Source: Pedobacter cryophilus (GTDB lineage Bacteria > Bacteroidota > Bacteroidia > Sphingobacteriales > Sphingobacteriaceae). From it: DNA of 64,000 nt. The translations under genes were made by a program, and so were the position numbers. Each line of letters begins with the position of its first letter. The stretch's first letter is position 1. This document shows positions 1-64,000 of this stretch, in pieces. The stretch lies in assembly GCF_005116455.1 (NCBI RefSeq), contig NZ_SWBP01000004.1, positions 372,001-436,000 of the forward strand. Reading direction: 5' to 3'. The notes beneath the pieces are model-generated. The model ran no database searches. It saw only the letters and a program-made list of their open reading frames with translations, and was not told the DNA's origin.

Positions 1-612
<612 letters not shown>

Positions 613-645
613 TTATTTTGGTTGGTATATATTTATGATTAATAA

Positions 646-1122
646 TTAATTTTTATTTTCTTGAGATTCGCAATAACCGTTTTTTAAACGGGTGCAATTT
701 CCATACAGATTTAAAGAATGATGCTGGATTTCAAATTTAAGTAAATCGCCCATCATCGATTGTATTTGTTGAACTCTTGGATCGCAAAACTCCACCACTT
801 TACCGCAGTCTAGGCAAATAATGTGATCATGTTGTTTAAACCCGTATGATTTTTCAAACTGAGCCATATTTTTCCCAAACTGATGCTTGGTGACCAAATC
901 ACATGAAAGTAAGAGTTCTAAAGTGTTGTAAACGGTAGCTCTACTTACTCGGTATTTTTTGTTTTTCATGTGGATATAAAGCAATTCCACATCAAAATGA
1001 TCTGTTCTTGAATATATTTCTTCGAGTATGGCGAAACGTTCAGGAGTTTTTCTGAGGTTTTTATTTTCGAGGTAAGTCTCGAAAATCTTTTTGACCATGT
1101 CTATGGTTTCTTGTACGCCCAT
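646..1122 (-). CDS. fur: Fur family transcriptional regulator
   Basis: Metal-responsive DNA-binding repressor of 158 residues, normal length for the family. A winged-helix N-terminal half (residues about 1-85, with [14 protein letters not shown] as the recognition region) is followed by a dimerisation and metal-binding half. HDH lies at 98-100, and the structural zinc site is C103-x2-C106 with C143 and C151. Whether it senses iron, zinc or peroxide cannot be told from the sequence. It sits 54 bases downstream of the relA-type gene and 33 upstream of purA. It may also have its own promoter at 1140-1170. Confidence 0.9.
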
Positions 1123-1139
1123 CTTTATTCTTAAAGGTT

Positions 1140-1170
1140 CAAAGTTATTAAAATTTACAACATAGCTAAA
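1140..1170 (-). promoter_or_regulatory. Possible promoter for fur
   Basis: Read on the minus strand, TAACTTTG (1147-1140) matches the Bacteroidota -7 box TAnnTTTG. TTTA lies 19 bases upstream at 1170-1167, one base off the -33 TTTG. The fur ATG begins 18 bases after the -7 box. The -33 match is imperfect, so this is only plausible. Confidence 0.35.
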
Positions 1171-1176
1171 TGGTTT

Positions 1177-3408
1177 CTAGCTTTTTAAAGTTAGCGGTTC
1201 TGTTTCGGAGTCAAATCTGGCTACATCAGTAATTCCTTTTACTTGTTTTAGCTCGTTAATCAGGTTTTCTAAATGTTTGGTATCGTTTACATAAACCATA
1301 ATTGTTCCGTTAAATATTCCATCTTCTGTATCTACAGTAATGGATCTCATATTCACTTTAAAATCACTAGAAATTACTTTAGTGAGGTTATTAATTAAGC
1401 CAACTTCATCAATACCAATAATTTTTAGTCCGGTTAAGAATGCCAATTGCTTTTGGCTGGTCCATTTGGCTTTTACAATTCTATATCCAAAACTCGACAT
1501 GAGTTTTGTGGCATTTGGGCAATTGGTTCTGTGAATTTTAATTCCGTCAGAAACGGTTACAAAGCCAAAAACATCATCTCCGGGTATAGGATTGCAACAA
1601 TTAGAAAGTTTGTAATCTATTTTTTGTAAATCTTCGCCAATTAAAAGAATATCGCTGTCTTTGGTTTTAACCTGCTTAATTAATTTTTGAATTTGCTCTT
1701 GCTCGGTATCTAATTGTGGTTTTTGATCAATTATTTTTTCTGTAGCAGCAAATTCTTTTAAGTCTTTAAGGTCAATTAATCCTTTGGCAATGTTGTAAAA
1801 TAAATCTTGCGTAGAAGAAAGTTTAAAGAAATAAGAAAGCTTATAAATGTTATCAGAATTGTAGGTGATTTTTAACGATTTAAGTTTTCGTTCTAATATT
1901 TCTTTGCCGTCTTCGGCAACTTTTCTGCGCTCTTCTTTTAAAGATGATTTTATTTTTGCCTTTGCTTTTGCGGTGACCACAAAGTTTAACCAATCTTCTT
2001 TTGGCGCTTGTTTACCAGAGGTGATGACTTCTACTTGATCTCCGTTTTGGAGTTTATAAGATAAGGGAACCAATTTATGATTCACTTTAGCACCTATACA
2101 TTTAGCGCCTACATCTGAGTGAATTTCAAAGGCAAAATCTAAGGCTGTAGCTTCAATAGGTAATTGTATTAAATCTCCTTTTGGGGTAAAAATGAATATT
2201 TCATCAGAAAAAAGATTCATTTTAAAATCATCCAAAAAGTCTAACGCATTGGCTTCTGGGTTGCTTAACAATTCTCTAACCTTAGAAACCCATTGATCTA
2301 AACCGCTATCAGAAGATGATTCTTTATATTTCCAGTGAGCTGCAAATCCTTTTTCGGCAATTTCGTTCATTCTTTGGGTCCTAATTTGAACCTCAACCCA
2401 TTGTCCTTTTGGACCCATTACCGTGGTATGTAAAGATTCATAACCATTTGCTTTTGGCGATGAAATCCAATCTCTTAAACGATCTGGATTGGGGCGATAC
2501 AAATCAGTTACAATAGAATATGCTTTCCAGCAATCTGATTTTTCTTGATCGGGCTTGCTGTCTAAAATAATTCTGATGGCAAAAAGATCATAAACCTCTT
2601 CAAAAGGAATTCCCTTTTTCTTCATTTTGGTCCAGATAGAATTAATAGATTTTGGACGACCAACTACGTTAGCCTCCAAATCTTGTTCCTTTAATATTCT
2701 ATTAATTGGACCTATAAATTCTTTAACAAATGATTCTCTTTCGGTCTTTTTTTCATTCAACCTGGTGGCAATAAATTTATAGGTTTCAGGCTCCATATAC
2801 TTCATAGAAAGATCTTCTAATTCAGATTTTATGGTGTATAAGCCTAATCTATGGGCTAAAGGAGCATATAAATAAACAGTTTCTGAGCAAATTTTTAATT
2901 GCTTATCCCTGGGCATAAAGTCCATGGTGCGCATATTATGTAACCTGTCTGCCAGTTTAATTAAGATCACCCTTACATCATCAGCAAGGGTAAGCAGCAT
3001 TTTTCTGAAATTCTCTGCCTGCATAGAGCTATTGGCATCAAAAACTCCAGATATTTTGGTTAATCCATCAATAATTTTAGCAACTTTTTTCCCAAATTCT
3101 CTTTCAATATCTTCTAAGGTAATTTCTGTATCTTCTACCACATCATGCAAAAGCGCACAAACTATAGAGGTTGTTCCCAGTCCAATTTCTTCGGCAGCAA
3201 TTTGAGCAACGGCTATAGGATGATAAATATAAGGCTCACCAGATTTTCGGCGCATATCTTTATGGCTTTCCACAGCCATATCAAACGCCATCCTTATCAT
3301 TCTTTTATCTCCTTTTTTAAGTGTTGATTTACAGGCTCTTAATAAGGCTCTGTACCTTTTTAGAATCTCTGATTTTTCTGCCTCTATGTCTATAATGTAA
3401 TCTTTCAT
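1177..3408 (-). CDS. Bifunctional (p)ppGpp synthetase/hydrolase (RelA/SpoT family)
   Basis: Long RSH protein of 743 residues controlling the stringent-response alarmone. Domains in order: HD hydrolase (about 35-190) with the metal ligands YHP (His63) and HD (His88-Asp89) intact, so hydrolysis is expected; synthetase (about 240-355) containing YDLFAIRI and YESLHTTV; TGS (about 405-465, IFIFTPKGD); a Cys-containing linker (SNCCNPIPGD); and a C-terminal ACT domain (about 665-735). This is the architecture of the single bifunctional Rel usual in Bacteroidota. The start at 3408 leaves about 100 bases to the divergent DUF4294 gene. It is the first gene of the relA-fur-purA run. Confidence 0.93.
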   Translation of the reverse strand: MKDYIIDIEAEKSEILKRYRALLRACKSTLKKGDKRMIRMAFDMAVESHKDMRRKSGEPYIYHPIAVAQIAAEEIGLGTTSIVCALLHDVVEDTEITLEDIEREFGKKVAKIIDGLTKISGVFDANSSMQAENFRKMLLTLADDVRVILIKLADRLHNMRTMDFMPRDKQLKICSETVYLYAPLAHRLGLYTIKSELEDLSMKYMEPETYKFIATRLNEKKTERESFVKEFIGPINRILKEQDLEANVVGRPKSINSIWTKMKKKGIPFEEVYDLFAIRIILDSKPDQEKSDCWKAYSIVTDLYRPNPDRLRDWISSPKANGYESLHTTVMGPKGQWVEVQIRTQRMNEIAEKGFAAHWKYKESSSDSGLDQWVSKVRELLSNPEANALDFLDDFKMNLFSDEIFIFTPKGDLIQLPIEATALDFAFEIHSDVGAKCIGAKVNHKLVPLSYKLQNGDQVEVITSGKQAPKEDWLNFVVTAKAKAKIKSSLKEERRKVAEDGKEILERKLKSLKITYNSDNIYKLSYFFKLSSTQDLFYNIAKGLIDLKDLKEFAATEKIIDQKPQLDTEQEQIQKLIKQVKTKDSDILLIGEDLQKIDYKLSNCCNPIPGDDVFGFVTVSDGIKIHRTNCPNATKLMSSFGYRIVKAKWTSQKQLAFLTGLKIIGIDEVGLINNLTKVISSDFKVNMRSITVDTEDGIFNGTIMVYVNDTKHLENLINELKQVKGITDVARFDSETEPLTLKS

Positions 3409-3510
3409 TTAAAAATTTCCCTTATGCAATCTTTTCACGTTAAAATAACGAATTTTGGGTTACTTATTGCTATTTAAAGTAATTAATATGCAATAAATTC
3501 GTATATTAAA

Positions 3511-4122
3511 ATGATGAAAACGAAAGCATTTTTTATTTTCTGTTTTGTATTCCTTTTAGGATATCATGCCAAAGCTCAAGAATCTTATGTGAGAGCGGGT
3601 CAAAATGATACTATTAAAGTTTCGGCTATTAACTACAATGGCGAATTAATGCCTTGGATTGTTTTAAATGAAGTAAATGTGGTTTCCACCCGTTTGTTTA
3701 AATCTCAAGATGATTTTAACAAATATAGAAGGTTAAGGTATAATGTATTAAAGGTTTTGCCTTACGCTCGTTTTGCAGGGCAAAGATATCGCCAGCTTGA
3801 AAAAGACTTAGCGGTAACTACTGATAGAAGAAAACAAAAAGCGTTGGTTAAGGGTTGTGAAAAAGAAATCAAAGATTTGTTTAATAGAGATGTTAAAAAC
3901 ATGTCCATCTCACAAGGAGAAGTCCTTATTAAATTAATTGACAGGGAAACAGGAAATAGTAGTTATGACTTGGTGAAAGATATGAAAGGTGGAGTTTCTG
4001 CGTTTTTAATGCAATCTGTGGCTAGGGTATTTGGACATGATTTAAAAAGCCAATACGACCCAGAGGAAGAAAGAGATATAGAATCCATCATTCGTTCTGC
4101 GGGTTATTACAGTTACCAATAA
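3511..4122 (+). CDS. DUF4294 domain protein, exported
   Basis: Protein of 203 residues with a Sec signal peptide (hydrophobic residues about 5-18, cleavage after a KAQ-type site near residue 22). The rest matches my recollection of DUF4294, a Bacteroidota-specific periplasmic family. Visible features are WIVLNEVNVVSTR, a basic helical stretch rich in Arg/Tyr/Lys (RYRQLEKDL) and GEVLIKLIDRETG. No catalytic motif is recognised and function is unknown. Two adjacent ATG codons are possible starts. The gpx ATG follows four bases after its stop, so this gene, gpx and bshB1 look like one operon. Confidence 0.75.
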   Translation: MMKTKAFFIFCFVFLLGYHAKAQESYVRAGQNDTIKVSAINYNGELMPWIVLNEVNVVSTRLFKSQDDFNKYRRLRYNVLKVLPYARFAGQRYRQLEKDLAVTTDRRKQKALVKGCEKEIKDLFNRDVKNMSISQGEVLIKLIDRETGNSSYDLVKDMKGGVSAFLMQSVARVFGHDLKSQYDPEEERDIESIIRSAGYYSYQ

Positions 4123-4126
4123 TATA

Positions 4127-4636
4127 ATGACTGAAAAAAATATTTATCAATTTAAAGTTGATACCATTAAAGGTGAAGAAGTAAGCCTTAAAAATTACGA
4201 AGGCAAGGTTTTAATGATCGTAAATACAGCCTCTGAGTGTGGTTTTACACCTCAATTAGAAGATCTAGAACAGCTAAGGAAAGATTTTGAAGGAGAAAAA
4301 TTTGAGATTTTAGCTTTTCCAAGTAATGATTTTGGGCAACAAGAACCTTTAGAAGGAGATGCAATTAGTAAGTTTTGTGTCATCAATTATCATACTCATT
4401 TTACTATTTTTAAGAAAATGAGGGTAAGAGGAACTTACGCATCGCCACTGTATAAATTTCTTTCTGATAAAAAATTGAACGGACATGTAAACGCCTCCCC
4501 GCGTTGGAATTTTCATAAATACCTTATCAACAGTAAAGGAGAAGTGATAGATTATTTTTATCCTTTTACCAAACCTAACTCAGCCAAAGTGAAAAAGGCT
4601 ATTCAAAAGTTGTTAAGTACTACAAAAAAAGATTAA
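4127..4636 (+). CDS. Glutathione peroxidase family (thioredoxin-type) peroxidase
   Basis: Reduces hydroperoxides. The 169-residue protein has the GPx fold signatures: peroxidatic Cys38 in NTASECGFTPQ, Gln71 in FGQQEP, and Trp127-Asn128 in WNFHKYLIN, which complete the catalytic tetrad. A cysteine codon, not selenocysteine, is used. The usual FPCNQF motif reads FPSNDF (residues 64-69), so that conserved cysteine is Ser66. Cys84 in SKFCVINY occupies the position of the resolving cysteine of thioredoxin-dependent GPx enzymes. Thioredoxin is therefore the likely reductant (inference). Its stop overlaps the bshB1 start by one base (TAATG). Confidence 0.88.
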   Translation: MTEKNIYQFKVDTIKGEEVSLKNYEGKVLMIVNTASECGFTPQLEDLEQLRKDFEGEKFEILAFPSNDFGQQEPLEGDAISKFCVINYHTHFTIFKKMRVRGTYASPLYKFLSDKKLNGHVNASPRWNFHKYLINSKGEVIDYFYPFTKPNSAKVKKAIQKLLSTTKKD

Positions 4637-5358
4637 TGAAATTAGACTTATTGTTTATTGCAGCTCATCCAGATGATGTTGAATTGGGTGCAGCCGGAAC
4701 TATTTTGAAGTACAAAAAAGAAGGTAAAAAGGTTGGAATTGTTGACCTTACCAGAGGAGAATTAGGAACCCGTGGCAGTGCAGAGATTAGAGATGAAGAA
4801 GCCGCAGAGGCCGCTAAAATTTTAGGAATAGATGCCAGGGAAAATCTAAAATTTAAAGATGGTTTTTTTAAAAACGATGAAGAGCACCAAAAAGAAGTCA
4901 TCAGAATCATCAGAAAATACCAACCGGAAATAATTATTACTAATGCTTATCATGATCGTCATCCAGACCATGGTAGAGCTTCTGAATTAGTGAATGATGC
5001 TTGTTTTTTTTCGGGTTTACCCAAAATTATTACCAAAGATGAAGAAGTAATTCAAGAAGCTTGGCGTCCAAATTTATTGTTACATTTTATACAGGATCAA
5101 TACATTCAGCCTGATATTGTCATAGATATTACTGAGTTTATGGATCAAAAATTAGCCTCTATTAGAGCGTATAAAACTCAATTTTTTGTAGAAGGGGTAG
5201 AGTTAGATGAGCCTCAAACCTATATTTCTAATCCAGCTTTTTTAGAAGTAATTATTGGCAGAGCCAGAGAATTTGGAAAATCTATGAAAGTACCATTTGC
5301 CGAAGGATTTTTATCTAAGAAGATTTTAGGGGTTGATGATTTATTTAATTTAAGGTAA
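4636..5358 (+). CDS. bshB1: Bacillithiol biosynthesis deacetylase BshB1
   Basis: LmbE/PIG-L-type zinc deacetylase that removes the acetyl group from GlcNAc-malate during bacillithiol synthesis. The 240-residue protein opens with the metal-binding HPDD motif (His11-Asp14). It has the BshB1-type block DLTRGELGTRGS and the second motif DRHPDHGRA. Cytoplasmic, normal length. It overlaps gpx by one base, which links low-molecular-weight thiol synthesis with peroxide detoxification. BshB1 is the common form in Bacteroidota, so the specific name is fairly safe. Confidence 0.9.
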   Translation: MKLDLLFIAAHPDDVELGAAGTILKYKKEGKKVGIVDLTRGELGTRGSAEIRDEEAAEAAKILGIDARENLKFKDGFFKNDEEHQKEVIRIIRKYQPEIIITNAYHDRHPDHGRASELVNDACFFSGLPKIITKDEEVIQEAWRPNLLLHFIQDQYIQPDIVIDITEFMDQKLASIRAYKTQFFVEGVELDEPQTYISNPAFLEVIIGRAREFGKSMKVPFAEGFLSKKILGVDDLFNLR

Positions 5359-5490
5359 TATTATCTAGTCAATTTTAAGAATTTTTCAACACAGATTATA
5401 AGGATTACTCGGATTTATAACACAAATTTTTAAGATTAAAAAGTAGATTTTCGTCTCTGTATTTAATTATTTTTTTCGAAAATTTAATTT

Positions 5491-5532
5491 CTCTGTTACC
5501 TCTGTGAAATTCTTTGCGCCCTTTGTGGTTTA
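5491..5532. repeat. Intergenic CTCTGTG-type repeat, copy 1
   Basis: A T/G/C-biased stretch made of CTCTGTTACCTCTGTGAA and CTTTGCGCCCTTTGTGGTTT. Closely related stretches occur at 58722-58753 and 58796-58827. The end of this copy coincides with the stop codon of the WD40 gene (5530-5532). No coding potential was seen. The rest of 5359-5490 is AT-rich and featureless. Confidence 0.6.
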
Positions 5533-6432
5533 AGAAACATCTTCAAAATCCCAAATCTTCAACATTTTATCATCACCAACAGAAAGTAAATGTTCACCAT
5601 TTGCAGTCCAGCAAATATCATTGACTGATAAACGATGCCCTTCTTTAGCTTTATCAATACTTAAATTTTTAAAAAGGGACCAATCTTCAGCTCTCCAAAT
5701 TTTAATAGATTTATCTCTGCTTGCAGTAGCAAAATAAGGTTGAGTTGGATGATAAACGATTTTGTAAATAGCAAATAAATGTGCCGCAAAGTCTTGTTTA
5801 CACTCCCAAGAATTTACATCCCACACTTTTAAATGGGCATCTCGGCCTCCGCTAAGTAAGTATTTGCCATTATTAGAAAAAGTGACTGATCCAATTCCTA
5901 CTTCGTGACCATGAAATTCATTAATAAAAGAATAATCATCTAAATGATAAATTCTTATCATCTCATCATTTGAAACACTCACCAGTAAATTTTTCTGCTG
6001 GTGAATTGTAAAAGAACGTACTTTTTGTATTCCAGATTGAAATTGATGAATGTTTTTTTTTTCTATAGGATCAATAATCAGAATTGTCCCTCTGTCGGTA
6101 CTCGCTATGAGTTCTTTTTTTTGTGAGACAAATTTCAGAGAAAAGACTGCAGAACCTGCATTTAATTTTCCTAATAATTGGGTGCTACTTAAATCAAAAA
6201 AACAAATATTACCATCATTACAACCTGCAATTAATAAGTTGTTTTCTGGGATAATTTCTAAACAATAAACGGTATGTTGAATTTGATTGAAAATTCTTTG
6301 ATGAATTTTAGTATCCGAATTCCATTCTACTATGCCTTTATCATTACCCGCAGTGTACAATAATGGCTCAAAAGGATGAGCAATTACTGCGTAAATTGGG
6401 TTACTGTGACCGGCTAATGTAGAAGCTTTCAT
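5530..6432 (-). CDS. WD40 repeat protein
   Basis: Protein of 300 residues made almost entirely of WD40 repeats forming one beta-propeller, about seven blades. Repeats are seen as GHSNPIYAV...GIVEWN, GCNDGNICFFDL, GHEVGIGSVTF...GGRDAHLKVWDV, ASRDKSIKIWRA and VGDDKMLKIWDF. There is no signal peptide, so it is probably a cytoplasmic scaffold. No enzymatic domain or specific partner is recognised. It lies 70 bases downstream of hisIE on the same strand, so it may be read from the his transcript, but no functional link to histidine synthesis is known to me. Confidence 0.85.
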   Translation of the reverse strand: MKASTLAGHSNPIYAVIAHPFEPLLYTAGNDKGIVEWNSDTKIHQRIFNQIQHTVYCLEIIPENNLLIAGCNDGNICFFDLSSTQLLGKLNAGSAVFSLKFVSQKKELIASTDRGTILIIDPIEKKNIHQFQSGIQKVRSFTIHQQKNLLVSVSNDEMIRIYHLDDYSFINEFHGHEVGIGSVTFSNNGKYLLSGGRDAHLKVWDVNSWECKQDFAAHLFAIYKIVYHPTQPYFATASRDKSIKIWRAEDWSLFKNLSIDKAKEGHRLSVNDICWTANGEHLLSVGDDKMLKIWDFEDVS

Positions 6433-6502
6433 TATTTGAGGTTTGAGGTCTGAGGTAAAAGGTTTAGGGTTTACACCTTATACCTTTTAGCTAAATGCCT
6501 TT
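6433..6502. repeat. Low-complexity GAGGTTT/AGGTTTAGGG tract
   Basis: The gap between hisIE and the WD40 gene is filled with imperfect short iterations (GAGGTTTGAGGTCTGAGG, AAGGTTTAGGGTTT, ACACCTTATACCTTTT). It is noncoding. Similar low-complexity fillers occupy other his gaps at 11939-11976 and 13273-13339. Confidence 0.5.
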
Positions 6503-7093
6503 CTATTGGTGTCTAGACTCTAAGTTTTTAGCTACGTCTTGAAGAGAAAATCCTTTTTCTTTTAACAGAACTAGCAAGTGAAAAACTAAATCTGAAGATT
6601 CATTAATGAAATCATGATCTGTTTCTGCTAAAGCTGCAATTACGGTTTCTACACCTTCTTCGCCCACTTTTTGAGCGATTTTATTTAATCCTTTGGCTCT
6701 TAGTTTGTTAACATAAGATTCTTCGGTGGGATTTTCGTACCTGTCTTTGATGATATTTTCTAATTGGAAAATAAAATTTTGATTATAACCAGTGTCAAAA
6801 CAGCTTCTTGTGCCTTTATGGCAAGTTGGCCCAACCGGATTTACTTTTATTAATAAAGTATCTTGATCACAATCTAAACTAATAGATTTTACAAACAAAA
6901 AATGACCACTTTCTTCGCCTTTAGTCCATAAACGGTTTTTTGTGCGAGAAAAGAAAGTTACTTTTCCTTCTTTTTCGGTTTTTTCAAAAGCTTCATTGTT
7001 CATGTAGCCCAACATTAAAACCTCTAAAGTTTGTTCGTCCTGAATAATCACCGGCACTAAGCCTTCGCTTTTATTGAAATCTATGTTCATCAA
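6503..7093 (-). CDS. hisIE: Bifunctional phosphoribosyl-AMP cyclohydrolase / phosphoribosyl-ATP pyrophosphatase
   Basis: Catalyses steps two and three of histidine synthesis. The 196-residue fusion has HisI at about 1-108, with the metal-binding LDCDQDTLL and CHKGTRSCF cysteines. HisE follows at about 110-196, with [23 protein letters not shown] and the helical nucleotide-binding region. Both halves look intact. The start ATG overlaps the hisF stop by four bases, so the two are translationally coupled. It is the last gene of the his operon. Confidence 0.95.
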
Positions 7094-7875
7094 ATTCTGA
7101 TTTCTATGTGGTTGTTTTTTAATAATTGTTTTAATTCTGGAATCAGTATTTCGCCGTAATGAAAAACTGAGGCCGCTAAAGCTGCATCAACATTAGTTTT
7201 TTGGAATACATCTACAAAATCTTGTGCAGAGCCAGCACCGCCTGAGGCTATGACAGGAATACTTACCATATCATTTATTTGCTTTAGCAATAGGTTATCA
7301 AAACCTGATTTTGTGCCATCTTTATCCATAGAAGTGAGTAGGATTTCTCCAGCTCCTCTAGATTCTGCTTCTTTTATCCAATGTTGTGTTTGTAATTCGG
7401 TGGCAATTCTTCCGCCGTTTAAATGTACAAAATCACCTGTTTCTAAATGTTTCGTATCGACCGCTAAAACCACAAATTGAACTCCAAATGCTTTTGCTAA
7501 ATCATTAATTAATTGAGGGTTTCTTACCGCTGCAGAATTGATAGATATTTTATCTGCTCCGGCATTCAATAAAGCTTCCGCATCTTTTAACTCGCTAATT
7601 CCACCACCAATGGTAAACGGAATATTAATTTGACGGGCAACAGATTTCACCATTTCAATGGTCGTCTTTCGCTTTTCATGAGTGGCAGTAATGTCTAAAA
7701 ATACCAGCTCATCTGCTCCTTGTTGAGAGTATTGCCAAGCTAATTCAACTGGGTCGCCAGCATCTCTTAGGTCAACAAAATTGATGCCTTTTACTGTCCG
7801 TCCGTCTTTAACGTCGAGGCAAGGAATGATACGTTTACTGAGATTACCCCTAAATCCTCCAAAGGGGACTTCCAT
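7090..7875 (-). CDS. hisF: Imidazole glycerol phosphate synthase cyclase subunit HisF
   Basis: (beta/alpha)8-barrel that uses ammonia from HisH to form IGP and AICAR. The sequence from [19 protein letters not shown] onward is standard HisF, with the catalytic Asp in CLDVKDG and the second in VLAVDTK. The annotated start is the ATG at 7875, which adds [11 protein letters not shown] ahead of the conserved LSKRII. A GTG at 7899 is a longer alternative. No start codon exists at the usual position: an AAT codon directly precedes the CTC for Leu. Those N-terminal residues are encoded by the end of an inserted DUF559 cassette, and the frame is continuous with it up to a stop codon. The native start was probably lost on insertion. 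It overlaps hisIE by four bases. Confidence 0.93.
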
Positions 7876-8291
7876 GTTTACTTTTATTGTGTTTAACACT
7901 TTTTCAATATTGTGAAAGACTTCTTGATTTGCAAATCTAAGTACCTTAATACCTAAATTTTCTAAATCTAATTGTCTTATTTTGTCATTTTGTAATATTT
8001 CTGTTCGGTTATGAATGCTTCCGTCTAACTCTATGATTAATTTATGTTGATGGCAATAAAAATCAGCTATGTAATTAGAAATTGGATGTTATCTTCTAAA
8101 TCTACAACCTAATTGTTTTCCATTCAAATATCCCCATAATAATTTTTCCGCATCTGTTTCTCTATTTCTTAATTCTTTTGCATTTTGAAAAATTATCTTG
8201 TTTGCACCAAAAAACATATTTGTTTTTTCCATATCTCGGAATTATAAAAGATATTTTATTTCCATTTTAAATTTCGATGCGATTACCCCCT
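7842..8291. mobile_element. Inserted DUF559 cassette between hisA and hisF (putative)
   Basis: The segment is bounded by short direct repeats, GATTACCCCT (7842-7851) and GATTACCCCCT (8281-8291), each beside a C-rich/G-rich inverted patch (7846-7868 and 8285-8306). Between them lies a decayed DUF559-type endonuclease gene. The left boundary falls exactly at the hisF start. No transposase is present. The cassette interpretation is inference from the boundaries and from the uninterrupted his order on both sides. Confidence 0.5.
7876..8232 (-). pseudogene. DUF559 endonuclease-like gene, broken by an in-frame stop
   Basis: Reading from the ATG at 8232 gives a DUF559-like N-terminus (NAKELRNRETDAEKLLWGYL, then QLGCRFRR). 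It is interrupted by TAA at 8091-8089, then continues in the same frame with [20 protein letters not shown] and ELDGSIHNR. The TAA stands where homologues I recall carry a Gln codon (CAA), so one C-to-T change would explain it. The D-x-E-like IADFYC...LIIELDG region is the presumed nuclease core of this Vsr-like family. After the stop the frame runs without interruption into hisF. It is probably non-functional unless read through. Confidence 0.7.
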
Positions 8292-8307
8292 TTAGGGGTC
8301 GGGGGTA

Positions 8308-9057
8308 CTATAACGACGTTAACATCTGCAAATTCCAGTTTTTTATTTCTTCAATGGAAATATGACCTTCATAAATAGCTTTTCCTACTACGCAAGATTC
8401 TATTTTAAACTCATTGAGTTCTTCAATATCTGCCATTGAACTGATTCCTCCCGAGGCAATCAGTTTTATAAATGGAGAATGATTAAGTAATTTTTTGTAC
8501 AAATCTACTCCGGCTCCACCAAGTTTTCCGTCTTTGTCAATATCGGTGCATAAGAATCTGAAAAACCCTAATTGTAAACATTTGTCTACATAATCCATCA
8601 ACTTAATTGGAGAGCTTTCCATCCAACCAGAATATTTAATCACTTCATCTAACACATCTATGGCTACCACAACTTGGTCAGAACATTTTGTTTTTCCGCA
8701 AAGTTCTTCGCTTAATTCTTGTAAAAAAGTGGGGTTGGTAATGGCTTGTGTACCTACAATTACTCGGTGTATACCCGAGTCTAAAAGTTCTTTTACTTTC
8801 TCTATGCTTCTCACTCCACCACCATATTGAACCTTCATATCGGTTTTTTTGATGATGTCAAATAAATATTTTTGGTTGCTAAAATCTCCTTTAGCGCCAT
8901 TTAAATCAATAATATGAACATATTCTGTACCGTTAGATTGGTATAATTCTATTTGTTCTTCTAAAGAAACTTCATATTTTGTTACCTGATTGTAATCACC
9001 TTCACGTAGGCGCACAATTTTTTGATCTAAGACATCAACAGCGGGAATGATATACAT
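8308..9057 (-). CDS. hisA: ProFAR isomerase HisA
   Basis: Amadori isomerase of histidine synthesis, a (beta/alpha)8 barrel of 249 residues. Family marks are MYIIPAVDVLDQKIVRL with the catalytic Asp8, QYGGGVRSIE, and the second acid in CTDIDKDGKLGGAG. Length is normal. It lies nine bases after hisH and is separated from hisF by the DUF559 cassette, the only large interruption in the his operon. Confidence 0.94.
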   Translation of the reverse strand: MYIIPAVDVLDQKIVRLREGDYNQVTKYEVSLEEQIELYQSNGTEYVHIIDLNGAKGDFSNQKYLFDIIKKTDMKVQYGGGVRSIEKVKELLDSGIHRVIVGTQAITNPTFLQELSEELCGKTKCSDQVVVAIDVLDEVIKYSGWMESSPIKLMDYVDKCLQLGFFRFLCTDIDKDGKLGGAGVDLYKKLLNHSPFIKLIASGGISSMADIEELNEFKIESCVVGKAIYEGHISIEEIKNWNLQMLTSL

Positions 9058-9066
9058 TTTGACAGT

Positions 9067-9657
9067 TTATAAGTGTGCAAAATTTTTAAGGAGCATTTCG
9101 CCTGCCTCACCAGATTTTTCTGGATGAAACTGAACTCCATAAAAGTTATTTTTTTGTATGCTAGCAGAAAATTTAATTCCGTAATTACAATAAGCAGATG
9201 TAAATTTAGAATTAAATTCTATAAAATAGGAGTGTACAAAATAAAAATAGGAAGCTGGAAGAATGTTCTTAAATAAAGGACAGTCTTTATTTGGGTAAAT
9301 TTGGTTCCATCCCATGTGAGGGACTTTTTTACAAATTTCTTCTTCAAACCTTAAAGTTTGAACCGGAATAATTTCTAACATTAGAGAATTTCCCTCTTCA
9401 GAATAATTGGTGAGGAGTTGCATACCAACGCAAATTCCTAATACCGGTTTAGTTAAACTTTTGATTTTTGAAACCAAACCTGTATCCCTTAATTTTTGCA
9501 TGGCAGTACCGGCATGTCCCACTCCAGGAATGATGATTCTGTCATACAAATCAAAATCAGTTTCTGTATTGATCATTCCATAACTGAGATTTAGCCTTTC
9601 TAAAGCTGCAGTTAGCGAAAAAATATTACCAGCACCGTAGTTTACAATTCCTATCAT
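9067..9657 (-). CDS. hisH: Imidazole glycerol phosphate synthase glutaminase subunit HisH
   Basis: Class I glutamine amidotransferase that feeds ammonia to HisF. The start is placed at the ATG at 9657, giving MIGIVNYGAGNIFSL, the standard N-terminus, and a 196-residue protein. The frame stays open upstream to 9714, but those 19 codons are read from a palindromic repeat and are not homologous. The nucleophile Cys lies in LGICVGMQLL, and the His-x-Glu pair in QFHPEKSG completes the triad. The neighbours are hisB upstream, separated by the palindrome, and hisA downstream. Confidence 0.94.
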   Translation of the reverse strand: MIGIVNYGAGNIFSLTAALERLNLSYGMINTETDFDLYDRIIIPGVGHAGTAMQKLRDTGLVSKIKSLTKPVLGICVGMQLLTNYSEEGNSLMLEIIPVQTLRFEEEICKKVPHMGWNQIYPNKDCPLFKNILPASYFYFVHSYFIEFNSKFTSAYCNYGIKFSASIQKNNFYGVQFHPEKSGEAGEMLLKNFAHL

Positions 9658-9668
9658 TTTTTTATTAC

Positions 9669-9727
9669 GTAGGGATAATCCTCGGATTATCCTTGTTGAA
9701 AATGGATAACCCAAGGGTTATCCCTAC
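9669..9727. repeat. Nested palindromic repeat between hisB and hisH
   Basis: Two arms of 24 bases (9669-9692 and 9704-9727) are inverted copies with three mismatches, joined by an 11-base spacer. The outer ten bases, GTAGGGATAA and TTATCCCTAC, pair perfectly. Each arm is itself nearly palindromic (GGATAATCC / GGATTATCC), so either one long or two short hairpins can form. The right end supplies the TAG stop codon of hisB (9724-9726). It is a REP/MITE-like element by structure; no other copy is in this window. Confidence 0.75.
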
Positions 9728-10860
9728 AAAATCCCCTTTGTACTAGGTAATCTCATGTTATTAATGTCTCTTTTTATAGCCATTTTAATGGCCTTTGCAA
9801 AAGCTTTAAAAATAGCTTCAATTTTATGATGCTCATTATCGCCTTCCACTTTTATGTTTAGGTTTGATTTTGAAGCATCTGAGAAAGATTTAAAAAAGTG
9901 AAAAAACATTTCTGTTGGCATATCACCCACTTTTTCTCTTTTAAATTCGGCATCCCAAACTATCCAGTTTCTACCGCCAAAATCTAAAGCTACTTGTGCT
10001 AAACAATCATCCATTGGTAAGCAAAAACCGTATCTTTCTATTCCTTTTTTATCGGCTAAAGCCAAAGCAAAAGCTTCTCCTAAAGCAATGCCTGTATCTT
10101 CTATCGTATGATGCTCATCAATATGTAAATCGCCTTTGGTTTGTACGGTTAAGTCTATTCCGCCATGACGAGCAATTTGATCTAACATGTGATCAAAGAA
10201 ATTTAAACCGGTAGAAATATTTGCATCACCTTTTCCATCTAAATTAATTTTGATGAGAATATCGGTTTCTTTGGTTTTTCTAACATGCTCAACAGTTCTA
10301 TCTCCAACTTTTAAGAATCTATAAATTTCATCCCAATTAGAAGTTTCTATAGCGATAACTTCATGTAAGTTTTCAATCTGATTTTGAGTTTCGGCTGATC
10401 CGAGATTGTTTTGACTGTTTAACCAAATTGCTTTTGCGCCTAAATTTTTAGCTAAAACAACATCATTTAATCTATCTCCAATAACAAAAGAGTTTTCAAG
10501 GTCGTATTTTTCTTTATTAAAAAAATGAGTTAATAAAGCAGTTCCTGGCTTACGCGTTGGGGCATTATCCTTGGCAAATGTTTTGTCTATAATAATTTCG
10601 CTAAAGCGGATGCCTTCATTTTCTAAAGTTTTTAGGATGAAATGATGCACTGGCCAAAAATTTTCTTCAGGATGTACATTTGTTCCTAAGCCATCTTGAT
10701 TGGTCACCATCACCAATTCAAAATCTGTTTCTTTAGCAATTTTAGCTAAATTGGTAATGGCTCCCGGGTAAAATACTAGCTTGTTAAATGAATCTATTTG
10801 TTCATCTTCTGGCTCTAAAATTAAAGTGCCATCCCTATCTATAAATAAAAGCTTAATCAT
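9724..10860 (-). CDS. hisB: Bifunctional histidinol-phosphatase / imidazoleglycerol-phosphate dehydratase
   Basis: Catalyses steps six and eight of histidine synthesis. The 378-residue fusion has an N-terminal HAD phosphatase (about 1-165) with the nucleophile and acid Asp in FIDRDGTL (Asp8, Asp10). The C-terminal IGP dehydratase (about 185-378) has the two His-rich manganese motifs, [13 protein letters not shown] with DEHHTIED, and DNEHHKIEA. It ends in STKGIL. Its TAG stop is formed by the palindromic repeat at 9669-9727. It overlaps the end of hisC by eight bases. Confidence 0.95.
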
Positions 10861-11905
10861 TTTTAAAGTTTTTGAGGCTGTTTATTAAAGCCTGATTTTC
10901 TTCTGGCGTTCCAACAGTTATTCTTAAACAACCTTCGCAAAGTTCAACTTTGTTTCTGTTTCTTACAATAATTCCTTGTTGGGTAAGGTATTGGTAAATG
11001 CCATCAGCATTTATTGTTTTAACTAGAATAAAGTTTGCGTCTGATGGATAAATATCAATCACAAAATCAAAATTCTTTAAAGCCAAAACTAAAGTATCAC
11101 GTTCTTTTAAAATTTCTTTGATCCAGTCATTTACCTGTTTTACATTTTTTAAAGCTTCTAAAGCTAATTTTTGAGAAGCTTCATTTATATTATATGGGGG
11201 TTTAACCCGATTAAAAACTTCAATAATTTCTTCACTGGCATAAGCCATCCCCACTCTTAAAGCCGCTAATCCCCAAGCTTTGGATAAAGTTTGTAAAACC
11301 ACCAAATTGGCATATTCAGTTAATTCCTGAATGAAAGATTTTTGGCGTGAATAATTAATATAAGCCTCATCAATTACCACAATACCTTCAAAATTAGCTA
11401 AAATGGTTTCTATATCTTCTCTGTTAATAGAATTTCCTGTTGGGTTATTGGGCGAGCAAATAAAAATAAGCTTGGTGTTTTTATCTATGGCTTCGGCAAT
11501 TCCTTCTAAATTGAGTTGATAATCTTCAGTAAGATTTACTCTTTTTAATTGTACATCATTAATGTTTGCCGAAACCTCATACATGCCATAAGTTGGCGGT
11601 ACAATAATCACATTATCTATACCCGGGTTACAAAAACTTCTGAAAAGAATATCAATGGCTTCATCACTTCCGTTTCCAACAAAAATATTTCTAGCCGGAA
11701 CACCCTTAATTTTACTCAGTTCCATTTTTACATCATACGCCATTGGATCTGGATAACGATTGTAATTTTGAGAAAGGGGAGAGCCAAATGCATTTTCATT
11801 GGCATCTAGATATACAGAAGCGTCGCCCTTAAATTCGTCTCTTGCAGAAGAGTAAGGTTTTAAGTTTTTGATATTTGGTCTGATGATTTTGTTGATATCA
11901 AACAT
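10853..11905 (-). CDS. hisC: Histidinol-phosphate aminotransferase
   Basis: PLP enzyme of fold type I, 350 residues from the ATG at 11905 ([18 protein letters not shown]), which matches the family N-terminus. The frame is open for 11 more codons to 11938, but these look like leader sequence. Key regions are [37 protein letters not shown], and the PLP-lysine motif [14 protein letters not shown]. It overlaps hisB by eight bases and follows hisD after a 71-base gap. Confidence 0.93.
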
Positions 11906-11938
11906 GATTTTGATTTGATGATTTGAAAAATTAATCAA

Positions 11939-11976
11939 TTTGAAGAATAAAATCTTTAATCCTTGTTCTTTATTCC
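11939..11976. repeat. Low-complexity filler between hisD and hisC
   Basis: On the minus strand the gap reads as iterated AAGGAGTAAGGAATAAAG-like units. It is noncoding and similar in style to the other his-operon fillers. Confidence 0.4.
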
Positions 11977-13272
11977 TTACTCCTTAATCCCAGCAAGTCT
12001 CACACTTACAGCATTCTTGTGCGCATGTAAGCCTTCAATTTCAGCTAAGATTTCAATGCTTGGGCCTAAATTTTTTATTCCGCTTTCGCTGATGTGTTGG
12101 AAAGTGATTTTCTTGATGAACGAATCTAAAGAAACTCCAGAATAAGAACGAGCATAAGTACTGGTTGGTAAAGTATGGTTGGTTCCGCTGGCGTAATCAC
12201 CGGCGCTTTCTGGTGTTAAATTACCTGCAAAGACAGAACCAGCGTTGATGATTTTATCAGTGATTTGTTGCCAATTATCAGTTGCTAATATCAAATGCTC
12301 GGGAGCATATTCATTACTAAAAGTCATCGCTTGGTTTAAATCATCAACTAAAACAACGTAAGAATTTTCTAAAGCTTTTGCAGCGATATCTTTTCTTGGT
12401 AAAACCACTAATTGCTTTTGTAATTCAGTTTGGGTTTCTTCAATAATTCTTAACGAAGAACCTACTAACACCACCTGACTATCTATTCCATGCTCCGCTT
12501 GTGCCAATAAATCGGCAGCTACAAAAACAGGATTGGCAGTTTCATCAGCAATTACCAAAACTTCTGACGGACCAGCAGGCATATCAATAGCGGTATTTGT
12601 TGTAGATTGAACCAGTGTTTTTGCCATGGTTACATATTGGTTTCCTGGGCCAAAAATTTTATCCACTTTAGGGATACTTTCTGTACCATAAGCCATTGCT
12701 GCTACCGCTTGGGCGCCACCTGCTAAATAAATCTTTTCTATTCCTAATAATTCGGCAACAAAAGCCAAATAGCCATTTACATTCCCATCTTTTTGAGGAG
12801 GAGAGCAAACTACAATTTCTTTACAACCTGCAATTTTTGCCGGAATACCCAACATTAAAAACGTACTTGGTAAAACCGCTGTTCCACCTGGGATGTATAA
12901 TCCAACTCGCTCAATCGCTCTCACTTCTCGCCAGCAAGAAACACCAGTTGTGGTTTCTGTTTTCTCTTCTTTATGGATTTGGGTTTCGTGAAATTTTTTG
13001 ATGTTGGCATATGCCACTTTTATTGCGTCTTTGACTTCAGCGCTTATGGTGTTGGCTTGTTTTGTTATTTCTTCTTTACCAATAAATAAAGAATTTAAAC
13101 TCACCTGATCAAATTTTTGAGCATAAGATTTTAAGGCTTCATCACCACTAATTCTTACATCAGCAATAATTTGCTCCACTTTTTCTCTAATGGTATTTGC
13201 TGCATCAGCATTACGCTGAATTAGTTTTTGAATATCAGCTTTGCTTAAATCTTTGTAATTGTATGTTTTCAT
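11977..13272 (-). CDS. hisD: Histidinol dehydrogenase
   Basis: Zinc- and NAD-dependent enzyme oxidising histidinol to histidine in two steps, 431 residues. Signatures seen are VGLYIPGGTAVLPST, IFGPGNQYVTMAK, MPAGPSEVLVIADE, the active-site AQAEHGIDSQ (zinc-binding Gln/His), and EHLILATDNW with the catalytic Glu-His. Length is standard. It is the second gene of the operon, 67 bases after hisG. Confidence 0.95.
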   Translation of the reverse strand: MKTYNYKDLSKADIQKLIQRNADAANTIREKVEQIIADVRISGDEALKSYAQKFDQVSLNSLFIGKEEITKQANTISAEVKDAIKVAYANIKKFHETQIHKEEKTETTTGVSCWREVRAIERVGLYIPGGTAVLPSTFLMLGIPAKIAGCKEIVVCSPPQKDGNVNGYLAFVAELLGIEKIYLAGGAQAVAAMAYGTESIPKVDKIFGPGNQYVTMAKTLVQSTTNTAIDMPAGPSEVLVIADETANPVFVAADLLAQAEHGIDSQVVLVGSSLRIIEETQTELQKQLVVLPRKDIAAKALENSYVVLVDDLNQAMTFSNEYAPEHLILATDNWQQITDKIINAGSVFAGNLTPESAGDYASGTNHTLPTSTYARSYSGVSLDSFIKKITFQHISESGIKNLGPSIEILAEIEGLHAHKNAVSVRLAGIKE

Positions 13273-13339
13273 TCAGTTTTCAGTTTTTAGTTGCCAGTTA
13301 TCAGTGTCTTGATACTTGCTACTAATATCTTGCTACTTT
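13273..13339. repeat. Low-complexity CAGTTTT/TTGCTAC filler between hisG and hisD
   Basis: The gap contains iterated CAGTTTTCAGTTTTTAGTT followed by TTGATACTTGCTACT and TATCTTGCTACT. It is noncoding and part of a pattern of short low-complexity fillers in the his operon. Confidence 0.45.
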
Positions 13340-14191
13340 TTAAAGAATAATTTTCTCTATTGGCATTACCACAATTCCTTCGGCACCAGCGGCTTTTAAT
13401 TCGTTGATTTTTCCCCAAAAATCACGTTCGGGAATAACGGTATGTACAGCCACCCAGCCTTCTTGAGCTAAATCTACTACTGATGGACTTTTAACTCCTG
13501 GTAATAACTTAATTACGGTATTAAGGTTTGCCTTAGAAACATTTAAAACCACATATTTAGTTTCTTTTGCTCTTAAAACAGATTGTATTCTTTGAATAAG
13601 TTCTTGAATTAAAGGATTATTTTCTTCTCCTTTTCTGCCTATTAAAATAGCTTCAGAAGACATTACATCTATAAAAGGTTTTAGTCCATTACTTCTTAAT
13701 GTGCCGCCGGTAGAAACTATATCAAAAATTGCATCGCTTAAACCTAAGCCCGGAGAAATTTCTACAGAACCAGAGATCATTTTAATATCTGAAGTAATGT
13801 TATTTTCTGATAAGAATTTTTCGAGAATTACTGGGTAGGAGGTGGCAATGGCTTTACCATTTAAATCGGCTAATTCCTGAATGCTACTTTGATTAGGGAT
13901 AGCAATTTTTAGGTTACATTTTCCAAATCCCAAACGTTGTAAATAAGCAACATCTACTTTGGTTTCGGCAATTACATTTTCGCCTACTAAACCAATATCA
14001 GCAATACCATCCTGAACGTATTCAGGAATATCGTCATCTCTTAAAAATAAAATTTCTAATGGAAAATTAGAAACTGGAGAGATTAATGAGCTTTTATAGT
14101 TATCGAAATTTAAGCCGCAATTTTTTAACAGTTCTACAGATTTATCATTTAATCTGCCAGATTTCTGGATAGCAATTTTTAAAGTTTTCAA
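13340..14191 (-). CDS. hisG: ATP phosphoribosyltransferase, long form
   Basis: First and committed enzyme of histidine synthesis. At 283 residues it is the long form. An N-terminal catalytic domain has KIAIQKSGRLNDKS near residue 5 and SGSVEISPGLGLSDAIFDIVSTGGTL. A C-terminal regulatory HisG_C domain of about 75 residues ends ELKAAGAEGIVVMPIEKII. Histidine feedback inhibition is therefore expected. The start is a TTG at 14191 (KTLKIAIQ follows); no ATG is available nearby. It lies 63 bases downstream of a His-rich leader peptide and is the first structural gene of the operon. Confidence 0.94.
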   Translation of the reverse strand: MKTLKIAIQKSGRLNDKSVELLKNCGLNFDNYKSSLISPVSNFPLEILFLRDDDIPEYVQDGIADIGLVGENVIAETKVDVAYLQRLGFGKCNLKIAIPNQSSIQELADLNGKAIATSYPVILEKFLSENNITSDIKMISGSVEISPGLGLSDAIFDIVSTGGTLRSNGLKPFIDVMSSEAILIGRKGEENNPLIQELIQRIQSVLRAKETKYVVLNVSKANLNTVIKLLPGVKSPSVVDLAQEGWVAVHTVIPERDFWGKINELKAAGAEGIVVMPIEKIIL

Positions 14192-14254
14192 GATTTTTAA
14201 TTATTAATAAAAGACTAACAAATGAGAATGGAAAAGTTTTGAATACAAAACATA
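14192..14254 (-). promoter_or_regulatory. his leader region between leader peptide and hisG
   Basis: These 63 bases separate the leader stop from the hisG TTG. They hold the weak stem GTTTTG-TATT-CAAAAC followed by TTTTCC, then a very AT-rich run. If attenuation is transcriptional, this is where the terminator should be, but its pairing is weak. Translational control of hisG is an alternative. Confidence 0.4.
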
Positions 14255-14320
14255 CTAAAGAGCAACACCGCAATGGTGATGATGTAGATGATGATGTGTG
14301 GTTTTCAAAATTATTTTCAT
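14255..14320 (-). CDS. Histidine operon leader peptide (attenuator peptide)
   Basis: A 21-codon open frame starts at ATG 14320 and stops at TAG 14257-14255. It begins MKIILKTT, continues with three His, Leu and four His, and ends CGVAL. Seven of 21 residues are histidine and the run sits just upstream of hisG. That is the hallmark of ribosome-mediated attenuation, in which scarce histidyl-tRNA stalls the ribosome. A consensus promoter lies 40 bases upstream. A small CACC/GGTG hairpin overlaps the last His codons, and an AT-only GTTTTG/CAAAAC hairpin followed by TTTT lies just after the stop. No strong GC-rich terminator is visible, so the exact mechanism is open. Confidence 0.85.
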   Translation of the reverse strand: MKIILKTTHHHLHHHHCGVAL

Positions 14321-14360
14321 GTCTTTTTTAATAATTTCTACGGAGAGAAATTAACGTTGG

Positions 14361-14390
14361 CAAATATAAGAAGCTAATGGGGAAAATCAA
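14361..14390 (-). promoter_or_regulatory. Promoter of the histidine operon
   Basis: On the minus strand TTG (14390-14388, in ACTTGAT) is followed after 19 bases by TATATTTG (14368-14361). This fits the Bacteroidota consensus TTTG-N19-TAnnTTTG, except that the -33 box has only TTG of TTTG. The leader-peptide ATG lies 40 bases downstream of the -7 box. Confidence 0.7.
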
Positions 14391-14448
14391 GTTTTTAAGG
14401 TATTAATTGAAAAATACCTTGGTAGGTGTTGATTAATGTTGATTCAAT

Positions 14449-14485
14449 AATTAATTCTAATCCCGTTTAAGGATTAGAGTTAATT
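14449..14485. terminator. Hairpin downstream of the hibernation-factor gene
   Basis: AATTAATTCTAATCC (14449-14463) pairs with GGATTAGAGTTAATT (14471-14485) with one mismatch around a 7-base loop. It lies 16 bases past the stop of the minus-strand gene at 14501. There is no real T-run, so termination is uncertain. Confidence 0.4.
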
Positions 14486-14500
14486 AGACAGGGTTTATTT

Positions 14501-14812
14501 TTAACCTTTAACTTTATCAAGATGATGTTCAATTCCTCTTTTAATCTTTTGTAGGGCCTCATGAATAGCTACAGATGTTTGGTCTGATTGTGCACTGGCG
14601 AAAATCGGATCAGCACCTTCTAATCTGGCTTCAATATTACATTTTTTATCATCAGAGCCTGATTTCCCTCCATTTTCATCACTCAAATGAACTTCTACTC
14701 TTGTTAAATGGGCATCAAAACGAGCTAATTTTTCGTTAAAAAGATTAGTGATGTAGGTATTTAATTCTTCTTTTCCCTCAATGTGATTGTCGGTATTTAC
14801 TTGAATAATCAT
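14501..14812 (-). CDS. Ribosome hibernation promoting factor (HPF/RaiA family)
   Basis: Short-form ribosome-binding protein of 103 residues expected to sit in the 30S decoding channel and silence ribosomes in stationary phase. Family pattern: MIIQVNTDNHIEGKEEL at the start, a central KLARFDAHLTRVEVHLSDENG strand-turn, CNIEARLEGADPIFAS, and a C-terminal AIHEALQKIKRGIEHHLDK helix. It lacks the C-terminal dimerisation domain of long HPF. It is monocistronic, oriented away from the plus-strand transpeptidase gene. Confidence 0.85.
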   Translation of the reverse strand: MIIQVNTDNHIEGKEELNTYITNLFNEKLARFDAHLTRVEVHLSDENGGKSGSDDKKCNIEARLEGADPIFASAQSDQTSVAIHEALQKIKRGIEHHLDKVKG

Positions 14813-14935
14813 AAAATATATTTTTAAATAATTGATGAGGCTAATCTACCGTTTATATGCTGTTAATCATGAATTATTAACATTTAATCTTAAAAGGCAT
14901 GGCAATTGCAGAGTAGGAAATAAAATAATCATTAT

Positions 14936-16396
14936 ATGAAAATTAAACCACTATTAGTATTATTACTTATATCATCTCTTTTTGTAATGTCCTGTTCTAA
15001 GAACAAACATGAGGAGTTTGGAAAAGATTTAGCAAAAGCATTTAAAAGTAAGAAATACTTAAATTTTGACACGGCAGCATATTATCAGGTTTTTAAACAA
15101 GAAATGGTAAAGCTTAAGCCACAACTTCATGATCCAAAATGGATAAATAAAATTTATGATGCTGATGAAAAAGGATTAACCTTAATGGGTTTATTTTTAG
15201 TTAATGGCCAATTAGATACTTTAAGTCAGTATTTATTAAACGCAGAGTTTCATGGTTTAGATCCTAATTACTTTCATGCTAAAGAAATAGTTACGCTTTT
15301 AGATCAGATTAAGCAAACTAAATTTAAAAAAGTAGAAGAAAGTTATCCTTTATTGGCGCAATTAGAATTATTAAGTGCTGATGGATTAATAAACTACGCT
15401 AATATTTTGAAATATGGAGCAGTTAATCCAAAAACAATTTTTAGCACCTATTATGTTTCTATTAAAAGACCTGCAATTATTGATGCACAGCGTACATTAG
15501 AACAATTAAATTTAGGAAAGTTTTTGAGCGATTTACAGCCAGTAAATGGTTTTTATCAAAGGTTAATGAATTTGTTGATTAACGATAAAGCAAATGAAAC
15601 TAGCAAATTAACAGCCGACGATAGAGAAAAAATTTATCTTTCTTTAGAACGATTGAGATGGCCAGTGCAAGAATATAAAGGGAAATATTTATTGGTTAAT
15701 ATTCCTGAGTTTTCTCTAAGATTAATAAATGATAACACTTCTATGCTGCAAATGAAAGTTTGTGTTGGAGAAGTAGGACATGAGACTCCTATTTTAAGCG
15801 GAACGGTTGATCGTATGCAGGTTAACCCAGTTTGGAACATTCCAGAAAGTATTGCTACTAATGAAATTCTAGATAGATTAAGAAGTGATGTTTCTTATTT
15901 AGAAGGAAATAATATGGTGGCTTACAAAGGTGGTGCTTTGGTAGATCCAGAATCTGTTGATTGGAATAGCGCCCAGGCTGGAGAGTATTCTTTCAAACAA
16001 AATCCCGGAGCTGATAATTCTTTAGGTCAAATTAAATTTATATTTAAAAACCCTTATGCTATTTATTTACATGATACACCTGCACAAGCCATGTTTAAAC
16101 AAGATATGCGAGCAGTTAGTCATGGTTGTATAAGAGTGCAAGAACCTATGAAGTTAGCCTCTTTTTTAGTGGAGGATGAAAGTGAAACCAATAGAATTGT
16201 AAAAGAAACAGAAGCTGCATCTGCAGGAGGAGCAGCAGAATCTAGATGGGTGAAGGTTAAAAATCCTGTTCCAGTCTTTATTTCTTATTATACCGCTTGG
16301 ACAGATGATGCAGGTAATTTAATATCATCTAAAGATGTTTATGGTTATGATAAAATGTTATTAGCAAAATTTAAAGGCTACATGGCCGCACTTTAA
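14936..16396 (+). CDS. L,D-transpeptidase (YkuD family) lipoprotein
   Basis: Cell-wall enzyme of 486 residues. A lipoprotein signal ends in a lipobox-like FVMSC (Cys about 20), so it is probably anchored in the periplasm. An N-terminal helical region carries the long scaffold domain usual in YcbB-like enzymes, with a peptidoglycan-binding-like part at about 175-225. The YkuD domain (about 245-430) has NPVWNIPESIA, IYLHDTP and the catalytic motif SHGCIRV with His396 and Cys398. It probably forms 3-3 crosslinks or attaches proteins. It stands alone on the plus strand. Confidence 0.9.
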   Translation: MKIKPLLVLLLISSLFVMSCSKNKHEEFGKDLAKAFKSKKYLNFDTAAYYQVFKQEMVKLKPQLHDPKWINKIYDADEKGLTLMGLFLVNGQLDTLSQYLLNAEFHGLDPNYFHAKEIVTLLDQIKQTKFKKVEESYPLLAQLELLSADGLINYANILKYGAVNPKTIFSTYYVSIKRPAIIDAQRTLEQLNLGKFLSDLQPVNGFYQRLMNLLINDKANETSKLTADDREKIYLSLERLRWPVQEYKGKYLLVNIPEFSLRLINDNTSMLQMKVCVGEVGHETPILSGTVDRMQVNPVWNIPESIATNEILDRLRSDVSYLEGNNMVAYKGGALVDPESVDWNSAQAGEYSFKQNPGADNSLGQIKFIFKNPYAIYLHDTPAQAMFKQDMRAVSHGCIRVQEPMKLASFLVEDESETNRIVKETEAASAGGAAESRWVKVKNPVPVFISYYTAWTDDAGNLISSKDVYGYDKMLLAKFKGYMAAL

Positions 16397-16411
16397 ATTA
16401 AAAATAGGTGG

Positions 16412-16669
16412 TTAAGGGTATTTAATTTTAAAGTAAAGGATAATTCCCGCAAAAACTAAGGTTATTCCGTTGGCAATTATCATCGGAATATCTTGTTTAA
16501 TGATGCCATAAACTAACCACAATAAGACTCCAGAAATAAACATGAGATACATCGAAAGCGAAATGCTTTTGGTGTCTTTTGTTTTAAAAATTTTTAATGC
16601 TTGAGGTATAAATGATGCGGTAGTGCCTATTGCTGCCAAAAAACCAATAGTACTGGTTAAATTATCCAT
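16412..16669 (-). CDS. SemiSWEET-type sugar transporter (PQ-loop/MtN3 family)
   Basis: Membrane protein of 85 residues with three transmembrane helices (about 7-25, 38-56, 62-82), the size of a bacterial SemiSWEET that works as a dimer. Family marks are the PQ motif FIPQALKIFKTKDTKSISL and a C-terminal GIILYFKIKYP. Probable passive sugar transport; the substrate is unknown. It starts three bases after the PorV-like gene stop codon region, read in the same direction. Confidence 0.85.
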   Translation of the reverse strand: MDNLTSTIGFLAAIGTTASFIPQALKIFKTKDTKSISLSMYLMFISGVLLWLVYGIIKQDIPMIIANGITLVFAGIILYFKIKYP

Positions 16670-16672
16670 TTT

Positions 16673-17758
16673 TTATTTTTTATCGAAATCTAAACGGATA
16701 GAAAAAACATTGCTGTAAAGCCCATCGCTTTGGTTACCTATATCAGTAAGGGCATAATCAATAGAAAAGTTTTTAATTTTAATACCTACACCTAAATTTG
16801 GCTGAAAAGCAAATTTTTGTGAACCGTTAAAATCAGTGGTTTTTTGGATATTATTTATGCCTGTTCTTAAGAAAATGATTTTTTTATAATCGGCTTCAAA
16901 GCCTACGGTAGGATCAACGCTTACCGGATCTGCCGACACTAAAACATTTCGTTTACCATCTGTAGTAAAGTTAAAATTAGCTTCGCTGGTTAATCCAAAA
17001 TTTTCAGAAATTTTAGTGGAATAGGCAGCTCCTAAAACTATTCTAGGGAGTGTAGTTTCCGTTGAGTTTTCAGGAATATCATTTCCGGTTGCTGTATAAA
17101 TGCTTGAGAATTTCTCAGGGTTATAGCTCCACGCATTAAAAGTGGTGGTAATATCCTTTCCAACTGCTGCAAATGTGAAACGATTGATTTTATATTGGGC
17201 TCCAACATCAATTCCAAAACCCCAGGATTTACCGTAATCACCCACTTTACGATGAATCACTTTTATGTTAGCGCCGTAACTCAGTCCATTTTCATTGGTA
17301 TTTTTTCCTTTTGCATTTCTGGCATAGCTAAATAAGAAAGCGTAATCTGCTGCAGAAAATGATTTTACCCTATCATAATTAATATTACCGTCGGCGTCAA
17401 TTAATTCAGAGGTATCAGGAATATCATCTACGCCAAACCTAATTAACGAAGCGCTAACTACCGCAGTATTATCGGCAACAAAAGTGGCAAAACCTGCGTA
17501 ATCGTATTTAGCAATTCCGGCAAAATATTCAGAATGCATTAAACTGGCTTGGGTTTGTGATTTCATGTTCATTAAACCAGCAGGATTCCAATAGCCAGAA
17601 GTCACATCATTGGTTGATGAAATTACCGATCCTCCCATTGCAAAAGCTCTAGAACCTATTCCGATTTGTAAAAACTCGTTAGAATACTTTCTGGTTTGCG
17701 CAAAAAGAGCAATGGGGAAAAATAATAATAAAGTGAAGTAGTACTTTTTAAACATCAA
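16673..17758 (-). CDS. PorV/PorQ-like outer-membrane beta-barrel protein
   Basis: Outer-membrane protein of 361 residues with a Sec signal peptide (about 1-20, ending LFAQ). The opening LQIGIGSRAFAMGGSVIS followed by GYWNPAGLMNM is the signature of the PorV/PorQ (UPF0164-like, FadL-fold) family. The rest alternates beta strands and ends with an aromatic strand (FSIRLDFDKK). PorV is a type IX secretion component, but this family has many paralogues. No other Por genes are near, so a specific T9SS role is not claimed. It overlaps the preceding gene by four bases (ATGA). Confidence 0.75.
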   Translation of the reverse strand: MMFKKYYFTLLLFFPIALFAQTRKYSNEFLQIGIGSRAFAMGGSVISSTNDVTSGYWNPAGLMNMKSQTQASLMHSEYFAGIAKYDYAGFATFVADNTAVVSASLIRFGVDDIPDTSELIDADGNINYDRVKSFSAADYAFLFSYARNAKGKNTNENGLSYGANIKVIHRKVGDYGKSWGFGIDVGAQYKINRFTFAAVGKDITTTFNAWSYNPEKFSSIYTATGNDIPENSTETTLPRIVLGAAYSTKISENFGLTSEANFNFTTDGKRNVLVSADPVSVDPTVGFEADYKKIIFLRTGINNIQKTTDFNGSQKFAFQPNLGVGIKIKNFSIDYALTDIGNQSDGLYSNVFSIRLDFDKK

Positions 17759-18429
17759 TTTAACTGGGCATCAATGGTTTCAAATATAAAAATAAATTCT
17801 TCTGAGAGGTCATCTTTGTAATTTAATAAACTTTTTGTTAAGGCTATTTCTTGCTCTTGTGTAAACGGATTCTCCCAAATTCGCATACATATTCTTTTTA
17901 AGGCGTAAGTAATTTTTTCTGTGTGAGCATAACTAAATAGGTATTCTTCCTTTTTAAAAATATTAAAAAAATGTAGAAACTGGTTAATATCCGGTATTTG
18001 GCAAAGCTTTAAAAATGATATGATTTCAGTAATATCAACTTGGTTTAAGTGCGAATAAAAAGATTTAACATTTATAAGTTCTTTGGTGATTAACAAACTG
18101 TCTAACATTAATTCTAAACTCACATGCCCTAAAAAGAAAGGTTTAACAGGCGAGCCAATCAAACTGTCTTTTAAACAAAGCTTAATCTGATGTTGATGAT
18201 GTTTAAAAAAATCAGAGTTATGAAATAAGTTATCTACCTCTAAATGCTTTTTCCAACCTGTTAATAAAGCGGTATGAATAGGGTTATCTTTAAAAAGCTC
18301 TTGATGTTTTTCGGGATGGGGTGTCCAAGTTTTATTCGCATTTTTCAACAAATCAGGCAAAACCGCACCTAATACTTCATAAGCATTGGCGTTGTTCCTG
18401 TCGAAGTGAAAATGTGATAAAAAATTCAT
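17755..18429 (-). CDS. ACP phosphodiesterase-like protein (AcpH/DUF479 family)
   Basis: Mostly helical cytoplasmic protein of 224 residues. The N-terminus MNFLSHFHF with a downstream LGAVLPDLLK and FLGHVSLELMLDSLL (His/Asp-bearing) resembles AcpH, which removes the phosphopantetheine arm from acyl carrier protein. Several Asp/His positions of the HD-like site seem present, but the match is by general pattern only. Its stop overlaps the start of the PorV-like gene by four bases, so they are cotranscribed. It could instead be an uncharacterised relative. Confidence 0.55.
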   Translation of the reverse strand: MNFLSHFHFDRNNANAYEVLGAVLPDLLKNANKTWTPHPEKHQELFKDNPIHTALLTGWKKHLEVDNLFHNSDFFKHHQHQIKLCLKDSLIGSPVKPFFLGHVSLELMLDSLLITKELINVKSFYSHLNQVDITEIISFLKLCQIPDINQFLHFFNIFKKEEYLFSYAHTEKITYALKRICMRIWENPFTQEQEIALTKSLLNYKDDLSEEFIFIFETIDAQLN

Positions 18430-18485
18430 TTGTTATTTCCCTTTACGGTTGATGATTTTAAATGATACAATTTCTAACGAAATCA

Positions 18486-18493
18486 TATATTTG
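18486..18493 (+). promoter_or_regulatory. Candidate -7 box for tyrS
   Basis: TATATTTG matches TAnnTTTG and lies 41 bases before the tyrS ATG. No convincing TTTG is found 18-20 bases upstream, so this is a single-box match. Confidence 0.4.
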
Positions 18494-18534
18494 CCCTTTT
18501 CCAAGATAATAACAATTTTTAAATAAATAAACAC

Positions 18535-19818
18535 ATGAATTTTGTAGAAGAACTACGTTGGCGAGGATTATTACATGACATTATGCCGGGTACCGAAGAG
18601 GAATTGGCTAAAGGAATGGCTAGTGGCTATATAGGTTTTGATCCAACTGCAGATTCACTTCATGTGGGTAGTTTGTTACAAATCATGACATTGGTGCGTT
18701 TTCAACAAGCTGGGCATAAGCCTTTTGCTTTAGTTGGAGGCGCAACGGGTATGGTTGGCGATCCATCAGGGAAATCTCAAGAAAGAAATTTATTATCAGA
18801 AGAAATTCTGAATCATAATTTAAATGGAATTCAGAAACAATTAGAACGTTTTTTAGATTTTGATTGCGGAGCTAACAGCGCAGAGATTGTTAATAATTAC
18901 GATTGGTTTAAAAGCTTTACTTTTTTAGACTTTATTAGGGATGTTGGAAAGCACATCACTGTAAATTATATGATGGCTAAAGATTCGGTTAAGAAAAGGC
19001 TAGAAAGTGAAGTGGGGATGTCTTTTACCGAGTTTAGTTACCAATTGGTACAAGGCTATGATTTTTATTATTTGTGGAAGCATAAAAATTGTGTGCTGCA
19101 AATGGGTGGTTCAGATCAGTGGGGAAATATTGTAACCGGAACTGAATTTATTAGAAGAAAAGATGGCGGACAAGCTTTTGCCTTAACTTCGCCATTAATT
19201 AAAAAATCTGACGGCACTAAATTTGGTAAAACTGAAGGTGGAAACGTTTGGTTAGACCCAAAGAAAACTAGTCCGTACCAGTTCTATCAGTTTTGGTTAA
19301 ATTCATCTGATGATGATGCTGCTAATTATATTAAGATATTTACTTTTTTAAACGAGGATGAAATCAATAAAATAATTGCTGAACATGCAGCAGCACCACA
19401 TTTAAGAGTTTTACAAAAAGCATTAGCTAAAGATATTACCGAAAGGGTACATGGTTTTGACGCTTTAGAAACAGCTTTAAAAACCACCGATTTCTTATTT
19501 GGAAATGGTTCTTTAGAATTTTTAAATTCTTTAGATGATGAAGGTGTTTTGCAGGTTTTTGAAGGAATTACTCAATTTGAGATTTCAAAAGAAGAATTTA
19601 GTGCGGGTTATGATGTGTTGACTTTGTTAGCCGATAAAACAGCTGTATTTCCATCAAAAGGAGAGGCTAAAAAGATGATTGTTGGGGGAGGTGTTTCTGT
19701 TAATCGTGAAAAAGTGCCTGCTCCAGAGAAAGTTTTTATGACTTCTGATTTAATAAACGAAAAGTTTTTAGTGGTACAAAAAGGGAAGAAGAATTACTTT
19801 TTGGTGATAGTAAAATAA
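18535..19818 (+). CDS. tyrS: Tyrosyl-tRNA synthetase
   Basis: Class I aminoacyl-tRNA synthetase of 427 residues charging tRNA-Tyr. The HIGH-equivalent is HVGS (43-46), the KMSKS-equivalent is KFGKT (229-233), and the tyrosine pocket shows YDFYYLW and [13 protein letters not shown]-terminal S4-like RNA-binding domain (about 360-427, with [10 protein letters not shown]) is present. Length and motifs are those of the bacterial TyrRS of E. coli type. It is the only housekeeping gene between the accessory pair downstream and the envelope genes upstream. Confidence 0.97.
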
Positions 19819-19830
19819 AGTTTAAAATAT

Positions 19831-19861
19831 TTTAGTTTACGACAAAAATGTAATATATTTG
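19831..19861 (+). promoter_or_regulatory. Promoter of the RES-Xre module
   Basis: TTTA (19831-19834), 19 bases, then TATATTTG (19854-19861). The antitoxin ATG starts five bases after the -7 box, so the transcript should be leaderless or nearly so. Antitoxins of this family usually repress their own promoter, and the overlap of box and start codon fits that. Confidence 0.5.
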
Positions 19862-19866
19862 GATAT

Positions 19867-20364
19867 ATGTCTGATAATAGCCAAAAATTAAATGAACCTT
19901 TTGCAGAATACGCTACCGCATTAAATGATTCAACTTATCATTTGGTTGCTTTTTTTGGTGGTATTGGTGCTTTAAAATTAAATTCTAACGTACTTTCTGA
20001 TTTTGATATTTTAGAATTAACCAGGCGTGGCATTCCAAAAAAGGCGATGCTTAGCTTGGTGAATAAAATCTCTTTAACCCTACAGGAGTTTTCTAATATT
20101 ATGCATATTTCTGAGCGTACATTTCAACGTTTTCAAGATGATAGCTTAATAAAAACAGAATATGCAGAAAAAGCGGTAGAATTAGCTCGTTTGTATGCCC
20201 GTGGCGAAGAAGTTTTTGGTTCTTTAGATAAATTTAAACGTTGGATGAAAACACCGTCTCACGTATTTAAAGATCAAACACCTTTTGATTTATTAGATTC
20301 TTCTATAGGTTTTGATTTGGTTTTAAAGGAAATTGGTAGGATAGAATACGGCATATTTTCTTAG
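19867..20364 (+). CDS. Antitoxin of a RES-Xre toxin-antitoxin system (MbcA/ParS/Xre type, DUF2384)
   Basis: Protein of 165 residues with an Xre-like helix-turn-helix region (about 60-105, NIMHISERTFQRFQDD). The C-terminal toxin-binding DUF2384 domain contains EEVFGSLDKFKRWMKTPSHV and the terminal GFDLVLKEIGRIEYGIFS, typical of MbcA/ParS antitoxins. It neutralises the RES toxin and probably autoregulates. The toxin ATG begins at the very next base after its stop, so the two are tightly coupled. Confidence 0.88.
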   Translation: MSDNSQKLNEPFAEYATALNDSTYHLVAFFGGIGALKLNSNVLSDFDILELTRRGIPKKAMLSLVNKISLTLQEFSNIMHISERTFQRFQDDSLIKTEYAEKAVELARLYARGEEVFGSLDKFKRWMKTPSHVFKDQTPFDLLDSSIGFDLVLKEIGRIEYGIFS

Positions 20365-20814
20365 ATGGAGCTTTACAGATTAGGCTCTTGCAAGTTTTCT
20401 GCTGATACTTCTGGCGAAGGTTCGAGGTTATATGGAGGAAGATGGAATACCATTGGCGTTCCTGCTGTTTATTTTGCAAGTTCAAGAGCATTGGCTGTTT
20501 TAGAAGTGCTGGTTCATTTACCGCCAGCTTTGTTACCGAGTGATTTTTGCATGGCCATTTTAAAATTAGAAACAATCGCTTTTGAAATTACCGAAAACCA
20601 ATTGCCAACAGGCTGGAATACTTTTCCGTTTTTAAAGCAAGTACAATTAATTGGGAATTCTTTCTTTAAAGAAGGCAAACACCTTTTGTTAAAAGTGCCT
20701 TCCGCGGTTGTAAGTGGGGAGTTTAATTATATTATGAATCCTAAACATAAACAAGCAAAAGATATAGTTTTTATAAAGAATGAACCTTTTTCTTTTGATA
20801 GTAGGTTATTTTAA
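20365..20814 (+). CDS. RES domain toxin
   Basis: Toxin of 149 residues related to the NAD-degrading or ADP-ribosylating RES family. Conserved region: RLYGGRWNTIGVPAVYFASS with Arg26 and Tyr36, then ALAVLEVLVHL with Glu47. A later VPSAVV carries the conserved Ser. Family knowledge says such toxins deplete NAD+; that is not shown here. Length is normal and the core residues are intact, so the toxin is probably active. It directly follows its antitoxin. Confidence 0.87.
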   Translation: MELYRLGSCKFSADTSGEGSRLYGGRWNTIGVPAVYFASSRALAVLEVLVHLPPALLPSDFCMAILKLETIAFEITENQLPTGWNTFPFLKQVQLIGNSFFKEGKHLLLKVPSAVVSGEFNYIMNPKHKQAKDIVFIKNEPFSFDSRLF

Positions 20815-20857
20815 GGTTTATTTTTTATAGGGTGTTCTAAATCAAAAAGTGTTTAAA

Positions 20858-21527
20858 TTATTTGTCAGTTCTATTTTCTCTTACGTATTTTTCAATAAAA
20901 GCTATTACTGCTGAAACATGATGTAACTCTTCAATATTTGGGAAGGTTTTATGGAATTCTTGTGGACAATAATAATTAAAATATCTTTTTTTATCTGGTT
21001 TAAGAAGTTCAAAATTATAAATCCTCCCATCAAAAACTTCTATTCTTTTACCCCCCTGAGTATTCCGGATTTTCATAATCAACATAGTAATTAATAAATC
21101 TATGTGAGATGAGTTCTGCTGATGGTATTTGATTAACATAATGCTGATCATGAATGTGCTGCCATAGCTTATTCATATCAGCAGTTTTTAGTGGAATTTC
21201 TTTTAACTTAAAATCTTTTTTTATATTAAAATCCCAATCAAAATATTTTGCATTCCATTTATAATCTTTTAAAGTCAAAATAAAGACTTTACTGTAATTG
21301 TCAAGACCTCCTCTTTCCCAAATACGCAATTCAAATTCATAGTTCTTTTCTAGTTTAAAAATCGAATCTAAATCATTATCAAGTTTGTGTATTGGATTTT
21401 TGATGTTTTTATTTTCATTAAAATCAATTTTATAATGAGCATAGCTATTCTCAAAAGTTTTATTTTGAGCTAATACAATATTAGAATAAGCGAAAAAGGT
21501 AATAAGCAGAAGATAAGCATTTTTCAT
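20858..21527 (-). pseudogene. Secreted protein of unknown function, frameshifted in a G6 run
   Basis: The first frame (21527 to 21048, 159 residues) has a signal peptide ending VLAQ and stops just after NPEYSGG. The second frame continues as GGKRIEVFDGRIYNFELLKP and reaches KYVRENRTDK at 20858. Together they match the neighbouring gene 21599-22264 over its whole length. The switch is at six cytosines on the plus strand (21051-21056); removing one base would restore a reading frame of about 222 codons. Function unknown, no domain recognised. It may be a true pseudogene, a phase-variable gene or a sequencing error. Confidence 0.75.
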
Positions 21528-21598
21528 ATTATGGTTTGCCTGTTTAAGATGTTTTATGGTTATATAGTTTTTCTGTTTATTGTGAGAAAAGGCACAAA

Positions 21599-22264
21599 TT
21601 ATTTTATCGTATTATTTTCTACATATTTTTCAACTATAGATATAATTGATGAAACATGTAATAATGGCTCAACATTTGAAAATGTTTTAAATAAAGCTTG
21701 CGGCGAATTAAACTCTAGAAACTTTTTTTTATCAGGCATTAATAATTCAAAGTTAATTATTGGTCCATGGAGTGGTTGAATATGTGAAATACTATAGAAC
21801 TCGGGGTTTTTAGAATTAATCATATAGTTTTTAAGTAAATGAGCAAAAGATTCTTGGATTGGTATCTGAGTTAATTCATGCCTATAACCAACCTGATTCC
21901 ACAACAATTTTAAATCTCCTTCATTTAATAAAACTTCTTTTAGTTTAAATTCATCCTTAATCTCCCAATTCCAATCAAAATATTTTGCACTCCATTTATG
22001 ATTTTTAAGAGTCATTATAAAAACTCTTTTTATCTCTGGGATGCCACCACGAGTCCATAATCTAAATTCAAATTCAAAGTTTTTATCAATCTTATAAATT
22101 GAATCTAATTTATTATCATCAAATTGATTTGGATTGGTTGAATTTTTACTTTCATTAAAGTCAATTTTATAATGAGCGTAGCTATTCTCAAAAGCTTTAT
22201 TTTGAGCATTTAGGTTTTGATAACAAATTGAGAATAAAAATATCAGTAAGTAGGTGTTTTTCAT
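21599..22264 (-). CDS. Secreted protein of unknown function, intact paralogue
   Basis: Protein of 221 residues with a signal peptide (about 1-20, ending LNAQ). It shares NKAFENSYAHYKIDFNE, the KWSAKYFDW region, FELLMPDKKK and a C-terminal VEKYVENNTIK with the frameshifted gene just downstream. The two arose by tandem duplication. I recognise no domain or active site; it is probably periplasmic or outer-membrane associated. The intergenic space is 71 bases. Confidence 0.7.
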   Translation of the reverse strand: MKNTYLLIFLFSICYQNLNAQNKAFENSYAHYKIDFNESKNSTNPNQFDDNKLDSIYKIDKNFEFEFRLWTRGGIPEIKRVFIMTLKNHKWSAKYFDWNWEIKDEFKLKEVLLNEGDLKLLWNQVGYRHELTQIPIQESFAHLLKNYMINSKNPEFYSISHIQPLHGPIINFELLMPDKKKFLEFNSPQALFKTFSNVEPLLHVSSIISIVEKYVENNTIK

Positions 22265-22307
22265 AGAAATTAATTTACCTAAATATAGAGAAAATTAGAA
22301 ACAGAAT

Positions 22308-23291
22308 CTACCCCACCATCAAATTACAACCTCTAACATCGCTTTGATCAAACCTGCCTAAAACTTCAAAGGATCCATCGGGATAAATTTTCCCTAAATC
22401 TTGTGTGGCTATAAAAGAACAAGAGTTAATATTTGCTAAATCAATTACGTTAATTCCGCCAGTTTTTTCGCCTTCTAATAATGATAAAGGATCATTGGTA
22501 TCTCTAATTAAAACCTTCATCCAAGGCACACAATTAAAAATTCCATCGCCCAAAGAATATGCCTGAGATAGTAATTCTGTCATTCCATATTCAGAGTGTA
22601 TATGTTCTATTCCAAAGCCATTACAAAGAACCTGATGAAGTTCTTCCCTAATCATTTCTTTGCGTTTACCTTTCATTCCGCCAGTTTCCATCACCACCAG
22701 ATTAGGGAAATTGAGACTGTAATTTTCAATAAAATCTAGCAAAGCGTAGGTTACACCAATGAGTACCGTTTTTTGGTTTGTTTGTTTAAGAAACAATAAG
22801 GTCTCATATAATTCTTGGTGATTGTACAAAAAGAAGCCGCTTTTTGGATGGTTTGATTTTTCTATCAAATCTTTCACCATATAAATCAAAGACGAACCTT
22901 CTCTTTCTAAATAATTAGGCAATAATGCCAAAAAGCAAGTTTCGTTAACTTGTCCGTAAAATTTTTCGAAACCTTTTAAATAGCTTTTTTCATAAAGATT
23001 AACCTCTTTCACAAAATGCTGGCTGGTTTGCGTTCCTGTAGTGCCCGAGCTGGTAAATATGACTTCGGCGAAAGCCTGATGCTCAATAATTTTATGATTT
23101 TTAAAAAACTCAATAGGTAAAAAAGGAATTTGGGTATAATGAAGAATCTCCTCAGGCTTTAGGCCTAAATTTAAAACAAACTCTCGGTAAACCTCAATTT
23201 CTTGGCTTTGCTTCTTAAAAACAGACAAGCAAGTGGTATTAAATTCTTGCTCATTACTGATATTGAAAATGTTAGCGGCTTCCTTTTCCAT
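22308..23291 (-). CDS. LuxE/PaaK-like acyl-protein synthetase or acyl-adenylating enzyme
   Basis: Protein of 327 residues of the ANL adenylation superfamily, LuxE branch. The nucleotide-binding P-loop-like segment is VIFTSSGTTGTQTSQHF. A later METGGMKGKRKEMIREEL, EYGMTELLSQAYS and a C-terminal DLGKIYPDGSFEVLGRFDQSDVRG complete the typical adenylation-domain pattern. It probably activates a carboxylic acid and passes it to a thiol or protein. No partner reductase (LuxC) is nearby, so the pathway is unknown. Confidence 0.8.
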   Translation of the reverse strand: MEKEAANIFNISNEQEFNTTCLSVFKKQSQEIEVYREFVLNLGLKPEEILHYTQIPFLPIEFFKNHKIIEHQAFAEVIFTSSGTTGTQTSQHFVKEVNLYEKSYLKGFEKFYGQVNETCFLALLPNYLEREGSSLIYMVKDLIEKSNHPKSGFFLYNHQELYETLLFLKQTNQKTVLIGVTYALLDFIENYSLNFPNLVVMETGGMKGKRKEMIREELHQVLCNGFGIEHIHSEYGMTELLSQAYSLGDGIFNCVPWMKVLIRDTNDPLSLLEGEKTGGINVIDLANINSCSFIATQDLGKIYPDGSFEVLGRFDQSDVRGCNLMVG

Positions 23292-23812
23292 TTATTTTTC
23301 AAAGATAAAGAATTAGGCTTTTGCATTACAAATAAGATGTTTTTTTGATGCTTTAATTGCTTGGAAATAGGATAAATATGCCCGAGCGGAAAGTCAAGCA
23401 ACCTAAATCTCTAATGGTATGATGAGAAGATTGCTTTATACTGGTGATTTTAAATAGCTTTTTTGCTTAGTAATTTAAGCATTAACACTAAACTGGTAAT
23501 TTCATAGCAGGGTTAAAACAGCTTTAGATGAGGTTTTTAAAAGTTTAACTTATAAAAAACCAAGGTATAGGTTATTACAAGGTAAATGATTGATATTGTA
23601 ACAAAGGAAGATGTGAGAAATCTCAAAAGACGGTTTTTGTATGATTTTAGTAGGATTTTTAACGCTTATTGTAAAAGATGAAGCAAACAAAAATGGACGG
23701 CTTCTATTAAATATCAGTTAATTGTTAATAAATCAGTTCAATGTGGTTAATTAATTTTTCCTATATTAAATGATAATAGGGATATTAGCAAAGAATTAAG
23801 TTCAAATTATTC
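23292..23812. other. Gene-poor 521-base interval
   Basis: AT-rich DNA with stop codons in all frames and no recognised RNA gene. A short fragment resembling the N-terminus of a small helix-turn-helix protein lies at 23586-23681 and is listed separately. Otherwise I see nothing supportable. Confidence 0.5.
23586..23681 (+). pseudogene. Possible remnant of a small helix-turn-helix protein N-terminus
   Basis: A 31-codon frame starts MIDIVTKEDVRNLKRRFLYDF. It resembles the opening (xxIVTKEDLxxFxxxLL) that I recall from small Bacteroidota excisionase-like HTH proteins, but it ends before any HTH. This may be chance; it is listed because the interval is otherwise empty. Confidence 0.2.
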
Positions 23813-26272
23813 ATGAAAGAAGATAAAGAAGAAGAAAATATAGATATTACATTAGAACAATTAGAGGGAACAGAAATACAGCATGTAAATAATCCAATAG
23901 TTGGACTAAAACCCATTGAAAAGAGATTTTTAGGGGCAGTTAAAGAAGTTAAACAACATAATAACAAGTATATTTTTTCTGATGGATCTGCGTCGGTAGA
24001 AATTATGGTGGTTAGCGATGAAATTATCAAGGTTAGATTAGCTCCGCATAGTGTCTTTTTAGATGAATTCTCCTACGCGGTACCGGCATTAGATCAAAAG
24101 GTTGCTGTTTTTACTTTTTCTGAAGACGACACCCACTACACTGTCTCCACCAACACGGTTTCTTGTTTGGTAAATAAAGAAAACTTTCATATTTCTTTTG
24201 CCGATATCAATAGCAAACTCATTAATGAAGATTATTTGGCCATGCACTGGGAAGAGAATGTTCAGTTTGGTGGTTATTACGTTTATTGCACCAAAAAGAG
24301 CTATCCCGAAGAAGCATTTTATGGTTTAGGAGATAAGCCTACAGATCTTAATTTAAGAGGGAAAAGGTTGCAGAATTGGAATACAGATACCTATTCATTC
24401 GCCAAGCATCAAGATCCATTATATCGTAGTATTCCGTTTTATATTAGTTTACACGAAGGAGTTGCCCATGGAATTTTTATGGATAACACTTTTAAAACTC
24501 ATTTTGATTTTGCACATGAAGATGCTGGTAAAACCAGTTTTTGGGCAGATGGAGGCGAGCTGCAATACTATTATATTCATGGTCCGCATATGATGGATGT
24601 GGTAAAACGCTACCATACCTTAACCGGAACACATAAATTACCACCGCTTTGGGCTTTAGGTTATCACCAGTGCAGATGGAGTTACTATCCAGAATCTAAG
24701 CTTCATGATTTAGCAAAAAACTTCAGATCAAGAAAAATTCCTTGCGATGCTTTGTATTTGGATATAGATTACATGGATGGCTACAGATGCTTTACATGGA
24801 ATAAAAAATACTTCCCAAACCCTAAAAAGATGATCAAAGAATTATCTGATGACGGTTTTAAAACGGTTGTAATTATTGATCCGGGAATTAAAGTAGATGA
24901 TAATTATTGGGTTTTTAAAGAAGGTAAAGAAAATAAATATTTTTGCCGCAGAAGCGATGATTACTTTATGGAAGGCCATGTTTGGCCAGGCAGATGTCAG
25001 TTTCCTGATTTCACAAACCCAGAGGTAAGACAATGGTGGGGCGGTTTGTTTAAAGAATTGGTTGACATTGGCGTTGCCGGTGTTTGGAATGATATGAATG
25101 AGCCTGCTGTTTTTGGTTCTGGCACCTTTCCAGATGATGTTCGTCACCAATATGATGGTCATAGAGGTTCGCACCGTAAAGCCCATAATGTTTATGGAAT
25201 GCAAATGGTAAGAGCAACTTATGACGGTTTAAAAAAACTCCAAAAAAGCAAAAGACCATTTACCATTACCAGAGCAGGCTATGCAGGCGTACAACGTTAT
25301 AGCAGCGTTTGGACAGGTGATAACGTAGCAAGTTGGGAACATTTAAAACTTGGAAGCTTACAAATGCAACGTTTGTCAATGTCGGGAGTGCCGTTTGCAG
25401 GTACAGATATAGGCGGGTTTAGTGGTGAGCCAACTGGCGAATTATTTACCAGATGGATTCAATTAGGTGTTTTTTCTCCTTTTATGAGAGCGCACTCTGC
25501 CGGTGATACCGCCGAACGTGAGCCTTGGAGTTTTGGAACCGCATTAGAAGATATCAACCGTAAATTTATTGAGTTACGATACAAATTGCTGCCTTACATC
25601 TATTCGGCATTTTGGGAACATCATCGTTATGGTTTTCCAATTCTACGCCCAATAGTGATGTTAGAACAAGAAAACAAAACCAATAAATACAGAGAAGACG
25701 AGTTTACTTTTGGAGATAAAATTTTAGTTTGCCCTGTTTTAGAAGAAGGTGCAACCTCCAGAAAAGTATATTTACCGGTAGGTAATTGGTACGATTATTT
25801 TTCACATCAAGCGTTAGCCGGAGGAGAAGAACACCAAGTAGCGGCTCCTTTAGATACCATGCCTATTTTTGTGAAGGCAGGATCTGTGATACCAGAATAT
25901 CCGGTAATGCAACATACCAATGAGTTTGAAATTGAAGAATTAATGTTTCAAATTTATTTTTCAGATTACGAAGTAAATTCGTTCTATTTTGAAGATCACG
26001 GAGATACTTTTGCTTATGAGCAAGATATTTACCTAGAGAAAAAGTTTGTAGTAAACGGAGACCTAAAAAGCATGACCATTAAGCAATCTGTTGAAGGCTT
26101 GTTTACACCGAGATACGAGACCTATGATCTTAAAATTATAGGCTTACCTTTCTTACCTACAAAAGTTTTAATTGATGGAAAAGAATATCTGGGAGAACTT
26201 AAATTTGATGAACTCAAAAGAGTTAGAGTGAAAGCGTCAAAGCATTTTAGGCAAATTGTCATCACCAAATAA
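23813..26272 (+). CDS. Glycoside hydrolase family 31 alpha-glucosidase
   Basis: Alpha-glucosidase-type hydrolase of 819 residues. After an N-terminal galactose-mutarotase-like beta domain (about 60-245) comes the (beta/alpha)8 barrel with YHQCRWSYYPE and LDIDYMDGYRCFTW. The nucleophile is Asp427 in WNDMNEP, and GTDIGGFSGEPTGE holds the acid/base region. A proximal/distal C-terminal beta domain with DUF5110-like sequence ends the protein. No signal peptide, so cytoplasmic. It sits just upstream of glgB with a terminator between, suggesting a role in breaking down glycogen- or maltodextrin-type glucans (inference). Confidence 0.92.
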   Translation: MKEDKEEENIDITLEQLEGTEIQHVNNPIVGLKPIEKRFLGAVKEVKQHNNKYIFSDGSASVEIMVVSDEIIKVRLAPHSVFLDEFSYAVPALDQKVAVFTFSEDDTHYTVSTNTVSCLVNKENFHISFADINSKLINEDYLAMHWEENVQFGGYYVYCTKKSYPEEAFYGLGDKPTDLNLRGKRLQNWNTDTYSFAKHQDPLYRSIPFYISLHEGVAHGIFMDNTFKTHFDFAHEDAGKTSFWADGGELQYYYIHGPHMMDVVKRYHTLTGTHKLPPLWALGYHQCRWSYYPESKLHDLAKNFRSRKIPCDALYLDIDYMDGYRCFTWNKKYFPNPKKMIKELSDDGFKTVVIIDPGIKVDDNYWVFKEGKENKYFCRRSDDYFMEGHVWPGRCQFPDFTNPEVRQWWGGLFKELVDIGVAGVWNDMNEPAVFGSGTFPDDVRHQYDGHRGSHRKAHNVYGMQMVRATYDGLKKLQKSKRPFTITRAGYAGVQRYSSVWTGDNVASWEHLKLGSLQMQRLSMSGVPFAGTDIGGFSGEPTGELFTRWIQLGVFSPFMRAHSAGDTAEREPWSFGTALEDINRKFIELRYKLLPYIYSAFWEHHRYGFPILRPIVMLEQENKTNKYREDEFTFGDKILVCPVLEEGATSRKVYLPVGNWYDYFSHQALAGGEEHQVAAPLDTMPIFVKAGSVIPEYPVMQHTNEFEIEELMFQIYFSDYEVNSFYFEDHGDTFAYEQDIYLEKKFVVNGDLKSMTIKQSVEGLFTPRYETYDLKIIGLPFLPTKVLIDGKEYLGELKFDELKRVRVKASKHFRQIVITK

Positions 26273-26276
26273 AATT

Positions 26277-26305
26277 AAAAACCCGGCAATTAACCGGGTT
26301 TTTTT
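26277..26305 (+). terminator. Rho-independent terminator after the GH31 gene
   Basis: ACCCGG (26281-26286) pairs with CCGGGT (26294-26299) around a 7-base loop, flanked by AAAA and a run of seven T. It lies four bases past the GH31 stop and is a clear intrinsic terminator. Confidence 0.88.
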
Positions 26306-26456
26306 ATGAAATCAGAAATTTAATTTTTTTGAAATTAATAAAAATCAGGATGTTTTTCTAAATTGAAGTTTATATGTAAATTGGGTTGCTTAACAAGCTC
26401 AATCAATTAAACCAATTAAACCAAATTTTTCCTTACAACCTAAGATAAATCATTCC

Positions 26457-28499
26457 ATGGCTAAAAAAATAAAAGAACCTGAACCAGAGTCATCTGTAAA
26501 AGAGAAGAAAGTAGCTGTTAAAAAAGTAGCTGTTAAAAAAACAGTAACTAAAAAGAAAGAAACCGAGGTACCGCAGATAGTAGCAAATAAAATATATCCT
26601 TCGGTATTACTTTATTCTAGATTTTCTGAGTTTGATATTTCTCTTTTTAAAGCGGGTAAACATTATAAATTACATGAAAAATTTGGTGCTCATGTCATCA
26701 ATCACGAAGGCGTAATAGGTACTTATTTTGCTGTTTGGGCTCCTAACGCTCATTATGTTTCGGTAATAGGTAATTTTAATTATTGGGATAAAGGCACACA
26801 TGAACTTTTTGTAAGGTGGGATCATTCTGGTATTTGGGAAGGTTTTATTCCGCATGTAGGTAATGGCGAAGCTTATAAATATTTTATAGAGTCTAATACT
26901 GGTGAAAAGCTAGAAAAAGCAGATCCATTTGCTTTAAGATCTGAAGAGCCACCACGTACCGCTTCTATAGTTTGGGACACTTGGTACGAGTGGAAAGATA
27001 GTCCTTGGATGGAAAAACGCCATCTTAAAAATGCCTTAAACAAGCCCATGTCTGTTTACGAGGTCCATTTTGGCTCTTGGGCTCGTGGTTTAGAATCTCC
27101 AGATCAATTTCTTTCTTACAGAGATATGGCACATAAATTAGTGCCTTATGTTAAAGAAATGGGCTTTACTCATGTAGAGTTTATGCCCCTAATGGAGCAC
27201 CCTTTTTATCCAAGTTGGGGTTATCAAATTACCGGTTTTTTTGCCGCTACTTGTCGTTTTGGTACCCCACAAGACCTCATGTATTTGATAGAACAATTTC
27301 ATGAAAACGGTATTGGCGTATTATTAGATTGGGTTCCGTCACATTTCCCAGGAGATGCACATGGCCTTTATAATTTTGATGGCTCTCATTTGTACGAACA
27401 TGCAGATATGCGTAAAGGCTTTCATCCAGACTGGAAATCTTATATTTTTAACTATGGCAGAAATGAAGTAAAAGCATTTTTAATTTCTAATGCTATATTT
27501 TGGTTAGAACGCTTTCACATAGATGGTTTAAGGGTAGATGCTGTAGCGTCTATGCTTTATTTAGATTATTCGAGAGAAGAAGGAGAGTGGGTGCCTAATG
27601 ATTTTGGAGGTCGAGAAAATTTAGAGGCTATTGCTTTTCTAAAAGAGTTTAATGAAGCCGTTTATGTGAACTTTCCAGATGTGCAAACCATTGCCGAGGA
27701 ATCTACATCTTTTTCTGGCGTAAGTCATCCTACTTATACAGGAGGTTTAGGTTTTGGTCAAAAATGGATGATGGGTTGGATGAATGATACCCTTCGTTAT
27801 TTCCAAAAAGACCCTATCTACAGAAAAAATCATCATTCTGAGGTTACTTTTAGCACCATTTACGCATTTACAGAGAATTTTATGTTACCGCTTTCGCATG
27901 ATGAAGTGGTACATGGAAAAAAATCTCTGATCTATAAAATGCCCGGAGACGAATGGCAACAATTTGCTAATTTAAGATTGTTATATAGTTACATGTGGAC
28001 TCATCCTGGCACTAAATTGCTATTTATGGGTAGTGAGTTTGCGCAAACCAAGGAGTGGGATCCTCAACATTCATTAGATTGGCATTTGTTAGAATACGCC
28101 CCGCATCAAGGGATTAAAAAAACAGTAATGGCGCTTAATAAATTATATAAAGAAGAGCCAGCCATGTACGAGCGTAGTTTTGATGGAAACGGTTTTGAAT
28201 GGATAGTAAATGACGATGCAGATAATTCTGTATTGGTTTACGCCCGTAAAGGCTTAAACCCAAAAGACGATTTAATTATTGCCCTAAATTTAACGCCAGT
28301 ACCTCGTTTAAATTACCGTTTTGGCGTTACCCGCTCTGGTAATTGGAAAGAGATATTTAATTCAGACGAGCTACAATATTGGGGTAGTGGAATGAAAAAT
28401 AATGATCAGGAAAGTGAAGCTAAAGGTAGCCATTGGAAGGCCAACTCTATAGAAGTTAACGTTCCGCCTTTAGGAATGGTAGTTTTTAAAGCAGTATAA
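26457..28499 (+). CDS. glgB: 1,4-alpha-glucan branching enzyme
   Basis: GH13 enzyme of 680 residues introducing alpha-1,6 branches into glycogen. Order: a lysine-rich N-terminal extension (about 1-40) with repeated VAVKK units; a CBM48 domain (about 75-175, YFAVWAPNAHYVSVIGNF); and the catalytic barrel with DWVPSHFPGD, the nucleophile Asp361 in GLRVDAVASM, the acid Glu414 in TIAEEST, and LSHDEVVHGK. A C-terminal all-beta domain follows. The extension is absent from standard GlgB and contains a near-exact tandem duplication of GTAGCTGTTAAAAAA. Likely works with the upstream GH31 enzyme in glycogen turnover. Confidence 0.95.
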   Translation: MAKKIKEPEPESSVKEKKVAVKKVAVKKTVTKKKETEVPQIVANKIYPSVLLYSRFSEFDISLFKAGKHYKLHEKFGAHVINHEGVIGTYFAVWAPNAHYVSVIGNFNYWDKGTHELFVRWDHSGIWEGFIPHVGNGEAYKYFIESNTGEKLEKADPFALRSEEPPRTASIVWDTWYEWKDSPWMEKRHLKNALNKPMSVYEVHFGSWARGLESPDQFLSYRDMAHKLVPYVKEMGFTHVEFMPLMEHPFYPSWGYQITGFFAATCRFGTPQDLMYLIEQFHENGIGVLLDWVPSHFPGDAHGLYNFDGSHLYEHADMRKGFHPDWKSYIFNYGRNEVKAFLISNAIFWLERFHIDGLRVDAVASMLYLDYSREEGEWVPNDFGGRENLEAIAFLKEFNEAVYVNFPDVQTIAEESTSFSGVSHPTYTGGLGFGQKWMMGWMNDTLRYFQKDPIYRKNHHSEVTFSTIYAFTENFMLPLSHDEVVHGKKSLIYKMPGDEWQQFANLRLLYSYMWTHPGTKLLFMGSEFAQTKEWDPQHSLDWHLLEYAPHQGIKKTVMALNKLYKEEPAMYERSFDGNGFEWIVNDDADNSVLVYARKGLNPKDDLIIALNLTPVPRLNYRFGVTRSGNWKEIFNSDELQYWGSGMKNNDQESEAKGSHWKANSIEVNVPPLGMVVFKAV

Positions 28500-28562
28500 T
28501 AATTTAATTTTTTTGAAAAGCAGGGTTAGTACAAATTAAAAGTGCTAATCCTGCTTTTTGTT

Positions 28563-28628
28563 TATAGCCCACGGTTTAAACCGTGGGCTATAAAAATTAT
28601 CATATTTTGGAAACCATTTTAATGGTTT
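28563..28628 (+). repeat. Double-palindrome (REP-like) repeat, copy 1
   Basis: A perfect 30-base palindrome (28563-28592, core CCCACGGTTTAAACCGTGGG) is followed after 18 bases by a second one (28611-28628, AAACCATTTTAATGGTTT). Copies in the same orientation lie at 29761-29823, 30323-30385 and 31147-31211. No T-run follows the hairpins, so they are not ordinary terminators. Confidence 0.85.
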
Positions 28629-28684
28629 TTTAAAAAGTATACTCGTAAATTAACCATTCATAAAATAATTTATCTTCAAACAAA

Positions 28685-29734
28685 ATGAAAGTAGACATTG
28701 TCAACAGTAACCCATCTAAAAAACAGCCACGGGCTGTTATTACTTATGATGTTTATACTAATGGCAATATTATAAAGCAAGAATTACCATTTATTGTAGG
28801 CGTTTTGGCAGATCTTAGTGGCGAAGAAAACTTAGAAATTGCTTTTCCAGCGTATAAAAAAAACAGTTTTATTGAGATAAATAGTGCTAATTTTAAAGAA
28901 GTAATGGGTTTGATAAACCCAAAAATAAATTTTGAAACTATCAGCAGTTTATCGGCAAATACTTATTTAACAAGTGTAGTGTCTTCTTGGTATGGCTTGT
29001 ATAATCTGGTATCAAATATAGCCGCTCATGATAATTTAAAATTGCGGGTATTAAATGTGAGTAAGAAAACTTTGCAAAATGATTTTGAAAAGGAATCAGA
29101 AACTGATCAAAGTATTTTATTTAAAAAAATATACGAAGCAGCATACGGTACGTATAGCGGTGATGGATATAGTTTACTGATAGGCGATTATGGCTTTGAA
29201 GAAAATGCTGTTGATAACCATCTTTTGGAAAAACTCAATCAACTGGGCACAATTTTACATGCACCATTCATAAGTAATAATGAAGAATTCTTATCTGATT
29301 TAGTCCCATTTAAAAACCAACCTCACAGAGATAGCAGAATTAGCGATATTTACTACCTAACAGAAAGTATTTGTAGCGCTTTCGCAATATATAGCTGGCC
29401 AGTAATCTCCAGCCATAAATTATCTTACCTTTTGGTAGCAAATAGATTTGCTCAATACATCAAAGTAATAATAAAAAATAAAATAGGATCTTTTCTTACC
29501 CGCTCAAATATAGAGGACTACTTAAATACTTGGTTGTCTAATTATGTTTTGTTAGATGATCATGCGCCAGAAAATGCTAATGCTTTATTTCCTTTAAGAG
29601 AAGCAAGTATAATTGTTAGTGATATTCCCGAAAAACCTGGAGAATACAAAGCCACTCTATTTATAAAATCACATTTCAAATTAGCAGAACTTACTCAAGC
29701 TATTAGGTTAGAAATTTTATTGCCAAGTGCTTAA
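28685..29734 (+). CDS. Miniature TssB-TssC-like (T6SS contractile sheath) fusion protein
   Basis: A 349-residue protein joining the two sheath subunits of type VI secretion. Residues about 17-85 look like TssB (VITYDVYTNGNIIKQELPFI, then VGVLADLSG). Residues about 100-200 match the TssC N-terminal half (LKLRVLNVSKKTL, ILFKKIYEAAYGTYSG, LLIGDYGFEENAVD, LHAPFIS). Residues 250-349 match its C-terminal part (ANRFAQYIKVIIKNKIGSF, LREASIIV). The large middle region of TssC between HAPF and ANRFAQYLK is mostly missing; full-length TssB and TssC total roughly 650 residues. No other T6SS gene is near. It lies between two REP-like copies. The role is unknown; degraded sheath or a repurposed protein are both possible. 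Confidence 0.75.
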   Translation: MKVDIVNSNPSKKQPRAVITYDVYTNGNIIKQELPFIVGVLADLSGEENLEIAFPAYKKNSFIEINSANFKEVMGLINPKINFETISSLSANTYLTSVVSSWYGLYNLVSNIAAHDNLKLRVLNVSKKTLQNDFEKESETDQSILFKKIYEAAYGTYSGDGYSLLIGDYGFEENAVDNHLLEKLNQLGTILHAPFISNNEEFLSDLVPFKNQPHRDSRISDIYYLTESICSAFAIYSWPVISSHKLSYLLVANRFAQYIKVIIKNKIGSFLTRSNIEDYLNTWLSNYVLLDDHAPENANALFPLREASIIVSDIPEKPGEYKATLFIKSHFKLAELTQAIRLEILLPSA

Positions 29735-29760
29735 TTGTCTGAAAGTTGGATTTTATACCA

Positions 29761-29823
29761 TAGCCTTCGGTTTAAACCGAGGGCTATAAAAATATGCTGT
29801 TTTGGAAACCGTTTTAACGGTTT
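29761..29823 (+). repeat. Double-palindrome (REP-like) repeat, copy 2
   Basis: The first palindrome (29761-29786, one mismatch: TAGCCTTCGG against CCGAGGGCTA) is followed by AAACCGTTTTAACGGTTT (29806-29823). Same orientation and spacing as copy 1; it lies between the mini-TssBC and DUF2237 genes. Confidence 0.85.
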
Positions 29824-29859
29824 AAATTTTTATACAATTTGCTTTAAAATAACTAGTTT

Positions 29860-30240
29860 TTATACTTTAAACTCATGGGCTTTTAATTCTTCTAAAGTGG
29901 CGTAAAGCAAAGCTTTTTCATGGGTAGCCTCTAAAATAACGGGTGGGGCAAAGCCGGCATCAAAAGCTTCTTTCCATCTAGCGGCGCATAAACACCACCT
30001 ATCGCCAGCTTTTAAACTAGGAAATCTACCTGCCGGGTAAGCACTAATTAAATCATTTCCCATGGCTAAGGTAAAAGCTAAAAAAGCATCGGTAACTACT
30101 GCGGCCACCACATGTTTGCCGCTATCTTGCGGACCAGTACAGCAAAAACCATCTCTAAAAAAGCCAGTTAATGGGTTAGTACCCGCTATTTGTAAAGGTG
30201 TACCTAAAACGTTTTTATCAATTGGGTGGGTTGGGTTCAT
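29860..30240 (-). CDS. DUF2237 family protein
   Basis: Protein of 126 residues matching my recollection of DUF2237. It has NVLGTPLQIAGTNPLTGFFR near the start, GFCCTGPQDSGKHVVAAVVT, then FLAFTLAMGNDLISAYP, and CLCAARWKEAFDAGFAPPV. The conserved Cys and His residues may bind metal, but no activity is established to my knowledge. Normal length and cytoplasmic. It stands alone between REP-like copies 2 and 3, in the opposite direction to the mini-TssBC gene. Confidence 0.85.
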   Translation of the reverse strand: MNPTHPIDKNVLGTPLQIAGTNPLTGFFRDGFCCTGPQDSGKHVVAAVVTDAFLAFTLAMGNDLISAYPAGRFPSLKAGDRWCLCAARWKEAFDAGFAPPVILEATHEKALLYATLEELKAHEFKV

Positions 30241-30322
30241 GTTTAATAGTTATGCATCTACAACTGTTTACATTGCAATATGTTCTTTAAGGACCTAGAA
30301 TTGAGCAGGAATTTCATAATAA

Positions 30323-30385
30323 TAGCCCACGGTTTAAACCGTGGGCTATATAAATATTGGGTTTTAGAAACCGTTTTAACGGTTT
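30323..30385 (+). repeat. Double-palindrome (REP-like) repeat, copy 3
   Basis: A perfect 26-base palindrome (30323-30348) is followed by AAACCGTTTTAACGGTTT (30368-30385). The spacer is almost identical to that of copy 4. Confidence 0.87.
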
Positions 30386-30448
30386 AGAAATCTTTTAAAT
30401 CAGAAATAGAGTTTGAATGATATAATTAATAAGTCTGGAGAATCTTGC

Positions 30449-30790
30449 CTATTTGTTGCTTTTAATGATTTCTATTTCCTTTGCTAAAACAGGAATATTA
30501 TTCTGAATAATTCCCCAAATCATTTCTGGCTCAACGGAATCGTATGCATGTGAAATAATATTTCGTAGTCCAATAATGTTTTTTGCTGATGAAATTTTAA
30601 GGTCAGCATCAATTTCAATCATCTTTCTGATAGCTTCACCAATGATTTCTAAATCTCTTTCTATTGCTCTTTGTAAAATAATGTCGGATTGGAAAGAATG
30701 GAAGTTATTATTGGTTTTAGCTTTTATAGTTTCAATTTCTTGAATGATACTTTGAATATCAAGAATATACTTTAATATTTTAGGCTGCAT
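30449..30790 (-). CDS. hepT: HepT-like toxin (DUF86, HEPN RNase)
   Basis: Helical HEPN-domain protein of 113 residues with the catalytic R-x4-H-x-Y motif intact: Arg76, His81 and Tyr83 in RNIISHAYDS. HepT acts as an RNase-type toxin that its MntA partner inactivates by AMPylating the motif Tyr (family knowledge). It overlaps the upstream mntA by 11 bases. Length is normal. Confidence 0.88.
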   Translation of the reverse strand: MQPKILKYILDIQSIIQEIETIKAKTNNNFHSFQSDIILQRAIERDLEIIGEAIRKMIEIDADLKISSAKNIIGLRNIISHAYDSVEPEMIWGIIQNNIPVLAKEIEIIKSNK

Positions 30791-31088
30791 ATAAATCTAC
30801 CTTTGAGCGGTCTATTTCTTCAATCAAGACAGGGTTTTTGAGTGATTTTCTTGAAACTAAATCAATTTTTTTGCCCATTAATTTTTCTAGCTTTTCTAAC
30901 AATGAAAAGTAATTGTCTGCATAATCTAGTACTTCAATTTTATCAGAAAACTGAACCAAAAAATCAATGTCGCTATTTTCATGCATCGTATCTTTGGCTG
31001 TAGATCCAAACAAAGCAATAGACTTTACCTGATGCACTTTACAAAGTACAATAATATCATTGAGCTTATCTTCAATTAACTTCATCAT
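30780..31088 (-). CDS. mntA: MntA-type minimal nucleotidyltransferase antitoxin
   Basis: Protein of 102 residues with the MNT signature GSx10DxD: Gly28-Ser29 and Asp40/Asp42 in FGSTAKDTMHENSDIDFLV. As the partner of HepT it transfers AMP to the toxin. Two ATG codons in succession are possible starts. It precedes hepT and overlaps it by 11 bases. The pair sits between REP-like copies 3 and 4. Confidence 0.88.
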   Translation of the reverse strand: MMKLIEDKLNDIIVLCKVHQVKSIALFGSTAKDTMHENSDIDFLVQFSDKIEVLDYADNYFSLLEKLEKLMGKKIDLVSRKSLKNPVLIEEIDRSKVDLYAA

Positions 31089-31146
31089 TTCTACTCAAAG
31101 ATAAATTTTTTAAAAACAATTTTGGATACTTCTTTTGGCTTTAAAT

Positions 31147-31211
31147 TATAGCCCACGGTTTAAACCGTGGGCTATATAAATATTGGGTTTTAGAAACCGT
31201 TTTAACGGTTT
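31147..31211 (+). repeat. Double-palindrome (REP-like) repeat, copy 4
   Basis: A perfect 30-base palindrome (31147-31176) is followed by AAACCGTTTTAACGGTTT (31194-31211). Same orientation as the other three; it closes the repeat-separated gene array. Confidence 0.87.
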
Positions 31212-31264
31212 AAATCTTCGTATATCAAAAATAAGATTTGAATGATGTAATTAGCCTTTTGCTA

Positions 31265-31425
31265 TTCGATATGTTCTGAAAGGCATATCGAATTTTTAAT
31301 ATAGTGGATTTGTAATATACTACTAGCATGTTGAAAAGCAGATTAAAAATCCTTTTTATTTTTAAGTACGAGATGCGCAAGCTAATATTTCGAACAGCAG
31401 GGCATGGAGCTAACATCTCGAACAG
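31265..31425. repeat. TTCGA-stem hairpin repeat cluster, copy A1 (diverged)
   Basis: TTCGATATG and CATATCGAA (31265-31292) form a perfect 9-base stem. About 75 bases on, a diverged ACGAGATGCGCAAGCTAA...TTTCGAA hairpin and a GCTAACATCTCGAACAGC fragment follow. The same order appears at 33055-33185. Apart from this cluster and REP copy 4, 31089-31445 shows no gene. Confidence 0.65.
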
Positions 31426-31445
31426 CTGAGGCATCAATAAAAGCC

Positions 31446-32495
31446 CTAAACTTTATGAGCAGCAATTATTTTTTTAGCAATTACATTAGCAGCATATACT
31501 GCACCATCCATATATCCAGGAAATTCTGGAGCAGACTCAGTGCTAGAAATTAACAATTGGTCATCAAAAAAGGACTGACTAAAAATTGGGTTTCCATTGT
31601 TCTGATGAGGATAATGAAAAACATCAGTTGCTTCAAAAGTGTTTTCTTCTTTGCTCCAAACACATTCTTTATAATCTAAAAATTCGGATGCTTTCTCTCC
31701 AAAAACAGATTTTAATTGCTCAATCACTCTATAACGCCTTTCTACATCATCAATTTGTTTAAAGGATGAATCAATAAATCCACAAAGTGCGTATTTGGAT
31801 CTTTGGTGATTACAATGATCGTATAGTTCTGTGATTGGTCCAGCATTGCTAAATAAAGTTCCAGATCTATTTTTATTTTGCCAAAAAGCTTGTTTATAGG
31901 TTACAGCAATTTTAATGGAATCTTCCATCCAAGTATGAGTTTGTTTAGCTATGCTCATCAAATGGTTTGGTAAACTTGGTTCGAACAAGATTTTTTTTGC
32001 CCATAATTTAGGTGGAATGGCTAAAACAACTTTATTTCCTTCAAACACTTCATTTGTAATTACCTGTACCTTATAATTCAGTAATTTAATTTCCTTAACA
32101 GATTGATTCAGTAATACATCCTCTTTAGCTAATTGCTGATATAAAGTCTTGATTAAATTGAAGGTACCGCCCGAAATCCGGTAACTAGGTGCTTGTTTGG
32201 GTATTTGTATAGTTTCTGCTGCTGAGTTAGCAAAGCGCTGAAAGAATACTTCGCCATCCATATACTGTTCAAAATATTCAATTCCTAATTCGACAAGGAG
32301 TGCTTTTAAATGTTTATGCTCTTTATTAAACCAAGTTGCGCCCATTTCAACGGGGGTATTGTTGGCTCCATAAACTGTATTAATTCTACCACCAATTCTA
32401 TTTCTTGCCTCTAAAATTTTAAAAGGAATACCTTCTTTTTGTAGTCTATAAGCCGTTAAAAGACCAGATAAGCCAGCGCCAATGATGATAATCAT
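31446..32495 (-). CDS. Flavin-containing amine oxidase family protein
   Basis: FAD-dependent oxidoreductase of 349 residues. It opens with the dinucleotide-binding MIIIIGAGLSGLLTAYRL and continues ILEARNRIGGRI and VEMGATWF. A C-terminal SSTESAPEFPGYMDGAVYAA is the FAD-contacting end of the monoamine oxidase family. No signal peptide. It is shorter than typical flavin monoamine oxidases (about 430-500) but has both ends of the fold. The substrate is unknown. Confidence 0.85.
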   Translation of the reverse strand: MIIIIGAGLSGLLTAYRLQKEGIPFKILEARNRIGGRINTVYGANNTPVEMGATWFNKEHKHLKALLVELGIEYFEQYMDGEVFFQRFANSAAETIQIPKQAPSYRISGGTFNLIKTLYQQLAKEDVLLNQSVKEIKLLNYKVQVITNEVFEGNKVVLAIPPKLWAKKILFEPSLPNHLMSIAKQTHTWMEDSIKIAVTYKQAFWQNKNRSGTLFSNAGPITELYDHCNHQRSKYALCGFIDSSFKQIDDVERRYRVIEQLKSVFGEKASEFLDYKECVWSKEENTFEATDVFHYPHQNNGNPIFSQSFFDDQLLISSTESAPEFPGYMDGAVYAANVIAKKIIAAHKV

Positions 32496-32688
32496 ACTGC
32501 AAAAATAATGAAGAAGAAGTCTCGAAAAGTCATAATAAGTACCTTTTAATTTAAAAATAGTTCGTTTCTGGTATTTGTATGGATACAGTTCTCGGTTTTA
32601 TTTTAGAGATTTCAGTAATTAACGAGTATCGAGGCTTTTCCATTACTCAATCCGTAGAAACGCTATCGCTTAATTCTCCGGACAGGGG
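32496..32688. other. Intergenic interval without a gene
   Basis: Noncoding DNA between the amine oxidase and the second hairpin-repeat copy. No open frame, RNA gene or strong terminator was seen. Confidence 0.4.
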
Positions 32689-32747
32689 GGATTGCAAATC
32701 CTTTTTATTTTTGAGTTCGAGATGCGCAAGCTAACATCTCGAACAGC
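32689..32747. repeat. TTCGAGATG hairpin repeat, copy A2
   Basis: A 59-base block identical to 33127-33185. It contains GGATTGCAAATCC and the perfect stem TTCGAGATG / CATCTCGAA (32716-32743) with the loop CGCAAGCTAA. Confidence 0.8.
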
Positions 32748-32749
32748 TT

Positions 32750-32814
32750 GTTCATACACAAAAGCACAAGTCTCCTTACCCTCTTTTCTCACGCCCAGAA
32801 GACTTGCGCCAGTT
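32750..32814. repeat. 65-base repeat overlapping the end of the PLDc_N-like gene, copy 1
   Basis: Matches 33286-33350 at all but one position. On the minus strand it begins AACTGGCGCAAGTCTTCTGG and contains the inverted pair CAAGTCT / AGACTTG. It encodes the C-terminal NWRKSSGREKRG and stop of the small membrane protein at 32776-33006. Confidence 0.8.
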
Positions 32815-33006
32815 AGGCAAAACCACAATTAAAATTGCTGAAAGCCCTCCAATAATAGGTAAAAGCCAAGTTAAAACTAATAGAAAAACTCTTTTAAATA
32901 AAGAGACATCTTTCTTAGCTAAAACTATTATTGTGGCAATTAAAAAGATAACAATTGCACTCAGTACCAAAAGCTTAAATCCCCAAGCAGGAGTTACAAA
33001 GTCCAT
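32776..33006 (-). CDS. Small membrane protein, PLDc_N-like
   Basis: Protein of 76 residues with two hydrophobic helices (about 9-29 and 40-62). It resembles the phospholipase-D nuclease N-terminal (PLDc_N) family, whose members often stand alone in Bacteroidota (LLVLTWLLPIIGGLSAILIV). The last 12 residues and the stop are encoded inside a 65-base intergenic repeat with a second copy at 33286-33350. The tail was therefore probably acquired from the repeat. Function unknown. Confidence 0.6.
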   Translation of the reverse strand: MDFVTPAWGFKLLVLSAIVIFLIATIIVLAKKDVSLFKRVFLLVLTWLLPIIGGLSAILIVVLPNWRKSSGREKRG

Positions 33007-33054
33007 AATTTTAAATTTTAGATACTTATTTATTTACAAAAGTTTCAGTTTCTA

Positions 33055-33185
33055 TTCGATATGTCTGAAAGGCATATCGAATTTTTAATGATTGGATTTA
33101 CAATCTACTAGTATGTTTTAAAAAGCGGATTGCAAATCCTTTTTATTTTTGAGTTCGAGATGCGCAAGCTAACATCTCGAACAGC
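33055..33185. repeat. TTCGA-stem hairpin repeat cluster, copy B
   Basis: Two 9-base perfect stems, TTCGATATG / CATATCGAA (33055-33081) and TTCGAGATG / CATCTCGAA (33154-33181), are separated by a GGATTTACAATC stretch. The second half (33127-33185) is identical to 32689-32747; the whole resembles 31265-31425. Confidence 0.8.
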
Positions 33186-33188
33186 AGG

Positions 33189-33238
33189 TTTTATTGATCC
33201 TGAAAAAAATGGAACACTAAAATTAGTTTGGAGTATAA
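33189..33238. repeat. Island-border repeat, partial copy 1
   Basis: TTTATTGATCCTGAAAAA and AAATTAGTTTGGAGTATAA resemble the distal part of the longer repeats at 35387-35527 and 38603-38752. It lies just beyond the 3' end of the OLD-type gene. Confidence 0.55.
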
Positions 33239-33285
33239 CAGGATTAATCTAAAAACTGTAAACTTATTTTAGAGCGATACAACTG

Positions 33286-33350
33286 GTTCATACACAAAAG
33301 CACAAGTCTCCTTACCATCTTTTCTCACGCCCAGAAGACTTGCGCCAGTT
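33286..33350. repeat. 65-base repeat, copy 2 (fragment of the PLDc_N-like gene tail)
   Basis: One mismatch from 32750-32814. Here it is not attached to an open reading frame and lies 13 bases from the stop codon of the OLD-type gene. Confidence 0.8.
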
Positions 33351-33362
33351 GGTTATGCCTAG

Positions 33363-35303
33363 TTATTTGTATAATTTCTTTTTTATTTCTTCAATCCATT
33401 CTAAATTGCTTCTTTCATTTAAAAAAGGTTTTTTTGCTAATTCTACATACTTTTTAGCAAACAGGATTTTATTGAATCCTTCTTTATCATCAAAAAATTT
33501 CTTCAAAATGTCTTTTTCCTTAGTTGTTAAATCAAAGAAGTTTGCTGAATATTTCTCATCAACTTCTAAATTTTTTTTCAAGAATAAATCTCTGATTTCT
33601 GGATAATTTTCATTTAATTCTTGAAGTGTTTGATAAAAAATTATAGGGTCTAAACAGTCTTCAATTTCTGTTGGCGGATTCATTAATGTATTGTTAACAT
33701 CCACTAAAATTGATTGTTCTTTTCTTAAAACTAATCTTTCAAAAAGTAAATTCTTATCTTTTGTATATTCCGATACTTCAATTCTTTCTTTATCAGTATC
33801 AATTAAGCAAAATACTTTTCCGTTAATTTTGTAATCTGGATCTTTTATTGGTGTTGTTAGATAACTATATATTTTTTTAACTTCTTTAAATCCACCAACT
33901 GGTAAAATACTAAGGTTTTTTTCTTTAATTTCTTTTTCAAAGAAATAGTCAAAATATATTTTTTCAGATTGCCCTTCACACACTATCCAGTAGTATGGTT
34001 TTTCTTGCATTATAGAAATAATTATTGACTGAACTAAATCATTATAGCTCTTAATGTTATAGTCAATTGGCAAAGGTCCTTTATGAAGTTTTCTTGAATG
34101 AAGTATATTTTCTCTATAATTATATAAATTCAAAAATGTACTGGTTATTTCGTTTTTGTTGTTTTTTGTAATTGTAGTAGCACTTCCATTTGTTATTATT
34201 GGCAAGAAGCCATACCAATGTGTTGATACTAAGATTTGATGATTATCTTTACTGATTTTCAATAGTTTGTCAAATTGTTCATAGCAGTTTGAAATATGTA
34301 ATGAAGCTTCTGGCTCGTCAATTGCTAATATAATATTACTTTCACGATCATTGTTTTTTATTAAGAAAGAATAAGCAACATCAATTAGTGCTTTTCTCTT
34401 TTCACCAGAGCTTAGTTCCGAAACAGGTATTGATTTTGAATTTTCAACTTTTTTATTTAAAATTTTAATAGAGAAATATGCTTCAATAATTTTAGAAACT
34501 AAATCAGGCATTGTTAAATTATCTTTATGAGAGCCTTTATAATGATATATTTCTAAAACTTCTTCTATTTCCTTTACAAATTTGCCTAACTGTTTGTTGA
34601 TTTGATTTACTGTTTTTAATGTAATTGCATTTTCTATTTCTTTTTGGATGTTTTTATCCATTAATTTCTGCATATCTTGAGTTTCCAACTTAGTATAAGT
34701 TTGCACATCAGTTTCAACAGGAATATATATGTATGAATAGTGAGAATTTATATATTCATAAAAGCCTTTGAAATATTTTTGTAATTCTGAATCTTCATAT
34801 ATTTTGTTTGGTTTATCATTTATAAATGTAAGTTGATTGTGAAATGAACCAAAATAAATACCTGGATCATTATATTTTTTACCAACAAATAATAAAAGAT
34901 ACTCTTCGGAATCATAATTGATTAAAAGTTCGTCACGATGTTTATCAAAATCCCCTCTTCCTTTGAAGGTTGATTTCCAAAGAAAATCAGATAATAATTT
35001 TGCTTTATTAAATTGTTCTAAATCCTGTTTGTTTTCTTTTCGTAACTTATCTTTATGAATTAAAAAAACGGGAACAATAAATGGAAAATTATCACCGCTA
35101 ATTCCGTCAGATTTTGCTTCATTATTTATTGGCCAATCTGTAGCGCCTTTTTTATTAAAACAAAAATCAAGAGCTTCTAATATTGAACTTTTGCCACAAC
35201 CATTTTCTCCAATTATACTTGAAAATCCAACACCTTCTGAAATTGGTAAATAATTAATTCCTTTGTATATTTTAAAGTGTCTTAAAAAAATAGATACTAT
35301 CAT
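33363..35303 (-). CDS. OLD-type ATP-dependent nuclease (AAA ATPase + TOPRIM)
   Basis: Protein of 646 residues with the architecture of OLD-family and GajA-like defence nucleases. An N-terminal ABC-type ATPase has Walker A GENGCGKSS (32-40), signature SELSSGEKR (295-303), Walker B NIILAIDEPEASLH (323-336) and switch His361. A C-terminal TOPRIM domain has Glu443/Glu447 in CEGQSEKIY, Gly470-471, and the DxD pair Asp502/Asp504 in CLIDTDKE. All catalytic residues seem present. No helicase or UvrD-like partner gene is adjacent, so classic Gabija is not supported. It follows the Zorya-like operon by 225 bases on the same strand. It may be an independent class-1 OLD nuclease or an added effector. Confidence 0.85.
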   Translation of the reverse strand: MIVSIFLRHFKIYKGINYLPISEGVGFSSIIGENGCGKSSILEALDFCFNKKGATDWPINNEAKSDGISGDNFPFIVPVFLIHKDKLRKENKQDLEQFNKAKLLSDFLWKSTFKGRGDFDKHRDELLINYDSEEYLLLFVGKKYNDPGIYFGSFHNQLTFINDKPNKIYEDSELQKYFKGFYEYINSHYSYIYIPVETDVQTYTKLETQDMQKLMDKNIQKEIENAITLKTVNQINKQLGKFVKEIEEVLEIYHYKGSHKDNLTMPDLVSKIIEAYFSIKILNKKVENSKSIPVSELSSGEKRKALIDVAYSFLIKNNDRESNIILAIDEPEASLHISNCYEQFDKLLKISKDNHQILVSTHWYGFLPIITNGSATTITKNNKNEITSTFLNLYNYRENILHSRKLHKGPLPIDYNIKSYNDLVQSIIISIMQEKPYYWIVCEGQSEKIYFDYFFEKEIKEKNLSILPVGGFKEVKKIYSYLTTPIKDPDYKINGKVFCLIDTDKERIEVSEYTKDKNLLFERLVLRKEQSILVDVNNTLMNPPTEIEDCLDPIIFYQTLQELNENYPEIRDLFLKKNLEVDEKYSANFFDLTTKEKDILKKFFDDKEGFNKILFAKKYVELAKKPFLNERSNLEWIEEIKKKLYK

Positions 35304-35386
35304 TTATTATATTAAGTTGTTAAATTCTCCGCGTCTTTTATAATTAGGCATAACTAGTTGCTGTACGCTAACTATAGCTTATATTT

Positions 35387-35527
35387 TTCTATCACATGGA
35401 AGCTATGTGTTACTCATATCATATTATCTTATCATAGGGCTATTTTTTTGTCAAATTCCTCTGGTTTCATTTTAAAGATTTTGGTAATCCTTAAAAAGGG
35501 ACACTCAAACTAATTTGGGATATATTT
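35387..35527. repeat. Island-border repeat, copy 2 (between OLD and HNH genes)
   Basis: Contains TTCTATCACATGGAAGC, ACTCATATCATATTA, CTCTGGTTTCATTTTA and CAAACTAATTTGGG. It aligns along its length with 38603-38752, which lies on the other side of the three-gene Zorya-like module. By eye roughly three quarters of bases agree. No open frame is conserved. Confidence 0.7.
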
Positions 35528-35528
35528 T

Positions 35529-36377
35529 TCATTTCTTATAGTCCGCTAAATGCTTATTACCAACTCGCCTTAATTCATCTTCAAATAATTTGATAAAGTC
35601 AACAAGCTTTTGGCGAGGAGAACCTTTTGAATAATTCTCTTTATGATATCTGTCTACACTTGCATGACATAATACACATAAACACTTAAAATTATCTTCA
35701 TCATTGTTTTTTGGATTTCCGTCAACGTGATGTGTTTCCAAGTAATAACCGTTTACTAAGTTTTGATTGAGATTAATGCCACAATCTTCACAAGTGAATT
35801 TCTTTTTCATTCTGTAATTTCGACTTGTATCATACCATTCCGGAGTATAGCCCCAAAAGTCAGTTGAAACTTCTTTAGGCAATTCGCTATCATAAAATTC
35901 TCCTTCAATTTGGTCATTAAGAATGAACTTTTCTCGATATTCTGTAGTTGTCATTCCTCTTTCAGTTTCATAATGAATTTTATTACAGTTTCCACATAAT
36001 GTAAGTTCTTTGGTAACCCCATCACGATCTTCCATTGTTATAGTTTCAGTAGAAAAGACATAATGTCCATTAAAATTTTTCCTTTGTTTTTGATCCTGTA
36101 TTGTTTGACAATTGATAATATGAAACTTCGGTACTATTGTTCCTGTTTGTTCAAATGTCCTTTGACTGTATCCACTTTCTATATAAAGAAATCCTTTGTG
36201 TTTATTACCTTTCTTGTCTGTAAATGTTATGCCATCAAGGTTTATTTCAACACTTTGATCAAGTTGAGCCTTCGTAAGTTTTTCCGTGATAGGCTTGAAT
36301 TTGGAATTAATCCTATCAGGATCAATACCTAAGTGTATTTGCACAAAAACCTTTAATTCGTTGAAATCGTAAACCAT
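35529..36377 (-). CDS. HNH endonuclease, ZorE-like component of a Zorya-type system
   Basis: Protein of 282 residues. An uncharacterised N-terminal part (1-120) is followed by a zinc-binding pair C128-x2-C131, a second pair C196-x2-C199, the nuclease HH at 216-217 (ETHHVDGNPKNN) and C234-x2-C237-H (CVLCH). It is thus a zinc-stabilised HNH nuclease. Its ATG shares one base with the zorB stop (TAATG), so it is translationally coupled to the motor-like pair. In type II Zorya the third gene, zorE, is an HNH nuclease, and both position and domain agree. Assignment as ZorE itself is inference. Confidence 0.75.
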   Translation of the reverse strand: MVYDFNELKVFVQIHLGIDPDRINSKFKPITEKLTKAQLDQSVEINLDGITFTDKKGNKHKGFLYIESGYSQRTFEQTGTIVPKFHIINCQTIQDQKQRKNFNGHYVFSTETITMEDRDGVTKELTLCGNCNKIHYETERGMTTTEYREKFILNDQIEGEFYDSELPKEVSTDFWGYTPEWYDTSRNYRMKKKFTCEDCGINLNQNLVNGYYLETHHVDGNPKNNDEDNFKCLCVLCHASVDRYHKENYSKGSPRQKLVDFIKLFEDELRRVGNKHLADYKK

Positions 36378-37090
36378 TATTTACTCATTTGTTTAAGAGC
36401 TTCTCTAACCAATTGGTCACTTGTTGTAACTATTTTAAATTCAACTCTTCTACACTTATCATTGTCAGGTGGTAAATTAGATGTAGCAGTTAAATGTCCG
36501 TTTTTATCGAGTGTTCTTCCAAATGATAATCCATTTGCTGTTAGCCAAAACTTCAATCTTTCTTTTTCTGTAATTTTTAGATTTTCATAATAAAGAGTAT
36601 TGAATAAGAACTTCATAACATTTCTAGTTCTATTTTGTGAAAGTTCAACATTATATATATAATCGCCTTCAATATCTGTATGTCCTTCTATTCGTACTTC
36701 TGCAATTTTATCTCTATATTGTGGCTTTAGAATTATAGCTAAATAGCGAGGGAAGAAATTAGTTAAAACGTTTTGAAACTCCAGTTTTAAATCACTTTTG
36801 TTGTAGTCAAACAATACTTTTTCGTTTACAAATTTTATTGATAAGTCTGCAGTATCAATCATCGCATCCCATTTGTCCTTCTTGAAATCATCTTTGAATT
36901 CTGTTTGCAATTCCTTCAATAATTCAACTTTAGTCTGTTCAAAGTCTTTAAACATCTTATCTTTTTCTGCTTGCTTATTTCTAACATCCATCATGTAGGA
37001 TATTGAAATAAATAAGAAAATAACCATCAAAACGGTCATCAAATCAGACAGAGGAATCCAATAGTTATCCTTTTGTTTTGGTGATGCCAT
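36377..37090 (-). CDS. zorB: ZorB-like protein (MotB/OmpA family)
   Basis: Inner-membrane protein of 237 residues. A single N-terminal transmembrane helix (about 14-32) carries an Asp at its start (Asp16 in PLSDLMTVLMVIF), the place of the proton-binding Asp of MotB stators. A short coiled coil (about 38-72) leads to an OmpA/MotB peptidoglycan-binding domain (about 85-232) with EGHTD (135-139) and LSQNRTRNV (Arg154, Arg156). It lies three bases after the zorA-like gene and overlaps the HNH gene. With ZorA it should form an ion-driven stator-like complex. Confidence 0.85.
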   Translation of the reverse strand: MASPKQKDNYWIPLSDLMTVLMVIFLFISISYMMDVRNKQAEKDKMFKDFEQTKVELLKELQTEFKDDFKKDKWDAMIDTADLSIKFVNEKVLFDYNKSDLKLEFQNVLTNFFPRYLAIILKPQYRDKIAEVRIEGHTDIEGDYIYNVELSQNRTRNVMKFLFNTLYYENLKITEKERLKFWLTANGLSFGRTLDKNGHLTATSNLPPDNDKCRRVEFKIVTTSDQLVREALKQMSK

Positions 37091-37093
37091 TTT

Positions 37094-38506
37094 TTAGTTT
37101 TTTAGTTCGTTGAATATTTCGGTTGTTTTTTTCTGATACTCCAAAACCATTGCTTGAAGCACTTTGTCAAGGCTCATAAAACTTTCACTCAATCGTTTCT
37201 TAAATTCACTATCTAATTTTTCAACATCTTTAGAAAGTTTATCATTGCTTTTTGCGATGATATTTACTCCATCATTCATTCTTGTTTCAATGTCTTTCCA
37301 GAATTTACCGTTGATGTCTTTAATTTGTTCAATTTCCTTCAATTTATCAAGAAGTTGGTTTATTGATTCTTGGAAACCCTTCTCCTTTTTCATATAGTCT
37401 GCAAGTTGTGAGCTTGAGTTTTCAATGTTGTTTGTGGCTAATTGAAGCTTGCTCGCTAGTTCAGTGAATTTTTTATCTTCAATCATTACCTTCTTTAATT
37501 CTGTAATCATTTGTTGAAGTATCGAGTTGTTATCTGTAAGTGATTTTGTATTTGTAGAAATTTCTAGAATATTTTTTGATGAAGTTTCAAGGTTTGAAGT
37601 AGTTTGATTAAATTGTGAAATAAGAATTGCAATTTGTTCTTTATTCTGCTTTTGCCAGTCATTAAGGTTTTTTACACTATTATTTAATTCTTCAAAATTC
37701 TCCTTTACCAACCTTTGAATAAGTTCATTCATCTGGGTGTTAAAGTCGGTAATGACTTTCTCCATAGCCTCAACTAGTGCCTTTGTATTGTTTTCTGTAA
37801 GGAGCTTGGTAAACTCATCAAATTTAGTTCGAATAATTTCATTGTTTTTATTCATTGTTTCAACTATAAAAGTTGAATTTGTTGATGTTAACTTTGCATA
37901 TTCTCCTTGTTCAGCTCTTAATTTTTGAATTTGTGTTAATAAGCTTGTTTCACTATCTCCTCCTAAAGCAGTTTGAATTTTAGATAGCTTTTCAGTCTGC
38001 TCAGTCATTTGATTTTTAATTTTTGCAAACTGTGTAGCCAAACTTTCGTCACCATCTCCAATTATTGAACTGTTAAGTGTTTTAAAGTTGATTGCATTTT
38101 CTGAACTTGCCTTTTTAGTGTGGTCAATAAGTGTATTTAACGCTGTTATTTCATCACTAGAAACAGCTTTGTCTTTTTCATTTGTATGCTGAACTAAAGC
38201 GGTCAATTTCGAAAAAATGAGTAATCCGATTATCCCAAATATTGATGCAATAAATGCTGTTTTTAATCCATTAAGTAATTCAGGAATACTGTCATCCATA
38301 TGTTTTACGTCAAAGTAAAATAATCCATATGCAATACCTAGAAATGTTCCAAGAATTCCTAAAGTCGGGAAAACTTGTGGTATCGAATCAAATATGTATG
38401 GGTTTATTTCATTTGGAGTTCTCTTTGCTCGAAGTAAATAGTAAATACTAAAAATTGTCCAAATGACTAAAAGTCCATATGGTAAAAGTTCGATTGCTTG
38501 TTTCAT
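37094..38506 (-). CDS. zorA: ZorA-like protein (MotA/ExbB family with long coiled-coil tail)
   Basis: Protein of 470 residues. Transmembrane helices lie at about 5-25, 44-65 and 77-103. The MotA/ExbB core is FPTLGILGTFLGIAYGL and LLNGLKTAFIASIFGIIGLL. The remaining 360 residues are almost entirely predicted coiled coil (heptads rich in Leu/Ile/Asn/Glu/Lys), which would form the cytoplasmic tail typical of ZorA and absent from flagellar MotA. It is the first gene of a three-gene minus-strand operon, zorA-zorB-HNH. A role in sensing phage DNA entry is family knowledge, not shown here. Confidence 0.82.
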   Translation of the reverse strand: MKQAIELLPYGLLVIWTIFSIYYLLRAKRTPNEINPYIFDSIPQVFPTLGILGTFLGIAYGLFYFDVKHMDDSIPELLNGLKTAFIASIFGIIGLLIFSKLTALVQHTNEKDKAVSSDEITALNTLIDHTKKASSENAINFKTLNSSIIGDGDESLATQFAKIKNQMTEQTEKLSKIQTALGGDSETSLLTQIQKLRAEQGEYAKLTSTNSTFIVETMNKNNEIIRTKFDEFTKLLTENNTKALVEAMEKVITDFNTQMNELIQRLVKENFEELNNSVKNLNDWQKQNKEQIAILISQFNQTTSNLETSSKNILEISTNTKSLTDNNSILQQMITELKKVMIEDKKFTELASKLQLATNNIENSSSQLADYMKKEKGFQESINQLLDKLKEIEQIKDINGKFWKDIETRMNDGVNIIAKSNDKLSKDVEKLDSEFKKRLSESFMSLDKVLQAMVLEYQKKTTEIFNELKN

Positions 38507-38602
38507 TCTTATTCTTTTTAAATTGTTTATTCGTTTGTTGTTGTGTCGTTGTTAAGGTTTCCTGTAACTAGACGCTCTATAAACACTTTATAGCGTATAG
38601 CT
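38507..38602. other. Upstream region of the Zorya-like operon
   Basis: AT-rich noncoding DNA upstream of zorA. No clear TAnnTTTG box was found on the minus strand at the expected distance. Confidence 0.4.
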
Positions 38603-38752
38603 TTCTATCAGATGGATACCATTCGCTACTCATCTCATATTAACATATCATAGTGCTAATTTTTTTGTGCCTCAAAGTTCTCTGGTTTCATTTTTAACAT
38701 TTCATTGATTCTGAAAAATAGGCCGTTGAAACTAGTTTGGAACATAATACAC
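38603..38752. repeat. Island-border repeat, copy 3 (upstream of zorA)
   Basis: TTCTATCAGATGGATACC, CTACTCATCTCATATTA, CTCTGGTTTCATTTTTA and GAAACTAGTTTGGAACATA parallel the copy at 35387-35527 in order and spacing. The two copies are direct repeats bracketing the zorA-zorB-HNH module. Confidence 0.7.
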
Positions 38753-38833
38753 TTGATCGGGTATAGCTTAAACTTGCTGTTGGCAGTGGTTTCAGTTACC
38801 CTTAAAAAACAACAAATGACCAGTTTATACGCT

Positions 38834-39214
38834 CTATTTTAAAACATGGTGAGCTAAAACTTTTTGAACGTCATATACATTAACAGATTTATTGAATTGC
38901 TTTTTTATACTGGGTTGTGCTTCGCTGGAGATCCAAATTTTTAATTCAGCATCTAGGTCAAACGTACCAGAGGTTTCAATGCTAAATCTGGAAATACTTT
39001 TATAAGTAATAGACTTATATTCGGTTTTACTGCCTGTTAAACCTTGCACATCAACTAAAATCAGCCTCTTGGTGGTAAAAATAAAAGTGTCCCTAATGAG
39101 CTTAAAGCCTAATTCAATTTCTTCACCTTCTATAAGTAGCTGTCCGTATTTTTTTGTTAATTCTTCTTGACTTACCGCACCTGCATTTCCAAGAATAGCC
39201 GAAAATAATCCCAT
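38834..39214 (-). CDS. Bacterial PH-domain protein
   Basis: Cytoplasmic protein of 126 residues made of one bacterial PH domain (bPH, YvbH/DUF type). The pattern is GEEIELGFKLIRDTFIFTTKRLILVDVQG, then SITYKSISRFSIETSGTFD and a C-terminal helix ending LAHHVLK. No function can be given beyond the fold. It lies just outside the defence island on the same strand, with a 327-base gap to zorA. Confidence 0.85.
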   Translation of the reverse strand: MGLFSAILGNAGAVSQEELTKKYGQLLIEGEEIELGFKLIRDTFIFTTKRLILVDVQGLTGSKTEYKSITYKSISRFSIETSGTFDLDAELKIWISSEAQPSIKKQFNKSVNVYDVQKVLAHHVLK

Positions 39215-39494
39215 AATTTTAATTTTTGTTTACTATGTTGAATTAAACTTCAATTAAATAGCTGCTATACGCCATTCATCTCATTCTCCTCCAAAGTAAA
39301 AATTTAAAACCAGTAGAAAGATTTCATAGTTAAAATACCATTTTACTGGTACTGGTTTTTTGCGCTAAGGATGGTAGGTGTTTAGTATGGCGGCGAAGCA
39401 AGCCCATACCGTAACAAAGTGAAGCACCGCACAGCCTGGTGGCTGCTTTTTGGGTGGCTTTGGTGAGAGAGGGAAAAAAGCAGACAAGCGCCCA
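39215..39494. other. Intergenic interval with a GC-richer patch
   Basis: No gene was found. The stretch 39365-39480 is notably richer in G and C than its surroundings. It holds inverted pairs TATGG / CCATA (about 39388-39411) and CAGCC-TGGT-GGCTG followed by CTTTTT (39433-39452). It may be a repeat remnant or a small structured RNA. Confidence 0.3.
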
Positions 39495-39529
39495 AATAAA
39501 AAGCCCGAGAATAGATATCCTCGGACTTT
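39495..39529 (-). terminator. Terminator of the pfkA-kinase-gapA operon
   Basis: On the minus strand AAGTCCGAG and CTCGGGCTT pair around a 10-base loop (GATATCTATT) and are followed by TTTTATTT. It lies about 60 bases past the gapA stop. Confidence 0.7.
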
Positions 39530-39588
39530 GGTGTGTAATTAAATAAGTCTTAACTTTTGACTTAAAACCTACAACTTAAAACTTTCAA

Positions 39589-40593
<1,005 letters not shown>

Positions 40594-41445
40594 TTAATTT
40601 TTGTTTGCGTAATAATTCAATAAATTATAAATAGGTTCTTTTATAACAGAACTGATGTTGATTTTCTTTTCTTTAGCTACTTCCCTTAAATAATCTTGAA
40701 AGTTGGCGGCTACTGTGCCTACAAAGTAAACTGGATGTTTGCCTCCATATTGTTTTGACAGCGGAATTAAATAGGTATCCATAAATAAGCTAAAACCATC
40801 TTTGATAAATTCTTTCACAAAAGGCTCATCTCTGTTTTCGCTAAAAAATTCGGTAAAGGAGCTAAAAAATATGTTTGGATGTGCTTGTTTGTATATTTTA
40901 TCTAAGATGAGTCTTCGGTCTAAATCGTATTTTTTTTCTAATAAGGTTTGGATAGGAGCGGGCAGGGTTTCATTTAAATAGGCTTTAATTAATTTTTTAC
41001 CTAACCAGTTTGATGAACCTTCATCGCCTAAGGCAAAACCTAATCCGTAGTTGTTTTCTATTACTTTTTTACCGTCAAAAAAGCCAACATTAGAGCCTCC
41101 GCCAACAATGCAAACAATACCAGGAACATCATTACATGAAGCTTTTGCTGCGGCTTCTAAATCATGTGATACAAATACTTTACTAAATCTAAAGAATTGG
41201 GAAAGTGCATTTTTAATGATTTCGTTTCTTTCTAAAGAGGATGCACCTGCACCAAAAAAGTATATTTTTTTAATTTGTTCGGCGTAGTTTATGAGTTTGG
41301 TATTCTTATTTAGCAATTGTAAAATGAATTTCTCATCATTAAAAAAAGGATTGATACCGTTGGTGCGCACATCAATAGTGTCCATTCCTTTATCAGAAAG
41401 TTTCCAATTTGCATATCTAGAACCACTATAAACAACAGCTATCAT
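40594..41445 (-). CDS. BadF/BadG-type sugar kinase (N-acetylglucosamine kinase-like), paralogue 1
   Basis: ASKHA-fold kinase of 283 residues. The ATP-binding phosphate motifs are VYSGSRYANWKL (phosphate 1, atypical), IVCIVGGGSNVG and ALGDEGSSNWLGKKLI. It resembles N-acetylglucosamine kinase-type members of the BadF/BadG/BcrA/BcrD family. The first motif lacks the usual DGGSTKT seen in its paralogue at 43348, where DxGxTKT binds phosphate. Activity may therefore be altered. It is embedded between pfkA and gapA with gaps of two and six bases. Confidence 0.75.
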   Translation of the reverse strand: MIAVVYSGSRYANWKLSDKGMDTIDVRTNGINPFFNDEKFILQLLNKNTKLINYAEQIKKIYFFGAGASSLERNEIIKNALSQFFRFSKVFVSHDLEAAAKASCNDVPGIVCIVGGGSNVGFFDGKKVIENNYGLGFALGDEGSSNWLGKKLIKAYLNETLPAPIQTLLEKKYDLDRRLILDKIYKQAHPNIFFSSFTEFFSENRDEPFVKEFIKDGFSLFMDTYLIPLSKQYGGKHPVYFVGTVAANFQDYLREVAKEKKINISSVIKEPIYNLLNYYANKN

Positions 41446-41447
41446 AA

Positions 41448-42428
41448 TTATGCGAGTATGGTTGCCATTTCTAAAAGATCTTCTTCCAACTTAAATTCAT
41501 GGTCGGTAAGGGCTTCTTTTAAATCTGTTAGTTTTATTTCATTACTTCTTAAGCCTACCATTTTTCTGGTTTCGCCTCTTAATAATGCTTTCACTGCTGC
41601 AAAACCCATTCTACAGCCTAAAATTCTATCAAAACTACTAGGGCTGCCACCTCTTTGCAGGTGACCTAAAATGGTTACTTTGGTATCGTAAAAGTCAAAA
41701 GTTTCTTTTACTTTTTTGGCTACATTAAATGCTCCGCCATTTTTATCGCCTTCGGCAACTATTACAATACTAGAAGATTTTTTTTGTGCTGCTCCTTCTT
41801 CTAAAGTTTTAATTAAATCTATTATGGCGGTATCTTTTTCGGGCATCATAATGGCTTCTGCGCCACTAGCAATACCAGCTCTAAGCGCTATACAGCCTGC
41901 ATCTCTGCCCATTACTTCAATAAAAAATAAACGGTCGTGAGATTCGGCGGTATCTCTAATTTTATCTATGGCTTCTATTACGGTATTTGTTGCGGTGTCA
42001 AATCCTAAGGTAAAATCAGAACCATAAAGATCATTATCTATGGTGCCGGGCACACAAATTACCGGAATATTATAAATGCCCGAGAATCTTTCGGCTCCGG
42101 TAAAGGTGCCGTCTCCGCCAATAGCAACCAATGCATCAATACCGTTAAGTTTTAAATTATCGTAAGCTTTTTGCATTCCCTCTGGCGTTCTGAAATCTAA
42201 ACAGCGGGCAGTTTTTAAAATGGTTCCTCCTAATTGCATAATGTTACTTACAGAATGTCTAGACATTTCTGTAATATTATTATCAATCATGCCCTGGTAA
42301 CCTTGTTTTATACCGGCAACTTCGCAGCCGAAATGTAGTGCAGTTCTTACTACGGCTCTTATACAAGCATTCATTCCGGGGGCATCTCCACCTGATGTAA
42401 AAACTGCGATTTTTTTGATTTTAGACAT
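41448..42428 (-). CDS. pfkA: ATP-dependent 6-phosphofructokinase
   Basis: Glycolytic enzyme of 326 residues. It has the N-terminal VFTSGGDAPGMNACIRA, AIGGDGTFTGA (ATP/Mg), PGTIDNDLYGSD with the catalytic Asp, and the substrate region EVMGRDAGCIALRAG. Glycine at the GGDGT position indicates ATP rather than pyrophosphate as donor. It is the first gene of the pfkA-kinase-gapA operon and is divergent from an NrtR-like regulator. Confidence 0.96.
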   Translation of the reverse strand: MSKIKKIAVFTSGGDAPGMNACIRAVVRTALHFGCEVAGIKQGYQGMIDNNITEMSRHSVSNIMQLGGTILKTARCLDFRTPEGMQKAYDNLKLNGIDALVAIGGDGTFTGAERFSGIYNIPVICVPGTIDNDLYGSDFTLGFDTATNTVIEAIDKIRDTAESHDRLFFIEVMGRDAGCIALRAGIASGAEAIMMPEKDTAIIDLIKTLEEGAAQKKSSSIVIVAEGDKNGGAFNVAKKVKETFDFYDTKVTILGHLQRGGSPSSFDRILGCRMGFAAVKALLRGETRKMVGLRSNEIKLTDLKEALTDHEFKLEEDLLEMATILA

Positions 42429-42555
42429 AAAGATTTTGGGTCTTCGGTTTGGAGTAGCTAATATAGGGTGTATTTTTTACACTAAGCAATTTTTTCTCGA
42501 TTATTTTTTTAAACTTTGCAGATATCAAGCTTAATAAAATTATAACGCTATTAAT

Positions 42556-43254
42556 TTGGAAAATTTACCGCTACAATTTGAATCTATATTTTCTGTAGAT
42601 TGTGTGATCTTTGGTTTTGATGAGGGGGAGTTGAGGATTTTACTGATAGAAAGAAACGAAGAACCTTTTAAAGGATGGTTTGCTTTGCCCGGTAATTTGG
42701 TAGACAATACTGAAAGTATTGAATCGGCGGCAGAACGTATTTTGTACGAATTAACTGGTTTAAAGGGTATTTTTATGGAACAGTTTTACACTTTTGGAGC
42801 GCTGGGCAGGCATCCTTTAGGTAGAGTAATTACGGTTGCATATTATGCGATGATTAGATTAAACGGACAAAAAGATGTAAAGCCTGTTACAGATTATGCT
42901 AGGCAGGCGGTGTGGATGCCTGTTAAAGATATGCCCGAATTGGCCTTTGACCATAGCCGCATTTTTAGAAAAAGCTTTGAGAAAATTAAGAACAAAATAA
43001 GCTATCAGCCGATAGCTTTTGAGTTGCTGCCAGAAAAATTTACGCTTACGCAGCTACAAAATTTATATGAGGTTATTTTAGATAAGAAATTAGATAAAAG
43101 AAACTTTAGAAAGAAAATGCTGGCTTATGATATTTTGAAAGAGCTGGATGAAAAACAAAAAGGGGTTTCTTACCGAGCGGCCAAGCTGTACAAGTTTGAT
43201 AAAAGGAAATATGCCAAGCACTTTAATAAAGAATTGTCTTTTTCTAAAGAGTAG
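42556..43254 (+). CDS. NrtR-like Nudix-fold transcriptional regulator
   Basis: Protein of 232 residues: a Nudix fold (about 10-140) followed by a winged-helix-like C-terminal domain (about 150-232, KFTLTQLQNLYEVILDKKLDKRNFRKKM). The Nudix box reads GNLVDN...SAAERILYELTGL: the RE and EE pairs of REUXEEXG are Arg-Ile and Glu-Leu, so hydrolysis is unlikely. That combination is typical of NrtR-family regulators, some of which control sugar use in Bacteroidota. The start is TTG at 42556. It is divergent from pfkA, the likely target (inference). Confidence 0.82.
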   Translation: MENLPLQFESIFSVDCVIFGFDEGELRILLIERNEEPFKGWFALPGNLVDNTESIESAAERILYELTGLKGIFMEQFYTFGALGRHPLGRVITVAYYAMIRLNGQKDVKPVTDYARQAVWMPVKDMPELAFDHSRIFRKSFEKIKNKISYQPIAFELLPEKFTLTQLQNLYEVILDKKLDKRNFRKKMLAYDILKELDEKQKGVSYRAAKLYKFDKRKYAKHFNKELSFSKE

Positions 43255-43295
43255 CTTTTCTAAAAACCAAAAATTGAACTCAGGTTATTAAAAAT

Positions 43296-43335
43296 AAAAA
43301 AATCCCTTAACACAATTGTTTAAGGGATTTTTTTT
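43296..43335. terminator. Bidirectional intrinsic terminator
   Basis: AAAAAATCCCTTAA and TTAAGGGATTTTTT pair over 14 bases around a short loop. It serves the convergent Nudix regulator (plus) and sugar kinase (minus) genes. Confidence 0.88.
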
Positions 43336-43347
43336 GAGCTTATTAAG

Positions 43348-44205
43348 CTAAATAACTTTAGAGTGTTTCATGTGATATTTAACCAAATCATCTATTGGTG
43401 AGCGAATAATTTTACCCATTTTCATATCATATTCAAGCGCTACTTCTTCTAATACATTCCTAAAATTGTAGGCAACAGAACCAATACAATTAAATTCAAA
43501 TTCTTTGTAATTTGGATAATGACTCACTAAATTTTTAAAAAAATCATTAAAAGACGATTTAACTATGCCTCTAGAATATTCAATATCTACAGTAATATCA
43601 TAAACAAATTTGCTAAAACTTGCACAAAATCTATTAGGTAGTGGTTGGGTATAAACTGTGTTTAAAATATCATCTGGGGTGAGTTTAAAAGTTTCCCAAA
43701 AAGTTTGTCTTACATTTTCAGGCATGTAACCTCTAATATAATCACCTAAAAGTTTTTTCCCAATGTAACAACCGCTACCTTCATCGCCTAAAATGTAAGC
43801 TAAAGAATCAATGTTGAACTCAATATCTTCGCCATCATAAATGCAGGTGTTGGTGCCGGTTCCTAAAATGGCGGCAAAACCTCTTTTATCATCTAATAAA
43901 GCTCTGGCGGCAGCTAGCAAATCATGACCAATTTTTATTTCTGCATTTTTAAAAATAACCTTTAAAGCATCACTAACTATTGCTGCTTTTTCTTCATTAT
44001 GAACTCCAGCACCATAGTAATAAACCTCTTTAATTTCAGAAGAAGGTAAGTCTGCAGGCATATTTTTTTTCATAGACGCGATAATATAATCAGTGTCTGA
44101 GAAATAAGGATTGTAACCTTCTGTATTAAAAAGAGTCTTTTTTCCAGTGCTATCTACTATGCACCAATTCGTTTTTGTTGAACCTCCGTCGGCAATTATA
44201 ATCAT
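43348..44205 (-). CDS. BadF/BadG-type sugar kinase (N-acetylglucosamine kinase-like), paralogue 2
   Basis: Kinase of 285 residues related to the gene at 40594. Here the phosphate-1 motif is canonical: IIADGGSTKTNWCIVD. AILGTGTNTCIYDG and YILGDEGSGCYIGKKLLG follow, and the C-terminal NCIGSVAYNFRNVLEEVA is shared with paralogue 1. It probably phosphorylates N-acetylglucosamine or a similar amino sugar. It is a single gene with its own terminator. Confidence 0.8.
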   Translation of the reverse strand: MIIIADGGSTKTNWCIVDSTGKKTLFNTEGYNPYFSDTDYIIASMKKNMPADLPSSEIKEVYYYGAGVHNEEKAAIVSDALKVIFKNAEIKIGHDLLAAARALLDDKRGFAAILGTGTNTCIYDGEDIEFNIDSLAYILGDEGSGCYIGKKLLGDYIRGYMPENVRQTFWETFKLTPDDILNTVYTQPLPNRFCASFSKFVYDITVDIEYSRGIVKSSFNDFFKNLVSHYPNYKEFEFNCIGSVAYNFRNVLEEVALEYDMKMGKIIRSPIDDLVKYHMKHSKVI

Positions 44206-44286
44206 GGTTAATATTTTATTTAGGTCCTCTAAATTAGTAAAATCTTCTTATTGTACAAACTACACTAAGGTTTTTTATTTGCAAAT

Positions 44287-44339
44287 AGAAAAAGCCCCGT
44301 TTTGTTACATTCTATTGCTATTTAAACAAGGCTTTTTTA
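44287..44339. terminator. Hairpin terminator downstream of the CobW-family gene
   Basis: AAAAAGCC (44288-44295) and GGCTTTTTT pair at the base, with inner TTTGTT / AAACAA, flanked by A- and T-runs on each side. It is about 100 bases beyond the stop of the minus-strand gene at 44436. Confidence 0.65.
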
Positions 44340-44435
44340 ATGTATTGTAACCGCTATTTTTTATTTGGATGAGGTTAAAATACATCAATTGTAATGTTAC
44401 TAAACTATTAATTATTAATCAAACTTAGGTCTCGT

Positions 44436-45437
44436 TTAAATAACTTCTTCGCTTTTAAAAAAGCACTGCGACATTCCTTTTTCTAAAATATCTCGTCTTA
44501 GTTTTTTTCCGATGAAAACAATTCTGGTTTCCCTTTTTTCATCAGGTTTCCAATCATCGCCATCAGTAAAAATGGGCGCTCCTTTAACCGATTGGATAAT
44601 CAGTTTTCGGCTTAAGCCTTCTATATTTAAAATTCCTTTGATACGGTAAAAAGACGCTCCTTGTATAAACAGCATTACGGTAAGGTAATGGCGTAGTTTT
44701 ATTAAATCAAAACTAGGTTCAAAAATATAGCTTTGAGATACAATATCTTGATGCTGGCTTTGCTGCTGAATAGAAAAAACGTTTTTAGTTTTTGTAGATG
44801 GATAACCCAATCTAAACTGAACCTGCTCTTTATCATAAGCTTTCAATTCTAAAATTTCATTTACCTCAACTTTACCAAAATCTGTAAAACTATGCGTGGC
44901 AAAAGGATTGATTTTCTTTACAATGCTTTTTACGTTTTCTATGGTTTGCTCATCAGCTTCGGCACATTTATTAAAAATAATATGATCAGCAAAGGCAATT
45001 TGTTTAGACGCTTCTTCTTCTACCCCTAAAACATCCAACACATTTTTAACATCAACTAAACAAATCACTCCGTCTAGTTTAAATGCGGTTTGTATATTAT
45101 AATCGGTTAAAAAAGTGGCAGCCACCGCTGATGGATCTGCAATGCCGGTGGTTTCTATAATTAAATGATCATAATCATACTTGCCAGTTACTAATTTATT
45201 CAATAGTTCAAATAAATCGCCATTTAAAGAACAACAAATACAGCCATTAGAAAGCTCAAAAATGTTTTCATCAGTTCGCATCACCAATTCGGTATCAATA
45301 TTAATTTCTCCAAACTCGTTTTCAATAATGGCAAATTTTTTGTTTGTTTTTGCCTGAATAATATGATTAAGTAAGGTGGTTTTTCCGGCTCCTAAAAAAC
45401 CGGTAAGAATGGTAACGGGTACTGATTTAAATGACAT
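44436..45437 (-). CDS. CobW/COG0523 family GTPase (metal chaperone)
   Basis: G3E-type GTPase of 333 residues. Walker A is GFLGAGKTT (13-21), the metal-binding C-I-C-C motif lies at 65-68 (SNGCICCSLNG), and Walker B/guanine motifs include ETTGIADPS and FNKCAEAD. A C-terminal CobW_C domain (about 230-325, ending in ETRIVFIGKKL) is present. Such proteins deliver zinc or other metals to target enzymes (family knowledge). Which metal cannot be read here; no Zur box or metal gene is adjacent. Confidence 0.88.
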   Translation of the reverse strand: MSFKSVPVTILTGFLGAGKTTLLNHIIQAKTNKKFAIIENEFGEINIDTELVMRTDENIFELSNGCICCSLNGDLFELLNKLVTGKYDYDHLIIETTGIADPSAVAATFLTDYNIQTAFKLDGVICLVDVKNVLDVLGVEEEASKQIAFADHIIFNKCAEADEQTIENVKSIVKKINPFATHSFTDFGKVEVNEILELKAYDKEQVQFRLGYPSTKTKNVFSIQQQSQHQDIVSQSYIFEPSFDLIKLRHYLTVMLFIQGASFYRIKGILNIEGLSRKLIIQSVKGAPIFTDGDDWKPDEKRETRIVFIGKKLRRDILEKGMSQCFFKSEEVI

Positions 45438-45527
45438 GCCTCAAAGATACAATTGAAAAATAAAAATTGATTTGAAATTTTGTTTAACCCCATAAATTAG
45501 TGATTTTGCAATCCAAATATTAATTCC

Positions 45528-46547
45528 ATGATAGATTTTAGAAGTGATACCGTAACAAAACCAACAGAGCACATGCTTGCTGCCATGTTTACCGCAAAAG
45601 TAGGCGATGATGTTTTTGGAGAAGATGAAACTGTAAATGCTTTAGAAGAAAAATCTGCTGAGCTATTTGGAATGGAAGCGGCTTTGTTTTGCCCATCTGG
45701 CACCATGACTAATCAAATTGCTATTAAATGTTTTACACAACCTTTAGATGAAGTAATTACAGATCAAACTGCTCATGTTTACAGATATGAAGGAGGCGGA
45801 ATTATGTTTAACTCGGCAGCATCGGTAAGATTACTTAATGGAGACAGAGGAAGAATAACCGCAGAGATGATAGAAGATGAAATTAACCCGGTTGGGAATG
45901 TTCATCATCCACATTCAAGTTTGGTAGTATTAGAAAATACTGTAAACAGGGGCGGAGGGAGCTGCTATACCTTAGAAGATATTGAGCCCATTTACCATTT
46001 ATGCAAGTTAAAAGGAATGAAACTGCATTTAGATGGAGCCAGAATATTTAATGCTTTGGCCGCAACGGGAGATAAACCCAAAGATTATGGTAAATATTTT
46101 GACGGAATTTCTGTTTGCCTGTCAAAGGGTTTGGGTGCGCCGGTTGGTTCTGTTTTATTAGGAAGTAAAGAAACCATACAATATGCCCGAAGAGTAAGAA
46201 AAGTTTTAGGTGGCGGAATGCGTCAGGCTGGGTTTTTGGCTGCTGCCGGAATTTATGCTTTAGACCATCATGTAGAAAGGCTGTCTAAAGATCATTTAAA
46301 TGCTTCTTTATTGGCCGATACTTTAATTGACCTTCCTTTTGTGAAAAGTATTATGCCGGTAGATACCAACATTATTATTTTTGAATTAAATGATAAAAAA
46401 GATGCATCGCATTTAGTAGAAGAATTAAAAGATAAGGGAATTTTGTGCGGAACTTTTGGTAAACAAATGATCAGGTTTGTAACTCATTTAGACATTACAG
46501 AAAGTAAGGTTTCCCAAGCTATAGAGATTTTAAAAAAGCATCACTAA
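45528..46547 (+). CDS. ltaE: Low-specificity threonine aldolase
   Basis: PLP enzyme of 339 residues cleaving threonine or allo-threonine to glycine and acetaldehyde. It has IDFRSDTVTKPT, FCPSGTMTNQIAIK, LHLDGARIFNA and the PLP-lysine motif VCLSKGLGAPVGSVLLG, all standard. Cytoplasmic, normal length. It is convergent with the histidine kinase gene, two bases apart. Confidence 0.92.
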   Translation: MIDFRSDTVTKPTEHMLAAMFTAKVGDDVFGEDETVNALEEKSAELFGMEAALFCPSGTMTNQIAIKCFTQPLDEVITDQTAHVYRYEGGGIMFNSAASVRLLNGDRGRITAEMIEDEINPVGNVHHPHSSLVVLENTVNRGGGSCYTLEDIEPIYHLCKLKGMKLHLDGARIFNALAATGDKPKDYGKYFDGISVCLSKGLGAPVGSVLLGSKETIQYARRVRKVLGGGMRQAGFLAAAGIYALDHHVERLSKDHLNASLLADTLIDLPFVKSIMPVDTNIIIFELNDKKDASHLVEELKDKGILCGTFGKQMIRFVTHLDITESKVSQAIEILKKHH

Positions 46548-46549
46548 TA

Positions 46550-47800
46550 TTAATTTTTTAATTCTAAAGGTATTTTAATGGTAAAAGTACTGCCTTCATT
46601 TAAGGCACTTTGTACAGTAACACCCCCTTTAATGCTTTTTAATAATTCTTTAACAATAAATAAACCTAAACCAGATGAACTTTCATTGTTGGTTGGTTTA
46701 TTACTTAATATACTAAACCTATCAAATAATTTTGTTTGCTCATCTAAGCTAATCCCCGGTCCTTCGTCTTTAATGCTAATAAGATATTCTTCATCCTTTA
46801 AAGATAAATTGACATAAATATTTTTTTGAAACGGGGAAAACTTAATGGCATTAGATATTAAGTTGTGAAGTATTCTTTTTAAGAAATTTTGATCGGTTTT
46901 AACGTTTGTTATTGCTGCATTAAAAGTATATTCTAGATTAATCTGCTTAAAATCAGCAGTATTTTGAAAGTTTTTAAGAGTTTCAACTAAAAACAAATTC
47001 AAATCAAATTCTTCAATGTAATAATTGAGCGATACATTTTCAACACTATTTAAGGTTTCCATTTGGTCTATTAAATGGAATACATCTTGTAAGCTTTTAT
47101 TAAAAATATTTAAGAGCTCTTCACTCTCTTTATCTTTCACAAAATCCTGAAAAAGAAAAGAAAGCATTTGAATATTGCTTAACGGAGATTTAAGATCATG
47201 AACCAAAATTTGCGTTAACTGATTTTTTTCTTGCATAATTTTCTGCAAGTTTTCATTGTTAATTGCAAACTCCTTGTTTTTTTTGGTGATATTTTCTTCG
47301 TAAAATAACTTGTCAAAATAGTTATTTACCCATTGCCCTAAGTATTGCACAAAATCACTGTCAGCCTGCGTAAAACCTGGCGTTTTAGCATCGTATGATG
47401 AAAAACTTAAGGTGCCGTTTTCTTGTTCATTAAATTTAATAGGAACACCAATGTATGATCTAATTTTAAAAGTATTAAAACAAGGGTGAGACTTATATTC
47501 GGTTAAACCAGCATCATCAATAAAAATTACCTCGTTTTGTGTAACGGCTAAATCACAAAAAGTATCTTTAATATTTAGGGTTACGCCTTTTAAATCATCA
47601 CCAGCTATGGCAGAGTAAAACTCATAAAAAAAATAGTCGTCTTTTTCTATTTTTCCTATCATGCCTAACTGCATGCCCAATAAAGAACAAGAAATTTTTA
47701 AAATTTCTGAAAGCGTGTTTTCCTCACTTTTACTAAGAATAGACGTGATTTTAAAAATCTTATCCATTCTTTTTTTGTCTTCTATATGATCTGTAGTCAT
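46550..47800 (-). CDS. Soluble GAF-domain histidine kinase
   Basis: Protein of 416 residues without a transmembrane segment, so probably a cytoplasmic sensor. GAF domain (about 20-165, with YIGVPIKFNEQENGTLSF), short coiled coil (about 168-195), H-box ILVHDLKSPLSN with phospho-acceptor His201, N-box HNLISNAIKFSP, G1 DEGPGI and G2 SGLGLFIV. All kinase motifs are intact. No response regulator lies next to it. The ligand of the GAF domain is unknown. Confidence 0.88.
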   Translation of the reverse strand: MTTDHIEDKKRMDKIFKITSILSKSEENTLSEILKISCSLLGMQLGMIGKIEKDDYFFYEFYSAIAGDDLKGVTLNIKDTFCDLAVTQNEVIFIDDAGLTEYKSHPCFNTFKIRSYIGVPIKFNEQENGTLSFSSYDAKTPGFTQADSDFVQYLGQWVNNYFDKLFYEENITKKNKEFAINNENLQKIMQEKNQLTQILVHDLKSPLSNIQMLSFLFQDFVKDKESEELLNIFNKSLQDVFHLIDQMETLNSVENVSLNYYIEEFDLNLFLVETLKNFQNTADFKQINLEYTFNAAITNVKTDQNFLKRILHNLISNAIKFSPFQKNIYVNLSLKDEEYLISIKDEGPGISLDEQTKLFDRFSILSNKPTNNESSSGLGLFIVKELLKSIKGGVTVQSALNEGSTFTIKIPLELKN

Positions 47801-47943
47801 AAATTTAAAAGGAACGAGTGTAATAGTTACACCCAGTCTGCAAGTTATATAATTTATATATACGTAAGAAAATATTTTCGATATAGTTTTTTTGTCACAT
47901 TATTTTTTTTTGGATGAATTTTTTTTGCTGGAGCAATTCTCAA

Positions 47944-47973
47944 TTTGTTAATCTCTATATTCTACTACATTTG
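47944..47973 (+). promoter_or_regulatory. Promoter of accC-ribE (leaderless type)
   Basis: TTTG (47944-47947), 18 bases, TACATTTG (47966-47973): a near-perfect match to the Bacteroidota consensus. The accC ATG starts only five bases after the -7 box, so the mRNA probably begins at or next to the start codon. Confidence 0.7.
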
Positions 47974-47978
47974 TAATA

Positions 47979-49466
47979 ATGGAGAAAATTTTAATTGCCA
48001 ACAGGGGAGAAATTGCACTAAGAATTATGCGTAGTGCAAAAGAAATGGGAATAAAAACCGTTGCCGTTTATTCTGAAGCCGATAGAAATGCCTTACATGT
48101 GCGTTATGCAGATGAAGCTGTTTGTATTGGTGCAGCACCGTCTAATCAATCTTATTTAGTGATTGATAAAATAATTGATGCCTGCATTAAAACCGGCGCC
48201 ACAGGTATTCATCCCGGATATGGATTTTTATCAGAAAATGCCGAGTTTGCCCGAAGAGTTCAGCAAGCTAAATTAACCTTAATTGGTCCATCGCCAGAAG
48301 CAATGGAAATTATGGGCAATAAATTATCAGCAAAAGCGGCAGCATTAAAATATCAAATTCCAATGGTGCCCGGTACAGAAGAAGCCATTACCGATGTAGC
48401 CGATGCAAAAAACAGAGCCATAGAAGTAGGGTTTCCTATACTCATAAAAGCCGCAGCCGGTGGTGGTGGTAAAGGAATGCGAATTGTAGAACGATCTGAA
48501 GATTTTGAAGAGCAAATGCATTTGGCAGTTTCAGAAGCCGTTTCTGCTTTTGGAGATGGCTCAGTCTTTATAGAAAGATATGTCACTTCTCCTCGCCACA
48601 TAGAAATTCAGGTTTTAGGAGATACCCATGGCAATATTGTTCATCTTTTTGAAAGAGAATGTTCTGTACAACGCAGGCACCAAAAAGTAATAGAAGAAGC
48701 GCCTTCCTGTATTTTAACAGAAGAAATTAGAGCTAAAATGGGTAAATGTGCGGTTGATGTAGCTCGTTCTGTAAACTATACCGGAGCGGGTACGGTAGAA
48801 TTTATTTTAGATGAAAATCTTGATTTTTTCTTTTTGGAAATGAATACCCGTTTGCAAGTAGAACACCCAGTTACAGAATTAATTACCGGAATAGATTTAG
48901 TAAAAGAACAAATTAAAATTGCCAGAGGCGAAGCCATCAGCTTTAAGCAAGAAGATTTAAAAATTAATGGCCATGCTATTGAATTAAGGGTTTATGCCGA
49001 AGATCCTAAAAATAATTTCTTGCCAGATATAGGTACTTTACAAACCTATAAAACACCAAAAGGAAACGGAGTACGTGTTGATGATGGATTTGAACAAGGC
49101 ATGGAAATACCCATTTATTACGACCCTATGATTGCAAAGCTCATTACTTTTGGAAAAGATAGGGCCGAAGCTACCCAAAGAATGGTAAGAGCAATAGATG
49201 AATATGAAATTACCGGAATAGAAACCACCCTAGCTTTTGGCAAATTTGTAATGCAACATGAGGCTTTTACATCAGGTAAATTTGATACGCATTTTGTAGG
49301 TAAATACTTTACTCCACAAGTTTTAAATACCCAAAACGAAGATGAAGCCATTATTGCCGCCATCTTGGCCACTCATATTTTAGAGAATAAGGCAAACAAA
49401 AGCAACAGCCCAATCGTTGAAAAAGCAACTTCCAACTGGAAGAAAAACAGAAAATCATACCATTAA
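47979..49466 (+). CDS. accC: Biotin carboxylase subunit (acetyl-/acyl-CoA carboxylase)
   Basis: Carboxylates biotin on its carrier protein with ATP and bicarbonate. The 495-residue protein has the N-terminal ILIANRGEIALRIMRSA, ATP-grasp loop AAAGGGGKGMRIV, FLEMNTRLQVEHPVTE and C-terminal VRVDDGFEQGMEIPIYYDP. It is about 45 residues longer than E. coli AccC, with a Ser/Lys/Asn-rich tail. No biotin carrier or carboxyltransferase gene is adjacent, so the partner complex is not certain. ribE follows after 13 bases. Confidence 0.9.
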   Translation: MEKILIANRGEIALRIMRSAKEMGIKTVAVYSEADRNALHVRYADEAVCIGAAPSNQSYLVIDKIIDACIKTGATGIHPGYGFLSENAEFARRVQQAKLTLIGPSPEAMEIMGNKLSAKAAALKYQIPMVPGTEEAITDVADAKNRAIEVGFPILIKAAAGGGGKGMRIVERSEDFEEQMHLAVSEAVSAFGDGSVFIERYVTSPRHIEIQVLGDTHGNIVHLFERECSVQRRHQKVIEEAPSCILTEEIRAKMGKCAVDVARSVNYTGAGTVEFILDENLDFFFLEMNTRLQVEHPVTELITGIDLVKEQIKIARGEAISFKQEDLKINGHAIELRVYAEDPKNNFLPDIGTLQTYKTPKGNGVRVDDGFEQGMEIPIYYDPMIAKLITFGKDRAEATQRMVRAIDEYEITGIETTLAFGKFVMQHEAFTSGKFDTHFVGKYFTPQVLNTQNEDEAIIAAILATHILENKANKSNSPIVEKATSNWKKNRKSYH

Positions 49467-49479
49467 ATTCTACAACGTT

Positions 49480-50073
49480 TTGTTTACAGGAATTATAGAA
49501 ACTTTGGGTACAATAACCCAGTTACAAAAAGAGCAAAGCAATTTGCATATCACCATTCAGTCTGCTATTTCTAAAGAATTAAAAATAGACCAATCTGTTG
49601 CGCACAATGGCGTTTGTTTAACTGTGGTGGCTATAGCCGATGATATGCATACCGTAACAGCTATTGATGAAACCCTGCAAAAATCAAATATTGGTGATTT
49701 AAAAGTTGGCGATTTAGTGAATTTAGAAAGATGTATGCAAATGAATGGCCGTTTAGACGGTCACATTGTGCAAGGCCACGTAGACCAAACTGCCATTTGT
49801 ATAAATTTGCAAGAAAATAACGGTAGCTGGGTTTATACTTTTGAATATGACGCCACAAACGGAAATGTAACAGTAGAAAAAGGTTCTGTTTGTGTAAACG
49901 GAATTAGTTTAACGGTTGTAAATTCAAAAGACAACTCGTTTTCTGTTGCCATTATTCCATACACTTATGAGCATACCAATTTGCAACAAGTAAAAGTAGG
50001 CGATAAAGTAAATTTAGAGTTTGATATTATTGGAAAATATGTAACCAAAATGATGGGCAAAGCATCTTATTAA
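49480..50073 (+). CDS. ribE: Riboflavin synthase, alpha subunit
   Basis: Dismutates two 6,7-dimethyl-8-ribityllumazine molecules to riboflavin. The start is placed at TTG 49480, giving MFTGIIETLGTI, the conserved N-terminus, and 197 residues. An ATG at 49417 in the same frame would overlap accC by 50 bases and add non-homologous residues. The duplicated lumazine-binding domains are clear: NGVCLTVVAI...VNLERCMQMNGRLDGHIVQGHVD and the second half VNGISLTVVN. It is in an operon with accC. Confidence 0.92.
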   Translation: MFTGIIETLGTITQLQKEQSNLHITIQSAISKELKIDQSVAHNGVCLTVVAIADDMHTVTAIDETLQKSNIGDLKVGDLVNLERCMQMNGRLDGHIVQGHVDQTAICINLQENNGSWVYTFEYDATNGNVTVEKGSVCVNGISLTVVNSKDNSFSVAIIPYTYEHTNLQQVKVGDKVNLEFDIIGKYVTKMMGKASY

Positions 50074-50084
50074 CTTTAATGTGT

Positions 50085-50400
50085 TGGGTGTTCCCCTGCG
50101 GGTCAGGCTTTTTGTTGCAATCTTTATCCCCGAAAAGGGGATAAAGGATTTCCACTTCAATCCTTAACACAAAAACCTCATCCGCCTCGGTTTGTGTCCC
50201 CACAAACCGAAATTTGGGACACAGACCACGGAAAATTCGACACAGGAAAGCATTTTGTTTGGTTGTGTTGAATAATTTAAATAAACCCGACAGCAACGGC
50301 ATCCTTTTTTGCTTTTCGGCAAAAAAGATATAGTGTATGGCGGGACTATGGGAGCTTATAAACCACTGCTTTTGCTTTTCTAAGAACTCATTTCTCACAA
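50085..50400. repeat. Hairpin-rich composite intergenic element
   Basis: The 370 bases between ribE and the helicase contain three perfect hairpins: CTTTATCCCC / GGGGATAAAG (50122-50146), TCGGTTTGTG / CACAAACCGA (50187-50210) and CTTTTTTGC / GCAAAAAAG (50304-50327). Also present are GTGTTCCCCTGCGGGTCAGG (50090-50109) and GTATGGCGGGACTATGGGAG. I recall similar composite blocks as repeats in Pedobacter-like genomes; that is memory, not a search. No protein is encoded. Confidence 0.55.
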
Positions 50401-50427
50401 AGAAATCTTATCCAAATTAAAAATCCC

Positions 50428-50435
50428 TATTTTTG
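50428..50435 (+). promoter_or_regulatory. Candidate -7 box of the DEAD-box gene
   Basis: TATTTTTG matches TAnnTTTG and ends nine bases before the ATG at 50444, giving a leaderless or very short leader. No good -33 TTTG is seen. Confidence 0.4.
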
Positions 50436-50443
50436 CAGCTGAT

Positions 50444-51670
50444 ATGGCCACTTTAGATAAATTGAAACTGAGTAAGCAATTGCTTGCTGCGATGACTGGG
50501 AACGGATATTTGAGTCCGAAAGAGATACAAGGAAAGCTTTTTCCGAGGATTCATGGAGGGCAAGATTTGGTGGCTATTGGTCCGGATGGTTGCGGAAAAA
50601 CCACAACTTGCGTACTGGCAGCGTTAAATAAAATACAGTATACCGAAGAAATTGCACCTCGTATTTTGTATTTGGTACCTGATACAGAAACTGGCGAAGC
50701 AGTTTTAGACCAGTTTCATTTATTAAACAGAAACCGTGATTTAAGAATTTTTGGGCTTTTTGCTGGTGGTTCTAGCTTAGATACCCAAGTTTTAGAAGTA
50801 ACAGATGGGGTAGATATTATTGTGGCTACGCCTGATAGAGCCAGAGCGCTTTATTTAAAATTAGGTTTGAACCTCAATAAAATTTTGCTTTTTATTGTGG
50901 ACGATGCCGATTTAATTATTAAAAACGGCTTACAATTGCCTACAGTAGAATTAGCCAGAGGAATCAAAAAATCGCAGTTTTTGGTGTGTTCATCTGTAAT
51001 GCATGAGCGTTTAGAGAAATTATATTCCAACTTTATAAAAATCCCAAATATTATTGAGGTGGATGATTTGGGTGATAATCAGTTAAATACGGTTGATCAA
51101 TTACTTTACCAAGTACCAAATTTTAGTACAAAACTGTATTTGTTAGAAATGCTTTTGGCTGATAAAGAGGTTTTTGATAAAGTGTTGGTGTTTGTAAATT
51201 CAAGATTTACTGCCGAAACGGTTTATAAAAATTTAGCTAAAGATTTTAACGATGAAGTGGCGGTTTTTAAAGCAAGTGAAATTGCAGATCAGGTGGTGAA
51301 TTCGCTTTCTGATTTTAAACTGACTCCAAAACTTAGGATTTTAATTATTGCAAATGAAGATGTTTCTGATATAAATGTCTCTGAATTTCCTTGTATCATG
51401 CATTTTGATATCCCTGAAGATGAAATGGCTTATACACAAAGGGTTTTATTTAGAGAAAATACTTTAGCAGACCAATTGGCTTTAACTTTTTGTACAGATC
51501 TGGAGTTAACCACGGTAAGAAGATTAGAGCAAATTCAAGGTAAAAAAATGCAGATTATGGATTTACCTGAAGAATTGTTTATTGTAAAGGAAAACGATAA
51601 AGGAAAATCTACTGAAAAAGATTCATCTTTTGATGCTGGTGAGGCCATGAAGATTAGAAAACGCAACTAA
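50444..51670 (+). CDS. DEAD-box helicase-like protein with degenerate motifs
   Basis: Protein of 408 residues with the two RecA-like domains of DEAD-box RNA helicases. Motif Q-like SPKEIQGKLFPRI and motif I GPDGCGKTT are present. The DEAD box reads VDDAD, the SAT motif reads CSS, the TDVAARG region reads ANEDVSDINV, and the HRIGRTGR motif is replaced by YTQRVLFRE. It therefore probably still binds nucleotide, but normal RNA unwinding is doubtful. It may act as an RNA-binding or assembly factor (inference). It ends in a four-base convergent overlap with the PAS gene. Confidence 0.8.
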   Translation: MATLDKLKLSKQLLAAMTGNGYLSPKEIQGKLFPRIHGGQDLVAIGPDGCGKTTTCVLAALNKIQYTEEIAPRILYLVPDTETGEAVLDQFHLLNRNRDLRIFGLFAGGSSLDTQVLEVTDGVDIIVATPDRARALYLKLGLNLNKILLFIVDDADLIIKNGLQLPTVELARGIKKSQFLVCSSVMHERLEKLYSNFIKIPNIIEVDDLGDNQLNTVDQLLYQVPNFSTKLYLLEMLLADKEVFDKVLVFVNSRFTAETVYKNLAKDFNDEVAVFKASEIADQVVNSLSDFKLTPKLRILIIANEDVSDINVSEFPCIMHFDIPEDEMAYTQRVLFRENTLADQLALTFCTDLELTTVRRLEQIQGKKMQIMDLPEELFIVKENDKGKSTEKDSSFDAGEAMKIRKRN

Positions 51671-53034
51671 TCTTCTATCTTTTTATTGGCCACTTCTTTT
51701 ACAATTTTATCGAGTTGAAACACGCTGTATCTTATTTTTTTGCAAATATCTAGTCTTTCTTCTTCGTTATCGGTCATCTCTAATAAATCTGTTAAACCTA
51801 AAAGGTTGGCAACAGGCAATCTAATGAGATGAGATTGGGTAAAAGAAATGTCTTTTAACAAGTTGTTTTGTTTAGATATAATATTTTCGGTGTTTTTCTT
51901 TTCGGTGATATCTTGTAAAATTCCTTTCACAGAAATTAATTTTCCATCTTTATAAACGGGTTCTCCGGCCACTCTTACCCATTTGTTGATATTTTTGGCA
52001 GATATAAATCTTAATTCGAGGTCAAATTTTTTTCCTTCATTTATGGTTTCATTTACCGCATTTGTAATTGTTTCTCTATCATCAGTGTGGTAGTAGGAAA
52101 TGCTGATAGCTAAATCATGGTCATAAGGTTCTTCTAAATCATGAATTTCATATACTTCTTTGGTCCATTCGGTTTTAAAAGTATTGATATTGATTGTCCA
52201 ACCGCCTAGTTTGGCTATTTGTGAGGTTTCTTCTAATAATTCTCTTTGATGTTGTAGTAATTCTCTGCTTTTTTTTCTTTCAGTTATATCTTTAGCAATG
52301 CACCAAATAAAAAGTTTGCCAGACTGATCATGAAATATCTTACCATTAATAGAAACTGGTATAGTTTCATTATCCTTAGTTTTAAATTCTTTCTCGTAAG
52401 AATAAGTGTTATCATTTACAATTAAATCATTGATAAATGCTTTATCGCTTTCCCAATATTCTGGTGGTGTAAATTCTATAATATTATGATGAGTTACATC
52501 TGCTTTATTAATGCCAATCATTTTGCAAAATGTTTCATTAGCATCATATAAATCTCCGTTTGGGGTATGTAATAAAATACCTAAAGAAGAGGTTTCAAAC
52601 AGCGTTTTATATTTGGTTTCGCTCTCTATAAATTTTTTATGAGCACTTTTTAAAAGGTTTAAACTTTCAATTTTGTGAGAAATGTCATAACCATAACAAA
52701 TCATTTCAGATGGATTATTTTGTTCATCAGTAGCTAAATAAAACTCCCACTGTGTCCAAACAAGTTTTCCTAAGTTTAGTGGTTTTCTAAGTAATACTTT
52801 TTGGTAAGTATTGGGCTGCTCAAAACATTTAGCAACGGTTTCAAAACATTTGGGATGATCATCAACATAAATAGTTAGAAGACTGCTAGTACCATAAAGT
52901 TGTTTGGGCGTGAAATTAAATATTTTTGCAAAATGAGGAGAAACATAGGTGTAATTGCCGTCTAAATCTGTTACGCAGAAATATAAAATTTCCGAATTTT
53001 TTACGTACTGGTGGGTATCCTTCATCTCAATCAT
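51667..53034 (-). CDS. Multi-PAS protein ending in an H-box, paralogue 1
   Basis: Cytoplasmic protein of 455 residues with three PAS/PAC units: about 5-125 (FCVTDLDGNYTYVSPHF), 130-255 (ILLHTPNGDLYDANETFCKM, then CIAKDITERKK) and 260-380 (VRVAGEPVYKDGKL...VKGILQDITEKK). The last 55 residues read SHLIRLPVANLLGL (His402), like the phospho-acceptor helix of Bacteroidota PAS histidine kinases, but no ATP-binding domain follows. It may be phosphorylated by another kinase or be inactive. It is followed at 53161 by a close paralogue. Confidence 0.82.
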   Translation of the reverse strand: MIEMKDTHQYVKNSEILYFCVTDLDGNYTYVSPHFAKIFNFTPKQLYGTSSLLTIYVDDHPKCFETVAKCFEQPNTYQKVLLRKPLNLGKLVWTQWEFYLATDEQNNPSEMICYGYDISHKIESLNLLKSAHKKFIESETKYKTLFETSSLGILLHTPNGDLYDANETFCKMIGINKADVTHHNIIEFTPPEYWESDKAFINDLIVNDNTYSYEKEFKTKDNETIPVSINGKIFHDQSGKLFIWCIAKDITERKKSRELLQHQRELLEETSQIAKLGGWTININTFKTEWTKEVYEIHDLEEPYDHDLAISISYYHTDDRETITNAVNETINEGKKFDLELRFISAKNINKWVRVAGEPVYKDGKLISVKGILQDITEKKNTENIISKQNNLLKDISFTQSHLIRLPVANLLGLTDLLEMTDNEEERLDICKKIRYSVFQLDKIVKEVANKKIED

Positions 53035-53160
53035 CTAACAAAAATATTGTACTAAATATATGAATTAATAACAATAAGCGAATTTAATTTTGAAAAGAAT
53101 ATAGGGATTTTAGGAATAAAATAGATTTATTTTAAGAAGACATGCGTAATAAAAATTAGG

Positions 53161-54519
53161 CTAATTGTCTATTTTTTTATTTGCAAAATCGGTTACAATC
53201 TGATCTAACTGGCTTACGCTAAATTTGATTTTTTTATAAATTTCAAATCTATCTTCTTCAGATGTTATGATATCTAGTAAATTAATTAAACCTAAAACAT
53301 TTGCAATGGGTAATCTAACAATATGAGATTGCGTAAAATAAAAATCTTTTAACAAAGTGTTTTGTTTATAAATGGTATTTTCTGTTAGTTTTTTTTGAGT
53401 AATGTCTTGTATAATACCTTTAAGGGCAATAATTGTGTCTGCATTATGAATAGCTCCGCCTGCAACTCTCACCCATTTATGAATTTTTTTAGCTGAAATT
53501 AGTCTTAATTCAAGATCAAATGGATGTCCAAATTTGGCAGATTTTTCTAGCGCCAGTGAAATTTTAATCTGGTCTTCCCTATGGAAAAATTCAATGCCAT
53601 TAGTAATATTGTGTTTAAAATCATCTTCTAAATCATGAATTTTGTAAACCTCTTTAGTCCATTCAGTTTTTTTAGATTTTAAGTCAATATGCCAACCTCC
53701 CAATTTTGCAATATGTGCGGTTTGTTCTAATAACTCTTTTTGTTGTTTCAATAATATTTTTTGTTGTTTTCTCTCTGTAATATCCTTAATAATGCTCCAA
53801 ATAAATATTTTCCCATTTTGATCTTGAAATATTTTTGGATTTACAGATATAGGAATAATTTTACCTTCGGTAGTAATAAATTCTTTTTCATAGGAAGAAT
53901 TTGTTGGTTTTTTAATCAATAAATCAAAAAAAGCTTTATCTATTTCTCTAAATGTTTCAGGTGTGAATTCCGAAATATTACGGTCGGTAATATTGGTTTT
54001 AGTAATACCTACCATTTTACAAAAAACCTCGTTAGCATCGTAAATTTTGCCGTCTGGTGTATGAAGTATAATGGCCAAAATAGTAGTTTCAAACAAGGTT
54101 TGGTATTTAACCTCATTTTCATTATTTTTTTCGTTTGATGTTTTAAGTAATTTAAGATGTTGAATTTTTTCTGATACGCAACTACCAAAACAAATCATTT
54201 CTTTAGGTTGATGGTGCTCATCTGTAGCTAAATAAAATTCCCATTGGCTCCAAATTAATTTTCCGTTAGGGAAAGGTTTTCTCAAAGAAACTTTTTGATA
54301 AGTATTGGGGTTTTGATAACATTTAGTTACTGCATCTATACATTTTTGATGATCTTCTTTAAATATTGTTAACAGACTATTGGTGCCATAAGTTTTTTCA
54401 GGATCTAAATTAAAAACTTCGGCAAAATGAGGAGAAATGTAGGTGTAGTTTCCTTCTAAATCCGTTTTAATTAGATAAAGTATTTTAGAATGTTTTAAAT
54501 ATTGATCAAATTTTTCCAT
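53161..54519 (-). CDS. Multi-PAS protein ending in an H-box, paralogue 2
   Basis: Protein of 452 residues colinear with the gene at 51667 along its full length (LIKTDLEGNYTYISPHFAEV, IILHTPDGKIYDANEVFCKM, VRVAGGAIHN). It also stops after an H-box, SHIVRLPIANVLGL with His399, and a short helix, without a kinase ATPase domain. The two arose by tandem duplication and keep the same unusual end, so it was probably already present in the ancestor and has been selected. Confidence 0.82.
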   Translation of the reverse strand: MEKFDQYLKHSKILYLIKTDLEGNYTYISPHFAEVFNLDPEKTYGTNSLLTIFKEDHQKCIDAVTKCYQNPNTYQKVSLRKPFPNGKLIWSQWEFYLATDEHHQPKEMICFGSCVSEKIQHLKLLKTSNEKNNENEVKYQTLFETTILAIILHTPDGKIYDANEVFCKMVGITKTNITDRNISEFTPETFREIDKAFFDLLIKKPTNSSYEKEFITTEGKIIPISVNPKIFQDQNGKIFIWSIIKDITERKQQKILLKQQKELLEQTAHIAKLGGWHIDLKSKKTEWTKEVYKIHDLEDDFKHNITNGIEFFHREDQIKISLALEKSAKFGHPFDLELRLISAKKIHKWVRVAGGAIHNADTIIALKGIIQDITQKKLTENTIYKQNTLLKDFYFTQSHIVRLPIANVLGLINLLDIITSEEDRFEIYKKIKFSVSQLDQIVTDFANKKIDN

Positions 54520-54632
54520 TCAGCTTAAAATAGAATTTTTTATAATTTTAATATTTGCAATAAAAAAAATGCAAATATTAAAATTGAATAATATGAAACT
54601 CTGTTTTAACGCAGAAATTCTAACCTACATAA

Positions 54633-54665
54633 AAAAAGTGATGCAAAATTAATTACATCACTTTT
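54633..54665. terminator. Terminator downstream of the DUF2911 gene
   Basis: AAAAGTGATG and CATCACTTTT form a 10-base stem with a 13-base AT loop, flanked by A- and T-runs. It lies just past the minus-strand DUF2911 gene. Confidence 0.78.
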
Positions 54666-54684
54666 GTTGTTAAAGTAAAATTTA

Positions 54685-55215
54685 TTATTTCACACTAAAA
54701 CCAACCATTGTATTTCCCCAATAAAGATCAACTTTACCAGATTTAGAAATTTTAAAAGTCATCATTTCTGTTGCTTCTTTAGTTGTTGAAACTTTTGAGG
54801 TTACTCTTAAAGCATCGTCTGCTTCTTTGTAATTAGTATCGCCCCATTGGTTCCAGGTTTTGTTAAAAATAATGGTCCATTCTTTCTCTCCAGGGATAGT
54901 GAATATACCATATTTACCAGCAGCAAGTGTTTTGCCGTTAATTTTTACATCTTGGCTCACTTCAAATACAGTAGCTTCGTTAGCGCCTGTTCTCCATACT
55001 TTGTTAAAAGATGCTAATGTTTCCAATGCTCTTCCTTTTAAACTTGGTTGGCTGTAATCTACAGAAATGGTAGCGCCACTAGAAAGTGTTTCAGTTACTT
55101 TTGCCGGTGGGCTAGCTCTTTTGCTTTTATCTACCGGTGGTTTTGTTTGTGCATTTACAGAAAAACCGATGAACAAAATTATTGCACCGGCTAATAGAGA
55201 AATTCTTTTTTTCAT
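54685..55215 (-). CDS. DUF2911 family secreted protein
   Basis: Protein of 176 residues with a signal peptide (about 1-22, ending VNAQ). The body matches DUF2911: PPAKVTETLSSGATISVDYS, VWRTGANEATVFEVSQDVKI, GKYGIFTIPGEKEWTIIFNK and a last strand MVGFSVK. Family members are periplasmic proteins of unknown function in Bacteroidota. Single gene with its own terminator. Confidence 0.85.
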   Translation of the reverse strand: MKKRISLLAGAIILFIGFSVNAQTKPPVDKSKRASPPAKVTETLSSGATISVDYSQPSLKGRALETLASFNKVWRTGANEATVFEVSQDVKINGKTLAAGKYGIFTIPGEKEWTIIFNKTWNQWGDTNYKEADDALRVTSKVSTTKEATEMMTFKISKSGKVDLYWGNTMVGFSVK

Positions 55216-55460
55216 AATTATTAATTTGATTTAAATGGATAAACGAATTAAAGCATTTATTGTTGGTTCAGTATGTGTTTTTTGTAAAAATATTATCACT
55301 TGTAAATTTACCATCGGTAACAATCTATTAATTTAATAAAAGGTAAAACATTTCATCAAAAATTCGATTACTATGTTTTTAACAATAGTTTTAAAAAAAT
55401 GGACAATCTTTGTTACAAAATATGCAATTGGCAGTCCTACACTAAAATATTTAATAAACA

Positions 55461-57791
55461 GTGACTAACATAAAACGCTTCCTAACGCTTCTTTTCCTTC
55501 TCTTTTTTGTTTTAAATTTTGCTTTTGCTCAAAAAAATCCCGTTTTAAACGGTGTTTTAAAAGATGCCCTTACCGGAGAAACTTTAATAGGTGCATCTGT
55601 AAAAGTAAGCGGACCGGTTATAAACGGCACTATTACCAACGCTTATGGTTTTTATTCTTTAAGTCTGCCTTTGGGTACTTATCAAGTTACTTTTAGTTAT
55701 GTAGGCTATCAAACTATTGTGAAGGAGTTAGAGTTGAAAGCTGATACGCAGATTAATTTAGATCTTTCTTCATCTAATGAATTGGCAGAAGTGGTTGTTA
55801 ATGCAGTTAAAAAGAATGATAATGTATCAAACCCTCAAATGGGTGTGCAAAAATTAGATGTTAAAGAATTAAGAAACATTCCCGTACTATTTGGCGAAAG
55901 AGATATTTTAAAAACATTGCAATTATTACCCGGAATTAAATCAGCAGGAGAAGGGAATAGTGGTTTTTATGTTAGAGGTGGCTCCACCGATCAAAATTTA
56001 ATTCTTTTAGACGAAGCTCCTGTTTATAATGCCTCTCATTTATTGGGCTTCTTTTCTACATTTAATTCAGATGCCATTAAAGATGTAACTGTTTATAAAG
56101 GGGGCATGCCTGCGCAATATGGTGGCAGATTATCTTCAGTTTTAGATATTAAAATGAACGATGGTAATAAAAAGGACTATACTTTTGAAGGTGGGATTGG
56201 TTTAATTTCATCGAGACTAAAGATAGAAGGGCCTTTTAAAAAGGATAAAAGTTCTTTTATGATTAGCGGAAGAAGAACTTATGCAGATGCTTTCTTAGCC
56301 TTTTCTCCCGATAGTAGCATAAAAAATAATACGCTATACTTTTATGATTTAAATGCAAAAGCCAATTACCAAATTGACGATAAAAACGTGTTATATCTTT
56401 CGGGGTATTTTGGAAGAGATAAACTAGGTTTAGGTAATACTTTTGGCTTTGAGTGGGGCAATGCAACCGGTACTTTAAGGTGGAATCACTTGTTTTCTAA
56501 CCGTTTGTTTTCTAATACTTCGTTAATTTACAGCAACTATAATTACGTGATTGAGAATTTATTGGAAGACAATAATTTTAAAGTAAACTCATCAATCAGA
56601 GATTTTAATTTAAAGCAAGATTTTCAATATGCTGTTAACAGCAACCACGAAATTAGGTTTGGGGTTAATGCCATTCATCATACCATTGCCCCCGGAAAAT
56701 TAACTTCGTCAGGCAATTCTAGCGTAAATGAAACAACGGTACAAAACAGAAAAGGAGTAGAATTAGCCGCTTATTTTTCTGATGAATGGAAATTGAGTGA
56801 TCAAATTAATATTGTTTACGGCACAAGATTAAGCACTTTCACTTTGTTTGGTCCCGGCGATTTTAAAACTTATGATGCTGATGGAAATATTACCGATTCT
56901 AAAACCTATTCTTCTAACGAGGCTGTTAAAAGCTATCTCAATTTAGAACCAAGGGTTTCTGCAAGTTTTCAACTCAACGATGCCAAAGCCATTAAGGCAT
57001 CTTACACCAGAAATACACAAAACCTACATTTAATGTCTAACTCAACGGCTACTTCGCCAACAGATTTATACATTATGAATAGTAATAATATTAAGCCAGA
57101 AATTGCAGATCAGGTGGCAACCGGATACTTTACCAATTTTAAAAATGATACTTATGAGTTTTCTGCCGAAGTTTATTATAAATGGATGCAAAACCAAATT
57201 GAGTATAGAAATGGAACAGATTTAAGAGGAAACCAAAATGTAGAAGCTGATCTTTTATATGGCGATGGTAGAGCTTATGGATTAGAACTTTTTTTGAAAA
57301 AGAGGTTTGGCGATTTTAACGGTTGGATAGGTTATACTTTAGCCAAAACAGAAAGAAAGTTTAATCAAATTAATGAGGGGAAATGGTTTGATGCCAAGCA
57401 AGATCGTACCCACGATATTTCTCTGGTAGGAATATATAAAGCCAGCACCCGTTGGACATTTTCTTCAACCTTTGTTTACAGTACAGGTAATGCAGTTACT
57501 TTCCCAAGCGGAAAATATCAATTAGGCAGTTCTACTGTGTTTTACTACACAGAAAAAAACGCTTACAGAGCACCAGATTATCACAGATTAGATTTATCAG
57601 CAACTTTAGAAGGGAAAGTTGGGAAAAAATATCAATCGAGTTGGTCTTTTGGTATTTATAATGTTTACAATAGAAAAAATGCTTTTTCAATAGATTTTAG
57701 GGAAGATCCAGAGAATGCAAACAAAACACAAGCAGTAAGAACAACCTTGTTTGGCATTATCCCTTCAGTAACCTGGAATTTTAAATTTTAA
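55461..57791 (+). CDS. TonB-dependent receptor with carboxypeptidase-regulatory-like domain
   Basis: Outer-membrane receptor of 776 residues starting with GTG at 55461. Signal peptide (about 1-23), CarboxypepD_reg-like domain (about 27-110, GVLKDALTGETLIGASVKV, GFYSLSLPLGTYQVTFSYVG), plug (about 120-235, FYVRGGSTDQNLILLDEAPV) and a beta-barrel to the terminal PSVTWNFKF. The plug and barrel appear complete. It lacks a SusD partner; instead a DUF4249 lipoprotein gene follows after three bases. The substrate is unknown; uptake of a metal complex or small organic compound is possible. Confidence 0.92.
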   Translation: MTNIKRFLTLLFLLFFVLNFAFAQKNPVLNGVLKDALTGETLIGASVKVSGPVINGTITNAYGFYSLSLPLGTYQVTFSYVGYQTIVKELELKADTQINLDLSSSNELAEVVVNAVKKNDNVSNPQMGVQKLDVKELRNIPVLFGERDILKTLQLLPGIKSAGEGNSGFYVRGGSTDQNLILLDEAPVYNASHLLGFFSTFNSDAIKDVTVYKGGMPAQYGGRLSSVLDIKMNDGNKKDYTFEGGIGLISSRLKIEGPFKKDKSSFMISGRRTYADAFLAFSPDSSIKNNTLYFYDLNAKANYQIDDKNVLYLSGYFGRDKLGLGNTFGFEWGNATGTLRWNHLFSNRLFSNTSLIYSNYNYVIENLLEDNNFKVNSSIRDFNLKQDFQYAVNSNHEIRFGVNAIHHTIAPGKLTSSGNSSVNETTVQNRKGVELAAYFSDEWKLSDQINIVYGTRLSTFTLFGPGDFKTYDADGNITDSKTYSSNEAVKSYLNLEPRVSASFQLNDAKAIKASYTRNTQNLHLMSNSTATSPTDLYIMNSNNIKPEIADQVATGYFTNFKNDTYEFSAEVYYKWMQNQIEYRNGTDLRGNQNVEADLLYGDGRAYGLELFLKKRFGDFNGWIGYTLAKTERKFNQINEGKWFDAKQDRTHDISLVGIYKASTRWTFSSTFVYSTGNAVTFPSGKYQLGSSTVFYYTEKNAYRAPDYHRLDLSATLEGKVGKKYQSSWSFGIYNVYNRKNAFSIDFREDPENANKTQAVRTTLFGIIPSVTWNFKF

Positions 57792-57794
57792 CTC

Positions 57795-58595
57795 ATGAAA
57801 AATAATAAACACTATATACTCACTTTTTTTATAGCTTTCACTTCTCTTTTTTTAAGCTCTTGCGAAGAAGTTATTGATATTAAGTTAGATAAAACCGAAG
57901 CTGTTGCAGTTATTGAAGCAAACGTAACCAATAAATTAGAACCTCAAATTATCAGACTTTCTTTAACCAAACCTTTTACAGATGATAATTCTTTGCTGCC
58001 ATTAACAAATGCTTTAGTTACTGTTCAAGAAGAAAACGGACCTACTTATGTTTTTACAGAAGGTGCAAACGGAAATTATATTTCTATCCCATTTAGTGGG
58101 AAGCCAGGTAAAAAATATACTGTTCAGGTAAAAGCAAATAACAAAACTTATACGGCTCAATCTATTATGCCACAAGTTGTAATTTTAGATTCTATTACCG
58201 TTACCGAACTCACCTTTTTTGGTGATAAAAGAAAATTTACGCAGGTAAATTATCAAGATACACCTAATATTAACAATCAATATAATTATGTTCTTACCGT
58301 AAATAACGAGTTAAGAAATGCGTATTATGTTGATAGCGATAGGTTTAATGATGGAAATAAGGTAACAAATACTATTTTTAGTGATGAACCAGATTTAAAA
58401 GCTGGAGACAAAGTCACCATAGATTTTCAATGTATAGATCTAAATATTTACCGTTACTTTTTTGCCATCTCACAAATCTCAGGTAATGGTGGTCCGCCAA
58501 CAGCACCTTCCAATCCCGATTCTAATTTTGATAATGGAGCTTTAGGCTATTTTAGTGCCCATACTTCACAAAAAGTAAGTGTAACTATTCCCTAA
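57795..58595 (+). CDS. DUF4249 family outer-membrane lipoprotein
   Basis: Lipoprotein of 266 residues, signal peptide with lipobox LFLSSC (Cys about 23) followed by EEVIDIKLD, the typical DUF4249 opening. The rest is beta-rich (EANVTNKLEPQIIRLS, VTVQEENGPTYVF). DUF4249 proteins are usually encoded right after a TonB receptor of the same type, as here. They presumably form a surface lid or accessory, by analogy with SusD. The three-base gap indicates an operon. Confidence 0.88.
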   Translation: MKNNKHYILTFFIAFTSLFLSSCEEVIDIKLDKTEAVAVIEANVTNKLEPQIIRLSLTKPFTDDNSLLPLTNALVTVQEENGPTYVFTEGANGNYISIPFSGKPGKKYTVQVKANNKTYTAQSIMPQVVILDSITVTELTFFGDKRKFTQVNYQDTPNINNQYNYVLTVNNELRNAYYVDSDRFNDGNKVTNTIFSDEPDLKAGDKVTIDFQCIDLNIYRYFFAISQISGNGGPPTAPSNPDSNFDNGALGYFSAHTSQKVSVTIP

Positions 58596-58676
58596 GAGTT
58601 TTAATTTTTGCGTTTCCTCAACCAAGCCAATTATTCCCATTTAACCTGATAAAAAAGCTCAGAAATAAAGGCATAA

Positions 58677-58718
58677 AAAAATCGTAAAATTTAGGCTAGC
58701 CATAAACTTTACGATTTT
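58677..58718 (+). terminator. Terminator after the TonB receptor/DUF4249 operon
   Basis: AAAATCGTAAA and TTTACGATTTT pair over 11 bases around a 20-base loop, about 80 bases past the DUF4249 stop. Confidence 0.7.
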
Positions 58719-58721
58719 AAA

Positions 58722-58827
58722 TCTCTGTGACCTTGGCGCTCTCCGCGGTTAAACATAAGTTTAAAACTCATCTTCAAATCAACTCATTTTCAAATTCTCT
58801 GTGATCTTTGTGCCCTCTGTGGTTAAA
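58722..58827. repeat. CTCTGTG-type intergenic repeats, copies 2 and 3
   Basis: Two related stretches: TCTCTGTGACCTTGGCGCTC...GCGGTTAAA (58722-58753) and TTCTCTGTGATCTTTGTGCC...GTGGTTAAA (about 58796-58827). The copy at 5491-5532 is clearly the same family. Noncoding. Confidence 0.6.
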
Positions 58828-58878
58828 AATTATTCGGTGTGCATCATCTTCAAATTGAAAACCTTCAAATCAACAAAC

Positions 58879-59769
58879 CTAATTTCTCTTCTCCCCAAAG
58901 CTATTCACCATACTGTTATGTAAAGTTTTTGAACTCCAATAGCCACTGGCAATAATTCTTCTGATGGTATATAATGGGTCGTTTTCATCTCTTTTTTCGG
59001 CCAGTATAAATGCAGATTTAAAGCCTCTTTTCTTTAATTCGGGAATAGCTTCTTTATTCCACAAACCAAACGGATAAGCAAAGTAATCCATCTTTTTGCC
59101 TGTAATTTCTTCTAATTTTTTACTTGGCTTTTCTATTTGTGTAACCCAATCTTCGGCAACATATTTTTTAACGTTTTTATGATCGTAAGTGTGGCTACCA
59201 ATTACGTTTCCATCATCAGAAAGCGCTTTAATATCTTCTTTACTCATGTAATGAACTTTGCCATTTCTACCAATAGAAACTGTCATAATAAAATAAACCC
59301 CTTTAAAGCCGTATTTTTTTAATTCTTTGGCGCCAACTTCAAATTGATCATAATCGGTATCATCAAAAGTAAACATCACTGGTTTTGCTGGTAGCGGATC
59401 TCCATAAACTAAATAATTGTATAGTTGATCGGGTAAAATGCTATTATAGCCACTATCGGCAAGCATTTTTACATGATCTTTAAACGTCTTTACCGGAATA
59501 ATATAATCTTTTGCCGATTGTGAATCCGTTGCTTTCCAATCTCTTATTTGGTGGTAACATAAAATTGGAACTTGCTTACGGGCCAATATAGTTACCGCAT
59601 CAGCAGGTTTTTTACCTTCATGGTTGACAGGTTGCGCTGCTTTAACTTCGGTTTTTACTGCTACAGAATCACCTGATTGATTTACATTTGCTGTTTTAGA
59701 ACTTGATGAAGTACATGCTGCTGAAAATACAAGCGCTGAAAAGCTAAGGATATTGAATATTTTTTTCAT
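58879..59769 (-). CDS. Polysaccharide deacetylase (NodB/CE4) lipoprotein
   Basis: Protein of 296 residues with a lipoprotein signal ending AACTSSS (Cys about 19), a Ser/Thr-rich linker, and a CE4 domain. Motif 1 is TFDDTDYDQ (TFDDG with Gly replaced by Thr), motif 2 is SHTYDHKN (metal-binding H-x3-H), and DYFAYPFGLWN follows. The two Asp and two His of the metal site are kept. It probably deacetylates cell-wall or capsular glycan from the periplasm or cell surface. Confidence 0.88.
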   Translation of the reverse strand: MKKIFNILSFSALVFSAACTSSSSKTANVNQSGDSVAVKTEVKAAQPVNHEGKKPADAVTILARKQVPILCYHQIRDWKATDSQSAKDYIIPVKTFKDHVKMLADSGYNSILPDQLYNYLVYGDPLPAKPVMFTFDDTDYDQFEVGAKELKKYGFKGVYFIMTVSIGRNGKVHYMSKEDIKALSDDGNVIGSHTYDHKNVKKYVAEDWVTQIEKPSKKLEEITGKKMDYFAYPFGLWNKEAIPELKKRGFKSAFILAEKRDENDPLYTIRRIIASGYWSSKTLHNSMVNSFGEKRN

Positions 59770-59949
59770 GAAATGGTGTTGAAATTTGAATGCGAAATTA
59801 TAAGAATTCTACTTAATATTTTTTTGTTTTTTGCACAAGCTTAACTATAATAAACTTGGGTGAAGCGGCAGCTTTTAAAGCTAATTTACAGCTTTAAAAC
59901 TACAGCGGAAAACAAGACTATCGGTACTTAAATGTGATGAATTTGCTTT

Positions 59950-60035
59950 TCAAAAAAAACTTAAAACTTAATACTTACCACTTATCACTTTCAACAATCA
60001 TCAAATTTTCAACAATTCTAATCCACTTGCTTTAA
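59950..60035. repeat. Low-complexity CTTAAAACTT/TTTCAACAAT filler upstream of mutS
   Basis: Short iterations (AAACTTAAAACTTAATACTT, CACTTATCACTTTCAAC, TTTTCAACAATTC) fill the last 110 bases before mutS. Similar in style to the fillers of the his operon and to 39545-39590. TAACTTTG at 60040-60047 could be the -7 box of mutS. Confidence 0.4.
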
Positions 60036-60069
60036 TTTATAACTTTGCAACACCTAACTTTATTACTCA

Positions 60070-62682
60070 TTGGCAAAAAATAACGACAAAGAAACTCCTT
60101 TAATGACTCAATATAACGAGATTAAGACCAAATATCCTGGTGCTTTATTGTTATTTAGAGTTGGCGATTTTTACGAAACCTTTGGAGCCGATGCCATAAA
60201 AGCCTCTCAAATTTTAGGAATTGTTTTAACCAAAAGAGCTAACGGATCTGCTTCTCATATAGAGTTAGCAGGTTTTCCGCATCATTCCATAGAAACGTAC
60301 TTGCCAAAACTGGTGCGAGCCGGACAAAGGGTGGCCATTTGTGATCAGTTAGAAGATCCAAAAACTGTTAAAGGAATTGTAAAACGGGGGGTAACCGAAT
60401 TGGTTACACCAGGCGTAGCTTATAGCGATAACATTGTTCAACAAAAGTCTAACAATTACTTAGCTACTTTGCATTTTGAAAAGCAAAGTATTGGGGTATC
60501 ATTTTTAGATATTTCTACCGGCGAGTTTTTGGTGGCTCAAGGCAATGCCGAATATATTGATAAGCTTTTGCAAGGTTTTAAACCTAGCGAAGTAGTTTTT
60601 TCAAAAGCCAAAAGCAAAGATTTTACCGAAGAATTTGGAACTAACTTTTACACCTATACTTTAGATGATTGGGCTTTTAGTGCAGATTATGCTCAAGAAA
60701 CCCTGCTTAAGCATTTTGAAGTAAAATCTTTAAAAGGTTTTGGTATTGAAAAGTTAAACTTGGGAATTGTTGCCGCCGGAGTAGCCTTACATTATTTAAA
60801 TGAAACGGAGCATAGGCAGCTGCAACACATCAGCAATATTTCTAGAATTGAGGAAGACCGCTACATGTGGTTGGATAGGTTTACCGTTAGAAATTTAGAG
60901 TTAATTGGCTCGCCAAATGAAAACGGTAAAACTTTAATAGATGTTTTAGACCGAACTTCTTGTGCCATGGGTGCCCGTATGTTGCGTAAGTGGATGGTAA
61001 TGCCGCTTAAAAATCAAAAACCTATTCAAGAGCGATTAAATGTGGTTCAGTTTTTTTATGATGAATCAGATTTAAAGGCAAAATTGCAGAATTATATTCG
61101 GCAGATTGGCGATTTAGAAAGGTTGATTTCTAAAATTGGCCTACAAAAAACCAATCCACGAGAAATTGTTCAATTAATAAGAGCTTTAACGGCCATTGCC
61201 GAAGTAAAAAATATTTGTGATGCTGTTAATCAGGATTCGGTGAAACGAATTTCAGAGCAAATTAATTTATGTGCATCTGTACTTCAAAAAATTGAAAGAG
61301 AATTACAGCCCGATCCACCTGTGCAACTCAATAAAGGCAAAGTAATGGCCGATGGTTTAGATCAAGATTTAGACCGATTGAGAAAAATTGCTTTTGGTGG
61401 CAAGGATTATTTGTTAGAATTGCAAAAAAATGAAGCGGTAAATACAGGGATTAGTTCTTTAAAAATAGCATTTAACAATGTTTTTGGCTATTATTTAGAG
61501 GTTTCTAATACACACAAAGATAAGGTGCCAAAAGAATGGATCAGAAAACAAACTTTGGTAAATGCCGAACGTTACATCACACCTGAACTAAAAGAATACG
61601 AAGACCAAATTTTAGGTGCCGAGGAGAAAATTCTAGCCATAGAAACTCGTTTGTTTACAGATTTGGTGGCCAGCATTGCCGAGTTTATTAAACCTATTCA
61701 GCTTAATTCTTATTTAATTGCACAATTAGATGTGTTGTTATGCTTTGCAGAAACTGCGCAAAAAAATCACTACGTAAAACCTACCGTAAATAATACCAAA
61801 CTGTTGGATATTAAAGGTGGCCGGCATCCGGTGATTGAGCAAAATTTGCCTTTAGGCGATGAATACATCACCAATAGTGTCTATTTAGATAATGATTCTC
61901 AACAAATCATCATTATTACTGGTCCTAACATGGCGGGTAAATCTGCTTTGTTAAGGCAAACAGGTTTAATTGTTTTGATGGCACAAATGGGCAGTTTTGT
62001 GCCTGCTAAAGAAGCTTCTATTGGTATTGTAGATAAAATTTTCACTAGAGTTGGCGCTTCTGATAATCTTTCTAGCGGCGAATCTACTTTTATGGTAGAA
62101 ATGAACGAAACAGCAAGTATCTTAAATAATTTATCAGACAGGAGTTTGATTTTATTAGATGAGATTGGAAGAGGAACATCCACTTATGATGGAATTTCTA
62201 TTGCTTGGTCTATTGCAGAATATTTACATAACCATCCATCGGCGAAAGCCAAAACACTTTTTGCGACCCATTACCACGAATTAAATGAGTTATCTAATTC
62301 TTTTAACAGGATAAAAAACTTTAATGTTTCTGTTAAGGAAGTAGGTAATAAAGTAATTTTTTTAAGAAAATTAGTTCCCGGTGGGAGCGAGCATAGTTTT
62401 GGAATTCATGTAGCTAAAATGGCCGGAATGCCTGCCGCTATTTTAAAAAGAGCAAACGAAATTCTAAAAAGATTAGAAAATGAACGCACTGGTGGCGAAC
62501 ATGTGAAAGCCAGTTTAATGAAAATGCAAAAGCAGGCGGTTCAATTGCAAATGTTTTCTTTAGACGATCCGGTTTTGATAAAAATTAGAGATGTTTTAAA
62601 TAATTTGGATGTAAACACCTTAACGCCTGTAGAAGCGTTAATGAAGTTGGATGAAATTCAAAAAGTGTTAAAAAATTCTTGA
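60070..62682 (+). CDS. mutS: DNA mismatch repair protein MutS
   Basis: Mismatch recognition ATPase of 870 residues. The N-terminal mismatch-binding [11 protein letters not shown] (Phe-x-Glu) is intact. Connector, lever and clamp domains follow, then the ATPase with Walker [27 protein letters not shown] and [13 protein letters not shown]-terminal dimerisation tail is present. The start is TTG at 60070 ([15 protein letters not shown] follows); a downstream ATG at 60103 is less likely. The NlpC/P60 gene begins two bases after its stop. Confidence 0.96.
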
Positions 62683-62684
62683 TA

Positions 62685-63263
62685 ATGAATAAAATTATTG
62701 CTCTAGATCAATTAAAAACCACAAAATTTAACCTCAGCTCATACATTAAACTTGTTTTTCTCTTCATTCTTTTTGCCTTAGCTATTACTTCCTGTAAATC
62801 AAAAAAAGTATTAGTTCCAAAATCTGGCTTCGAAAAACCTTCTCCAAAAATTGTCAAAAAATATTCAGAATTAATGGATGTTTCAAAAAAAGCGATTAGA
62901 AATGGTAAATTATATGGTTTTATTGATGATTGGCAGGGAACTAAATATCAGTATGGCGGCTTAAGTAAAAGAGGGGTGGATTGTTCAGGCTTGGTATATC
63001 TAGCTTTTAAAGATGTTTATGAAAAGGAAATTCCTAGAATAACCAGTCAGCAAGTAGAGGCAATTAAAAGAAAATATGAGGGCCAGTTAAAAGAAGGCGA
63101 TTTGGTTTTCTTTGATTATGAAGGTAAAAAATTTAGCCATGTAGGTATTTATCTTCAAAATGGCTTCTACTTTCATGCAAGTACCAGTAAAGGAGTGATG
63201 GTTGCAAAATTAAAAGATCCTTATACTTATAAATATTTTTCTAGAGGCGGTACTGTTAAATAA
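62685..63263 (+). CDS. NlpC/P60 family cell-wall hydrolase (C40 peptidase) lipoprotein
   Basis: Putative peptidoglycan endopeptidase of 192 residues from the ATG at 62685. A TTG six bases earlier would overlap the mutS stop. A hydrophobic N-terminus ends in a lipobox-like LAITSC (Cys about 37). The NlpC/P60 domain has the catalytic Cys100 in RGVDCSGLVYLAF and His152 in FSHVGIYLQ, with the third residue probably in FYFHAST. Function in wall turnover is inferred from the family. It sits directly after mutS, which may be only positional. Confidence 0.87.
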   Translation: MNKIIALDQLKTTKFNLSSYIKLVFLFILFALAITSCKSKKVLVPKSGFEKPSPKIVKKYSELMDVSKKAIRNGKLYGFIDDWQGTKYQYGGLSKRGVDCSGLVYLAFKDVYEKEIPRITSQQVEAIKRKYEGQLKEGDLVFFDYEGKKFSHVGIYLQNGFYFHASTSKGVMVAKLKDPYTYKYFSRGGTVK

Positions 63264-63296
63264 ATCAGGAGATTTTAACTCTTAGCGCTATTGAAT

Positions 63297-63980
63297 ATGA
63301 ATTTAAATAAGCATTATGAAGAAATGTGGTCTAAATCTTTGGAGAAATTCGAAAGAAATGAATTTCAAATTGACCCACAAATTGATTCAAGCGATGATTT
63401 AAGGAGAGGAGTTACGCTTTTAATCAGGCCAAGTGAGCTTGTTAAAACAGAAATTTCAAATTTCATTAATGATTTAAAAATTATTGAACCTCATCAATAT
63501 TACTACCCTTCTAGTGATATTCATATTACGGTGATGTCTATTATTTCTTGCTATTCTGGATTTTATTTAGGCGATATTAACATCAAAGATTATGAGGAAC
63601 TAATCGCCTTGAGCTTAAAAAATTTAAGGAATGAGCAAATTAAATTTAAAGGATTAACCGCTTCGCCTTCTTGTTTAATGCTGAAAGGATTTGCTGCAAA
63701 CAATCAAATAAACCTTCTTAGAGATAATTTAAGAGTTAATTTCAACCAAACTAATTTAAATTCTTCCTTAGACAGTCGATATGAAATTCAGTCTATTCAT
63801 GCTACAATTGTTCGGTTTAAAACTGAAATAAAAAATAAGAAAGCATTTTTGGAATTGCTGGAAAAATACCGAGATTTTGATTTCGGTACTTTTGAGGTAG
63901 AACATTATGAATTTGTTTTTAATGATTGGTATCAAAAAAAGGAGTTTACTAAAATTTTAAATATATTCAGACCTTTATAA
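63297..63980 (+). CDS. 2H phosphoesterase superfamily protein (2'-5' RNA ligase-like)
   Basis: Protein of 227 residues from the ATG at 63297 (a TTG two codons earlier is possible). Two H-x-T motifs set far apart, DIHITVMSI (His76, Thr78) and SIHATIVRF (His168, Thr170), define the 2H phosphoesterase fold. Such enzymes act on cyclic phosphates or 2'-5' linkages in RNA or nucleotides. The substrate here is unknown. It lies 33 bases after the NlpC/P60 gene on the same strand. Confidence 0.82.
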   Translation: MNLNKHYEEMWSKSLEKFERNEFQIDPQIDSSDDLRRGVTLLIRPSELVKTEISNFINDLKIIEPHQYYYPSSDIHITVMSIISCYSGFYLGDINIKDYEELIALSLKNLRNEQIKFKGLTASPSCLMLKGFAANNQINLLRDNLRVNFNQTNLNSSLDSRYEIQSIHATIVRFKTEIKNKKAFLELLEKYRDFDFGTFEVEHYEFVFNDWYQKKEFTKILNIFRPL

Positions 63981-64000
63981 TTCATCAGTTAAAGTAATAA

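What the first reader, a model, noticed from the sequence alone, without database searches (positions are those of the whole stretch)
33363..38506. Zorya-like defence operon (zorA-zorB-HNH) next to an OLD-type nuclease
The MotA-like protein has the long cytoplasmic coiled coil specific to ZorA. The MotB-like protein keeps the stator Asp and OmpA motif. The coupled third gene is a zinc HNH nuclease, as in type II Zorya. A same-strand ATPase-TOPRIM nuclease follows after 225 bases. The four could form an extended Zorya variant or two stacked systems.
Basis: partly seen in the sequence, partly recalled or inferred. Interest (0 to 1): 0.75.

Follow-up and report, generated by a model that had tools for sequence, protein, structure and literature searches.

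The report
Type II Zorya beside separate OLD nuclease
This bacterium carries an ordinary three-gene Zorya anti-phage system with, right behind it, an OLD-type nuclease gene that elsewhere stands apart from Zorya, so these look like two neighbouring defences rather than one new four-gene system.

Summary
Three form a type II Zorya operon, zorA-zorB-zorE: PADLOC ZorA2 3.3e-111, ZorB2 6.5e-72, ZorE2 1.6e-54. The best solved-structure match of ZorA and ZorB is 8VVI. ZorB keeps the stator Asp16 (13 of 13 aligned). ZorE keeps N225, N229, H238 and H245; three other positions mutated in the E. coli protein differ. The fourth gene is an intact-looking AAA_15 + OLD-like TOPRIM protein. It does not travel with Zorya. 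Of 114 other OLD loci examined, none has an adjacent zor gene in the DNA fetched; one (L134) has a type I zorAB 5-7 kb away on the other strand. None of 32 other Zorya-type loci shows an OLD relative. OLD orthologues 80-88% identical stand without zor in Flavobacterium and Pedobacter; others sit inside BREX-1 or beside or within type I restriction genes. Verdict: a canonical Zorya II plus a promiscuous single-gene OLD module. Open lead: a repeat of about 155 bases, 76% identical, upstream of both zorA and the OLD gene.

The parts
37094..38506 (-). zorA (ZorA2), 470 aa: MotA/ExbB-type motor protein with a long C-terminal tail
   Evidence: PADLOC ZorA2 3.3e-111 over residues 11-459; Pfam MotA_ExbB 22.6 bits, just under its cut-off of 22.9; best solved match 8vvi_F 2.6e-23
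36377..37090 (-). zorB (ZorB2), 237 aa: MotB-type protein with stator Asp16 and an OmpA-type domain
   Evidence: PADLOC ZorB2 6.5e-72; Pfam OmpA 4e-9; best solved match 8vvi_A 6.8e-30; Asp16 in 13 of 13 aligned sequences
35529..36377 (-). zorE (ZorE2), 282 aa: HNH-type nuclease, overlaps zorB by one base
   Evidence: PADLOC ZorE2 1.6e-54; N225, N229, H217, C128, C131, C196, C199 and C237 invariant in 11 aligned ZorE; mapping to mutated E. coli residues
33363..35303 (-). OLD-type gene, 646 aa: AAA_15 ATPase + OLD-like TOPRIM; judged a separate module
   Evidence: Pfam AAA_15 76.8 bits and OLD-like_TOPRIM 26.3 bits, both above cut-off; invariant residues in 32 sequences; AlphaFold2 model, mean pLDDT 82.9; neighbourhood tests
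38589..38746 (-). upstream repeat, copy before zorA
   Evidence: 76% identical to 35373-35524 (E 5.7e-24); as query, matches only itself and that copy in the own genome at E <= 0.01
35373..35524 (-). upstream repeat, copy between zorE and the OLD gene
   Evidence: pieces of it recur at other intergenic places of the own genome

Best explanation
A type II Zorya operon followed by an unrelated single-gene OLD defence. Shown by sequence: identity of ZorA2, ZorB2 and ZorE2, open frames, conserved key residues. Inferred from published work on other Zorya systems: ZorA and ZorB form a 5:2 inner-membrane ion-driven motor; the peptidoglycan-binding domain of ZorB senses envelope disturbance when a phage injects; ion flow moves the ZorA tail, which recruits the ZorE nickase, and ZorE nicks DNA. 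Also inferred: the OLD protein is an ATP-controlled TOPRIM nuclease that works on its own trigger and is a neighbour because defence genes gather in the same variable region.
For: PADLOC types; 8VVI as best solved match of both motor proteins; stator Asp and ZorE residues. Separateness: in one sample of 395 genomes ZorB matched 12 and OLD 4, only the window's own genome in both; of 80 OLD loci from genome contigs one has a ZorB match, not adjacent; 0 of 28 viral and 0 of 2 plasmid OLD loci have zor genes; 0 of 32 Zorya-type loci have an OLD match. OLD orthologues of 80-88% identity against a best ZorB relative of 58% point to different histories. The OLD family also sits in BREX-1 and among type I restriction genes. 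Published mechanism: abstract and passages of PMC11890865.
Against: Same strand, 225 bases apart, no terminator-like site called between them, and a shared upstream repeat, so a common control is possible. Co-occurrence was sampled, not exhaustive: one search kept 80 of 136 relatives, one search scored at most 3 candidates per genome, and several contigs end close to the genes (L018 about 0.4 kb after zorE). Two of three genes fall far below NCBIfam equivalog cut-offs and so does the third, so function is assumed from kinship. Nothing was tested in cells.
Confidence: 0.87

Rival explanations
1. Extended Zorya: the OLD protein is a fourth, co-regulated effector or guard that works together with ZorE.
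For: Same strand and 225-base spacing; shared upstream repeat. Zorya II is reported to synergise with another defence, Druantia III, in a RecBCD-dependent way (preprint PMC13192584, passages), and passages of a review tie OLD proteins to killing of recBC cells (PMC10568477). One other Bacteroidia zorABE locus, L022, is followed by a different AAA_15 ATPase.
Against: 0 of 114 other OLD loci have an adjacent zor gene in the DNA fetched and 0 of 32 other Zorya-type loci have an OLD match. The ATPase of L022 had no match to the OLD protein in the blastp and is closest to NsnB.
Confidence: 0.07
2. The fourth gene is a fused PARIS protein (AriAB) rather than an OLD nuclease; still a separate system.
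For: Best PADLOC family is AriA, 4.1e-27; AriA chains are the top hits of the profile against solved structures, weakly (2.5e-5).
Against: The fused AriAB model scores only 1.8e-7. The TOPRIM part is OLD-like by Pfam. The Foldseek list is led by Retron-Eco8 and GajA, and AriA is not among the 50 rows shown, though all TM-scores are low.
Confidence: 0.2
3. The motor pair is a gliding, secretion or transport motor and the HNH gene is unrelated.
For: MotA/ExbB-type and OmpA-type domains are shared with envelope motors.
Against: PADLOC ZorA2, ZorB2 and ZorE2 with E-values of 1e-54 or better, and Zorya structures as best solved matches.
Confidence: 0.02

Closest known systems
Zorya type II (zorA-zorB-zorE)
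   Same: Gene content, gene order, profile families, stator Asp, ZorE key residues
   Different: Divergent: 118, 126 and 59 bits against NCBIfam cut-offs of 700, 400 and 600. ZorE is 282 aa against 367 aa in E. coli L028 and lacks its C-terminal part in the alignment.
Class 1 OLD (single-gene ATPase-TOPRIM nuclease)
   Same: Both domains in one chain, no conserved partner gene in 80 loci
   Different: Lies beside another defence system here and in several relatives, whereas a review describes class 1 as not proximal to other defence genes (PMC10568477, passages). Only low TM-score matches to solved OLD-type proteins.
PARIS (AriA, AriB or fused AriAB)
   Same: Related ATPase domain
   Different: TOPRIM in the same chain; weak match to the fused model, 1.8e-7
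Gabija (GajA + GajB) and Retron-Eco8
   Same: ATPase-TOPRIM make-up; best Foldseek matches
   Different: No helicase or reverse transcriptase gene among the ORFs listed around it in 28000-44000; no Rfam match above gathering score in 28000-40000

Membership tests
Zorya type II | ZorA: MotA-like protein with long cytoplasmic tail | tested here: met
   PADLOC ZorA2 over residues 11-459; coiled-coil-like matches of the tail to tropomyosin chains
Zorya type II | ZorB: transmembrane stator Asp and peptidoglycan-binding OmpA-type domain | tested here: met
   Asp16 in 13 of 13, aligned with position 26 of 8qyd_F; OmpA domain
Zorya type II | ZorE: HNH nuclease coupled to zorAB | tested here: met
   PADLOC ZorE2 1.6e-54. 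Of seven E. coli residues named in the preprint (E99, N234, H235, N238, L239, H247, H253) four are identical here (N225, N229, H238, H245) and three differ (D95, D226, F230)
Zorya type II | anti-phage activity, ion flow, recruitment of ZorE | not testable with these tools
   needs experiments
Extended Zorya including the OLD gene | OLD gene recurrently next to zorABE | tested here: not met
   0 of 114 other OLD loci adjacent to zor, 0 of 32 other Zorya-type loci with OLD, in the DNA fetched
Class 1 OLD | ABC-type ATPase and TOPRIM in one chain with intact motifs | tested here: met
   motif roles are recalled
Class 1 OLD | single gene without a partner | tested here: inconclusive
   no other protein cluster occurs in more than 10 of 80 loci, but the gene is embedded in other defence operons in some
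PARIS | separate ariA and ariB, or AriAB fusion | tested here: inconclusive
   AriA 4.1e-27, AriAB fusion 1.8e-7; no tree made

The most novel reading that the evidence does not exclude
In this lineage the OLD nuclease has come under the same upstream control as Zorya (the shared repeat) and works with it as a second, TOPRIM-based effector or as a guard of the host end-processing nuclease: a Zorya-OLD partnership parallel to the reported Zorya II-Druantia III synergy.
Probability: 0.07. Interest if true: 0.5.

Novelty: new member of a known kind. Interest (0 to 1): 0.2.

Why it matters
It adds a well-preserved but divergent type II Zorya, and shows that its OLD neighbour belongs to a family found next to or inside Zorya, BREX and type I restriction gene sets. 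That is a caution against reading adjacency as a new multi-gene system, and it makes OLD-plus-neighbour pairs a testable set for synergy.

Tried and rejected
Extended four-gene Zorya: rejected on co-occurrence. Envelope motor: rejected. Integron-like origin of the repeats: the integron-integrase model gave 10 matches in this genome, none over its cut-off, and rang in 14 of 14 control genomes, so it says nothing; folding single strands of the repeats was not pursued. Retron RNA: no Rfam match above gathering score in 28000-40000. Promoter-like sites were near chance, 39 against 32.3 (sd 5.3) in shuffles; terminator-like 5 against 2.2 (sd 1.6), none called between zorE and the OLD gene. ZorE model from one sequence: pLDDT 35, unusable. 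ZorB and ZorA trees give the window rows no starred support, so no ancestry is claimed. The neighbour table picked a wrong ORF in several of the 80 loci and is not used for counts. The organism was not identified; window ORFs against the ORFs of the 80 named loci gave, besides the OLD gene, only weak matches.

Full report
What is there. Four same-strand (minus) genes: 37094-38506, 36377-37090, 35529-36377 and 33363-35303. The first three are tightly packed (3-base gap, then a one-base overlap); the fourth starts 225 bases further on.

The Zorya part. PADLOC names the proteins ZorA2 (3.3e-111), ZorB2 (6.5e-72) and ZorE2 (1.6e-54). NCBIfam gives the same names, but far below its equivalog cut-offs (118 of 700, 126 of 400, 59 of 600 bits), so this is a divergent member. 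The best solved match of both motor proteins is 8VVI (ZorB 6.8e-30; ZorA 2.6e-23). 8VVI and 8VVN were deposited with a paper on type I and type II ZorAB (PMC11890865, abstract and passages); the 378-residue ZorA chain of 8VVI agrees with the type II protein of Sulfuricurvum kujiense described there. Asp16 of ZorB is present in 13 of 13 aligned sequences and aligns with position 26 of 8qyd_F, the type I ZorB. A preprint reports mutants of E. coli ZorE (PMC13192584, passages); the E. coli ZorE of L028 carries the named residue at 7 of 7 positions checked, and the window has the same residue at 4 (N225, N229, H238, H245) and a different one at 3 (D95, D226, F230). Pfam shows no HNH match in the window ZorE or in the three other ZorE proteins scanned.

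The OLD part. AAA_15 and OLD-like_TOPRIM both exceed Pfam cut-offs. In 32 aligned sequences G35, G37, K38, S298, G300, E301, D329, E330, H362, E443, D502 and D504 are invariant; reading them as Walker, signature and TOPRIM residues is from recalled motifs. An AlphaFold2 model on that alignment (mean pLDDT 82.9, pTM 0.77) matches Retron-Eco8 and Gabija GajA best (E 3e-14, TM-scores 0.30-0.36), which says shared domains, not the same arrangement.

One system or two? (1) Sampled genomes: ZorB matched 12 of 395 at E <= 1e-10, OLD 4 of 395 at E <= 1e-20 (at most 3 candidates scored per genome); only the window's own genome is in both. ZorE matched 15 of 395 at E <= 0.001, several of them only over a short HNH stretch. 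In the order sample ZorB matched 5 of 400 at E <= 1e-20. (2) OLD loci: one search found 136 relatives and kept 80. One of the 80, L134 (Pseudomonas fluorescens), has a ZorB match; PADLOC makes it type I ZorA1/ZorB1, on the other strand, with zorA about 5 kb and zorB about 7 kb from the OLD gene and a type I restriction specificity gene in between. None of 28 viral loci and neither of two plasmid loci (L024, L027; of 16 plasmid records) has a zor match. L048-L051 have none except an 81-residue match in a 642-aa protein of L051, which I take for another OmpA-type protein. Sum: 114 loci, none adjacent, within fetched flanks of up to about 8-10 kb that are shorter on some contigs. (3) Zorya-type loci: 32 (L016-L023, L025, L026, L028-L030, L052, L053, L162-L165, L219-L231), 23 with A, B and E matches, 0 with an OLD match; several end close by, L018 about 0.4 kb after zorE. 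(4) Divergence: OLD orthologues at 80, 85 and 88% identity in Pedobacter and Flavobacterium have no zor match; the best ZorB relative found is 58%, and a ZorE pattern scan found no relative in genome contigs, though that scan reaches close relatives only.

Where the OLD family lives. Clustering all ORFs of the 80 loci, the OLD cluster covers 79 and no other cluster more than 10. On an Acinetobacter plasmid it lies between pglX and pglZ of BREX-1 (40% identity by tblastn). In L133 it lies between hsdS and hsdR, in L146 between hsdM and hsdS; in L093, L100 and L134 it is next to restriction genes. A second copy, 39% identical over 580 residues, is elsewhere in the window's genome. The review PMC10568477 (passages) describes class 1 OLD as single genes not near other defence genes and leaves fused AriAB versus class 1 open; this family sits between those descriptions.

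Mechanism. For Zorya II, by analogy with PMC11890865: a peptidoglycan-sensing, ion-driven ZorAB motor whose ZorA tail recruits the ZorE nickase. Type I work by Hu et al. 2025 is recalled and seen only as a cited reference; the paper is not held. The OLD protein most likely acts alone as an ATP-regulated TOPRIM nuclease. None of this was tested for the window's proteins.

A lead left open. The stretch before zorA (38589-38746) and the one before the OLD gene (35373-35524) are homologous (76%, E 5.7e-24). With the zorA copy as query only these two places in the genome match at E <= 0.01. Pieces of the OLD-side copy recur at other intergenic places of this genome, one just before the second OLD gene, and were not found in any locus from another genome fetched at E <= 1e-3. 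It may be a shared control region or a dispersed repeat.

Print. I found no report of a Zorya-OLD pair in listings for Zorya with ZorE (7 papers), Zorya/ZorA/OLD family nuclease (22 papers, 20 listed) and Zorya with Flavobacterium (3 papers); of these only passages of PMC11890865, PMC13192584, PMC8565338 and PMC12904381 were read.

Verdict. An ordinary, intact-looking type II Zorya and a separate OLD gene in a variable region; neighbouring genes are patchy in the genus too (bPH gene in 4 of 18 genomes at E <= 0.001, amine oxidase in 3 of 18 at E <= 1e-60, own genome included). New member of a known kind, low interest.

Noticed in passing
window 38589-38746 and 35373-35524; weak third stretch 39249-39284: Homologous upstream stretches (76%) before zorA and before the OLD gene; a 36-base, 72% stretch also lies just upstream of the bPH gene. 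Each of the two good copies holds a short ATG frame beginning MKPE.F (read).
   Followed up: partly
window 31331-31401, 32680-32814, 33118-33188, 33279-33350: Dispersed palindrome-rich repeats flank the OLD gene's downstream side; a query from there matches 24 places in the own genome.
   Followed up: partly
L052, L053, L162, L163, L164, L165: Zorya loci in the order zorB-zorA-zorC-zorD whose ZorB is closest to the ZorB2 profile although the operon is type I; only L052 was profiled, the rest judged by gene order and similarity. L165 looks degraded.
   Followed up: partly
L054 4292-9982: A ZorB-like gene followed by a 1675-aa TmtA-family gene (2.5e-149): a possible motor pair with another effector.
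   Followed up: no
L024 9001-10935; L133 7992-9926; L146 8001-9974; L093; L100; L134: OLD-family genes inside BREX-1 and inside or next to type I restriction genes: a guest gene of several defence systems.
   Followed up: partly
L022 866-4909: zorABE followed on the same strand by a 604-aa AAA_15 ATPase closest to NsnB and a 334-aa gene.
   Followed up: partly
L025 8701-11383: Prevotella plasmid: zorE overlaps a gene annotated as FtsK translocase with an SspH match.
   Followed up: no
window 28685-29734: One 349-aa frame with VipA, VipB and VipB_2 matches in a row: a fused contractile-sheath protein.
   Followed up: no
window 30449-31088: HepT-like and nucleotidyltransferase gene pair, a likely toxin-antitoxin pair; the second matches PADLOC PDC-S09.
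   Followed up: no
L137 8001-9968: OLD relative on a Gracilibacteria contig shows 29 stops under table 11, which would fit the TGA recoding of that group (recalled).
   Followed up: no
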